This document shows positions 1 through 64,000 of a stretch of 64,000 nt of DNA, piece by piece; positions within the stretch are counted from its first letter, which is position 1; every line of letters starts with the position of its first letter. The notes below the pieces were generated by a model. The model had not been told where the DNA came from. It searched no databases and saw only the letters and a program-made list of their open reading frames with translations. The position numbers and the translations under genes are program-made. This stretch comes from Antedon mediterranea (taxonomy: Eukaryota; Echinodermata; Crinoidea; Comatulida; Antedonidae), in contig NC_092676.1 of assembly GCF_964355755.1 (NCBI RefSeq), forward strand, positions 13,438,288 to 13,502,287, read 5' to 3'.

Positions 1-804
1 ACATACATCGACCCCGATTTTACGTACAGACATTGACCTCGATTTTACGTACATGCACCGACCTTGATTTTACGTACAGACATCGACCTCGATTTTACGT
101 ACAGTCATCGACCTAGTTTTGACGTACAGACATCGACACAGATTTTACGCAAAAATATCGACCCCGATTTCACGTACAGACATCGACCACGTTTTTACGT
201 ACAGACATCAACCTAGTTTTTACGTACAGACATCGGCCTAGTTTTTACTTACAGACCTAGACATAGTTTTTATGCAATGACAGCAACCCCGACTTTACGT
301 ACAGATATGGACCCCGATTTTACGTACAGACATCGACCTAGTTTTGAACTACAGATATCGACCACGTTTTTACGTACAGACATCGACCCTGATTTTAAGT
401 ACAGACATGTACCTCGATTTCACGTACATACATCGACCAAAAATCAACGTAGAGACATCGACCCCGATTTTACGTACAGACATCGACAATGATTTTACGT
501 ACAGACATCGACCTAGTTTTGACCTACATACATCGACCTAGTTTTCACGTACAGACATCTACCCCGTTTTTACATACAGACATCGATCTAGTTTTTTACG
601 TACAGAGATCGACCTAGTTTTTACGCAAGACATCGACCCCGTATTTACGTACAAACGTCGACCTAGGTTTTACGTACATACATCAACTCCGTTTTTACGT
701 AAAGACATCGACCCCGATTTTACGTACCGACAGCGACCCCGATTTTACGTACAGACATCAACCCCGTTTTGAGGTACAGACATCGACACCGATTTTACGC
801 AAAG

Positions 805-3646
805 ACAACGATCCCGATTTCACGTACAGACATCGACCCCGATTTTATGAAAGACATCAACCCCGATTTTACGTGCATACATCGACCCCGATTTTACGTA
901 CAGACATTGACCCAGTTTTTACGTACAGACATTGACCCAGTTTTTACGTACAGACATCAACACCTTTTTACGTACAGACATCGACCTAGTTTTTACGTAC
1001 AGACATCGACCTCGATTTTACGTACATACTTTGACCGCTATTTTACGTACAGACATAGACCTCTTTTTACATACAGACAACGATCCCGATTTTACATACA
1101 GACATCGACACCAATTTTACGCAAAGACAACGACCCCGATTTCACGAATAGACATCGATTCCGATTTTACGTACATACATCGACCCGATTTTACGTACAG
1201 TCATCGACCCAGTTTTTACGTATAAACATCGACCCCGATTTTACGTACATACATCGACCCCGATTTTACGTACAGACATCGACCCCGATTTTACGTACAT
1301 ACATCGACCCCGATTTTACATACATACATCGACTCCTATTTTACATACAGACAACGACCCCGATTTTACGTACAGACATTGACCTAGTTTTGACGTACAG
1401 ATATCTACCCCGTTTTGACGTACAGACATCGACACCAATTTTACGCAAAGACAACGACCCCGATTTCACGAATAGACATCGATCCCGTATTTACGTACAG
1501 ACATCGATCCCGTATTTACTTACAGACATCGACCATGTTTCTACGTGCAAATATGAACCTCGATTTAACGTACTTATATCGATCCCGATTTGACGTACAT
1601 ACATCGATCCCGTATTTACGTACAGACATCGATCCCGTATTTACTTACAGACATCAACCTAGTTTCTACGTACAAACATCGATCCCGATTTAACGTACAT
1701 ACATCGACCCCGATTTTACGTACATACATCGACCCCGATTTTACGTACAGTCATCGACCCAGTTTTTACGTACATACATCAACCTCGATTTTACGTTCAG
1801 ACATTGACCCCGATTTTACGTACATACATCGACCCCAATTTTACATACATACATCGACTCCTATTTTACATACAGACAACGACCCCGATTTTACGTACAG
1901 ACATCGACCTAGTTTTGACGTACAGATATCTACCCCGTTTTGACGTACAGACATCGACACCAATTTTACGCAAAGACAACGACCCCGATTTCACGAATAT
2001 ACATCGATCCCGTATTTACGTACAGACATCGATCCCGTATTTACTTACAGACATCGACCTAGTTTCTACGTGCAAATATCAACCTCGATTTAACGTACTT
2101 ATATCGATCCCGATTTGACTTACATACATCGATCCCGTATTTACGTACAGACATCGATCCCGTATTTACTTACAGACATCGACCTAGTTTCTACGTACAA
2201 ACATCGATCCCGATTTAACGTACATACAACGATCCCGATTTCACGTACAGACATCGACCCCGATTTTATGAAAGACATCAACCCCGATTTTACGTGCATA
2301 CATCGACCCCGATTTTACGTACAGACATTGACCCAGTTTTTACGTACAGACATTGACCCAGTTTTTACGTACAGACATCAACACCTTTTTACGTACAGAC
2401 ATCGACCTAGTTTTTACGTACAGACATCGACCTCGATTTTACGTACATACTTTGACCGCTATTTTACGTACAGACATAGACCTCTTTTTACATACAGACA
2501 ACGATCCCGATTTTACATACAGACATCGACACCAATTTTACGCAAAGACAACGACCCCGATTTCACGAATAGACATCGATTCCGATTTTACGTACATACA
2601 TCGACCCGATTTTACGTACAGTCATCGACCCAGTTTTTACGTATAAACATCGACCCCGATTTTACGTACATACATCGACCCCGATTTTACGTACAGACAT
2701 CGACCCCGATTTTACGTACATACATCGACCCCGATTTTACATACATACATCGACTCCTATTTTACATACAGACAACGACCCCGATTTTACGTACAGACAT
2801 TGACCTAGTTTTGACGTACAGATATCTACCCCGTTTTGACGTACAGACATCGACACCAATTTTACGCAAAGACAACGACCCCGATTTCACGAATAGACAT
2901 CGATCCCGTATTTACGTACAGACATCGATCCCGTATTTACTTACAGACATCGACCATGTTTCTACGTGCAAATATGAACCTCGATTTAACGTACTTATAT
3001 CGATCCCGATTTGACGTACATACATCGATCCCGTATTTACGTACAGACATCGATCCCGTATTTACTTACAGACATCAACCTAGTTTCTACGTACAAACAT
3101 CGATCCCGATTTAACGTACATACATCGACCCCGATTTTACGTACATACATCGACCCCGATTTTACGTACAGTCATCGACCCAGTTTTTACGTACATACAT
3201 CAACCTCGATTTTACGTACAGACATTGACCCCGATTTTACGTACATACATCGACCCCAATTTTACATACATACATCGACTCCTATTTTACATACAAACAA
3301 CGACCCCGATTTTACGTACAGACATCGACCTAGTTTTGACGTACAGATATCTACCCCGTTTTGACGTACAGACATCGACACCAATTTTACGCAAAGACAA
3401 CGACCCCGATTTCACGAATATACATCGATCCCGTATTTACGTACAGACATCGATCCCGTATTTACTTACAGACATCGACCTAGTTTCTACGTGCAAATAT
3501 CAACCTCGATTTAACGTACTTATATCGATCCCGATTTGACTTACATACATCGATCCCGTATTTACGTACAGACATCGATCCCGTATTTACTTACAGACAT
3601 CGACCTAGTTTCTACGTACAAACATCGATCCCGATTTAACGTACAT
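805..3646 (+). repeat. 1421-bp tandem duplication inside the 25-bp satellite
   Basis: Positions 805-2225 repeat as 2226-3646 with almost no change. The offset is 1421 bp at several independent landmarks: 932 to 2353, 1415 to 2836, 1590 to 3011. The near identity, rare single-base differences included, indicates a recent unequal exchange. The same material appears again, in part, near 7066, 9290 and 12538. Confidence 0.9.
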
Positions 3647-6600
3647 ACATCGACCCCGATTTTACGTACATACATCGACCCCGATTTTACGTACATACAT
3701 CGACCACGATTTTACGTACAGACATCGACCCCGATTTTACGTACAGACATCGACCCCGATTTTCCGTACACGCATCGACTCCGATTTAACGTACAAACAT
3801 CGATCCCGATTTTATGTATACACATCGACCCCGATTTTACGTACAGACATCGACCCCGATTTTACGTACATACATCGAACCCAAATTTACGTACAGACAT
3901 CGACCCCGATTTTACGTACAGACATCGACCCCGATTTTACGTACAGACATCGACCTAGTTTTTACGTAAAGACATCGACCCTGATTTTACATACAGACAT
4001 CGACCTAGTTTTTACGTACAGACATCGACCCCGATTTTACGTACAGACATTGACCTCGATTTTACGTACATGCATCGACCCTGATTTTACGTACAGACAT
4101 CGACACAGATTTTACGTACATTCATCGACCTAGTTTTGACGTACAGACATCGACACAGATTTTACGCAAAGATATCGACCCCGATTTCACGTACAGACAT
4201 CGACCACGATTTTACTTGCAGACATCAAGACAGTTTTTACATACAGACAGCGACACCGTTTTACGTACCGATTACGACCCCGATTTTACGTACAGAAATC
4301 GACCTAGTTTTTAGGTACAGACATCGACACTGATTTTACGTACAGACATTGACCCCGATTTTACGTACAGACATCGATCTAGTTTTTACATACAGACATC
4401 GACCCCGTTTTTACATACACATATACATCGACCTCGATTTTACGTATAGACATCGAACCCGTTTTTACGTACAGGTATCGACAATGATTTTACGTACAGA
4501 CATCAACCTAGTTTTGAACTACAGACATCGACCACGTTTTTACGTACAGACATCGACCCTAATTTTACGTACAGACATGTATCTCGATTTTACGTACATA
4601 CATCGACCACAAATCAACGTAGAGACATCGACCCCGATTTTACGTACAGACATCGACAATGATTTTACGTACAGACATCGACCCCTATTGTACGTACAGA
4701 GATCAACCCAGTTTTTACGTACAGACATCGACCCCGATTTTACGTACATACATCGACCCCTATTTTACGTACAGAGATCGACCCAGTTTTTACGTACCGA
4801 CATCGACCTCAATTTTACGTACAGACATCGACCCCGATTTTACGTACCGACATCGACCTCAATTTTACGTACAGACATCGACCCCGATTTTACGTACATA
4901 CATCGACCCCGATTTTACGTACAGACATCGACCTCGATTTTACGTACAGTCATCGACCTAGTTTTGACGTACAGACATCGACACAGATTTTACGCAAAAA
5001 TATCGACCCCGATTTCACGTACAGACATCGACCACGTTTTTACGTACAGACATCAACCTAGTTTTTACGTACAGACATCGGCCTAGTTTTTACTTACAGA
5101 CCTCGACATAGTTTTTATGCAATGACAGCAACCCCGACTTTACGTACAGATATGGACCCCGATTTTACGTACAGACATCGACCTAGTTTTGAACTACAGA
5201 TATCGACCACGTTTTTACGTACAGACATCGACCCTGATTTTAAGTACAGACATGTACCTCGATTTCACGTACATACATCGACCAAAAATCAACGTAGAGA
5301 CATCGACCCCGATTTTACGTACAGACATCGACAATGATTTTACGTACAGACATCGACCTAGTTTTGACCTACATACATCGACCTAGTTTTCACGTACAGA
5401 CATCTACCCCGTTTTTACATACAGACATCGATCTAGTTTTTTACGTACAGAGATCGACCTAGTTTTTACGCAAGACATCGACCCCGTATTTACGTACAAA
5501 CGTCGACCTAGGTTTTACGTACATACATCAACTCCGTTTTTACGTAAAGACATCGACCCCGATTTTACGTACCGACAGCGACCCCGATTTTACGTACAGA
5601 CATCAACCCCGTTTTGAGGTACAGACATCGACACCGATTTTACGCAAAGACAACGATCCCGATTTCACGTACAGACATCGACCCCGATTTTATGAAAGAC
5701 ATCAACCCCGATTTTACGTGCATACATCGACCCCGATTTTACGTACAGACATTGACCCAGTTTTTACGTACAGACATTGACCCAGTTTTTACGTACAGAC
5801 ATCAACACCTTTTTACGTACAGACATCGACCTAGTTTTTAGGTACAGACATCGACACTGATTTTACGTACAGACATTGACCCCGATTTTACGTACAGACA
5901 TCGACCTAGTTTTTACATACAGACATCGACCCCGTTTTTACATACACATATACATCGACCTCGATTTTACGTATAGACATCGAACCCGTTTTTACGTACA
6001 GGTATCGACAATGATTTTACGTACAGACATCAACCTAGTTTTGAACTACAGACATCGACCACGTTTTTACGTACAGACATCGACCCTAATTTTACGTACA
6101 GACATGTATCTCGATTTTACGTACATACATCGACCACAAATCAACGTAGAGACATCGACCCCGATTTTACGTACAGACATCGACAATGATTTTACGTACA
6201 GACATCGACCCCTATTGTACGTACAGAGATCAACCCAGTTTTTACGTACAGACATCGACCCCGATTTTACGTACATACATCGACCCCTATTTTACGTACA
6301 GAGATCGACCCAGTTTTTACGTACCGACATCGACCTCAATTTTACGTACAGACATCGACCCCGATTTTACGTACATACATCGACCCCGATTTTACGTACA
6401 GACATTGACCTCGATTTTACGTACATGCACCGACCTTGATTTTACGTACAGACATCGACCTCGATTTTACGTACAGTCATCGACCTAGTTTTGACGTACA
6501 GACATCGACACAGATTTTACGCAAAAATATCGACCCCGATTTCACGTACAGACATCGACCACGTTTTTACGTACAGACATCAACCTAGTTTTTACGTACA

Positions 6601-9600
6601 GACATCGGCCTAGTTTTTACTTACAGACCTCGACATAGTTTTTATGCAATGACAGCAACCCCGACTTTACGTACAGATATGGACCCCGATTTTACGTACA
6701 GACATCGACCTAGTTTTGAACTACAGATATCGACCACGTTTTTACGTAGAGACATCGACCCTGATTTTAAGTACAGACATGTACCTCGATTTCACGTACA
6801 TACATCGACCAAAAATCAACGTAGAGACATCGACCCCGATTTTACGTACAGACATCGACAATGATTTTACGTACAGACATCGATCTAGTTTTTTACGTAC
6901 AGAGACCGACCTAGTTTTTACGCAAGACATCGACCCCGTATTTACGTACAAACGTCGACCTAGGTTTTACGTACATACATCAACTCCGTTTTTACGTAAA
7001 GACATCGACCCCGATTTTACGTACCGACAGCGACCCCGATTTTACGTACAGACATCAACCCCGTTTTGAGGTACAGACATCGACACCGATTTTACGCAAA
7101 GACAACGATCCAGATTTCACGTACAGACATCGACCCCGATTTTATGAAAGACATCAACCCCGATTTTACGTGCATACATCGACCCCGATTTTACGTACAG
7201 ACATTGACCCAGTTTTTACGTACAGACATTGACCCAGTTTTTACGTACAGACATCAACACCTTTTTACGTACAGACATCGACCTAGTTTTTACGTACAGA
7301 CATCGACCTCGATTTTACGTACATACTTTGACCGCTATTTTACGTACAGACATAGACCTCTTTTTACATACAGACAACGATCCCGATTTTACATACAGAC
7401 ATCGACACCAATTTTACGCAAAGACAACGACCCCGATTTCACGAATAGACATCGATTCCGATTTTACGTACATACATCGACCCGATTTTACGTACAGTCA
7501 TCGACCCAGTTTTTACGTATAAACATCGACCCCGATTTTACGTACATACATCGACCCCGATTTTACGTACAGACATCGACCCCGATTTTACGTACATACA
7601 TCGACCCCGATTTTACATACATACATCGACTCCTATTTTACATACAGACAACGACCCCGATTTTACGTACAGACATTGACCTAGTTTTGACGTACAGATA
7701 TCTACCCCGTTTTGACGTACAGACATCGACACCAATTTTACGCAAAGACAACGACCCCGATTTCACGAATAGACATCGATCCCGTATTTACGTACAGACA
7801 TCGATCCCGTATTTACTTACAGACATCGACCTAGTTTCTACGTGCAAATATGAACCTCGATTTAACGTACTTATATCGATCCCGATTTGACGTACATACA
7901 TCGATCCCGTATTTACGTACAGACATCGATCCCGTATTTACTTACAGACATCAACCTAGTTTCTACGTACAAACATCGATCCCGATTTAACGTACATACA
8001 TCGACCCCGATTTTACGTACATACATCGACCCCGATTTTACGTACAGTCATCGACCCAGTTTTTACGTACATACATCAACCTCGATTTTACGTACAGACA
8101 TTGACCCCGATTTTACGTACAAACATCGACCCCAATTTTACATACATACATCGACTCCTATTTTACATACAGACAACGACCCCGATTTTACGTACAGACA
8201 TCGACCTAGTTTTGTCGTACAGATATCTACCCCGTTTTGACGTACAGACATCGACACCAATTTTACGCAAAGACAACGACCCCGATTTCACGAATATACA
8301 TCGATCCCGTATTTACGTACAGACATCGATCCCGTATTTACTTACAGACATCGACCTAGTTTCTACGTGCAAATATCAACAGTTTTTACATACAGACAGC
8401 GACACCGTTTTACGTACCGATTACGACCCCGATTTTACGTACAGAAATCGACCTAGTTTTTAGGTACAGACATCGACACTGATTTTACGTACAGACATTG
8501 ACCCCGATTTTACGTACAGACATCGACCTAGTTTTTACATACAGACATCGACCCCGTTTTTACATACACATATACATCGACCTCGATTTTACGTATAGAC
8601 ATCGAACCCGTTTTTACGTACAGGTATCGACAATGATTTTACGTACAGACATCAACCTAGTTTTGAACTACAGACATCGACCACGTTTTTACGTACAGAC
8701 ATCGACCCTAATTTTACGTACAGACATGTATCTCGATTTTACGTACATACATCGACCACAAATCAACGTAGAGACATCGACCCCGATTTTACGTACAGAC
8801 ATCGACAATGATTTTACGTACAGACATCGACCCCTATTGTACGTACAGAGATCAACCCAGTTTTTACGTACAGACATCGACCCCGATTTTACGTACATAC
8901 ATCGACCCCTATTTTACGTACAGAGATCGACCCAGTTTTTACGTACCGACATCGACCTCAATTTTACGTACAGACATCGACCCCGATTTTACGTACATAC
9001 ATCGACCCCGATTTTACGTACAGACATTGACCTCGATTTTACGTACATGCACCGACCTTGATTTTACGTACAGACATCGACCTCGATTTTACGTACAGTC
9101 ATCGACCTAGTTTTGACGTACAGACATCGACACAGATTTTACGCAAAAATATCGACCCCGATTTCACGTACAGACATCGACCACGTTTTTACGTACAGAC
9201 ATCAACCTAGTTTTTACGTACAGACATCGGCCTAGTTTTTACTTACAGACCTCGACATAGTTTTTATGCAATGACAGCAACCCCGACTTTACGTACAGAT
9301 ATGGACCCCGATTTTACGTACAGACATCAACACCTTTTTACGTACAAACATCGACCTAGTTTTTACGTACAGACATCGACCTCGATTTTACGTACATACT
9401 TTGACCGCTATTTTACGTACAGACATAGACCTCTTTTTACATACAGACAACGATCCCGATTTTACATACAGACATCGACTCCAATTTTACGCAAAGACAA
9501 CGACCCCGATTTCACGAATAGACATCGATTCCGATTTTACGTACATACATCGACCCGATTTTACGTACAGTCATCGACCCAGTTTTTACGTATAAACATC

Positions 9601-12600
9601 GACCCCGATTTTACGTACATACATCGACCCCGATTTTACGTGCAGACATCGACCCCGATTTTACGTACATACATCGACCCCGATTTTACATACATACATC
9701 GACTCCTATTTTACATACAGACAACGACCCCGATTTTACGTACAGACATTGACCTAGTTTTGACGTACAGATATCTACCCCGTTTTGACGTACAGACATC
9801 GACACCAATTTTACGCAAAGACAACGACCCCAATTTCACGAATAGACATCGATCCCGTATTTACGTACAGACATCGATCCCGTATTTACTTACAGACATC
9901 GACCTAGTTTCTACGTGCAAATATTAACCTCGATTTAACGTACTTATATCGATCCCGATTTGACGTACATACATCGATCCCGTATTTACGTACAGACATC
10001 GATCCCGTATTTACTTACAGACATCAACCTAGTTTCTACGTACAAACATCGATCCCGATTTAACGTACATACATCGACCCCGATTTTACGTACATACATC
10101 GACCCCGATTTTACGTACAGTCATCGACCCAGTTTTTACGTACATACATCAACCTCGATTTTACGTACAGACATTGACCCCGATTTTACGTACATACATC
10201 GACCCCAATTTTACATACATACATCGACTCCTATTTTACATACAGACAACGACCCCGATTTTACGTACAGACATCGACCTAGTTTTGACGTACAGATATC
10301 TACCCCGTTTTGACGTACAGACATCGACACCAATTTTACGCAAAGACAACGACCCCGATTTCACGAATATACATCGATCCCGTATTTACGTACAGACATC
10401 GATCCCGTATTTACTTACAGACATCGACCTAGTTTCTACGTGCAAATATCAACCTCGATTTAACGTACTTATATCGATCCCGATTTGACTTACATACATC
10501 GATCCCGTATTTACGTACAGACATCGATCCCGTATTTACTTACAGACATCGACCTAGTTTCTACGTACAAACATCGATCCCGATTTAACGTACATACATC
10601 GACCCCGATTTTACGTACATACATCGACCCCGATTTTACGTACATACATCGACCACGATTTTACGTACAGACATCGACCCCGATTTTACGTACAGACATC
10701 GACCCCGATTTTCCGTACACGCATCGACTCCGATTTAACGTACAAACATCGATCCCGATTTTATGTATACACATCGACCCCGATTTTACGTACAGACATC
10801 GACCCCGATTTTACGTACATACATCGAACCCAAATTTACGTACAGACATCGACCCCGATTTTACGTACAGACATCGACCCCGATTTTACGTACAGACATC
10901 GACCTAGTTTTTACGTAAAGACATCGACCCTGATTTTACATACAGACATCGACCTAGTTTTTACGTACAGACATCGACCCCGATTTTACGTACAGACATT
11001 GACCTCGATTTTACGTACATGCATCGACCCTGATTTTACGTACAGACATCGACACAGATTTTACGTACATTCATCGACCTAGTTTTGACGTACAGACATC
11101 GACACAGATTTTACGCAAAGATATCGACCCCGATTTCACGTACAGACATCGACCACGATTTTACTTGCAGACATCAAGACAGTTTTTACATACAGACAGC
11201 GACACCGTTTTACGTACCGATTACGACCCCGATTTTACGTACAGAAATCGACCTAGTTTTTAGGTACAGACATCGACACTGATTTTACGTACAGACATTG
11301 ACCCCGATTTTACGTACAGACATCGACCTAGTTTTTACATACAGACATCGACCCCGTTTTTACATACACATATACATCGACCTCGATTTTACGTATAGAC
11401 ATCGAACCCGTTTTTACGTACAGGTATCGACAATGATTTTACGTACAGACATCAACCTAGTTTTGAACTACAGACATCGACCACGTTTTTACGTACAGAC
11501 ATCGACCCTAATTTTACGTACAGACATGTATCTCGATTTTACGTACATAAATCGACCACAAATCAACGTAGAGACATCGACCCCGATTTTACGTACAGAC
11601 ATCGACAATGATTTTACGTACAGACATCGACCCCTATTGTACGTACAGAGATCAACCCAGTTTTTACGTACAGACATCGACCCCGATTTTACGTACATAC
11701 ATCGACCCCTATTTTACGTACAGAGATCGACCTCAATTTTACGTACAGACATCGACCCCGATTTTACGTACATACATCGACCCCGATTTTACGTACAGAC
11801 ATTGACCTCGATTTTACGTACATGTACCGACCTTGATTTTACGTACAGACATCGACCTCGATTTTACGTACAGTCATCGACCTAGTTTTGACGTACAGAC
11901 ATCGACACAGATTTTACGCAAAAATATCGACCCCGATTTCACGTACAGACATCGACCACGTTTTTACGTACAGACATCAACCTAGTTTTTACGTACAGAC
12001 ATCGGCCTAGTTTTTACTTACAGACCTCGACATAGTTTTTATGCAATGACAGCAACCCCGACTTTACGTACAGATATGGACCCCGATTTTACGTACAGAC
12101 ATCGACCTAGTTTTGAACTACAGATATCGACCACGTTTTTACGTACAGACATCGACCCTGATTTTAAGTACAGACATGTACCTCGATTTCACGTACATAC
12201 ATCGACCAAAAATCAACGTAGAGACATCGACCCCGATTTTACGTACAGACATCGACAATGATTTTACGTACAGACATCGACCTAGTTTTGACCTACATAC
12301 ATCGACCTAGTTTTCACGTACAGACATCTACCCCGTTTTTACATACAGACATCGATCTAGTTTTTTACGTACAGAGATCGACCTAGTTTTTACGCAAGAC
12401 ATCGACCCCGTATTTACGTACAAACGTCGACCTAGGTTTTACGTACATACATCAACTCCGTTTTTACGTAAAGACATCGACCCCGATTTTACGTACCGAC
12501 AGCGACCCCGATTTTACGTACAGACATCAACCCCGTTTTGAGGTACAGACATCGACACCGATTTTACGCAAAGACAACGATCCCGATTTCACGTACAGAC

Positions 12601-15600
12601 ATCGACTCCGATTTTATGAAAGACATCAACCCCGATTTTACGTGCATACATCGACCCCGATTTTACGTACAGACATTGACCCAGTTTTTACGTACAGACA
12701 TTGACCCAGTTTTTACGTACAGACATCAACACCTTTTTACGTACAGACATCGACCTAGTTTTTACGTACAGACATCGACCTCGATTTTACGTACATACTT
12801 TGACCGCTATTTTACGTACAGACATAGACCTCTTTTTACATACAGACAACGATCCCGATTTTACATACAGACATCGACACCAATTTTACGCAAAGACAAC
12901 GACCCCGATTTCACGAATAGACATCGATTCCGATTTTACGTACATACATCGACCCGATTTTACGTACAGTCATCGACCCAGTTTTTACGTATAAACATCG
13001 ACCCCGATTTTACGTACATACATCGACACCGATTTTACGTACAGACATCGACCCCGATTTTACGTACATACATCGACCCCGATTTTACATACAGACAACG
13101 ACCCCGATTTTACATACATACATCGACTCCTATTTTACATACAGACAACGACCCCGATTTTACGTACAGACATCGACCTAGTTTTGACGTACAGATATCT
13201 ACCCCGTTTTGACGTACAGACATCGACACCAATTTTACGCAAAGACAACGACCCCGATTTCACGAATAGACATCGATCCCGTATTTACGTACAGACATCG
13301 ATCCCGTTTTTACTTACAGACATCGACCTAGTTTCTACGTGCAAATATGAACCTCGATTTAACGTACTTATATCGATCCCGATTTGACGTACATACATCG
13401 ATCCCGTATTTACGTACAGACATCGATCCCGTATTTACTTACAGACATCAACCTAGTTTCTACGTACAAACATCGATCCCGATTTAACGTACATACATCG
13501 ACCCCAATTTTACGTACATACATCGACCCCGATTTTACGTACAGTCATCGACCCAGTTTTTACGTACATACATCAACCTCGATTTTACGTACAGACAATG
13601 ACCCCGATTTTACGTACATACATCGACCCCGATTTTACATACATACATCGACTCCTATTTTACATATAGACAACGACCCCGATTTTACGTACAGACATCG
13701 ACCTAGTTTTGACGTACAGATATCTACCCCGTTTTGACGTACAGACATCCACACCAATTTTACGCAAAGACAACGACCCCGATTTCACGAATATACATCG
13801 ATCCCGTATTTACGTACAGACATCGATCCCGTATTTACTTACAGACATCGACCTAGTTTCTACGTGCAAATATCAACCTCGATTTAACGTACTTATATCG
13901 ATCCCGATTTGACTTACATACATCGATCCCGTATTTACGTACAGACATCGATCCCGTATTTACTTACAGACATCGACCTAGTTTCTACGTACAAACATCG
14001 ATCCCGATTTAACGTACATACATCGACCCCGATTTTACGTACATACATCGACCCCGATTTTACGTACATACATCGACCACGATTTTACGTACAGACATCG
14101 ACCCCGATTTTACGTACAGACATCGACCCCGATTTTCCGTACACGCATCGACTCCGATTTAACGTACAAACATCGATCCCGATTTTATGTATACACATCG
14201 ACCCCGATTTTACGTACAGACATCGACCCCGATTTTACGTACATACATCGAACCCAAATTTACGTACAGACATCGACCCCGATTTTACGTACAGACATCG
14301 ACCCCGATTTTACGTACAGACATCGACCTAGTTTTTACGTAAAGACATCGACCCTGATTTTACATACAGACATCGACCTAGTTTTTACGTACAGACATCG
14401 ACCCCGTTTTTACATACATATATCGACTCCGTTTTTACGTACAGACATCGACCTAGTTTTTACGTACCGACATCGACCTCAATTTTACGTGCAGACATCG
14501 ACCCCGATTTTACGTACAGACATCGACCTAGCCTTGAACTACAGACATCAACTGCGATTTTACGTACAGACATCGACCTACCTTTTAACTACAGACATCG
14601 ACACCGGTTTTACGTACAGACATCGACCCTGATTTTACATACAGACATCGACCTAGTTTTGACGTACAGACATCGACCCCGTCTTTACATACAGACATCG
14701 ATCTTGTTTTTAAGTACAGAGATCGACCTAGTTTTTACGTACCGACATCGACCCAGTTTTTACATACAGATATCGAATCCGATTTTCCGCACAGACATTG
14801 ACCCCGATTTCACGTGCAGACACCGACCCCATTTTTACGTACAGGCATCGACCCCGATTTAATGTATAGACATCATCAACCCCGATTTTATGTACAGACA
14901 TCGGACTAGTTTTTATGTACAGAAATCGACCTAGTTTTTAGGTACCGACATCGACCTCAATTTTACGTGCAGACATCGACCCCGATTTTACGTACAGACA
15001 TCGACCTAGCTTTGAACTACAGACATCAACTGCGTTTTTACGTAAATATATCGACCCCAATTTTACGTACAGATATCGACCCGATTTTTACGTATAGACA
15101 TCGACCTTGATTTAACGTACAGACATCGAACCCGTTTTTACGTGCAGAGATCGATCCCGTCTTTACATACAGACATCGACCTAGTTTTTACGTAAAGACA
15201 TCGACCCTGATTTTACATACAGACATCGACCTAGTTTTGACGTACAGACATCGATCCCGTTTTTACATACATATATCGACTCCGTTTTTACGTACAGACA
15301 TCGACCTAGTTTTTACGTACCGACATCAACCTTGATTTTACGTGCAGACATTGACCCCGATTTTACGTACATACATCGACCTCGATTTTAGGTACAGACA
15401 TCGACCCCGATTTTACGTACAGACATCGACCTAGTTTTGACGTACAGACATCGACCCAAATTTCACGATCAGACATCGATCCCGTATTTACGTACAGACA
15501 TCGATCTCGTATTTACGTACAGACATCGACCCCGTTTTTACGTACATATGTCGATCCCTATTTTACGTACAGAAATCGACTCCGTTTAACGTACCGACAT

Positions 15601-15983
15601 CGACCCCGATTTTATATACAGACATCGACCTAGTTTTTACGTACAGACATCGACCTAGTTTTTACGTACATACATCGGCCTAGTTTTTACTTACAGACCT
15701 CGACATAGTTTTTATGCAATGACAGCAACCCCGACTTTACGTACAGATATGGACCCCGATTTTACGTACAGACATCGACCCAGTTTTTACGTACAGACAT
15801 CGACCACGTTTTTACGTGCAGACATCGACCCCGTTTTTACGTACAGACATCGACCTAGTTTTGAACTACAGACATCGACATCGACCCTGATTTTACGTAT
15901 AGACATGTATCGCGATTTTACGTACAGACATCGACTTAGTTTTCACGTACAGCATCGACCCTGATTTTAGATACATTCATCTA

Positions 15984-16041
15984 ATAATACTAATAATAAT
16001 AAGATTTTTATAGCGCACATACCACTCCAGAGTGCTCAAGG
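15984..16041. mobile_element. 58-bp foreign insertion in the 25-bp satellite
   Basis: Between ATTCATCTA and CTAGTTTTGACG lie about 58 bases unlike the satellite: a TAA-rich run, then a segment containing TTTTTATAGCGC and CTCCAGAGTGCTCAAGG. The matching satellite stretch near 17410 has the two flanks joined by a single C, so it serves as an empty site. This may be the end of a SINE, a Helitron or a small MITE; the family is not identified. Confidence 0.7.
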
Positions 16042-19000
16042 CTAGTTTTGACGTACAGACATCGACCCCGTTTTTACATACAGATATCGAATCCGATTTT
16101 CCGCACAGACATTGACCCCGATTTCACGTGCAGACACCGACCCCGTTTTTACGTACAGGCATCGACCCCGATTTAATGTATAGACATCGACCCTGATTTT
16201 ATGTACAGACATCGGCCTAGTTTTTATGTACAGACATCGACCTAGTTTTTACGTACCGACATCGACCTCAATTTTACGTGCAGACATCGACCCCGATTTT
16301 ACGTACAGACATCGACCTAGCTTTGAACTACAGACATCGAACCCGTTTTTACGTGCAGAGATCGATCCCGTTTTTACGTACATACATCGACCCCGATTTT
16401 ACGTACAGACATCGACCTAGTTTTGACCTACAGACATCGACTTAGTTTTGACCTACAGACATCGACACCGGTTTTACGTACAGACATCGACCCTGATTTT
16501 AGATACAGACATCGACCTAGTTTTGACGTAGAGACATCGACCCCGTCTTTACATACAGACATCGACCTAGTTTTTACGTAAAGACATCGACCCTGATTTT
16601 ACATACAGACATCGACCTAGTTTTGACGTACAGACATCGACCCCGTTTTTACATACATATATCGACCTAGTTTTTACGTACCGACATCAACCTCGATTTT
16701 ACGTAGAGACATTGACCCCGATTTTACGTACATACATCGACCTCGATTTTAGGTACAGACATCGACCCCGATTTTACGTACAGACATCGACCTAGTTTTG
16801 ACGTACAGACATCGACCCCGATTTCACGATCAGACATCGATCCCGTATTTACGTACAGACATCGATCTCGTATTTACGTACAGACATCGACCCCGTTTTT
16901 ACGTACAGACATCGACCCTGATTTTACGTACATACATCGACCCCGATATAACGTACATATATCGATCCCTATTTTACGTACAGAAATCGACTCCGTTTAA
17001 CGTACCGACATCGACCCCGATTTTATATACAGACATCGACCTAGTTTTTACGTACAGACATCGACCTAGTTTTTACGTACAGACATCGGCCTAGTTTTTA
17101 CTTACAGACGTCGACATAGTTGTTATGCAATGACAGCAACCCCGACTTTACGTACAGATATGGACCCCGATTTTACGTACAGACATCGACCCAGTTTTTA
17201 CGTACAGACATCGACCACGTTTTTACGTACAGACATCGACCCCGTTTTTACGTGCAGACATCGACCCCGTTTTTACGTACAGACATCGACCTAGTTTTGA
17301 ACTACAGACATCGACATCGACCCTGATTTTACGTATAGACATGTATCCCGATTTTACGAACAGACATCGACTTAGTTTTCACGTACATCATCGACCCTGA
17401 TTTTACATACATTCATCTACCTAGTTTTGACGTACAGACATCGACCCCGTTTTTACATACAGATATCGAATCCGATTTTCCGCACAGACATTGACCCCGA
17501 TTTCACGTGCAGACACCGACCCCGTTTTTACGTACAGGCATCGACCCCGATTTAATGTATAGACATCGACCCCGATTTTATGTACAGACATCGGCCTAGT
17601 TTTTATGTACAGACATCGACCTAGTTTTTACGTACCGACATCGACCTCAATTTTACGTGCAGACATCGACCCCGATTTTACGTACAGACAGCGACCTAGC
17701 TTTGAACTACAGACATCAACTGCGTTTTTACGTACATATATTGACCCCAATTTTACGTACAGATATCGACCCAGTTTTTTCGTACAGAAATCGACGCCAT
17801 TTTTACGTACAGACATCGACCCTGATTTTACATACAGAAATGTACCCCGATTTTACGTACAGACATCGACCCCGATTTTACGTATAGACATCGACCTTGA
17901 TTTAACGTACAGACATCGAACCCGTTTTTACGTGAAGACATCGATCCCGTTTTTACGTACATACATTGACCCCGATTTTACGTACAGACATCGACAATGA
18001 TTTTACGTACAGACATCGACCTAGTTTTGACCTACAGACATCGACTTAGTTTTGAACTACAGACATCGACACCGGTTTTACGTACAGACATCGACCCTGA
18101 TTTTACATACAGACATCGACCTAGTTTTGACGTAGAGACATCGACCCCGTCTTTAAATACAGACATCGATCTTGTTTTTTACGTACAGAGATCGACTTAG
18201 TTTTTACGTACCGACATCCACCCCGATTTTACGTACAGACAGCGACCCCGATTTTACATCGACCTAGTTTTGACGGACATTATAACGACCCCGTTTTGAT
18301 GTACATACATCGACACCGATTTTTCGTGCAGACATCGACCCCGATTTTACGTACAGACATCGACCTAGCTTTGAACTACAGACATCGACTGCGTTTTTAC
18401 GTACATACATCGACCCCGATTTTACGTACAGATATCGACCCAGTTTTTTCGTCCAGACATCCACCCCATTTTTACGTACAGACATCGACCTAGTTTTGAA
18501 CTAAAGACATCGACTCCGTTTTTACGTACAGACATCGACCCTGATTTTACATACAGAAATGTACCCCGATTTTGCGTACATACATCGACCCCGATTTTAC
18601 GTATAGACATCGACCTTGATTTAATGTACAGACATCGAACCCGTTTTTACGTTCAGACATCGATCCCGTTTTTACGTACATAAATCGACCAAGATTTAAC
18701 GTAGAGACATTGACCCTGATTTTACATACAGACATCGACCTAGTTTTGACGTACAGACATTGACCCCGTCTTTACATACAGACATCGATCTTGTTTTTTA
18801 AGTACAGAGATCGACCTAGTTTTTACGTACCGACATCGACCCCGATTTTACGTACAGACAGCGACCCCGATTTTACATCGACCTAGTTTTGACGGACATA
18901 TATCGACCCAGTTTTGACGTACAGACATCGACACCGATTTTACGCAAGACGTCGACCCCGATTTCACGTACAGACATCGACCCCGTATTTACATCGACCT

Positions 19001-19204
19001 AGTTTTTACGTACATACAACGACTCCGTTTAACGTACCGACATCGGCCTCGTTTTTACGTACAGACATCGACTCCGTTCTTACGTAAAGACATCGACCTC
19101 GATTTTACGTACAGACAGCGACTACGATTTTACGTACAGACATCGACCCCGTTTTGACGTACAGACATCGACACCGATTTTACGCAAAGACAACGACCCC
19201 GATT

Positions 19205-19710
19205 TCTCACACAAAACATCAAAGTGTACAAAATAGCTTTAAATCGCATTTGGAGACGCTTTAGACCATTTTGTGATTTTCGAAAAAAACATGTTAACAT
19301 AAAAACATCAAAGTGCTAAGAATAGCTTCAAATCGCATTTGGAGACGTTTTAGACTATTTTGTGATTTTCGAAAAAACTTGTTAACATAAAAACACCAAA
19401 GTGCTTTGAATAGCTTCAAATCGCATTTGGAGACGTCTTAGACCATTTTGTGCATTTCGATGAAACTTGGTTACACAAAAACATCAAAGTGCTTAAAATC
19501 ACATTAGAAATCGTTTTAGACCATTTTGAGCATTTCGATAAAACTTTTCACACAAAAATATCAAAGAGCACAAAATAGCTTAATATGGTATTTGAAAACG
19601 TTTTAGACCATTTTGAGCATTTCGATAAAACTTTTCACACAAAAACATCAAAGTGTACAAAATAGCTTCAAATCGCATTTGGAGACATTTTAGACCATTT
19701 TGTGCATTTC
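19205..19710 (+). repeat. 88-bp satellite, left block
   Basis: About six copies of an ~88-bp unit containing CACAAAACATCAAAGTGC, a TAGCTTCAAATCGCATTTGG segment, GACGTTTTAGACCATTTTG and a CATTTCGATGAAAC-type end. It abuts the 25-bp satellite directly: the sequence passes from CCCCGATTTC to TCACACAAAACATC with no unique DNA between. It is the same family as 57348-63120, in the same orientation. Confidence 0.93.
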
Positions 19711-19748
19711 GTAGCTATTCTTAGCACCAAAGTGCTAAGAATAGCTAC
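19711..19748. repeat. Perfect 17-bp-arm palindrome at a satellite junction
   Basis: The left arm GTAGCTATTCTTAGCAC (19711-19727), a CAAA loop and the right arm GTGCTAAGAATAGCTAC (19732-19748) are perfectly complementary. The arms come from a variant of the 88-bp monomer in opposite orientations. The array therefore folds back on itself exactly where it gives way to the 186-bp satellite. Confidence 0.95.
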
Positions 19749-20971
19749 AGTGTTAACATCATCTTATAGAGCCATAGTCTTTTTACTAGCATAGTAACTA
19801 GTTATGTAAAAAAAGGGTATGTATGTGCATAAATGGCAATATTACAGCATAATTTTTGAATTTTAAAAAGTGGAAATTTTAGTAATTTTTCGAAAAAATT
19901 TCTATGGTCCTCACCATGGAAATTTGTTGAAAAAATGGCCAAATTTCAACCCTTTTATTTTTTGACATAACTAGCTACAATGGCTCTATAAGATGATGTT
20001 AACACAATATATGTGCATAAATGGCAATATTATAGTCTAATTATTGAATTTTAAAAGGAGGAAATTTTGGTCATTTTTCGAAAAATTGCCAAATTTCGAC
20101 CTTTTTATTTTTTGACATAACTAGTTACTAAGGCTCTATAAGATGATGTTAACACAATATATGACCATATATGGCAATATTATAGCATAATTATTTAATT
20201 TTAAAAAGTAGGAATTTTTTGCCATTTTCGACCCTTTTATATTTTGACATAAGTAGTTGCTATGGCTCTATAAGATGATATTAGCACAATATATTTGCAT
20301 AAATTGCAATATTATAGCATAATTTTTTTATTTTAAACAATGGAAATTTTGAACATTTTTCAAACAAAAATCCTATGGTCCCCCGCAGGGAAATTTTTCA
20401 AAAAATGGCCAAATTTCGACCCTTTTATTTTTTGACATAACTAGTTACTATGGCTCTATAAGATGATGTTAAGCATAATTTTTTAATTTTAAAGAATGGA
20501 AATTTTGACCATTTTTTGAAAAAAAGTTCCATGGTCCCCCGCAGGGAAATTTTCGAAAAATTGCCAGTTTTCAACCTTTTTATTTTTTGACATAACTAGT
20601 TACGATGGCTCTAAAAGATGATGTTAGCACAATATATTTGCAAAAATGGCAATATTATAGCATAATTATTGAATTTTAAAAAGTGGAAAATTTTTCCATT
20701 TTTCGACCCTTTTGTTTTTTGACTAAACTAGTTGCTATGGCTTTATAAGATGATGTTAGCACAATATATGTGCATAAATGGCAATATTAAAACATAATTT
20801 TGGAATTTTAGAAAGTGGAAATTTTGGCAATTTTTCGAAAAAATTCCTATGGTGTCCCGCAGGAAAATTGTCGAAAAATGGCCAAATTTTGACACTTTTT
20901 GTTGTTGACATAACTAGTTACTATGGCTCTATAAGGTGATGTTAGCACAATATATGTACATAAATGGCAAT
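19749..20971 (+). repeat. 186-bp satellite, first block
   Basis: A ~60-bp minus-oriented fragment (TAACATCATCTTATAGAGCC) leads into several diverged plus-oriented monomers of an ~186-bp unit. Landmarks are ACTAGTTACTATGGCTCTAT, AAGATGATGTTA, ATATATGTGCATAAATGGC, a TTTTAAAAAGTGG segment and two TTTTCGAAAA palindromes around a GGTCCCCCGCAG core. The block ends inside a monomer after AAATGGCAATA, where non-satellite DNA begins. Confidence 0.93.
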
Positions 20972-22076
20972 AAATTAAGTGTAGCGCCCCCAACTTTCAT
21001 ATCGTTTTATGGAGTAGCGATTCCGAAAACATATTGTATACAAACCACACGAGATACCCGGAAGCGATCAAGCATAAAACGACTGTATTTTAATAGCCAA
21101 TAAAAACAAATAAAAACCACGAAAGCCAGAAAAATAATGAATATTCATTAGAACAACCCTGGATGAAGGTGAAAAAGATGTTGATATCGTTTTATCACGT
21201 GGATTTTCAGAGGGAATCTAACTGAAAGTTAACCAACATTGTTTTTTTCTCAAGTTATACATTTAAAAAGTAGGTATAAATGTTTTTTTCCATATCAGTT
21301 TAAAAATAATTTTTTTCTGTTGAATTCTTTGATTTAGTTGGATACTTTAGTTATCCTTGAATGTTTTAACAAGGTTCGTATTCATATAACCTGGCTGGAT
21401 TTTTTCCTATGCTAGCTAGGCCCAGGCCGCCTTGCATGGTTAAAACCAGCTGTGTAAGACTAATGGCTGTGTATTTTTAACAGGTAAACATGTCTGTTCT
21501 CGGGCCTGAGTGACAGTTTAAAGCTGTTTCTAGTAGGCTGGCCTGGTCCTAATTAATAATGAGGCCTAGCCTAGAATCTAGCTAGGCCTAAGATATTTAA
21601 AAAATCATATTGGAAGGGGAGTTACACTACAGTAGGTCAGGCTACATGCCTATACTATATATAAAATATAGGCTAAATCAGCAGCAGGTTAAGGCCTAGC
21701 AGCCTACCTAAACCTGTCTTAGTCAAAGATAAGTTCTCGGGGGTGTAATATATTAAAAGAAAGAAGCTATAGAGTACTATGACATTAGATATTTAATTAT
21801 AACAAATGTATATTTCTTTCATATTTGTATTGTATATTTATTATTAATACAGTATTTTGATATGCAATCAAAATCTGAATCAGTAAATAACATCAATTTC
21901 CGTTATCAATCAATTAATATATTAAAACCAAATTAAAATAAAATAACTTCCAAAAAATTCAATTACAATTCATTTGTTAATATTTCCAAAATCATTTTTC
22001 TGGCAATAACAAAAAAACCACTACCATTCATAATATGTACAATACTGTAACAATTAACTGAGTGTGAAATAGCAAA
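20972..22076. other. Non-coding low-copy DNA 3' of the transposase gene
   Basis: AT-rich sequence without a convincing coding region or RNA gene. It starts with TGTAGCGCCCCCAAC next to the satellite, but no matching inverted end was found near 31650. Several GGCCTAG words lie at about 21410-21720. A possible poly(A) signal for the minus-strand gene (AATAAA on the minus strand) is at 21837-21842. Confidence 0.6.
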
Positions 22077-22169
22077 CTATTCCTCAACTTTTCTGCACTT
22101 GGGCCTAGTCACCTCATGCTGGATCTCGGGTGAAATAAAAGTCAGATGTGACTTCATGATTGACATAAG

Positions 22170-22384
22170 CTAGTCGAGGTTGCTCTTTAATCCATATACC
22201 GCCCTTTTCCGGTGATTAAATTCTGAGTGGATTAATTCGCCGCCTTGCTCAGCTAAGAGTCCAACTCCTACTCTCCATTCTCTCATGAACGGTATTGTGT
22301 GGTGCTCCAACATGTGCAATTTTGGTTGAATCACATTTGGAGCGATGCGTCTGTATTCTTTGGAGAACAGTTGTATGTAGGTTT
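22170..22384 (-). CDS. Transposase gene exon 12: HxxxxH and catalytic Glu
   Basis: Starts after acceptor AAAACAG. PKLHMLEHH supplies two histidines (22314-22316 and 22299-22301) with H-x4-H spacing, as in RAG1 H937/H942. LLAEQGGELIHSEFN supplies the presumed catalytic Glu (22236-22238). TAG at 22170-22172 ends the frame, but the same frame then continues about 30 codons to TAG at 22077-22079 with a tail (SPEIQ, then RPKCRKVEE) that looks like a natural C terminus. The stop is probably a recent nonsense mutation. Confidence 0.68.
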
Positions 22385-25300
22385 CTGTTTTGTGAAAAAA
22401 ATGTTTTTTTAAATTTTAACATTTTATTTGAAAGATGTATTGTCTTTTGAAATGACAAAAAATCATGAATTAAATTTTAATGTAACAAGAAAGTTTATAA
22501 ATGAGAATTTAAATTATACAGATGTTTGAAGAAATTAATCACACATTAAGAATAAATAAAACCAGACAAAATTCACATAATTTGGTCATCAGTTTTTGCT
22601 TACCATATTGATCTATTTCTGAATCAGTGATGTGCCTAGTATGATTTATGCATTCATGGGCATTAGTAAAGGTTTTGAATACAGGTTTAAATGATTCCTG
22701 TATCTTGTGCAATTTTGTTTCAAGCAGTTGCTTACAGTTGGTAGGACAGTGATGTATCTGTTGCTTTAAAGTCATTGAGACACCATCCATGAGCTTTTTT
22801 ATGATGTTGAACTAAAAATAAAATGAATAGTTTAAAATAAAACATTTACAGTATGGCGAGAGTCAATCGCAAATAATTCTTAATTTTATTACTTATTTTG
22901 CTGTGTAAAAATTAACGAACTTCACATTTTAGGAATTTTAGTTACTCACTTTGCATGCTCTGTATACATGGTTTCCCACAAAACTCTTTCCGTGGTACTG
23001 CTGTCGAGGAATTTTATTTTTCCTCAACACCTCGTCCATTTTTGTACATAGAGGTCCAGTTCCAAATGTTATCTCTTGGTTCATAGTACTTCGCTATACA
23101 AAATATAAAAGAAATATAGCATTAATTTTTATAGTAATGTATTGTATGTTTTAGACATAATTTTAAATTTTAAAGGTGTATACTGTAGTACTGACCAAGT
23201 CTTTGACCTCTCGTTCTTTCAGATTTATTATGTGGCCAGTCTCTGCAATCTCTGCAATCTTGTTATGCTGTTTTGTCACAAGTGACACTGAGAGCTCGTT
23301 TCTTAAATCCTCAAGATTCTCTTCGAAAGACTGGATTTTAATCATTGTAGCATTTCGATGAGCTGCAGCTTCTGATATGCTTTTCTCAAAGTCTGCTAGA
23401 TGATCACCTGAGATTAAACAATATTGGTCAATCAAATAAATTTCAATCTGCATCAAAAATGTGCATCAAAATTAGTATATTTAAAAAATGTTAATGATAA
23501 TATGGATAATTCATAGAAAAATAAGTTTCAGCCAAAGGTTTGTTTATTATGCATAAAAACAGGATAAACAATTTCGAAATTTACTGAATTCTATGCTGAA
23601 ATGTATATGAATGTATATTTAAAAAGCAACTTGACCAATTGAGTTTATTTAATGTCAATGTAAAGTTGGAACAACATTTGAAGTTACCAGTCAAGATGTC
23701 ACCATCCTGTCGCATGTTAAAAATTATAACATCAAGATTGTGCACGTCTTTTTCCAGCATATCATATAGTTTCTTAAACAACCCAAGAGAAATATGTAAT
23801 GCTGGTATTGACACCTGGAAAAATAGTTGATTGAGGAAATATTTAATAAAGAGGTATCTATATATAAATTTACGTAAGGGCAAAATTCGGTAAATCTCGG
23901 TTTATTTCTAGAATTTTTACTCGATGGTATATAAAGTTGGTTCGTACTTTCGGTACTGATTTTAACCATCTGATGTAACCCTGTTTACTAATTAAATTGA
24001 GTTAGGTAATTAGTTATTGACGATTAAAACGAATTTAGGTTCAACGATTTGCCCCAAATAGGGGTGTTTTCCGATCGTGGTATACACTGTCTAATGGATG
24101 TCCATCTTGAAAAATACCCGCCACAAAAATACGAGTAGGCTTCGCATTTTCCTATCTCTTCCTACGATAATTGTTTTTAATAGCTGAAAACTGGTTGAAC
24201 AGCTAGAGTACAGCATCATAATGTTGAAGACAGGCCGATTTTCTTAAAAAAATACTATTTTGATATATTTAATATACGATTATACAAATGTATTGATTTG
24301 CGATGAATGGAACATTCCAATCTCTGTTTCACAAGTGTCTATTCCCTCAGGCGTCGTAACTTTATTATTGCAGTTAAACCACCCACATCATCACCTTTCC
24401 CTCACTGGCATGAGTAGCGTTGTAAAACCAGTAGAGAATAGGCCTACGGTACATCACATGCCTTAAACCAACTTAAGTATGAATTGGCTCTAAGAAACAA
24501 TTGAAAACCATTAGGCCTACTAATTAAGTTGAGTTAGATAATTTAATATTATTGACGATTAAATCGAATTTATGATTTTCCCCGAATAGAGGTGGTTTTC
24601 ACAAATTGTTTTACATTATATTATAAACATATACACGTCGTAGTGATGTATCGTTACATGTGCTGTACTATTTCAATCGACTAGGACGGTGATAGTTTCA
24701 ACAAAGTATTACATCGCAATGTTTTACTGTGTTTAGTGGTATATTATTTGTAAAACATGAAAGCAATTAATATTTCGTTACTAAATGGATAAAGAATATA
24801 TTTTAACATTGTTCCTCTTTGCACCCATCCTCTTCCCCAACCCTCAACCCTAATGTTACATACAAAACACAAATTAAGTTTGTTTAAATTTGACTTAAAC
24901 AATTGGTCTTATTTTATAATAATAGGGTGCTAATTTTAGTTGAGTACATAAATCACAGTGTCTATTTATTCGTTCCTGTAAACGACATGTATTATTGTCC
25001 TGCGGTACGTACATTTGAAATCGCCAGTTTTTTAACGCTGAAATTATTAAGTATTCGAGAACCATCTGTGGGCACGACCTAGATGGTACGCGAGCGAAGC
25101 GAGCGTACCATCTAGTATTTATAAATTACTGTAACAATTGTTTGTTTTGACAGTTATTTTATACTAACATTGTTATTTAATATGGAAGTACAAACACACA
25201 TTTCATTGTTTGGAGTGTGTATTAAACTTTCTAAATTGAGATTTTAAATAATTTTGAATTTAACCTAAAATAAACACTGGGGACCTGTGCTGTTATGATT

Positions 25301-27824
25301 ATTTACCTACCCTGTTTAATTCGATGTCTACCAGGTATGGCCTAACAACGCTGTGCGATATTGTTTTGCTTTTTTTTTGTTACTCCCATGGTCTACAAAA
25401 GACTTGTAGTCACGATTGTAGGTCTTGAGACATCTACAGGCTTGAGGAACATTGTTGGTTCTAATGTCATCTTGATTACAAAAACAATAGATGCAACTGT
25501 ACTTTCCTTTAAAAAAAATCAATTTTTAAATCTAAATAATATATATAGTACTTCAGTTTTGTGTAACAAATGCCAAACAATGAGAGCTAATAGCCAAAAT
25601 ATAAAAAAAATTGTATTGAAACTGGAAATTGTACTTACCATTTGGGCCAACAAGTCCATATACCTTTGACAAAAAATTATAATCCCCAAAAAAGAATAGG
25701 CGGATATTGTGAGTTCTGTAAAATGAGAAGTTATTTTCATTCAATTACCATGAATTCTAATTAATTACATTAATCATAATATTAAAGATATACAAATTAT
25801 GTAAAATTTTCAAATTAAGTTGCACATTATAATTATGTAGCTCTGCTATATACTTAAGTCAGTGTTACTCATTCCAATATTATACTACTGTATTTAATAT
25901 TACTGTTTGGTCTTTGGTGAGGTCCACTGGTTTCCATCTAAATCCATGACTTCATCAAGAACCAGTTTAAAGCCTTTTTCGACATTTACTATAAAATCTG
26001 GTGCTTGGAATGCCAAAATGACAATAATATTGTGCAGTGCATTGGGTTTAGGTAAACTGCAAATTTGAACTTCAAATTTAGTGGTATCACCACCCTTGTC
26101 TCCTCCAAACTTGAGAAATATGTCTCCATCTTTGAAGAAGTTCAATTCATCAGACCTACTAAATTTAAAATTGCTTGTTAATTTTTGGTACTTGATTATT
26201 TTGTTAAAAAATTAAATATAATTTAAGTCTTCCCTGACTAGATGTGTAATTATTTTATTCTTATATTTATACCACATGCGATCTATTATAGTATATATAA
26301 TTTGTGCCAATGATACAGTACTGATGTATGAAATAGGTTGGTTTAAAAAATAACAACAAAAAATGTTACATACATATCATATTTGTTTAGGTAGTCATAG
26401 ATTAGTTCTTTGATTTTGGTTAGTCGTACTACTGCAACCTCCTCCAAAACAAGACCTCCTATAGATGTGGCTCCATCTCGTTTGACAAACATGTATTCTA
26501 TAGAATCTACCATGTGATCACAGATAATCTGTTCTTGGCAAATGCGCATTTGCCTTTCAGAAGCCAAAACTCCTGGGCAAAATCTATATTTTTTTAAAAA
26601 ATGCATATACAGTACTGATTAATTATAGTTTTTATAGTTTTCTATAGTATTCTAAATTCAATTTTTAAAAAAGTAAACTGTTGACTGAATAATAGTAAAC
26701 AGTGGCTGTGTGGCCCGACGGAGGTCCACATACCCGACACGAAAAGCAATAATAAAATAAATTACCTCCGCAGTGCTCGTTGCTGGCTCCTATTTATGCG
26801 GCAGGCATTCATGATTGCCAAACATTTTAGGGGGTCCATTTTCTCTTCAGTACTTGTAACACTAACAGTTGTTGTGCACTCCGATTGTTTAACAATGTTT
26901 ATTGGCTGAATTTGATCAAATAAAATATTTGTATGATTTATCAAATAATAATGTATATGAGTGGATCAAGAGTGTAGGCCTACATTATGATAAATTTAAA
27001 TTAATTGTAATGGGTTAAAAAACTCACCCGTCCTCGAGTCATAAGTGACACTTTCTTATTATTCATAAGGTCTTTCCGTACTATGTTGTGTGCCATGCTT
27101 TTCAATTCTTTTGGCCAAACCTCATTTGTTTGGGCAGTACATGTAATTTCTTCAACTGCACTTACAATTTTGGTGAATGCCTGTTCTTTAAACGTTTTGC
27201 AAACATGATTGGGGGTTTCTGACCAAACTAATTGAATTTTACATTGTTTGCATTGCAAAGGGACTCGTTTAAGCGATTGTTCTACAATAAGTGGAACTGG
27301 TTTGAGATCTTGGTCACTGACAATTTTGCTGCACTTAAAACAATCAATTGATTCTCGTCCTACTGCTTTAAACAATTTTTTTATGCAAAATGTACAAACA
27401 AATTTTGACAAGGTGTCTGTTGGCTGTCAATTGACAACAAATTATTTCATATCTGACATTCATATACTTGATTATCGTAATTTTCACAAATTTTAAATTG
27501 AGGATTTAGTAGCAAGGGCTCATGGGTGGGAATAAAACTGCCAGTAGTATTGCTTCTGTTTTCGGGAAACTTGCATTTCTTCAGCCTTCGACCAGGTCTT
27601 GATTGTTGACTGAATAAGTAGCACGCTAAGCATTTGTCTCCATGGTCTTTGAAATTAAATAGTGTTATGTTGTGTCCACCAAGTGCGCTAACGTGACAGC
27701 TTGCACATAGCCACTTAAGATTTGGATCCAAATTATATTCATAAGTGTACTTTACATCTTTTATTTTAAATTTGTTTCCGCAACAGTAGCAAAGGGAACT
27801 TAATGCCCTTTCGTGAAACTCCAT
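22170..27824 (-). CDS. RAG1/Transib-like DDE transposase gene, 12 inferred exons
   Basis: Twelve minus-strand exons give about 835 residues. Exons (high to low coordinate): 27468-27824, 27028-27423, 26766-26905, 26374-26583, 25904-26158, 25639-25715, ~25331-25506, 23688-23814, 23196-23407, 22950-23093, 22604-22811, 22170-22384. GT/AG sites and codon phases agree at every junction except exon 7 to 8, where a short exon may be missing. The N-terminal third has many CxxC pairs. Candidate catalytic acids are D (26098-26100, in GGDKGGD), D (25682-25684, in FFFGDYNFL) and E (22236-22238, in AEQGGE). The second D is followed after 18 residues by CIYC, and an H-x4-H precedes the E by about 20 residues. 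These spacings match mouse RAG1 D708, C727/C730, H937/H942 and E962; D600 lies in a similar D-x2-G-D context. Related uncharacterised proteins occur in cnidarians and other marine invertebrates (recollection, unchecked). No RAG2-like partner, terminal repeats or target duplication were found. A premature TAG ends exon 12. Confidence 0.72.
22604..22811 (-). CDS. Transposase gene exon 11
   Basis: 208 bp, phase 0 to phase 1, acceptor TTTTTAG and donor GTAAGC. The helical peptide (FNIIKKLMDGVSMTLKQQIH and onward) includes HHCPTNC. It leads into the H-x4-H and catalytic Glu region in exon 12. Confidence 0.62.
22950..23093 (-). CDS. Transposase gene exon 10: YHGKSFVGNH motif
   Basis: 144 bp, phase 0 on both sides, acceptor TGTATAG and donor GTGAGT. 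It ends with IPRQQYHGKSFVGNHVYRAC, a motif I associate from memory with a family of uncharacterised invertebrate proteins. Spotless splice sites and phase argue that the gene was functional recently. Confidence 0.65.
23196..23407 (-). CDS. Transposase gene exon 9: helical insertion
   Basis: 212 bp, phase 1 to phase 0, acceptor ATCTCAG and donor GTCAGT. The product (GDHLADFEKSISEAAAHRNA, then a Glu/Lys-rich heptad-like stretch to KEREVKDL) is predicted to be a coiled coil. It occupies the position of the helical insertion between the second Asp and the Glu in DDE transposases. Confidence 0.62.
23688..23814 (-). CDS. Transposase gene exon 8: PALHISLG motif
   Basis: 127 bp, phase 0 to phase 1, acceptor TTTCCAG and donor GTAACT. 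It encodes VSIPALHISLGLFKKLYDML and then a helical stretch. The segment resembles RAG1 DALHCDIG, which likewise follows the zinc cysteines. A Helitron (23857-25115) lies in the intron just upstream. Confidence 0.67.
23857..25115 (+). mobile_element. Non-autonomous Helitron in an intron
   Basis: Starts TCTATATATAAATTTACG after an A (23856) and ends in a hairpin closing with CTAG (25112-25115) before a T, as expected for Helitrons, which insert between A and T. The hairpin has 13-bp arms (CTAGATGGTACGC, 25079-25091, and its complement, 25103-25115) around GAGCGAAGCGA. GAGAACCATC precedes it at 25057. No Rep/helicase coding is present. It holds an internal direct repeat of about 90 bp (around 23985 and 24516). 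It lies wholly within the intron between exons 7 and 8 of the transposase gene. Confidence 0.85.
25079..25115 (+). terminator. Helitron 3'-terminal hairpin
   Basis: Perfect 13-bp stem with an 11-nt GAGCGAAGCGA loop, closing at the terminal CTAG. In Helitrons such a hairpin marks the 3' end during rolling-circle transposition. It is not a gene transcription terminator. Confidence 0.8.
25331..25506 (-). CDS. Transposase gene exon 7: CxxC zinc pair
   Basis: Opens with KYSCIYC; the two cysteines (25493-25495 and 25484-25486) lie 19 and 22 residues after the second catalytic Asp, as in RAG1. A lysine-rich segment follows (SNKKKAKQYR). The 3' edge is uncertain. The only GT near the end, ACCTG|GTAGAC at about 25330, is in phase 2 while exon 8 needs phase 0, so a short exon is missing or damaged. 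Confidence 0.62.
25639..25715 (-). CDS. Transposase gene exon 6: second catalytic Asp
   Basis: 77 bp between acceptor TTTACAG and donor GTAAGT, phase 2 to phase 1. It encodes THNIRLFFFGDYNFLSKVYG followed by LVGPNG. The Asp at 25682-25684 is the presumed second catalytic residue. Gly-Leu at positions +9/+10 after the Asp matches RAG1 G717-L718. Confidence 0.72.
25904..26158 (-). CDS. Transposase gene exon 5: first catalytic Asp
   Basis: Encodes the start of the RNase H-like core. FLKFGGDKGGDTTKFEVQ carries the presumed first catalytic Asp (26098-26100) in a D-x2-G-D context like that of RAG1 D600. A KPNA segment and a hydrophobic strand follow. The donor CA|GTAATA at 25902-25903 keeps phase 2 with exon 6; a weaker GTGGAC site 19 bp upstream is also in phase. 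Confidence 0.7.
26374..26583 (-). CDS. Transposase gene exon 4
   Basis: 210 bp, phase 2 on both sides, acceptor ATATAG and donor GTATGT. The peptide starts FCPGVLASERQMR and ends KELIYDYLNKYDM. It leads directly into the presumed catalytic core in exon 5. The predicted fold is mainly helical; no named domain is recognised. Confidence 0.6.
26766..26905 (-). CDS. Transposase gene exon 3
   Basis: 140 bp, phase 0 to phase 2, from acceptor TTCAG (26906-26907 is the AG) to donor GTAATT. It encodes a short linker ending in a basic stretch (RINRSQQRALRR). No domain is recognised; the exon is supported by phase agreement with its neighbours. Confidence 0.55.
27028..27423 (-). CDS. Transposase gene exon 2: second cysteine-rich module
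   Basis: 132 codons in phase 0 on both sides, from acceptor GACAG to donor GTGAGT (27022-27027). CxxC pairs in FVCTFCIKK, DCFKC and QCKQCK, followed by HVC, suggest two zinc sites. The intron before it (27424-27467) is only 44 bp. A lysine-rich segment follows (LMNNKKVSLMTRGR). Confidence 0.62.
27468..27824 (-). CDS. Transposase gene exon 1: N-terminal zinc-binding region
   Basis: Begins with ATG at 27822-27824 (MEFHERALSSLCYCCGNKF). Cysteine pairs at CYCCG, WLCASC and CLACYLF suggest a zinc ribbon or treble-clef module. The frame stops soon after a GTATAT donor at 27466-27467, so splicing is needed to continue. An acceptor-like TATACAG just upstream of the ATG hints at a 5' non-coding exon. 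The gene lies divergently away from the LINE at 28479. Confidence 0.65.
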
Positions 27825-28478
27825 TACTGTATATGAAATAAAATATAATATAAAAGATATTAAATAAAAATAGCTCCGCAGCTTATCTGTGAAATATATT
27901 TGTAATTGTATGTGTAATTTTTATAAAGGCCTATAATAGCATAGTTACAGTAATGACTGTCACTCAGTCACACCAGCTAGCCTAAAAATGCACCAGTAAA
28001 GCAATAATTATTATTATAAACACATGCCATTAATTATTTGATAACAGTTATAATGATTCAATTTAGGATTAGGATAATTAAAGGTTTTACTACTACGAAT
28101 TTTCTATGTTTGGGCCTAGCTTCATCCTAGGCTTACATTACTGTCAAGTTTATCGCCGGCGTCAACGCACTTTCTAAGCCTATCGCCAAACCGTTTTCTC
28201 GCCGATAACAATAACAATGTATAAAGGGGTTGCAAAATATGCGAGTTTTACTAAAAACTGAACCAGGCTATATTAACATAACTTGTATTATTTTATTTAT
28301 ATAATAATGATGGCCTATATTCTAGTTCGTTCTTTTTCTAAAAAAATGAATTATATCCAAAAAATAAGTTAAGAATACAATGATATTTTCTACTTACGAT
28401 TGTTTACTATTTCATTACACAGTTTATATCGACTTCCTGGTTTATGTGTGGGAGATTATTTCAGTAAAATGGACAATA
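27825..28478. other. Intergenic DNA 5' of the transposase gene
   Basis: No coding or RNA gene is recognised between the presumed start of the minus-strand transposase gene and the 3' end of the LINE. It would hold the transposase promoter. A GC-richer patch with ATCGCC words lies at about 28150-28215. No RAG2-like gene is seen. Confidence 0.5.
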
Positions 28479-28697
28479 TTGATTGATTGATTTTATTCGA
28501 TATTCATACAATATACAATATATTAAAAGAATACCTGGATAACCCATTAAGTCGACAAAAAAGTAAACTTATTTCCAATGGGGTCCAATCCGTAATGACT
28601 GAAAAGTGAGTGGTTGGGCCTAGTACAATTATCATTAAGTATGACTCAGTAAAAATGAAAAAACAAGAAAATACATACAATATTAAAAATAACTTAA

Positions 28698-29822
28698 TTA
28701 AACTGAAATTCCAAGCTGTTCATTATTAAAATATTCTTTAAGTTTTATTTTGAAGGTTGAATTATTTTGTATTGATTTGAGTGAATTGGGGAGCCTGTTC
28801 CAGTCACGGATACCTAAGAAATAAAAAGTCGTATCATTAACGCCAGTAGCCTTAGGAGTGACAAAATTAAATGTTGTACCCCTGGTGAAATGGTTATGAT
28901 GATCAGAAATTAACAAAAAGTTATCCTTAAGGAAAGAAGGCGTATTAAAGTTATAACGAATTTTGTGAACATAATTTAATCTTAAAAACTTATTTCTGAG
29001 GCTGACATTAAGAAACCCAAGATCGGAAAGCTCTTTGGCACCTATGTGAGACCTCGGACCAACATTTAAAATGAAACGTGCCATCTTGTTTTGGGAAGTT
29101 TGTAATTTATGTTTAAGATTCTTATTGACACCGCCGTACCATGCCGAGGCAGAATAGTCAAATGTACATTGTATTAAAGCAGTGCTTAATAGTTTACGAC
29201 ATTTTTTATTCAAGCACGAACTTTGCCTATGTAAAAACTTCAACCTTGACTTAACTTTACTGATAACACTAGTTGCAATAATATCACATGATACATATTG
29301 GTCTAAATCAATACCCAAATATTTAACTTGCTTAGTACTTTTGATTCTACGGCCCATTAATTCTACAGAAAACTCTTTAACTTTGTTAAGCTTCGCTCTG
29401 CTACCAAAGATAATACTTTCGGTTTTGCCAACATGTAAAGATAATTTGTTTTCAGTTAACCAGTCCTGGCACTTAGCTAGGACAGTACTTAATTTATGAG
29501 CGATTTTGGTGGCATCGTGATGAGAATACAGAATCGTAGAATCATCAGCATAAAGCAATAATTGAACATCAGAATCAATACAAGAAGCAATATCATTTAA
29601 ATAACATAGAAAAAGAATAGGGCCCAAGATGCTACCTTGCGGTACACCATGAGTAACTATAAGAGGTTCAGAGCAGGTACCATTCACACTGACAACTTGT
29701 GTGCGGGTAGCGAGATAAGATTGAAACCAGTCAGTACACTTAAAACCCATGCATTTTAGCTTGTTAATTAAAATCACATGATCGACGGTATCGAAAGCTT
29801 TTTGTAAGTCAATTAGAACCAT
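28698..29822 (-). pseudogene. LINE reverse transcriptase, palm to C terminus
   Basis: 374 codons open from MVLIDLQKAFDTVDHVILIN. It has RT motif A (LQKAFD), motif B (GVPQGSILGPILF), the catalytic YADDS and a thumb region, then the C-terminal block ending FKIKLKEYFNNEQLG. This is the longest intact coding stretch of the LINE. It lacks its N-terminal part in the same frame, so it could not be made as a working enzyme. Confidence 0.85.
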
Positions 29823-30555
29823 TCCAGTAAGAAGGCCTTTGGACTTATTGTTTTTTTGGAAAGATACCTTTCAACTTGTATAGCTACAGATTTTTCAAGA
29901 ATCTTAGGTACCGTAGGCAGAATACTAATCGGCAGATAATTCTCAACACTTGTTCTAGTATTTTTCTTAAATAGTGGGTTAACTTTAGCAGTTTTAAGAT
30001 CATGAGGAAAACAATTAGTTTTAAACGAAAGGTTAATGATATGAGCTATCGGTTCAGCCATGATTATCGCACCGTCGCGTAAAAATCTTGAGGGAATATT
30101 ATCTAGACCGACGCTTTTGTTTACATTTAGGCTTTCGAGTTGAGTTTTAACAAATTCTATGGTAACAGGCTCCAGCTTAAACATTTTTACTTTTGATTTA
30201 ACGTAGTATTTATGAAGATCGTAACTGGACATGGTGAAAAAACCTATGCATTTTGGGAGTTTTTTGACGAGTGTTGACGCAACATTCGTGGAAAACTCAT
30301 TAAAACGAGAGGCAACGCCTTTTGGACAGAAAGTTTGTTTACCATTGTCATCGAGAACGATTTTAGTGTTTGTTTTACATTTCTTCTCGTATCCGAGCTG
30401 TTTGAGGGTTTTCCATAATTTTTTAGGGTTGTCTTTATTTTCATCAATCTTATTGAGAAAATAATTAGATTTAGCTTTTTTGATCAGCCACTGAGCTTTG
30501 TTCCTAGAGGCACAATAATATTTGTATATATCTAGATTAGTTTTATCTTTCTTGA
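29813..30555 (-). pseudogene. LINE linker and N-terminal reverse transcriptase
   Basis: A frame open from about 30555 covers the endonuclease-RT linker (KLWKTLKQLGY, MSSYDLHKYY) and the RT fingers: KSVGLDNIPSRFLRDGA, FPHDLKTAKVNPLFKK, PISILPTVPKILEK. After VERYLSKK the frame shifts at a poly-A run near 29850. The segment that normally leads to RT motif A (QSGFR-type region) is absent. Confidence 0.8.
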
Positions 30556-30635
30556 ATTTTTTTTAAAGTGTGTCTCTTACTTTGATTTCATTAGCAATTA
30601 CGGAGGTAAACCAGGGTGCTATGTTTTGTTAAAGT

Positions 30636-31376
30636 CTAACTTTTTTGTATTGGCGCTATTGAGTCGATCACCTTAATGATGATATCTTTAAGAGTTAACC
30701 ACGCGATATTTACATCGTCATTATTAGTGACAACAAACCAATCGATATCATTAAGTGTTTCAAGATAGTTATTTACATTATAGTTTTTTAAAGATCGTAA
30801 TTTAGCGGAGTTGTGTTCATTTTTATGAACATGAGACTTAGGTATTTTTCTAGTGCAATAAATAAGAAAATGGTCACTAAGGCCAATATTAATTACTCCA
30901 GATTGCTTCACATTATTTTTTACATTAGTAACAATGTGGTCCAAACATGAGCTAAAGTCACCAAGAACATAAATTTCACTACTCTCTTTGATTTTTGATA
31001 CAGATTCTTCAAAGTTGTTCAGAAATAAAGATACATTCTGTTTTGGTGGGCGGTAGCATGTACCAATCACAATTTCCTTTGAACGAGGCAGATATATATT
31101 TATCCAAATTGCTTCAAAACCGTCGATTTCCAGATCATTTCTACGTGTGAAGGCGCGATCATTTTTTACGTAGATAAAAACTCCACCACCAGACCGGTTT
31201 CTGTCCTTCCTGAGCGCTGTATATCCATCAATTTTGATCTCGTTATCGGTGATGGATTCGTCCAGCCACGACTCGCTGATGGATATAACAGTAGCTTTGG
31301 TCTTTGATGCGATGTTCCTTAGTTCAGACATTTTATGAACTAATGACCGCGCATTGAGGTGAACAAAATGTAGGCC
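30636..31376 (-). pseudogene. LINE AP endonuclease, internally deleted
   Basis: The readable peptide runs from HLNARSL (upstream of the first Met at 31331) through ISESWLDES, GGGVFIYVK, TCYRPP and LGDF to GLSDHFLIY. The catalytic Asp-His pair of the SDH motif is present. Between LGDF and the LDHI segment the usual spacer is missing (SSCLDHIV follows directly), so the fold cannot be complete. A frameshift or stop near 30636 separates it from the RT part. Confidence 0.8.
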
Positions 31377-31390
31377 TTTGTTAATTTCGT

Positions 31391-31650
31391 TTATTTATTA
31401 ATTTATATTAAAGAAACAAAAAAATATTGATTTTTTAATTGAACATAAACTTTTTTAATCGTTTGGTTTTGTATAAAATGTGTTTTCTACATAAAAACTA
31501 ACGGTAGCAAAATTTAATTTGGCGTTCGCGAAATAATGGTTTGTAAACAAAATTCATAAGTTCGCGCGGATCGGAGAGCGTCGTCTGCTAACACTGAAGG
31601 CGCTTTACTTTTTCTGATATCTTAACACTAGTTGAAACAGCTGTGTTGTC
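31391..31650. other. Low-copy DNA between LINE and satellite
   Basis: About 260 bp with no recognised gene, including a GC-richer patch (TCGCGCGGATCGGAGAGCG). It ends where the 186-bp satellite resumes at CGAATTTTCGAAATTGG. It is not an inverted copy of the left edge of the insert at 20972. Confidence 0.5.
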
Positions 31651-31830
31651 GAATTTTCGAAATTGGAAATTTTGTCAATTTTTCGAAAAAATTCCTATGG
31701 TCTCCTGCAGGAAAATTTTCGAAAAATGGCCAAATTTCAACCCTTTTATTTTTTGACATAATTCGCGTTACTATGGCTCTATAAGATGATGTTAGCAAAA
31801 TATATCTGTATAAATGGCAATATTACAGCA
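31651..31830 (+). repeat. Single 186-bp satellite monomer
   Basis: One plus-oriented monomer lies between the transposase/LINE block and the second Helitron, showing that both insertions went into the same satellite array. It ends exactly at ATTACAGCA, and the missing continuation of that monomer is at 33089. Confidence 0.9.
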
Positions 31831-33088
31831 TCTATATATACATTATGGTTAATTCTGACATAGGCGAGCACAATGCAAAAACTTCGGTACAAATCTCTGC
31901 CTTGGATACCTACCTTATCTATCCGAGATGTACCGCGAAACGTAGATTTGATAACATTAGTGTTCACGCCGACGCTATTGTTCCATATTTTTATCTTAGG
32001 AAGATATTATAAAGAGTTTTTTAACAACATTTATGATTTCAACATTAGCTTTTCCTCTCAATTTCAATTCTTCCCGGTCAAAGTAATATCCGGGTTTAAG
32101 ATAAGTTCACCTTACAACAACCTGGTTTCAAATATTATTTTCTCTCTTTTAAACACAAAGGAGCAGTTAAAATAATAGATTTGACCCTAAAGGTGACAGG
32201 AAACAGGCACTTTCCATCAATCAATACAGTGTCCCTTTGGAAGACGAAAAACAAATCAGATAGTAGGAGTGCAGCTTAAGTTGGCCATTAGTCATAGCCA
32301 TTTCAGTTTTTTGTTTATTTTAAAACATACCACGCGTGTGTGAAGGTACAGTAGTTAAATTATACTGCAAATTAATAAAGATCAAATTAAATATACGTCA
32401 TAAAGAATCAGAATATATTGTGGGGAATAGTATTATAAAATTACATAGGGAAATTTGATGATAAGACATTTTTCGAGTGAAATCCCGATAGCTGAGTTTT
32501 ATTGAGGAAGATTGCAGGAATAACTGTAGGCTATCTTCCTGTGTCCCATTAGGACCGAGATGTCTGCCCATGTTGCAAGCCGTAATGTCTTCTTTCTTGG
32601 GCCCACTCTGTTACGGCAGTTTCAAAAGATGATTAAATTAAATAATGTATTAATAATTATTAGGATGGTATTCATTTGAATAAACGCCTCTCCAATAAAA
32701 CATCACTTTGAATAATAAACCCCCCCCCCCCCCAACATTTGTTATTCTTTTTTACCACTTTTCATATCTACTGTATTAGAGGATTTCATTTGATTATAAA
32801 TGTTACCATATTATTAAAACTAAAAAATTTAACATATATCCCTCGAATAAGCACCTCCCTCAAATGACCTCCGCCTCCCCAAAGGGCCCTACCAAACAAT
32901 AAAAACTATACTTGAAAATGTTATTAATCATCTAAAACACTGTGAAACAAAGTAGTTTAGTTTTACGAATGTCAAGCATTTTCAATAATGGTAACCGACA
33001 GAAAACGTATAAGGAGAACATTATCATTCCGAGAACCATCATCTACACTTCCTAGAGGGGGAGCGAGCGAAGCGAGCTCACCCTCTAG
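31831..33088 (+). mobile_element. Non-autonomous Helitron with an exact empty site
   Basis: Begins TCTATATATACATTATGG immediately after an A and ends CTAG (33085-33088) immediately before a T. The flanks, ATTACAGCA and TAATTATTTAATTTT, join to form an ordinary 186-bp monomer. The 3' hairpin (33052-33088) has 8-bp outer arms CTAGAGGG/CCCTCTAG, inner GAGC/GCTC and the same GAGCGAAGCGA loop as the Helitron at 23857. GAGAACCATC lies at 33031, the same distance from the end. The length is 1258 bp against 1259 bp for the other copy, yet internal sequences differ. A run of 14 C lies at 32720-32733. No Rep/helicase is present. Confidence 0.9.
33052..33088 (+). terminator. Helitron 3'-terminal hairpin
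   Basis: Stem CTAGAGGG plus GAGC, with one G-A mismatch, around GAGCGAAGCGA, closing on the terminal CTAG. It is the counterpart of the hairpin at 25079-25115. The outer stem sequence differs in both arms, so the pairing is conserved rather than the bases. Confidence 0.8.
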
Positions 33089-33689
33089 TAATTATTTAAT
33101 TTTAAAAAGTGGAAAATGTTGCCATTTTTCGACCCTTTTATTTTTTTGACATAACTAGCTGCTATGTCTCTATAAGAAGATGTTAGCACAATATATGTGC
33201 ATAAATGGCAATATTATAGCAGAATTATTGAATTTTAAAAAGTGGAAATTTTTGCCATTTTTCGAAAAAATTGCCAAATTTCGACCCTTTTATTTTTTGA
33301 CATAACTCGTTACTATGGCTTTATAAGATTATGTTAACACAATATGTGCATAAATGGCAATATTATAGCCTAATTATGAATTTTAAACGGTGGACGTTTT
33401 GGTTAATGTTAGCAAAATATATCTGTATAAATGGCAACATTATAGCATAATTTTCGAATTTTGAAAAGTGGAAATTTTTGCCATTTGTCGAAAAAATTCC
33501 TATGGTGTCCCAAAGAAAAATTTTCGAAAAATGGCCAAATTTTGACCCTTTTATATTTTGACATTACTAGTTACTATGGCTCTATAAGATGATGTTAGCA
33601 CAATATATTTGCAAAAATGGCAATATTATAGCATAATATTTGAATTTTAAAAAGTGGAAATTGTTTCCATTTTTCGAAAAAATTCCTAT
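33089..33689 (+). repeat. 186-bp satellite, plus orientation
   Basis: About three diverged plus-oriented monomers. The block ends inside a monomer at TCGAAAAAATTCCTAT, where one 88-bp unit begins. Confidence 0.92.
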
Positions 33690-33781
33690 TCACACAAAAA
33701 ACATCAAATTGCACAAAATAGCTTAATATCGTGTTTGAAAACGTTTTAAACCATTTTGAGCATGTCGATAAAACTTTTCAC
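33690..33781 (+). repeat. Lone 88-bp satellite monomer at an inversion point
   Basis: A single diverged 88-bp unit (CACACAAAAAACATCAAATTGC to GATAAAACTTTTCACA) separates plus-oriented from minus-oriented 186-bp satellite. Confidence 0.93.
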
Positions 33782-36700
33782 ATATATTGTGCAAACATCA
33801 TCTTATAGAGCCATAGCAACTAGTTATGTAAAAAAACAAAAGGGTCGAAAAATGGAAAAATATTCCTCTTTTTAAAATTCAATAATTATGCTATAATATT
33901 GCCATTTATGCAAATATATTTTGCTAACATCAACTTATAGAGACATAGCAACTAGTTATGTCAAAAAAATAAAAGGGTCGAAAAATGGCAACATTTTTCA
34001 CTTTTTAAAATTAAATAATTATGCTATAATATTGCCATTTATACAAATATATTGTGCTAACATGATTTTATAGAGCCATAGTAACTAGTTATGTCAAAAA
34101 TTAAAGGGTTGAAATTTGGCCATTTTTCGAAAACTTTCTTGTGGGGGACAATAGGAATTTTTTCAAAAAAATTGCAAAAATGTCTACCATTTATGCAAAT
34201 ATATTGTGCTAACATCATCTTATAGAGCCATAGTAACTAGTTATGTCAAAAAATAAAAGGGTCAAAATTTGGCCATTTTCCAAAAATTGACAAAATTTCC
34301 ACTTTTTTAAAATTCGAAAATTATGCTATAATATTGCCATTTATGCACATATATTGTGTTAACATCATCTTATAGAGCCATAGTAACTAGTTATGTCAAA
34401 AAATAAAAGCTTCGCAATTTTGAAATTTTTTGGAATATTTTCCTGCGATGGACCAAAGGAATATTTTCGAAAAATAACCAATATTTCAACCGTTTAAAAT
34501 TCAATAATTAGGCTATAATATTGCCATTTATGCATATATATTGTGTTAATATCATCTTATAGAGCCATAGTAACTAGTTATGTCAAAAATTAAAAGCGCC
34601 GCAATGTTGACATTTTTTGGAAAATTTTCCTGCGGGGGACCACAGGATTTTTTTCGAAAAATTGCCAAAATTTCCAATTTTTAAAATTCGAAAATTATGC
34701 TATAATATTGCCATTTATGCACATATATTGTTCTAACATCATCTTATAGAGCCATAGTTATAGTTATATCAAAAAATAAAAGGGTCGAAATTTGGCCATT
34801 TTTCGAAAATTTTCCTGCGGGGGACGATAGAAATTTTTGGCAAAAATGGCCAAAATTTTAACTTTTTAAAATTCAATAATTATGCTATAATATTGCCATT
34901 TATGCACATATATTGTGCTAACATCATCTTATAGAGCCATAGTAACTAGTTATATCAAAAAATAAAAGCGTCCCAATTTTCCAATTTTTCGAAAATTTTC
35001 CTGCGGGGGCCCACAGGAATTTTTTTCGAAAAATGGCAAAAATTTCCACTTTTTAAAATTCGATAATTAGTCTATAATATTGCCATTTATGCACATATAT
35101 TGTGATAACATCATCTTTTAGAGCCATAGTTACTAGTTATATCAAAAAATAAAAGGGTCGAAATTTGGCCATTTTTCGAAAACTTTCCTGCGGGGGACCA
35201 TAGGAATTTTTTTTCAAAAATGGCCAAAATTACAACAACAAAAATTTCCACTTTTTAAAATTCAATAATTATGCTATAATATTGCAATTTATGCACATAT
35301 ATTGTGTTAACATCATCTTATGGAGCCATAAAAACTAGTTATGTCAAAAAAGAAAAGGTTTATAATTTGAACATTTTTCGAAAATTTCAATGCGGGAGAC
35401 CGAAGAAATTTTTCCATAAAATGTCAAAAATTTCCACTTTTTAAACTTCAATAATCATGCTCTAATATTGCCATTTATGCACATAATTATATTGTGTTAA
35501 CATCATCTTATAGAGCCATAGTATTCTAGTTGTGTAAAAAAATAAAAGGCACTCAATTTTGCCATTTTTCGAAAATTTAAATTGCGGGGCTCCGATGGAA
35601 TTTTTTGGAAAATTGTCCAAAATATAGACCCTTTTATTGTGTTAACATCATCTTATGGAGCCATAAAAACTAGTTATGTCAAAAAATAAAAGGGTCATAA
35701 TTTGAACATTTTTCGAAAATTTCACTGCAAGGGACCGAAGGAATTTTTTCAAAAAATGTCAAAAATTTCCACTTTTTAAACTTGAATAATCATGCTATGA
35801 TATTGCCATTTATGAACATATATTGCAGCAACAGTATCTTATAGAGCCATAATAACTAGTTATGTCAAAAATTAAAAGGGTCGAAATTTTGAAATTTTTC
35901 GAAAATTTCACTGCGGAAAATGTCAACAATTTTCACTTTTTAAACTTCAATAATTATGCTATAATATTGTCATTTATGCACATATATTGTTGTAACGTGT
36001 TAATATCATCTTATAGAGCCAGAGTAACTAGTTATGTTAAAAAATAAATGGGTCGACATTTTTTCTATTTTTCGAACATTTCACGGCAGGAGACCCAAGG
36101 AATTGTTCAAAAAATGTTAAAAATTTCCACTTTTTAAACTTCAATAATTATGTTATAATATTCCCATTTATGCACATATATTGTTGTAACATCATCTTAT
36201 AGTGCCATAGTAACTAGTTGTGTAAAAAAATAATAAGGTCAAAATTTTGCCATTTTTCGAAAATGTCACTGCGGGGGACCAAAGGATTTTTTTAGAAAAA
36301 TGGCAAAAATGTCCACTTTTTAAAATTCAATAATTATGCTATAAAATTTCAATTTATGCACATATATTTTGTTAACATGGAGCCATAAAAACTAGTTATG
36401 TCAAAAAATTAGAAGGGTCATAATTTGAACATTTTTCGATAATTTCACTGTGGGGGACCGAAGAAATTTTTCCATAAAATGTCAAAAATTTCCACTTTTT
36501 AAACTTCAATAATCATGCTATAATATTGCCATTTATGCACATATATTGTTGTAACATCATCTTATAGAGCCATAGTAACTAGTTGTGTAAAAAAATAAAA
36601 AGGTCTAAATTTTGCCATTTTTCGAAAATTTCACGACGGGGGAATAAATGAATTTTTTTCGATATATGGCAAAAATGTCCACTTTTTAAAATTCGAAAAC

Positions 36701-37858
36701 TATGCTATAATATTGTCATTTATGCTCATTTATTCTGATAACATAATCTTATAGAGCCATAATAACTAGTTATGTCAAAAAATAAAGGGGTCGAAATTTG
36801 GCAATTTTTCGAAATTTCACTGCGGGGGGACTGAAGGAATTTTTTCGAAAAATTTCCACAATTTCTACCTTTTAAAATTCGATAATTATGCTATAATATT
36901 GCCATTTATGCACATATATTGTGCTAACATCATCTTATAGAGCCGTAGTACCTAGTTATGTCAACAAATAAAAGGGTCGAAATTTGACCATTTTTTTGAA
37001 AATTTCACTGGAATTTAAAAAATAGCGCCAAAATTTCACAGGAATTTTTTCGAAAAATGTCAAAAATGTCCACTTTTTAAACTTCAATAATCATGCTATA
37101 ATATTGCCATTTATGCACATATATTGTTGTAACATCATCTTATAGAGCCATAGTAACTAGTTGTGTAAAAAAATAAAAAGGTCTAATTTTTGCCATTTTT
37201 CGAAAATTTCACGACGGGGGAATAAATGAATTTTTTTCGATATATGGCAAAAATGTCCACTTTTTAAAATTCGAAAACTATGCTATAATATTGTCATTTA
37301 TGCTCATTTATTCTGATAACATAATCTTATAGAGCCATAATAACTAGTTATGTCAAAAAATAAAGGGGTCGAAATTTGGCAATTTTTCGAAATTTCACTG
37401 CGGGGGGACTGAAGGAATTTTTTTGAAAAATGTCCAAAATTTCCTCTTTTTAAAATTTGATAATTATGCTATAATATTGCCATTTATGCACATATATTGT
37501 TGTAACATCATCTTATAGAGCCATAGTAACTAGTTGTGTAAAAAAATAAAAAGGTCTAAATTTTGCCATTTTTCGAAAATTTCACTGCGAGGGACCAAAG
37601 TATTTTTTTAGAAAAATGGCAAAAATGTCCACTTCTTTAAAATTCAATAATTATGCTATAATATTGCAATTTATGCACATATATTGTGTTAACATCATCT
37701 TATGGAGCCATAAAAACTAGTTATGTCAAAAAATAAAAGGGTCATAATTTGAACATTTTTCGAAAATTTCACTGCAGGGGACCGAAGACATTTTTCCATA
37801 AAATGTTAAAAATTCCCACTTTTTAAACTTCAATAATCATGCTATAATATTGCCATTT
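33782..37858 (-). repeat. 186-bp satellite, inverted block
   Basis: About 22 monomers in minus orientation, recognisable by ATCATCTTATAGAGCCATAG and AACTAGTTATGTCAAAAAAT. A stretch with ACGACGGGGGAATAAATG occurs at about 36630 and again at about 37210, which indicates local tandem duplication. One variant monomer (37003-37050) matches a plus-oriented monomer at 49860-49912. Confidence 0.94.
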
Positions 37859-38414
37859 ATTTTATGCGGCCTGATGAACACCCATCAGTAGGTCTTACAC
37901 TAACAGGCGATGACGGCGAAAATCTGAATAGGCCTAGCTAGGCCTAGGCATGCCTGGTTTTTCGCTGTTGATATCGTAAACACCTCCGAAACCAGTTAAA
38001 ATAAGCTTGACGTTATAATGCTGCTTTTCAATAGTGCAAAATAGTTAATTCGAGTGACTAAATAGGTTAAAACGGCGTCTGAATTCAGTCAAATTGACTA
38101 TGATGTGCACGCAGCTATTATGTCGCACATACTTCCTGGTATGACGTCATTGTGCCTTAGACCATAATACCGCGTTGCTACGGAGTGAGTTTTCAGCGCG
38201 TATCAAAAAAAATTTCATTGCAAACTTCAAACGCAATTTTCTCGTAAACTAATTGAATGATTTGTAAGTTTTTAAAATGTAATAACTTTTTAAATATGTA
38301 CTCAATTTTTATGAAATAAACAACACTACAAAGGTTATGATTCAAATAATCCAAATATATAAAAAAATACAAAATGAATATTTCCGACAAAAGTAGGGTT
38401 TTGCCAGATCGGGT
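37859..38414. other. Unique spacer at the second satellite inversion
   Basis: About 556 bp of non-satellite DNA (TTTATGCGGCCTGATGAACA to TTTGCCAGATCGGGTCACA), including GGCCTAGCTAGGCCTAGGC. The 186-bp satellite is minus-oriented on its left and plus-oriented on its right. No terminal repeats or convincing coding region are seen. Confidence 0.75.
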
Positions 38415-40541
38415 CACATATTATAGCATAGTTATCGAATTTTAAAAAGTGGAGATTTTTGCCATTTTTCGAAAAAAATTCCTTTGGTCCCCCGCAGTGA
38501 AATTTTCGAAAAATGGTCAAATTCTGACCCTTTTATTTTTTGACATAACTAATTTTTATGGCTCCATAAGATGATGTTAAAAAATAAAAGGGTCTAAATT
38601 TTGGACATTTTTCGAAAAAATTCCTTCGGTCCCCCCGCAGTGAAATTTTCGAAAAATTGCTAAATTTCGACCTTTTTATTTTTTGACATAACTAGTTATT
38701 ATGGCGCTAAAAGATGATGTTATCAAAATAAATGTGCATAAATGACAATATTATAGCATAATTATCGAATTTTAAAAAGGGGACAATTTTGTCATTTTTC
38801 GAAAAAATTCCTTCGGAGCCCCGCAATTAAATTTTCGAAAAATGGCAAAATTTAGTCCCTTTTATTTTTCTACACAACTAGTTACTATGGCTCTATAAGA
38901 TGATGTTGCCGCAATATATGTGCATAAATGGCAATATAATAGCATGATTATTAAAGTTTAAAAAGTGGACATTTTTGACATTTTTTGAAAAATTACTTCG
39001 GTCCCCTTTGAACAGTGTAATTTTTTTTTTAAATGGTCAAATTTCGATCCTTTTATTTTTTGACATAACTAGTTACTATGGCTCTATAAGTTGCTGTTAC
39101 CACAATATATGTGCATAAATGGCAATAGCATAATTATCGAATTTTTAAAAGTGGAAATTTTTGCCATTTTTCGAAAAAATTCCTTCGGTCCCCCGCAGTG
39201 CAATTTTCGAAAAATGGCCGAATTCCGACGCTTTTATTTTTTTACATAACTAATTTTTATGGCTTCATAAGATGATGTTAACACTATATAATGTGCATCA
39301 AAATTATCGAATTTTAAAAAGTGGACATTTTTGACATTTTTCGAAAAAATTCATTTGGTCCCCCACAGACAAATTTTTTAAAAATGGCAAAGTTTAGACC
39401 ATTTTATTTTTTGACATAACTAGTTACTATGGCTCTATAAGATGATGTTACCACAATTTATGTGCATAAATGGCAATATTATAGCATAATTATTGAAGTT
39501 TAAAATTTGGAAATATTTCACATTTTTGGAAAAAATTCCTTCGGTCCCCCGAAGTGAACTTTTCGAAAAATTGCCAAATTCTGACCCTTTTATTTTGACA
39601 TAACTAGTTTTTATAGCTCCATAAGATGATGTTAAAAAATAAAAAGGTCTAAATTTTGGACATTTTTCAAAAAAAAAATTCTTCAGTCCCCGCGCATTAA
39701 GATTTTCGAAAAATTGCCAAATTTCGACCTTTTTATTTTTTGACATAACTAGTTATTATGGCTCTACAAGATGATGTTATCAAAATGAATGTGCATAAAT
39801 GACAATATTATAGCATAATTATCGAATTTTAAAAAGTAGACAAATTTGCCATTCACAACTAGTTACTATAACTCTATAAGATGATGTTACCACAATATAT
39901 GTGCATAAATGGCAATATTATAGCATGATTATTGAAGTTTAAAAAGTGGAAATTTTTGACATTTTTAAAAAAAATGTCTTCGGTCCGCCGCAGTGAAATT
40001 TTTAAAAAATGGTCAAATTATGACCCTTTTATTTTTTGACATAACTAGTTTTTATGGCTCCATAAGATGATGTTAACAAAATAAATGTCCATAAATGACA
40101 ATATTATAGCATAATTATCGAATTTTAAAATGTGAACATTTTTGCCATTTTTCGAAAAAAATTCCTTTGGTCCCCCGCAGTGAAATTTTTGAAAAATGGT
40201 CAAATTATGACCCTTTTATTTTTTTACACAACTAGTTATTATGGCTCTACAAGATGATGTTACCAATATATGTGCATAAATGGCAATATTATAGCATAAT
40301 TTAAATTGAATTTTAAAAAGTGGAAATTTTTGCCATTTTTCGAAAAAATTCCTTTGGTCCCCCGCAGTGAAATTTTCGAAAAATTGCCAAATTCCGACGC
40401 TTTTATTTTTTGACATAACTAGTTATTATGGTGCTTTAAGATGATGTTATCAAAATAAATGTGCATAAATGACAATATTATAGCGTAATTATCGAATTTT
40501 AAAAAGGGGACAATTTTGTCATTTTTCGAAAAAATTCCTTC
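38415..40541 (+). repeat. 186-bp satellite, plus orientation
   Basis: About 11 plus-oriented monomers, some truncated, carrying the C(T/C)TCGGTCCCCCGCAG core between two TTTTCGAAAA palindromes. The last monomer is split by the LTR retrotransposon at AAATTCCTTC. Confidence 0.94.
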
Positions 40542-40674
40542 TGTGATGGGTTTGTCACACGGAAGTGAGCCCTCTACAGTAAAAGAGAGGAGATGAATAA
40601 AGATGGACGACAACTACAACGTGTTTTGTTATGTTCTTATTGTTGGTTTCAGCCTAACGAGCGAGCCTGTAACA
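40542..40674 (+). repeat. 5' LTR (133 bp)
   Basis: Starts TGTGATGGGTTTGTCACACG and ends GCGAGCCTGTAACA. It contains a polyadenylation signal AATAAA (40596-40601). It differs from the 3' LTR at three positions, so the insertion is fairly young but not new. The LTR is very short for this class. Confidence 0.95.
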
Positions 40675-40696
40675 AATTGGGGGGTCATCTTGGAAC
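40675..40696 (+). promoter_or_regulatory. Primer-binding site, tRNA-Pro-like
   Basis: Three bases after the 5' LTR comes TGGGGGGTCATCTTGG. Its TGGGGG start and TC/TC spacing resemble the tRNA-Pro primer site of gammaretroviruses, matching at about 12 of 16 positions. The primer identity is an inference. Confidence 0.5.
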
Positions 40697-40728
40697 AAAG
40701 TACGGAATTGTAGTTGTAGATCGAACTG

Positions 40729-41979
40729 ATGGTAATTTTAGTTACTTATTCTAAGCTGGTTTTAGGTTTAGAGGCGTTTTATAACGAACGAGGTTTGGCG
40801 GTCGTCGAGCCAGTACACTGTGTTGTTGTTTTAGGCTTGTGTAGGCTTGCATGTGATACTAGAAGTCGTTTTGGCTTTGATTTTAGGGGTCTAGTTATTG
40901 AGACCACGGCGCACGGTAGGTTTAATACTGTGTGGGCTTGGCAGGTATGTCATTACTGGGGCCTTAATTATCGTCATATTGGTTATTATTTTAACCTGTC
41001 TTTTTGTTTGTTTTTTCGAATAGAAACTATAACAGAAAGTGATTTTGACGAGGAATTTTTGGATAGCATGTCCATTGAGGTGGTAGCTCAGCTATCAGAG
41101 GAGCGTTTGCGACTCTTAGGTACTAGGGTTGGAGCATCTATAAATGATTCCATGAATAAATATGACTTGATAAATGTGATTGGAAGTCATGTTGGTTTAA
41201 TTACTCATGAATCCGTAAAAACTGCGGGGAATGAGGTCGAGTTGGCTAGAATCGAGTTGGAACGTGAAAAATTAATTTTTGAAAGAAGAAAAATAGAGAT
41301 TCTAGAGATGCAAACTCAAAGAGAAATGGAAAAAGAAAAACATGAATTTGAGTTAAGGAAATTAGAATTAGCTAACCAAATGGGTCACACACGGGTTTCT
41401 ACACCTAATGATTCAGAGATTACTCAGAATATTAAATGGGTTCACAAGTTTAATGAGGACGAGGTAGAGACATATTTTTTAGCTTTTGAGAAAATTGCTA
41501 ATAGATTAAAGTGGCCTGCTAGACACTGGACTGTGTTGTTACAAACTGCTCTTGTGGGTAAAGCCCAAGAGGTATTTTCTGCATTGGCTGATGATGAATG
41601 TGAAAGCTATGATGCGGTTAAAACTGCTGTTTTGTCAGCTTATGAGTTAGTTCCAGAGGCGTATCGTCAAAAATTTAGGAACTTAGGTAAACCTTATGAT
41701 CAAACTTTTACGGAATTTGCACGTAAGAAGCAGATATTTTTTGATAGATGGTGTAGTTCGGAAGGAGTAAAGGGTAAATTTGGAAAGCTTCGTGAGCTTA
41801 TGTCAGTTGAGGAGTTTAAATCTTGTTCCCCTACTGAAGTTCGTACACATCTAGAGGAGCAGAAAGTTGATACTTTAATGAAAGCGGCTTCTGTTGCCGA
41901 TAATTATGTGCTCACGCACAAGATGATGAATACCAAATCGGTTTCCAAATCTGTTGATGATTCTAAGGTCCAAAGTTAG
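40729..41979 (+). CDS. gag: Gag polyprotein of the LTR element
   Basis: 416 codons open from the first ATG. The first ~100 residues look unlike Gag, and the true start may be the Met at 41068 (MSIEVVAQLSEERLRLLGTR). A Glu/Lys-rich coiled coil follows (ELARIELEREKLIFERRKIE and on). From about residue 237 there is a SCAN-like capsid region (WVHKFNEDEVETYFLAFEKI, LVGKAQEVFSALA, AYELVPEAYRQKFR). The protein would form the virus-like particle. It ends at TAG 41977-41979, overlapping the next frame, so pol would need a frameshift. Confidence 0.85.
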   Translation: MVILVTYSKLVLGLEAFYNERGLAVVEPVHCVVVLGLCRLACDTRSRFGFDFRGLVIETTAHGRFNTVWAWQVCHYWGLNYRHIGYYFNLSFCLFFRIETITESDFDEEFLDSMSIEVVAQLSEERLRLLGTRVGASINDSMNKYDLINVIGSHVGLITHESVKTAGNEVELARIELEREKLIFERRKIEILEMQTQREMEKEKHEFELRKLELANQMGHTRVSTPNDSEITQNIKWVHKFNEDEVETYFLAFEKIANRLKWPARHWTVLLQTALVGKAQEVFSALADDECESYDAVKTAVLSAYELVPEAYRQKFRNLGKPYDQTFTEFARKKQIFFDRWCSSEGVKGKFGKLRELMSVEEFKSCSPTEVRTHLEEQKVDTLMKAASVADNYVLTHKMMNTKSVSKSVDDSKVQS

Positions 41980-43018
41980 AAAACTAAAGTTAATAGTAGT
42001 AGTAAATAGTAGTAGAACTTGTTTTTACTGCAAGAAAAAGGGTCATATAAAGGCAGATTGCTGGTTGTTTCAAAGCAAAGCTAAATGGGATAATAAGAAA
42101 CCCCAATCACTTCCAAACACGTTGGTTAATACAGTCCCGTTGAAATTGACAGAGAGTCATGACGTTGATGAAAGTGAGAAGTTGATCCAATCTTCAGGTC
42201 CGGAAAAAGTGCGAAAGCTATTTAAGCCTTTCCTCTCTAATGGTTCTGTAGCATTGATCAACGATGTGAATCTGAGTAAAGTTCGTGTCTTAAGAGGCAC
42301 AGGGGCGTCACAATCCCTGATAATAGAATCGGCATTGTCATTTTCAAACGAGTCTTCTGCTGGAGCAAGTGTGCTCATTCAAGGTGTTGAAGGAGGTTAT
42401 AAGGAAGTCTCACTTCATGTAATTCGGATTGAAACAGATATTGTTAGCGGAGATTTTATTGTCGGTGTCGTTCCGAGTCTTCCAGTATGGGGTGTCACAC
42501 TCCTTTTGGGGAATGATTTGGCTGGAGACAGAGTGACAGTAGAACCGGTTGTGTGCAAGAGTCCTGTTGAAGACGAAAGCACGGTGTGTTTAGAGAAAGA
42601 ATTATCACATGTGTTTCCATCATGTGCGGTGACGCGATCTATGGCAAATAAAACCATAGATGAGGATGAGAGTATTGACTTATGTGATAGTTTTTACGGA
42701 GACATTACGGATATCGTTTCCCAAGAGGCTGTCTGCTCAGGTCCTGAGTCACACACTGCCCAGGCTGAACAACAGCACCCAAAAGTGTGTGATTTCGGTC
42801 CGACAGTTCTCAATCGGTCTAGGTTAGTGGAAGAGCAGAGTAATGATCCTGATTTGGTGTCATTTGGTCAGAAAGCTCTTTCTGTAGAGGAAATGTCTAT
42901 TGTTCCTGTTTCTTATTATATAAAGGATGGCATACTTATGCGTAAGTGGAGGCCACCAGACATTCCAAGTAGTGATGTTTGGAATGAGATTCACCAGATA
43001 GTTATTCCTAGTGGATAA
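41954..43018 (+). CDS. Nucleocapsid knuckle and aspartic protease (defective)
   Basis: Frame +2, overlapping the end of gag by 26 bp. A CCHC knuckle CFYCKKKGHIKADC starts at 42020. The retropepsin region follows (VALINDVNLSKVRVLRGTGA, then SQSLI). The catalytic triplet expected as Asp-Thr/Ser-Gly reads Gly-Thr-Gly (GGC at 42296-42298), so the protease is probably dead. The frame continues through a linker to TAA at 43016-43018, inside the start of the integrase domain. Confidence 0.8.
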   Translation: MMILRSKVRKLKLIVVVNSSRTCFYCKKKGHIKADCWLFQSKAKWDNKKPQSLPNTLVNTVPLKLTESHDVDESEKLIQSSGPEKVRKLFKPFLSNGSVALINDVNLSKVRVLRGTGASQSLIIESALSFSNESSAGASVLIQGVEGGYKEVSLHVIRIETDIVSGDFIVGVVPSLPVWGVTLLLGNDLAGDRVTVEPVVCKSPVEDESTVCLEKELSHVFPSCAVTRSMANKTIDEDESIDLCDSFYGDITDIVSQEAVCSGPESHTAQAEQQHPKVCDFGPTVLNRSRLVEEQSNDPDLVSFGQKALSVEEMSIVPVSYYIKDGILMRKWRPPDIPSSDVWNEIHQIVIPSG

Positions 43019-43768
43019 CGTCAGGATATTATTGGTATTGCGCATGATGATCCTCTTTCAGACAAAATTCTCAGGCATTTCTTTTGGCCAGGTCTTAGAA
43101 AAGATGTGTCTAACTATTGTAAATCCTGTCATGCGTGTCAGGTAGGGGGGAAGCCTAATCGAAAGGTTCCAGTAGCCCCACCTAAGCCTATTCCTGCAGT
43201 CGGTAAACCATTTTCAAGGGTTATTGTTGATTGTGTGGGACCATTACCACGTACTAAAAATGGAAATGAGTATCTATTAACAATAATGTGTGCATCAAGT
43301 AGGTTTCCAGAAGCGATTCCTCTTAGGCGTATTACAGCTAAGAATGTTGTTAAAGCATTGGTAAAATTCTTTACATGGGTAGGATTGACTAAAGCTGTTC
43401 AGTCCGATCAAGGATCAAACTTCATGTCAAATATATTTAAACAAGTCTTAGAGCAGTTATGTGTTACCCATATACGTTCAAGTGCTTACCATCCACAGTC
43501 TCAAGGGGCACTTGAGAGATTTCATCAAACACATAAGAATATGATTAAAACCTATTGTTTTCAATGTGAAAAGGAATGGGATGAGGGAGTTCCCTTATTG
43601 TTATTTGCTGTTCGTGAAACAGTGCAAGAGTCCTTAGGGTTTAGCCCATTTGAGTTGGTGTATGGTCATTCGGTCCGAGGCCCTCTTAAAATAGTCAAAG
43701 AAAGGCTGTTAGGGAATGCAGAAGAGTCTGTATCGATACTAGAGTATGTGTCTGAATTTCGTGATTGA
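43019..43768 (+). pseudogene. Integrase zinc finger and catalytic core
   Basis: Same frame as the protease, beyond the stop. The zinc-finger region has a first His (GIAHDDPLS) and a CxxC (YCKSCHACQ), but the segment holding the second His appears deleted before LRHFFWPG. The DDE core is complete: Asp in VIVDCVGPLP, Asp in QSDQGSNF, Glu in GALERFHQ. It is closed by TGA at 43766-43768. Its position upstream of RT is the key diagnostic of the Gmr1-like group. Confidence 0.85.
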
Positions 43769-44690
43769 TTAAATCATGCTCGTGAGATGGCTAGAAAGAA
43801 TCTTGTGAAGGCTCAGGGTAAAATGAAGAGATTGTTTGATAGGAAATCAGAAAAGAGAAGCTTTAGTTCAGGTGATGAAGTGTTAGTTATGTTGCCTCTT
43901 CCCAGTCAACCATTATCTGCAAGATTTGCTGGTCCTTACAAAGTATTAGAAAGAGTAGAAGAAGTTTACTATGTGTTAGATACTCCAGATAGGCGTAAGA
44001 AGAAGCGACTGTGTCATATAAACATGTTGAAACCATACACAGCGAGAAATAATAGTAATACCTGTACGTCAACACCAGTTTCGTGTGTTGTTGAAGAGAA
44101 TTCTGAAGAGTTTGGGGATCCTGATACATGTGTTAAGTTCAGTAATTCAGATGTCCTTGCAAACATTGAAGAGAAAGTTGGTCATTTATCTCGTGATCGT
44201 AAGGTTGAAATTGTTAGTTTGATATTTGGAAATCTGCAGTTGTTTTCGGATGTTCCAGGTCGAACGAACTTAGTGGAGCATGACGTTAAGACAGCTGATT
44301 GTTCACCAATAAAACAAAATCTATATAGAGCAAATCCGTTCAAGATGAAGATATTACAAAATGAGATTGATTACATGATTAAGAATGATATAATCGAGCC
44401 TAGTTGCAGTGCTTGGAGTTCTCCATGTATATTAGTTCCTAAGCCAGATAAATCTTATCGTTTTTGTACTGATTATCGGAAGGTTAATGCTAAATCTACT
44501 ACAGATTCATATCCCATACCGAGGATAGACGACTGTATTGATCGTGTGGGTAGGGCTAAGTTTGTCAGTAAATTTGATTCTAAAGGGTTACTGGCAAATT
44601 TCTTTAACAGAGCGTGCGAAAGAAGTGTCATCTTTTGTAACTCCTATGGGTCTTTATGTCATGCCTTTCGGTTTAAAAAACGCACCATGC
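43769..44690 (+). pseudogene. Integrase GPY/F module and truncated reverse transcriptase
   Basis: Continues in frame after TGA 43766-43768. The integrase C terminus carries a GPY/F module (RFAGPYKVLERVEEVYYVLD, CHINMLKPY). A spacer leads into RT: NDIIEPSCSAWSSPCILVPK, YRFCTDYRKVNAK, and motif A with its Asp in SKFDSKG. A one-base frameshift lies near 44593; motif B-like sequence is readable in another frame up to about 44690. The palm segment with the YxDD motif, the thumb and the connection are absent. Confidence 0.85.
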
Positions 44691-44691
44691 C

Positions 44692-45033
44692 AGTGATGTT
44701 GGTTCTGGTGCGCAAACAGACGAGAATGGTGTTGACAAGCCTGTGTGTTTCTACTCGAGAAAATTCAACCAGCATGAGAAGCGTTATTCTACTGTTGAGA
44801 AGGAGACATTAGCTTTGATGTCAGCGTTAAAGCACTTTGAAGTGTATCTTGGATCTACTCCGTTTCCAATTGTAGTTTGGACTGACCACAACCCATTAAC
44901 GTTCTTGGCAAGAATGAAGGACAAGAATCAACGCCTGTTGAGATGGAGCTTAGCAGTTCAAGAAATGAATCTGGAAATTCATCATATCAGAGGAAAAGAC
45001 AATGTTGTAGCTCACGCTTTGTCAAGAGTTTAG
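44692..45033 (+). pseudogene. RNase H domain of the LTR element
   Basis: Starts directly after the RT deletion, in a third frame, at SDVGSGA (first catalytic Asp). Then come FYSRKFNQHEKRYSTVEKET (Glu), VWTDHNPLTF (Asp) and HALSRV at the end, so the RNase H acidic residues are present. It cannot be translated with the upstream RT. The stop is followed by about 260 bp of non-coding DNA to the 3' LTR. Confidence 0.85.
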
Positions 45034-45296
45034 ATAAAACATGCATGAAATGATTTTAAAAGTTGTGTTGATTTTGAAAGTGTTTATTTAATTATAATAT
45101 GTTAGTTGTGATAGAGTGATGCATTAATGGCATACACGGATTTAAAGTAATTAGAACTTGTGAAATTTTAAAGAAGCAGTTGAAGTAAATTCGTATCAAC
45201 GACCTGTTAAAATAACTACTGTAAAAGAAAAGATTTAAGATGTTATGGTAAACAGTTATAAGTTTAATCATATCAAACTTTCTTTAAGTGGGGGTG
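45034..45296. other. LTR element 3' untranslated region and polypurine tract
   Basis: Non-coding. It ends with AAGTGGGGGTG immediately before the 3' LTR, which is a plausible polypurine tract for plus-strand priming. Confidence 0.65.
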
Positions 45297-45429
45297 TGTG
45301 ATGAGTTTGTCACACGGAAGTGAGCCCTCTAGAGTAAAAGAGAGGAGATGAATAAAGATGGACGACAACTACAACGTGTTTTGTTATGTTCTTATTGTTG
45401 GTTTCAGCCTAACGAGCGAGCCCGTAACA
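45297..45429 (+). repeat. 3' LTR (133 bp)
   Basis: Starts TGTGATGAGTTTGTCACACG and ends GCGAGCCCGTAACA. It is followed by CTTC, the target duplication, and then by the continuation of the interrupted 186-bp monomer (GGAGCCCCGCAG). Confidence 0.95.
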
Positions 45430-46699
45430 CTTCGGAGCCCCGCAGTTAAATTTTCGAAAAATGGCAAAATTTAGTCCCTTTTATTTTTCTACACAACTAG
45501 TTACTATGGCTCTATAAGATGATGTTGCCGCAATATATGTGCATAAATAGCAATATCATAGCATGATTATTAAAGTTTAAAAAGTGGAAATTTTTGAAAT
45601 TTTTTGAAAGAATTCCTTAGGTCCCCTGCAGTGAAATTTTCTAAAAATGGTCAAATTCTGACCCTTTTATTTTTTGACATAACTAGTTTTTATGGCTCCA
45701 TAAGATGATGTTAACACAATAAAAGGGTCTATATTTTGGACATTTTTCAAAAAAATTCCTTCGGTCCTCCCGCAGTAAAATTTTCAAAAAATTTCAACTT
45801 TTCGACCTTTTTATTTTTTGACATAACTACTTATTATGGCTCTATAAGATGATGTTATCAAAATAAATGTGCATAAATGACAATATTATAGCATAATTAT
45901 CGAATTTTAAAAAGTGGATAATTTTGCCATTTTTCGAAAAAATCCTTTGGACTCCCGCAGTGAAATTTTCGAAAAATGGCAAAATTTAGACCCTTTTATT
46001 TTTTTACACAACTAGTTACTATGGCTCTATAAGATGATGTTACAACAATATATATGCATAAATGGCAATATTAGAACATAATAATTGAAGTTTAAAAGTG
46101 GACATTTTTTACATTTTTTGAAAACAATCCTTCGGTCCCCCGCAGTGAAATTTTCGAAAAATTGTCAAATTCTGACCCTTTTATTTTTTGACATAACTAG
46201 TTTTTATGGCTCCATAAGATGATGTTAACACAATATATGTGCATAAATTGCAATATTATAGCATAATTATTGAATTTTATAAAGTGGACATTTTTGCAAT
46301 ATTTCTACAAAATTTCTTTGTTCCCCCGCCGTGAAATTTTCGTAAAATGGCCAAATTTCGACCCTTTTATTTTTTGACATAACTAGTTACTGTGGCTCTA
46401 TAAGATGATGTTAACACTATATATGTGCATAAATGACAATATTATAGCATAATTATCGAATTTTAAAAAGTGGATATTTTTGACATTTTTCGAAAAAAAT
46501 TCCTTTGGACCCCCACAGTAAAATTTTCGAAAAATGGCAAAATTTAGACCCTTTTATTTTTTCACACAACTAGTTACTATGGCTCTTTAAGATGATGTTA
46601 CCACATTATATGTGCATAAATGGCAATATTATAGCATGATTATTGAAGTTTAAAAATTGGAATTTTTTGACATTTTTTGAAAAAAATTCATTGGTCCCT
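45430..46699 (+). repeat. 186-bp satellite, plus orientation
   Basis: About seven monomers. The first resumes the one split by the LTR element. The last two monomers before 46700 match those before 53443 at an offset of 6742 bp. Confidence 0.94.
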
Positions 46700-47837
46700 C
46701 CGGCCGTTCCAAGGCAAACCACGTAACTCGCATTTTTGTCAATTTTGAGATTTTTACATTTGGGGAATTATTACAAATTTATGAACAACCTGTAAAAATG
46801 TCAGGTTTCAGAGATCATTATTTTTGGAGATAGTACCACGTATCTTTAAGCAAAAAACAAATAATTCTGGTATTTTCCAAGGCAAAACAACGTATCTACC
46901 AGATACGTTGTTCTGCCACGGAAATGCATACGATTTTTGCATCAAATTCTCACAATCTGCTAAGTTACGTAATTTTGAGACAGAAACCGCTGATGCATGA
47001 CGATATGCATAGCAACGATCTTAACTAAAAGTAAAAGGTATATTAAACAATACTAGCCTTATTACGCTAGACAACTAATTTAATGTATTATAATTTATTC
47101 TAAGAATAAACTATATTTACGAAAATGTTCAGACAAGCTTGAAACTAGGCTAGGCCTAGGCTATTATCCCGGCTATTATTTTTGACAGACCTACCTAATC
47201 TAGCCTAGTACCCCAGTACCTTCGTTGAAACTAGGCTAGGCCTAGCCTAGTAGGACGGCCGTCTTTGCATTTTTGTACGTAGGCCTTGTAGTAGCAGGCT
47301 AGTAGGTAGGCTATAATAAGTCTATATCATAAATATGCCTAGTAGATGCAAATGGCTAAGCCTAGCTTCAAATGCATTATTTGTTAAGCCAACCTAGTTT
47401 CTAGCCATTGGTGATCGCAGCCCTCCATGTTGTTCAAAAAGAGTTTCAATCCATTGTTTTTAAAATCATCACAGTTACGTTGTTTTGCCATGAAATGACT
47501 ACAGTTACGTTGTTTTGCCACAGAATATCGCAGTTACGTTGTTTTGCCTCAGAAATGACTTTCATTCTATGCACGTCATTTCCAAGGAGTGGAGCTGTGG
47601 CTTGGTGGTTATGATGCTTGGCTACCAATGTAAGGGTCATGGGTTCAAGTCATGTCATATGTCAGGGTTTTTTTCTCATGACAATTTACAACTCCACTCC
47701 ACTCCACTCCACAAAGACTTAATAATAAGTCTTTGTTTATGTAGAGCATCTTGTGTATATGTTTGTCTTGTGAAATTATTAAATAGTTTATCCATCCTGT
47801 AATTGGCGGGTTACTCGCTGTTGGATGAGTATGAAAT

Positions 47838-47869
<32 letters not shown>

Positions 47870-48073
47870 ACAACAACTGTTAAGTGGTAATAACTTTTGA
47901 TCAAATTGTTTAAATTATTTAACATTTTGTATTTAATAATAATTATTATTTATATATACTCATGCAAAATTTCACATCATTACGATAATTTGTTGTTGAA
48001 ATGCAAACACTCAAACTTCAATTCAATTTTTCTCGAAAAGCAACATTTTGTAGTTACGTTGTTTTGCCTTGGA
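46700..48073. mobile_element. TIR DNA element with nested SINE, copy 1 (3' end trimmed)
   Basis: Starts with CGGCCGTTCCAAGGCAAA and ends GTTACGTTGTTTTGCCTTGG, which is inverted relative to the start. The last bases of the right end are missing (GGAA runs straight into satellite TTTTCG). Internal copies of TTACGTTGTTTTGCC lie at about 47473, 47504 and 47534, and a near-palindrome of the same motif lies at about 46880-46916. GGCTAGGCCTAG-rich sequence follows. No transposase is encoded, so this is a MITE-like passenger element of unknown superfamily. Confidence 0.75.
47590..47862 (+). mobile_element. tRNA-derived SINE, copy 1
   Basis: A pol III promoter with A box TGGCTTGGTGG (47598-47608) and B box GGGTTCAAGTC (47641-47651) at tRNA-like spacing is followed by CTCCA repeats, a unique body and a ~29-bp poly(A) tail ending at 47862. 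It sits inside the TIR element. Clear target duplications were not found. Confidence 0.8.
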
Positions 48074-51000
48074 AATTTTCGAAAAATGGTCAAATTATGA
48101 CCCTTTTATTTTTTGACATAACTAGTTTTTATGGCTCCATAAGATTATGTTAACACAATATATGTGCATAAATTGCAATATTGCAGCATAATTATTGAAT
48201 TTTAAAAAGTTGACATTTTTTAAATTTTTCTACAAAATTTCTTTGATCCCCCGCCGATAAATTTTCGTAAAATGGCCAAATTTCGACCCTTTTTATTTTT
48301 TGACATAACTAGTTACTATGGCTCTATAAGATGATATTAACACTATATGTTCATCAATGGCAATATTATAGAATAATTATCGAAAGTTAGAAAGGGAACA
48401 TTTTTCTAAAAAATTTCTTTGGTCCCCCGAAGTGTAATTTTCCAAAAAAATGGTTAAATTTCGACCTCTTTATTTTTTTACATAACTAGTTACTATGGCT
48501 CTATAAGATGATGTTACAACAATATATGTGCATAAATGGCAATATTATAGCATAATTATTGAAGTTAAAAAAAATGGAAATTTTTGAAATTTTTTGAAAA
48601 AATTCCTTCGGTCCCCCGCAGTGAAATTTTCGAAAAATGGTCAAATTCTGACCCTTTTATTTTTTGACATAACTAGTTATTATGGCGCTATAAGATGATG
48701 TTATCAAAATAAATGTGCATAAATGACAATATTATAGCATAATTATCGAATTTTAAAAAGGGGACAATTTTGTCATTTTTCGAAAAAATTCCATCGGAGC
48801 CCCGCAGTAAAATTTTCGAAAAATGGCAAAAGTTAGTCCCTTTTATTTTTCTACACAACTAGTTACTATGGCTCTATAAGATGATGTTGCCGCAATATAT
48901 GTGCATAAATGGCAATATCATAGCATGATTATTAAAGTTTAAAAAGTGGACATTTTTGACATTTTTTTAAAAAATTCCTTCGGTCCCCTGCAGTGAAATT
49001 TTCGAAAAATGGTCAAATTCTGACCCTTTATTTTTTGACATAACTAGTTTTTATGGCTCCATAAGATGATGTTAACACAATAAAAGGGTCTATGTTTTGG
49101 ACATTTTTCCAAAAAAATCCTTCGGTCCCCCCGCAGTGAAATTTTCGAAAAATTGACAATTTTCGACCTTTTTATTTTTTGACATAACTAGTTATTATGG
49201 CTCTATAAGATGATGTTATTAAAATAAATGTGCATAAATGACAATATTATAGCATAATTATCGAAATTTGAAAAGTGAATAACTTTGGCATTTTATGGAA
49301 AAATTTCTTCGGTCCCCCGCTGAGAAATTTTCGAAAAATGTTCAAATTATGACCCTTTTATTTTTTGACATATCTAGTTTTTATGGCTCCATAAGATGAT
49401 ATTAACACAATATATGTGCATAAATTGCAATATTATAGCATAATTATTGAATTTTAAAAAGTGGACATTTTTGCCATTTTTCGAAAAAAATTCCTTTGTT
49501 CCCCCGCAGTGAAATTTTCGAAAAATGACAAAATTTAGACCTTTTTATTTTTTTACACAACTAGTTAGTATGGCTATATAAGATGATGTTACAACAATAT
49601 ATGTGCATAAATTGCAATATTATAACATAATTATTGAAGTTTAAAAAGTGAAAATTGTTGACATTTTTTGAAAAAAAATCCTTCGGTCCCCCGCAGTGAA
49701 ATTTTTGAAAAATTGTCAAATTCTGACCCTTTTATTTTTTGACATAACTAGTTTTTATGGCTCCATAAGTTGATGTTAACACAATATATGTGCATACATG
49801 ACAATATTATAGCATAGTTATCGAATTTTAAAAAGTGGACATTTTTGACATTTTTCGAAAAAATTCCTGTGAAATTTTGGCGCTATTTTTTTAATGCCAG
49901 TGAAATTTTCAAAAAAAAATGGTCAAATTTCGACCCTTTTATTTTTTGACATAACTAGGTACTACGGATCTATAAGCTGATGTTAGCACAATATATGTGC
50001 ATAAATGGCAATATTATAGCATAATATCGAATTTTAAAAGGTAGAAATTGTGGAAATTTTTCGAAAAAATTCCTTCAGTCCCCCCGCAGTGAAATTTCGA
50101 AAAAGTGCCAAATTTCGACCCCTTTATTTTTTGACATAACTAGTTATTATGGCTCTATAAGATGATGTTATCAAAGTAAAAGTGCATAAATGACAATATT
50201 ATAGCATAGTTATCGAATTTTAAAAAGTGGACATTTTTGCCATTTTGCGAAAAAATTCCTTTGGTCCCCTGCAGTGAAATTTTCGAAAAATAGCAAAATT
50301 TGGACCTTTTTTTTTTACACAACTAGTTACTATGGCTCTATAAGATGATGTTACAACAATTATATGAGCATAAATGGCAATATTATAGCATGATTATTGA
50401 AGTTTAAAAAGTGGAAATTTTTGACATTTTAAGGAAAAATTTCTTTGGTCCTCCGCAGTGAAATTTTCGAGAAATGTTCAAATTATGACCCTTTTATTTT
50501 TTGACATACCTAGTTTTTATGGCTCCATAAGATCATTTTAAATAAATAAATATGCATAAATGACAATATTATAGCATAATTATGGAATTTTAAAGAAGTG
50601 GACATTTTTGCCATTTTTCGAAAAAAATCATTTGGTCCCCCACAGTGAAATTTTCGAAAAATGGCAAAATTTAGACCTTTTTATTTTTTTACACAACTAG
50701 TTACTATGGCTCTATAAGATGATGTTACAACAATATATATGCATAAATGGCAATATTATAGCATAATTATCGAATTTTAAAAAGTGGAAATTTTGGACAT
50801 TTTATGGAAAAATTTCTTCGGTCCCCCGCAGTGAAATTTTCGAAAAATGATCAAATTATGACCCTTTTATTTTTTGACATAACTAGTTTTTATGGCTCTA
50901 TAAGATGATGTTATCAAAATAAATGTGCATAAATGACAATATTATAGCATAATTATCGAATTTTAAAAAGTGGATAATTTTGCCATTTTTCGAAAAAATC

Positions 51001-53442
51001 CTTTGGACTCCCGCAGTGAAATTTTCGAAAAATGGCAAAATTTAGACCCTTTTATTTTTTTACACAACTAGTTACTATGGCTCTATAAGATGATGTTACA
51101 ACAATATATGTGCATAAATGGCAATATTAGAACATAATAATTGAAGTTTAAAAGTGGACATTTTTTACATTTTTTGAAAACAATCCTTCGGTCCCCCGCA
51201 GTGAAATTTTCGAAAAATTGTCAAATTCTGACCCTTTTATTTTTTGACATAACTAGTTTTTATGGCTCCATAAGATGATGTTAACACAATATATGTGCAT
51301 AAATTGCAATATTATAGCATAATTATTGAATTTTATAAAGTGGACATTTTTGCAATATTTCTACAAAATTTCTTTGTTCCCCCGCCGTGAAATTTTCGTA
51401 AAATGGCCAAATTTCGACCCTTTTATTTTTTGACATAACTAGTTACTATGGCTCTATAAGATGATGTTAACACTATATATGTGCATCAATGGCAACATTA
51501 TAGCATAATTATCGAAAGTTAAAACGTGGGAATTTTTGCCATTTTTCTAAAAAAATTCTTTGGTCCCCCGCAGTGTAATTTTCGTAAAATGGCAAAATTT
51601 CGACCCTTTTATTTTTTGACATAACTAGTTACTATGGCTCTGTAAGATGATGTTACCACAATATATGTGAATAAATGGCAATATTATAGCATAATTATTG
51701 AAGTTTAAAAAGTGGAAATTTTTGACACATTTTGAAAAAATTCCTTCGGTCCCCCGCAGTTAAATTTTCGAAAAATGGTCAAATTCTGACCCTTTTATTT
51801 TTTGACATAACTAGTCATTATGGCTCCATAAGATGATGTTAACACAATATATGTGCATAAATTGCAATATTACAGCATAATTATTGAATTTTAAAAAGTT
51901 GACATTTTTGCAATTTTTCTACAAAATTTCTTTGGTCCCCCGCCGAAAAATTTTCGTAAAATGGCCAAATTTCAACCCTTTTATTTTTTTGACATAACTA
52001 GTTACTATGGCTCTATAAGATGATGTTAACACTATATATGTGCATCAATCGCAATATTATAGCATAATTATCGAAAGTTAAAAAGGGGAAATTTTGGACA
52101 TTTTTCTAAAAAATTTCTTTGGTCCCCCGAAATGTAATTTTCAAAAAATGGTCAAATTTCGACCTCTTTATTTTTTGACATAAGTAGTTACTATGGCTCT
52201 ATACGATGATGTTTCCACAATATATGTGCATAAATGGCAATATTATACCATAATTATTGAAGTTTTAAAAGTGGAAATTTTTGACATTTTTTGAAAAAAT
52301 TCCTTCGGTCCCCCGCTGAGAAATTTTCGAAAAATTGTCAAATTATGACCCTTTTATTTTTTGACATAACTAGTTTTTATGGCTCCATAAGATGATGTTA
52401 ACACAATATATGTGCATAAATTGCAATATTATAGCATAATTATTGAATTTTAAAAAGTGGACATTTTTGCAATTTGTCTACAAAATTTCTTTGGTCCCCG
52501 CAGTGTAATTTTCAAAAAAAATGGTCGAATTTCGACCCTTTAATTTTTTGACATAACTAGTTACTACGGCTCTATAAGATGATGTTAAAACAATATATGT
52601 GCATAAATGGCAATATTATAGCATAATTATCGAATTTTAAAAAGTGGATATTTTTGACATTTTTCGAAAAAAATTCCTTCGGTCCCCCGCAGTGTAGTTT
52701 TCGAAAAATGGCCAAATTTCGACCCTTTTATTTATTGACATAACTAGTTATTATGGCTTTATAAGATGATGTTAACAAAATAAATGTGCATAAATTACAA
52801 TATTATAACATAATTATCGAATTTTAAAAAGTGGACATTTTTGCCATTTTTCGAAGTAATTCCTTTTTCCCCCGCACTTTAAATTTTCGAAAAATGGCAA
52901 AATTTCGACTCTTTTATTTTTTAACATAACTAGTTACTATGGCTCTATAAGATGATGTTACCACAATATATGTGCATTAATGGCAATATTATAGCATAAT
53001 TATTGAAGTTTAAAAAGTGGAAATTTTAAACATTTTTTGAACAATTCCTTGGGTCTCCTGCCGTGAAATTTTCGAAAAATAGAAAAAATGTCGACCCATT
53101 TATTTTTTAACATAACTAGTTACTCTGGCTCTATAAGATGATATTAACACGTTACAACAATATATGTGCATAAATGACAATATTATAGCATAATTATCGA
53201 ATTTTAAAAAGTGGATATTTTTGACATTTTTCGAAAAAAATTCCTTTGGACCCCCGCAGTAAAATTTTCGAAAAATGGCAAAATTTAGACCCTTTTATTT
53301 TTTTACACAACTAGTTACTATGGCTCTTTAAGATGAATATTACCACATTATATGTGCATAAATGGCAATATTATAGCATGATTATTGAAGTTTAAAAATT
53401 GGAATTTTTTGACATTTTTTGAAAAAAATTCATTGGTCCCTC
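48074..53442 (+). repeat. 186-bp satellite, plus orientation, main block
   Basis: About 29 monomers at a measured period of 186 bp (for example ACTAG at 51438 and 51624). Sub-families alternate in fixed order, with sources near 45890 and 55860 sharing the same TGGATAATTTTGCC variant. One monomer (49860-49912) has the odd GGCGCTATTTTTTT variant shared with the inverted block. Confidence 0.95.
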
Positions 53443-54851
53443 CGGCCGTTCCAAGGCAAACCACGTAACTCGCATTTTTGTCAATTTTGAGATTTTTACA
53501 TTTGGGGAATTATTACAAATTTATGAACAACCTGTAAAAATTTCAGGTTTCAGAGATCATTATTTTTGGAGATAGTACCACGTATCTTTAAGCAAAAAAC
53601 AAATAATTCTGGTATTTTCCAAGGCAAAACAACGTATCTACCAGATACGTTGTTCTGCCACGGAAATGCATACGATTTTCGCTTCAAATTCTCACAATCA
53701 GCTAAGTTACGTAATTTTGAGACAGAAACCGCTGATGCATGACGATATGCATAGCAACGATCTTAACTAAAAGTAAAAGGTATATTAAACAATACCAGCC
53801 TTATTACGCTAGACAACTAATTTAATGTATTATAATTTATTCTAAGAATAAACTATATTTACGAAAATGTTCAGACAAGCTTGAAACTAGGCTAGGCCTA
53901 GGCTATTATCCCGGCTATTATTTTTGACAGACCTACCTAATCTAGCCTAGTACCCCAGTACTGTCGTTGGAACTAGGCTAGGCCTAGCCTAGTAGGACGG
54001 CCGTCTTTGCATTTTTGTACGTAGGCCTTGTAGTAGCAGGCTAGTAGGTAGGCTATAATAAGTCTATATCATAAATATGCCTAGTAGATGCAAATGGCTA
54101 AGCCTAGCTTCAAATGCATTATTTGTTAAGCCAACCTAGTTTCTAGCCATTGGTGATCGCAGCCCTCCATGTTGTTCAAAAAGAGTTTCAATCCATTGTT
54201 TTTAAAATCATCACAGTTACGTTGTTTTGCCATGAAATGACTACAGTTACGTTGTTTTGCCACAGAATATCGCAGTTACGTTGTTTTGCCTCAGAAATGA
54301 CTTTCATTCTATGCACGTCATTTCCAAGGAGTGGAGCTGTGGCTTGGTGGTTATGATGCTTGGCTACCAATGTAAGGGTCCTGGGTTCAAGTCATGTCAT
54401 ATGTCAGGGTTTTTTTCTCATGACAATTTACAACTCCACTCCACTCCACTCCACAAAGACTTAATAATAAGTCTTTGTTTTTTGCATGAGTATTTGTCTA
54501 GTCTTTGTTTATGTAGAGCATCTTGTGTATATGTTTGTCTTGTGAAATTATTAAATAGTTTATCCATCCTGTAATTGGCGGGTTACTCGCTGTTGGATGA
54601 GTATGAAATAAAAAAAAAATAAAAAATAAAAAAAGGGCAAAACAACAACTGTTAAGTGGTAATAACTTTTGATCAAATTGTTTAAATTATTTAACATTTT
54701 GTATTTAATAATAATTATTATTTATATATACTCATGCAAAATTTCACATCATTACGATAATTTTTGTTGAAATGCAAACACTCAAACTTCAATTCAATTT
54801 TTCTCGAAAAGCAACATTTTGTAGTTACGTTGTTTTGCCTTGGAACGGCCG
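53443..54851. mobile_element. TIR DNA element with nested SINE, copy 2 (both ends intact)
   Basis: Left end CGGCCGTTCCAAGGCAAA and right end TTGCCTTGGAACGGCCG form terminal inverted repeats of at least 18 bp. Whether CGGCCG belongs to the repeats or is a duplicated target is ambiguous because it is itself palindromic. Internally it is nearly identical to copy 1, offset 6742 bp, with the same nested SINE. Flanking satellite is also duplicated, so the second copy arose by segmental duplication rather than transposition. Confidence 0.8.
54332..54634 (+). mobile_element. tRNA-derived SINE, copy 2
   Basis: Same SINE as at 47590: A box at 54340-54350, B box at 54383-54393, interrupted poly(A) tail ending at 54634. 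It carries about 30 extra bases (TTTGCATGAGTATTTGTCTA) near 54481 flanked by GTCTTTGTTT direct repeats, absent from copy 1. Confidence 0.8.
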
Positions 54852-57347
54852 CCCCGCAGTGAAATTTTCGAAAAATGGCCAAATTTCGACCCTTTTTATT
54901 TTTTGACATAACTAGTTACTATGGCTCTATAAGATGATATTAACACTATATGTGCATCAATGGCAATATTATAGAATAATTGTCGAAAGTTAGAAAGTGG
55001 ACCTTTTTCTAAAAACTTTCTTTGGTCCCCCGAAGTGTAATTTTAAAAAAAAATGGTCAAATTTCGACCTCTTTATTTTTTTACATAACTAGTTACTATG
55101 GCTCTATAAGATGATGTTACCACAATATATGTGCATAAATGGCAATATTATAGCATAATTATTGAAGTTAAAAAAATGGAAATTTTTGAAATTTTTTGAA
55201 AAAATTCCTTCGGTCCCCGCAGTGAAATTTTCGAAAAATGGTCAAATTCTGACCCTTTTATTTTTTGACATAACTAGTTATTATGGCGCTATAAGATGAT
55301 GTTATCAAAATAAATGTGCATAAATGACAATATTATAGCATAATTATCGAATTTTAAAAAGGGGACAATTTTGTCATTTTTCGAAAAAATTCCTTCGGGG
55401 CACCGCAGTAAAATTTTCGAAAAATGGCAAAAGTTAGTCCCTTTTATTTTTCTACACAACTAGTTACTATGGCTCTATAAGATGATGTTGCCGCAATATA
55501 TGTGCATAAATGGCAATATCATAGCATGATTATTAAAGTTTAAAAAGTGGAAATTTTTGACATTTTTTCAAAAAATTCCTTCGGTCCCCTGCAGTGAAAT
55601 TTTCGAAAAATGGTCAAATTCTGACCCTTTATTTTTTGACATAACTAGATTTTATGGCTCCATAAGATGATGTTAACACAATAAAAGGGTCTATATTTTG
55701 GACATTTTTCCAAAAAATTCCTTCGGTCCCCCCGCAGTGAAATTTTCGAAAAATTGACAATTTTCGACCTTTTTATTTTTTGACATAACTAGTTATTATG
55801 GCTCTATAAGATGATGTTATCAAAATAAATGTGCATAAATGACAATATTATAGCATAATTATCGAATTTTAAAAAGTGGATAATTTTGCCATTTTTCGAA
55901 AAAAATCCTTTGGACTCCCGCAGTGAAATTTTCGAAAAATGGCAAAATTTAGACCCTTTTATTTTTTTACACAACTAGTTACTATGGCTCTATAAGATGA
56001 TGTTACAACAATATATGTGCATAAATGGCAATATTAGAACATAATAATTGAAGTTTAAAAGTGGAAATTTTTTACATTTTTTGAAAACAATCCTTCGGTC
56101 CCCCGCAGTGAAATTTTCGAAAATTGTCAAATTCTGACCCTTTTATTTTTTGACATAACTAGTTTTTATGGCTCCATAAGATGATGTTAACACAATATAT
56201 GTGCATAAATTGCAATATTATAGCATAATTATTGAATTTTAAAAAGTGGACATTTTTGCCATTTTTCGAAAAAAATTCCTTTGTTCCCCCGCAGTGAAAT
56301 TTTCGAAAAATGACAAAATTTAGACCTTTTTATTTTTTTACACAACTAGTTAGTATGGCTATATAAGATGATGTTACAACAATATATGTGCATAAATTGC
56401 AATATTATAACATAATTATTGAAGTTTAAAAAGTGAAAATTGTTGACATTTTTTGAAAAAAAATCCTTCGGTCCCCCGCAGTGAAATTTTCGAAAAATTG
56501 TCAAATTCTGATCCTTTTATTTTTTGACATAACTAGTTTTTATGGCTCCATAAGATGATGTTAACACAATATATGTGCATAAATTGCAATATTATAGCAT
56601 AATTATTGAATTTTAAAAAGTGGACATTTTTGCCGTTTTTCGAAAAAAATTCCTAATTTCCCCCGCAGTGAAATTTTCGAAAAATGACAAAATTTAGACC
56701 TTTTTATTTTTTTACAACACAACTAGTTAGTATGGCTATATAAGATGATGTTACAACAATATATGTGCATAAATTGCAATATTATAACATAATTATTGAA
56801 GTTTAAAAAGTGAAAATTGTTGACATTTTTTGAAAAAAAATCCTTCGGTCCCCCGCAGTGAAATTTTCGAAAAATTGTCAAATTCTGATCCTTTTATTTT
56901 TTGACATAACTAGTTTTTATGGCTCGATAAGTTTATGTTAACACAATATATGTGCATACATGACAATATTATAGCATAGTTATCGAATTTTAAAAAGTGG
57001 ACATTTTTGACATTTTTCGAAAAAATTTCTTTGGTCCCCCGCAGTGTAATTTTCAAAAAAAAATGGTCAAATTTCGACCCTTTTATTTTTTGACATAACT
57101 AGTTACTACGGCTCTATAAGATGATGTTAACACAATATATGTGTATAAATGGCAATATTATAGCATAATTATCGAATTTTAAAAAGTGGAAATTTTTAGG
57201 ACATTTTTCGAAAAAATTCCTTCAGTCCCCCCGCAGTGAAATTTTCAAAAAAAATTGCCAAATTTCGACCCTTTTATTTTTTGACATAACTAGTTATTAT
57301 GGCTCTATAAGATGATGTTATCAAAATAAATGTGCATAAATGACAAT
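54852..57347 (+). repeat. 186-bp satellite, plus orientation, right block
   Basis: About 13 monomers that repeat the order seen from about 48280 at an offset near 6600 bp. The block ends within a monomer after AAATGACAATA, the same point where the satellite breaks at 20971, and passes straight into 88-bp satellite. Confidence 0.94.
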
Positions 57348-60300
57348 AAATTTTGGTGCATTTCGGTAAAGCTTTTCACACAAAAACATCAAAGTGCATA
57401 CAATAGCTTAAAATCGTATTTGGAGACGTTTTAGACCATTTTGTGAATTTCGATGAAACTTTTCACTCAAATACAACAAAGTGCATAATATAATAGCTTA
57501 ATATCGTATTTGGAGACGTTTTAGACCATTGTGTGCATTTCGGTGAAACTTTTCACACAAAAACATCAAAGTGCACAAAATAGCTTCAAATCGCATTTGC
57601 AGACGTTTGAGACCATTTTGTGCATTTCGATGAAACTTTTCACACAAAACATCAAAGTGCACAAAATAGCTTCAAATCGCATTTAGAGACGTTTTAGACC
57701 ATATTGTGCATTTCGTTGAAACTTGATTACACAAAAACAACAAAGTGCATACAATAATAGATTAATATCGTATTTGGAGACGTTTTAGACCATTTTGTGC
57801 ATTTCGGTGAAACTTTTCACACAAGAACATCAAATTGCTTTAAATCACATTTGGAACCGTTTTAGACCATTTTGAGCATTTCGAAAAAACTTTTCACACA
57901 AAACATCAAACTGCACAAAATAGCTTCAAATCGCATTTAGAGACGTTTTAGACCATTTTGTGCATTTCGTTGAAACTTGATTACACAAAAACAACAAAGT
58001 GCATACAATAATAGCTTAATATCGTATTTGGAGACGTTTTAGACCATTTTGTGCATTTCGGTGAAACTTTTCACACAAGAACATCAAATTGCTTTAAATC
58101 ACATTTGGAACCGTTTTAGACCATTTTGAGCATTTCGATAAAACTATTCACACAAAACATCAAACTGCACAAAATAGCTTCAAATCGCATTTAGAGATGA
58201 TTTAGACCATTTTGTGCATTTCGATTAAACTTTTCAGAAAAAAACAACAAAGTGCATACAATAGCTTAATATCGTATTTGGAGACGTTTTAGACCATTTT
58301 GTGCATTTCGATGAAACTTTTCACACAAAAACATCAAAGTGCACAAAATAGTTTCTAATCGCATTTAGGGACATTTTAGACCATTTTGTGCATTTCTAAA
58401 AAACTTTTTAACATAAAAACACCAAAGTGCTTAGAATAGGTTCAAAACGGATTTGGAGACGTTTTAGACGATTTTGTGCATTTCGATGAAACTTGATTAC
58501 ACAAAAACATCAAAGTGCATACAATAATAGCTTAATATCGTATTTGGAGACGTTTTAGACCATTTTGTGCATTTCGGTGAAACTTTTCACACAAGAACAT
58601 CAAATTTCTTTAAATCACATTTGGAACCGTTTTAGACCATTTTGAGCATTTCGATAAAACTTTTCACACAAAACATCAAACTGCACAAAATAGCTTCAAA
58701 TCGCATTTAGAGATGATTTAGACCATTTTGTGCATTTCGATTAAACTTTTCAGAAAAAAACAACAAAGTGCATACAATAGCTTAATATCGTATTTGGAGA
58801 CGTTTTAGACCATTTTGTGCATTTCGATGAAACTTTTCACACAAAAACATCAAAGTGCACAAAATAGTTTCTAATCGCAATTAGGGACATTTTAGACCAT
58901 TTTGTGCATTTCTAAAAAACTTTTTAACATAAAAACACCAAAGTGCTTAGAATAGGTTCAAAACGGATTTGGAGAAGTTTTAGACCATTTTGTGCATTTC
59001 GATGAAACTTTTCACACAAAAACATCAAAGTGCATACAATAGCTTAATATAATATTTGGAGACGTTTTAGACCATTTTGTGCATTTCGATGAAACTTTTC
59101 ACACAAAACATCAAAGTGCAAAAAATAGCTTCAAATCGTATTTGCAGACGTTTTAGACCATTTTGTGCATTTCGAAAAAACTTGTTAACATCAAAACACC
59201 AAAGTGCTTAAAATAGCTACAAAACGGATTTGGAGACGTTTTAGACCATTTTGTGCATTTCGTTAAAACTTTTCACAAAAAAACATCAAAGTGCATACAA
59301 TAGCTTAATATCGTATTTGGAGACGTTTTAGACCATTTTGTGCATTTCGATGAAACTTTTCACACAAAACATCAAAGTGCACAAAATAGCTTCAAATCGG
59401 ATTTGGAGACGTTTTAGACCATTTTGTGCATTTCGATGACACTTTTCAGAAAAAAACATCAAAGTCCACAAAATAGCTTCAACTCGCATTTGGAAACGTT
59501 TTAGACCATTTTGTGGATTTCGATGAAACTTTTCACACAAAATATCAAAGTGCACAAAATAGCTTCAAATCGCATTTAGGGACGTTTTAGACCATTTTGT
59601 GCATTTCGATGAAAATTTTCACACAAAAACATCAAAGTGCATACAATAGCTTAATATCGTATTTTGAGACGTTTTAGACCATTTTGTGCATTTCGATGAA
59701 ACTTTTCACACAAAACATCAAAGTGCACAAAATAGCTTCAAATCGCATTTAGAGACGTTTTAGACCATTTTGTGCATTTCGTTGAAACTTGATTACACAA
59801 AAACAACAAAGTGCATACAATAATAGCTTAATATCGTATTTGGAGACGTTTTAGACCATTTTGTGCATTTCGGTGAAACTTTTCACACAAGAACATCAAA
59901 TTGCTTTAAATCACATTTGGAACCGTTTTAGACCATTTTGAGCATTTCGATAAAACTTTTCACACAAAACATCAAACTGCACAAAATAGCTTCAAATCGC
60001 ATTTTGAGATGATTTAGACCATTTTGTGCATTTCGATTAAACTTTTCAGACAAAAACAATAAAGTGCATACAATAGCTTAATATCGTATTTGGAGACGTT
60101 TTAGACCATTGTGCATTTCGATGAAACTTTTCACACAAAAACATCAAAGTGCAAAATATAGCTTCTAATCGCATTTAGAGACGTTTTAGACCATTTTGTG
60201 CATTTCTAAAAAACTTTTTAACATAAAAACACCAAAGTGCTTAAAATAGGTTCAAAACGGATTTGGAGACGTTTTAGACGATTTTGTGCATTTCGATGAA

Positions 60301-63120
60301 ACTTTTCACACAAAAACATCAAAGTGCATACAATAGCTTAATATAGTATTTGGAGACGTTTTAGACCATTTTGTGCATTTCGATGAAACTTTTCACACAA
60401 AACATCAAAGTGCAAAAAATAGCTTCAAATCGTATTTGCAGACGTTTTAGACCATTCTGTGCATTTCGAAAAAACTTGTTAACATCAAAACACCACAAGT
60501 GCTTAGAATAGCTACAAAACGGATTTGGAGACGTTTTAGACCATTTTGTGCATTTCGATGAAACTTTTCACACAAAATATCAAAGTGCACAAAATAGCTT
60601 CAAATCGCATTTAGGGACGTTTTAGACCATTTTGTGCATTTCGATGAAAATTTTTACACAAAAACATGAAAGTGCATACAATAGCTTAATATCGTATTTT
60701 GAGACGTTTTAGACCATTTTGTGCATTTCGATGAAACTTTTCACACAAAACATCAAAGTGCACAAAATAGCTTCAAATCGCATTTAGAGACGTTTTAGAC
60801 CATTTTGTGCATTTCGTTGAAACTTGATTACACAAAAACAACAAAGTGCATACAATAATAGCTTAATATCGTATTTGGAGACGTTTTAGACCATTTTGTG
60901 CATTTCGGTGAAACTTTTCACACAAGAACATCAAATTGCTTTAAATCACATTTGGAACCGTTTTAGACCATTTTGAGCATTTCGATAAAACTTTTCACAC
61001 AAAACATCAAACTGCACAAAATAGCTTCAAATCGCATTTTGAGATGATTTAGACCATTTTGTGCATTTCGATTAAACTTTTCAGACAAAAACAACAAAGT
61101 GCATACAATAGCTTAATATCGTATTTGGAGACGTTTTAGACCATTTTGTGCATTTCTAAAAAACTTTTTAACATAAAAACACCAAAGTGCTTAAAATAGG
61201 TTCAAAACGGATTTGGAGACGTTTTAGACGATTTTGTGCATTTCGATGAAACTTTTCACACAAAAACATCAAAGTGCATACAATAGCTTAATATAGTATT
61301 TGGAGACGTTTTAGACCATTTTGTGCATTTCGATGAAACTTTTCACACAAAACATCAAAGTGCAAAAAATAGCTTCAAATCGTATTTGCAGACGTTTTAG
61401 ACCATTTTGTGCATTTCGAAAAAACTTGTTAACATCAAAACACCACAAGTGCTTAGAATAGCTACAAAACGGATTTGGAGACGTTTTAGACCATTTTGTG
61501 CATTTCGTTAAAACTTTTCACAAAAAAACATCAAAGTGCATACAATAGCTTAATATCGTATTTGGAGACGTTTAGACCATTTTGTGCATTTCGATGAAAC
61601 TTTTCACACAAAACATCAAAGTGCACAAAATAGCTTCAAATCGCATTTGGAGACGTTTTAGACCATTTTGTGCATTTCGATGACACTTTTCAGAAAAAAA
61701 CATCAAAGTCCACAAAATAGCTTCAAATCGCATTTGGAAACGTTTTAGACCATTTTGTGGATTTCGATGAAACTTTTCACACAAAATATCAAAGTGCACA
61801 AAATAGCTTCAAATCGCATTTAGGGACGTTTTAGACCATTTTGTGCATTTCGATGAAAATTTTCACACAAAAACATCAAAGTGCATACAATAGCTTAATA
61901 TTGTATTTTGAGACGTTTTAGACCATTTTGTGAATTTCGATTAAACTTTTCACAAAAAAACATCAAAGTGCACACAATAGCTTCAAATCGCATTTAGAGA
62001 CGTTTTAGACCATTTTGTGCATTTCGATGAAACTTTTCACACAAAAACATCAAAGTGCACAAAATACCTTCAAATCGCATTTGGAGACGCTTTAGACCAT
62101 TTTGTGCATTTCGATGAAACTTGATTACACAAAAACATCAAAGTGCTTAAAATCACATTTGAAACCGTTTTAGACCATTTTGAGCATTTCGATAAAACTT
62201 TTCACACAAAAACATCAAAGTGCATACAATAGCTTAATATCGTATTTGGAGACGTTTTAGAACATTTTTGTGCATTTCGATGAAACTTTTCACACAAAAC
62301 ATCAGAGTGCACAAAATAGCTTCAAATCCCATTTGGAGACGTTTTAGACCATTTTGTGCATTTCGATGAAACTTGATTACACAAAAACATCAAAGTGCTT
62401 AAAATCACATTTGAAACCGTTTTAGACCATTTTGAGCATTTCGATGAAACTTTTCACACAAAAACATCAGAGTGCACAAAATAGCTTCTAATCGTATTTT
62501 ATGCAATTCGATGAAACTTTTCACACAAAACATCAAAGTGCACAAAAGAGTTTCAAATCGCATTTGGAGACGTTTTAGACCATTTTGTGCATTTCGATGA
62601 AACTTTTCACACAAAAACATCAAATTGCTTAAAATCACATTTGAAACCGTTTTAGACCATTTTGAGCATTTCGATGAAACTTTTCACACAAAAACATCAG
62701 AGTGCACAAAATAGCTTCTAATCGTATTTTGTGCAATTCGATGAAACTTTTCACACAAAACATCAAAGTGCACAAAATAGCTTCAAATCGCATTTGGAGA
62801 CGTTTTAGACCATTTTGTGCATTTCGATGAAACTTTTCACACAAAACATCAAAGTGCACAAAATAGCTTCAAATCGTATTTGGAGACGTTTTAAACCATT
62901 TTTTGCATGTCCATGAAACTTGATTACACAAAAACATCAAAGTGTTTACAATCACATTTGAAACCGTTTAGACCATTTTGAGCATTTCGAAAAAACTTGT
63001 TAACATAAAAACACCAAAGTGCTTAGAATAGCTTCAAATCACATTTGGAGACGTTTTAGACCATTTTGTGCATTTCGATGAAACTTGATTACACAAAAAC
63101 ATCAAAGTGCTTAAAATCAC
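57348..63120 (+). repeat. 88-bp satellite, main array
   Basis: About 65 units of the ~88-bp family in one orientation. Three subtypes alternate: one with GCACAAAATAGCTTCAAATC, one with GCATACAATAGCTTAATATC, and a shorter one with GCTTAAAATCACATTTG. Multi-monomer blocks recur, for example the stretch at 59328-59555 and 61572-61799 (offset 2244 bp), and 58340 with 58860. Small open frames on the minus strand are by-products of the repeat. Confidence 0.95.
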
Positions 63121-63470
63121 ATATTTATTATATTATGCTAAAAAATGAGCTGGTATCCACTTGTAGGTTGAAGAAAGATTCGTAATTGTGGCTCTAATTT
63201 CAAAGTCATATTAAATTAACATTTTCGAAACTATAAATCAGGGATAATCTTTTTAGAACTTTCAAACTAGGAACTATATTTTAACGATTTTCAAAAAGCA
63301 CATTACTCCATTAAAACCTGTAAAATAAAAATTAAAACACAAATTATGTATATAATAGGATAAACATTATAATGTATACGACATTTAGCACGACCAAAGT
63401 AACAACGCGATCGATATCAAACGCAACCGATATGATTAAAACAGCGTACGCTTCATACCGAAATAAAACC
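63121..63470. other. Low-copy DNA right of the satellite
   Basis: No gene or known element recognised. The satellite stops in mid-unit at AAAATCACAT and passes into AT-rich sequence. Confidence 0.5.
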
Positions 63471-63579
63471 GTGGGCGACTTTGCGATGTGGCGACTTTGC
63501 GATGGGGCGACTTTGAGATGGGGCGACTTTGTATTGGGCGACTTTGTATGGGGCGACATTGCGTTGGGGCGACTTGACT
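63471..63579 (+). repeat. 16-bp minisatellite
   Basis: About seven copies of a ~16-bp GC-rich unit, GGGGCGACTTTGCGAT and variants. An open frame runs through it (63372-63752), but its product is repeats and an Asn run, so I do not call a gene. Confidence 0.85.
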
Positions 63580-63698
63580 GGATCCCTGACTACGACCCCA
63601 TAATACACTTCATCGACGATTTATTATTAGGTCTAAATAAAAGATTAAGAGAAGATGGTAGGCCTACAATATTTACTAGGCCTAGACCCTATACTGAA

Positions 63699-63720
63699 AA
63701 TAATAATAATAATAATAATA
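63699..63720 (+). repeat. TAA microsatellite
   Basis: Seven TAA repeats flanked on both sides by AGGCCTAGAC-type words. Confidence 0.9.
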
Positions 63721-63833
63721 GGCCTAGGCCTAGACATAATTGTACCAAATAACGGGATTTGACAAGGTTAGTCCAGTTAGTAGAAATTTGTTAACTCCTC
63801 ATCTTCTAAACATAGTTCCATGTGAACCCCACT

Positions 63834-64000
63834 ATTGTAATTTGGATGTATAGATATTTGATTGTACTACACACAATATAGCTACAATTACATATAGCTG
63901 CACTGGACAAGTCTAAACAAAATCATTGTAATTTGGATGTATTGATATTTGATTGTACTACACACTCATACAGCTACAAAATAGCAGTAATTATTAAACA
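63834..64000 (+). repeat. 91-bp direct repeat, two copies
   Basis: ATTGTAATTTGGATGTATAG and the following ~20 bases recur 91 bp later (63925), with CTACACAC and AGCTACA also matching. The second copy runs to the window edge, so the repeat may continue. Confidence 0.85.

Follow-up and report, generated by a model that had tools for sequence, protein, structure and literature searches.

A defective copy of a RING-bearing Chapaev transposon in the crinoid Antedon mediterranea, with end spacings that resemble those of RAG1 signals

RAG1 is the cutter that assembles human antibody genes, and the consensus heptamer of its recombination signals (RSSs) is CACAGTG. Chapaev DNA transposons follow a rule of 4-bp target duplication. 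In PMC12730594 the CMC/CMCT group is defined by C(2)C and H(3-4)H motifs alongside DDE. The Pfam domain DUF1280 (PF06918) is equated with Chapaev in PMC3985635, and DUF1280/Chapaev has already been tied to RAG1, both there and in PMC4411706. Canonical Transib elements, as described in PMC4411706, have the core as their sole domain, and the target duplication of Transib and RAGL elements is given as 5 bp (PMC4411706, PMC9435367). N-RAG-TP of Aplysia is described in the account of PMC8355894 as a RAG1 N-terminal-like part only. The ends of AanRAGL, from Aureococcus anophagefferens, consist of 13-bp and 10-bp elements with spacers of 4 and 13 bp (PMC9435367).

The window analysed here is the whole stretch of 64,000 nucleotides from A. 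mediterranea. From blastn comparison with sibling copies (L009-L011) and from the termini, positions 20972-31645 were identified as a defective copy, on the minus strand with the 5′ end of the gene at the right, of a RING-bearing Chapaev DNA transposon (family A) whose siblings encode an 886-aa transposase; the probability of this reading is put at roughly 0.93. A Pfam search with an 872-aa model of the transposase returned DUF1280 at E 2.2e-12 (47.5 bits, cut-off 25); the protein also has the motif set of the CMC/CMCT type, C(2)C and H(4)H together with DDE. By its DUF1280 domain, the gene is a member of the known Chapaev clade and not a new branch of the RAG1/Transib family, as the first-pass annotation had proposed. 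That annotation was right to place the protein among the DDE transposases of the wider RAG1/Transib/CMC group: the conserved motifs and the predicted structures of relatives agree with this, and neither profile nor structure comparison puts the protein outside the group. CACTA/Mirage was ruled out, as no match to Transposase_21 or DUF1258 was found in eight proteins (Pfam, E up to 10, with filters that remove most matches above 0.1). The element has in common with described RING-bearing Chapaev (DUF1280, PF06918) the DUF1280 core, C(2)C, H(4)H, an N-terminal zinc region followed by the RING, CA..TG ends and, by the rule given above, 4-bp target duplications; it differs in coming from crinoid families and in an end architecture with two spacings.

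The gene is divided into 11 exons, all read on the minus strand. Exon 1 (27028-27824) encodes the N-terminal CxxC region and the RING, and the GRP motif lies at its junction with exon 2 (26766-26905), in a position like that of the nonamer-binding domain. Exon 3 (26374-26583) is followed by exon 4 (25904-26158), which carries DUF1280 and the first catalytic Asp, that of D-x2-G-D (codon 26098-26100, in GGDKGG). The second catalytic Asp (codon 25682-25684) is in exon 5 (25639-25715), and 18 residues separate it from the zinc C-x2-C of exon 6 (25311-25506). Exon 7 (23703-23814) contains PALHISLG with a conserved third His, exon 8 (23196-23407) a helical, coiled-coil-like region, and exon 9 (22950-23093) the segment YHGKSFVGNH. 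Exon 10 (22604-22811) precedes exon 11 (22170-22384), in which H-x4-H (His codons 22314-22316 and 22299-22301) is followed, 21 residues past the second His, by the catalytic Glu (codon 22236-22238); the corresponding interval in RAG1, by its residue numbers, is 20 residues rather than 21. These residues are as had been annotated, and so is the many-exon structure. The count of about 12 exons was one too high, because L009, L010 and L011 read through 27467-27424 as a complete C3HC4 RING; the supposed first intron there is coding sequence, a broken RING mistaken for an intron. The same misreading leaves the 872-aa model, with which the homologue and Pfam searches were run, 14 residues short, the first two RING cysteines among them.

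The catalytic and zinc residues were examined in an alignment of the sibling protein with 19 of its 21 homologues (P0005 and P0021 were excluded). Both Asp residues are kept in all 20 proteins, and the two Cys, the His of PALHISLG, the two His of H-x4-H and the Glu are each found in 19 of 19, with one gap per column. With these eight residues conserved across 20 aligned proteins, the motif is real and not due to chance.

It is apparent that the window copy is dead. A TGA stands at 27449-27447, where L009, L010 and L011 have TGC for the second RING cysteine; exon 6 has a 1-bp frameshift relative to the siblings; and an early TAG (22172-22170) closes exon 11 where the siblings' frame continues. 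A readthrough meaning of the RING TGA was considered and dropped, TGC being present at that place in L009-L012 and L014. Two insertions foreign to the element interrupt it. One, within an intron (23871-25115, plus strand), starts with TC and ends with a hairpin and then CTAG|T, and is Helitron-like by the rules for Helitron ends; the other, upstream of the gene (28480-31386, minus strand), is a non-LTR retrotransposon with RVT_1. At the left (3′) terminus, the outermost 20 bp are absent. Three sibling copies of 6.8 kb have open frames, in 11 exons, for proteins of 883-886 aa. Two of these three differ at only 2 of 6771 aligned bases, and near-identical copies occupy different sites. That the gene might be a domesticated transposase serving the host is suggested by the relatives, which NCBI names uncharacterized proteins, but this reading is scarcely credible given the stop, frameshift and insertions in the window copy and the siblings, which lie on several contigs and have both termini and target duplications.

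Eight elements were examined for target site duplications. A length of 4 bp, with CA..TG ends, fits all eight (one of them, L015/L046, lies in a TC repeat and also fits 6 bp), and a length of 5 bp fits none. Transib (HzTransib) and ProtoRAG/BbRAGL differ from the present element in their 5-bp duplication, and RAGL elements in carrying RAG2L. No RAG2-like partner was found in the ORF and Pfam search of L010, in agreement with the first-pass annotation. The sole ORF of at least 70 codons wholly outside the gene in L010 is a 70-codon antisense frame without a Pfam match, and four of the five antisense ORFs over the gene likewise gave no Pfam match (one was scanned over 90 of 112 residues). A partner gene made of exons shorter than 70 codons would escape such a search; the flanks of the gene measure only about 0.9 and 1.3 kb.

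The resemblance to RAG1 in the core is one of predicted fold. Predicted models of the relatives P0002 and P0001, which are 33-37% identical to the protein, match core RAG1, BbRAGL and HzTransib, so that the match to the RAG1 core is one of these relatives (model A1 was built with 19 of 21 homologues, A2 with 18 of 21). Core RAG1 identity by sequence was rejected: a 19-homologue profile yielded 12 matches in the PDB, to helical or coiled-coil segments in every or almost every case, and no RAG1 chain at E values up to 10, which leaves the core link to RAG1 structural only. The RAG1 core model PF12940 had no match among eight proteins.

The N terminus had been annotated as a different CxxC-rich region, a description that must be revised, as sequence matches show it to be RAG1-like. 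In L009-L011 a full C3HC4 RING follows the N-terminal zinc region, and zf-C3HC4 was scored at 24.5 bits (cut-off 21) even in the 872-aa model lacking the first two RING cysteines. The relatives P0012 and P0014 have RAG1_imp_bd above the Pfam cut-off. P0014 aligns to residues 102-362 of a RAG1 chain at E 1e-4, behind three other RING matches; the RINGs that outscore RAG1 include COP1 and RBBP6. The RAG1 N-terminal match is a narrow one, with TRAF6 next at E 5.4e-4 and 1rmd at 6e-4. No Pfam match was found for the first 113 residues of the protein, where the Chapa zinc domain was sought. GRP is present in 3 of the 12 alignment rows covering its place (the sibling, P0002 and P0003) and GQP in another 3 of 12; the region has middling confidence in the predicted model.

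The element and RAG1 of jawed vertebrates have in common the predicted core fold, DDE, the split zinc site, the RING/zinc-finger dimerization domain, the GRP motif (family A) and bipartite ends with short and long spacers. The core fold, the N-terminal RING and the unlike ends, which recall RSSs, could all be taken to indicate a RAG-like transposon proper (RAGL/TransibSU) or else a new Transib/RAG1 branch. This is very unlikely: a duplication length of 4 bp fits throughout and one of 5 bp in no case, no additional ORF with a Pfam match was found in the element, the domain is DUF1280 and not the RAG1 core model, and the sequence profile is without any RAG1 match. Compared with RAG1, the core is too diverged for a profile match, no RAG2 was found, the duplication is 4 bp and the terminus is CACAGCT(G) rather than CACAGTG.

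The ends of the element are bipartite. At the 5′ terminus (minus strand), the heptamer-like CACAGCT (31639-31645) is followed, 23 bp inside, by the A-rich block AGAAAAAGT (31607-31615) and, starting 42 bp in, by an inner GC block common to both ends (31596-31604; AGCGCCTTC here, AGCGCCCTC in the siblings). The residual 3′ end (20972-20991, plus strand) reads AAATTAAGT and then AGCGCCCCC; in the siblings this sequence sits 13 bp inside CACAGCT, and the inner block starts 32 bp in. The distance from terminus to inner block is 9-10 bp greater at the 5′ end. Genome-wide, the spacing is 22 or 31/32 in 153 of 157 matches to the end pattern, and all 58 facing end pairs join unlike ends, although these pairs are not independent, as they descend from a few families. 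The spacers are 13/23 in families A, C and D, 13/about 22 in B and 12/21 in F. In the distant family F, ACAAAAAGT is found at 12 and 21 bp; an exact pattern search there gave six short ends and one long end, so the 21-bp end comes from one copy. For families E, G and H, ends were sought and not found. A stretch of L027, which reads partly N, was set aside. The two spacers of AanRAGL likewise differ in length, by 9 bp, but AanRAGL is a RAGL element with a 5-bp duplication and other end sequences. No description of Chapaev end spacing was found in the published sources covered, though one may exist beyond them, in Repbase Reports or in the paper that first described N-RAG-TP.

This asymmetry resembles the 12/23 asymmetry of RSSs, here without RAG2, and any function is a prediction. 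It might be that RING-bearing Chapaev elements use RSS-like split signals under a 12/23-like pairing rule, one short and one long end each, with a CAC heptamer-like end, a spacer of 12-13 or 21-23 bp and an A-rich block that a GRP-type domain recognizes; we regard this as a tentative proposal. The spacing could instead be an accident of descent that serves no function and goes back to an ancestral 10-bp indel, an explanation that concerns the ends only and has somewhat less than an even chance of being correct. Families A-D are closely related and have end sequence in common, and sharing of the inner block between ends, whose observed score is reached by 21, 402, 2 and 1 of 5000 shuffles in A, B, C and D, is not significant in B alone. 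Identity to the RSS nonamer is weak in A-D and was set aside, so that the argument rests on spacing: the 5′ ends match at 6/9 positions in A, C and D and 5/9 in B, the 3′ ends score best elsewhere in the first three of these families, and across the window's element with its insertions 45% of sampled places reach a score of 6 or more at the best of 43 positions. These points, and the single copy behind the 21-bp end of F, favour an accident. Against it, A-D and F, whose last exons are 52% identical, share the 9-10 bp offset despite different end sequences, every facing pair is of unlike ends, and the 3′ end of B matches the nonamer at 7/9 positions, 13 bp in.

Transposition would most likely proceed as follows. 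The sibling protein has a RAG1-like layout: an N-terminal zinc region, a RING/zinc-finger dimerization domain, a linker whose GRP motif takes the place that the nonamer-binding domain has in RAG1, and a core of DDE type that holds a split C2/H2 zinc site. A transposase dimer would pair a short-spaced with a long-spaced bipartite end, the GRP segment presumably binding the A-rich block, and would cut at the CAC termini; hairpins as in RAG1 are a guess. Insertion would occur with a 4-bp target duplication and without a RAG2 partner. Cut-and-paste is the most likely mode. The analysis itself establishes the termini, the 4-bp duplications, the open-frame copies, the near-identical copies at different sites, the conserved active site and the predicted RAG1 fold of relatives, while the pairing of unlike ends by a dimer, DNA binding by the GRP/A-rich pair and the cutting chemistry are inferred.

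These results bear on the open question of the origin of RAG1's need for two signals with different spacers. Asymmetric ends have been found in Transib and RAGL (PMC9435367), and invertebrate RAGL enzymes are described as probably fairly insensitive to end asymmetry (PMC7204232). Here a RAG1-like N terminus with a RING and a core of predicted RAG1 fold are united in one ORF; N-RAG-TP likewise has a RAG1-like N terminus within a transposon, and the present element differs in having the core in the same ORF. A single ORF with both parts fits early joining, as set out in PMC4411706, better than the proposal of PMC8355894 that separate transposons were fused. A Chapaev of RAG1 layout, whose near-identical copies sit at different sites and whose elements each have a short end and a long one, offers a test bed for the pairing of unlike ends by a RAG1-type protein alone. 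If the 12/23-like rule is true, such pairing exists without RAG2 and would be older than the split of Chapaev from Transib/RAG.

The transposase gene at 27824–22170 (minus strand) belongs to a DNA transposon, here termed family A, that is present in multiple copies. The gene's last exon gave 92 matches in the genome from which it came (354 Mb, 18 contigs). Seven matches, counting the window itself, are at 96–100% identity, and one of these seven has an internal stop. A search of the predicted protein against Pfam returned DUF1280 (E 2.2e-12), with zf-C3HC4 above the cut-off. In passages of PMC3985635, DUF1280 is described as comprising putative Chapaev transposases in one clade with RAG1; parts of PMC4411706 unite Transib, TransibSU, Chapaev and Chapaev3 in one superfamily and report two Chapaev subgroups with a RING after the Chapa domain, as in RAG1. 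Among the hosts of the 21 homologues found are sea stars, sea urchins, a sea cucumber, an acorn worm and a feather star. The Antedon mediterranea protein P0001 agrees at all of 99 residues with the last exon of a distant Chapaev family (F) of this genome, which would place the window in Antedon or a near relative. In family terms, the element is an ordinary Chapaev. The N termini of two DUF1280 relatives, P0012 and P0014, match RAG1_imp_bd above the cut-off, and these are possibly elements of the kind formerly named N-RAG-TP.

The five RAG1-like catalytic and zinc-ligand codons named in the first-pass annotation are all present. In an alignment of 20 proteins, the two Asp residues are conserved in 20/20, and C, C, H, H, H and E each in 19/19, with one gap per column. 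The proposed count of about 12 exons is reduced to 11, since what had been taken for the first intron encodes the N-terminal half of a RING finger, which the open-frame sibling copies L009, L010 and L011 read through as CQIC...CQHFFCTFC...CFNC. Their spliced proteins are 883, 886 and 886 aa, respectively; exon borders are predicted from uninterrupted reading frames, splice signals and alignment with the siblings.

Aligned to close copies, the whole element spans 20972–31645 and is split by insertions at 23871–25115 and 28480–31386. The former, within an intron, is a Helitron-like non-autonomous sequence with a TC start and a long hairpin directly before CTAG|T; the latter, upstream of the gene, is a non-LTR retrotransposon (RVT_1, E 1.5e-26). 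The siblings, with both ends present, measure 6771 bp (L009), 6786 bp (L010) and 6778 bp (L011); between L009 and L010, 2 of 6771 aligned positions are different, and the window copy is 2.19% diverged from these siblings. Internally deleted derivatives of about 3.7 kb, without roughly exons 1–5, are numerous and widely scattered (facing end pairs and L037–L043). No second ORF with a Pfam match was found in the element: among L010 ORFs of at least 70 codons, the single one wholly outside the gene (70 codons, antisense) and four of the five antisense ORFs over the gene, one of them covered for 90 of 112 residues, gave no match.

The window copy is dead. It carries a TGA at the second RING cysteine (27449–27447), a 1-bp frameshift in exon 6 and an early stop (22172–22170), and it has lost the outermost 20 bp at the 3′ end. 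Its 12-bp 5′ flank is shared with the family A element in L013 (stretches L036 and L034), so one of the two may have travelled along with a repeat. Elsewhere in the window lie a satellite (1–18990; 25-bp unit, about 760 copies, strong one-sign GC skew) and numerous tandem arrays whose repeat units are about 186 and 87 bp long (33782–63122).

Both flanks were read for eight elements (L009, L010, L011, L030/L014, L023/L044, L024/L045, L015/L046 and L026, the ends of the last located by a search ranked on a 4-bp match). A 4-bp target site duplication fits all eight and a 5-bp one fits none; L015/L046 also fits 6 bp, within a TC repeat, and L030/L014 also fits 2 bp.

The two ends of the element are differently built. 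In family A and its close relatives C and D, a GCGCC-type inner block begins 42 bp inside the 5′ end (41 bp in family B), and 32 bp inside the 3′ end in all four; L022, a relative of B, has a shorter 5′ end. The pattern CACAGCTGTTN{12,42}GCGCCC gave 157 genome matches (reversed controls, 0 and 1), with spacings N22 (74), N25 (1), N27 (1), N31 (8), N32 (71), N34 (1) and N41 (1), the N34 and N41 sequences appearing unrelated. Of 58 facing pairs (matches less than 12–13 kb apart), 53 are 22/32, four 22/31 and one 22/25, the N25 end reading like a 5′ end that has suffered a deletion. All 58 join unlike spacings, and thus in every paired element each of the two types occurs once; wherever the gene was read, the long-spaced end lies upstream of it. 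An additional end of different sequence (G000:C4:13878471-13878517), with the same inner block at N31, hints at one more family.

In A, C and D, CACAGCT is followed at the 5′ end after 23 bp by the A-rich block AGAAAAAGT, and at the 3′ end after 13 bp by [AG]AATTAAGT, the 3′ terminus of family C being CACGGCT; the family B 3′ end has 13 bp, then AAATAAACC. Family F, 52% identical to the window family in the last exon, has CACGGCA and ACAAAAAGT with spacers of 21 bp (5′) and 12 bp (3′), seen in one and six copies, respectively. The nonamer of the RAG1 recombination signal is ACAAAAACC, which ACAAAAAGT matches at 7/9. As copies share descent, the independent evidence amounts to five related families, F well apart from A–D.

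Transposition would probably proceed by cut-and-paste, with a RAG1-like dimer pairing a short with a long end; the RING and zinc finger would provide dimerization, and a GRP segment may bind the A-rich block. GRP occurs in the sibling protein and in the relatives P0002 and P0003, GQP in three others, and neither in the remaining six rows covering the place. The end architecture of this element, dead in the window copy, merits testing.
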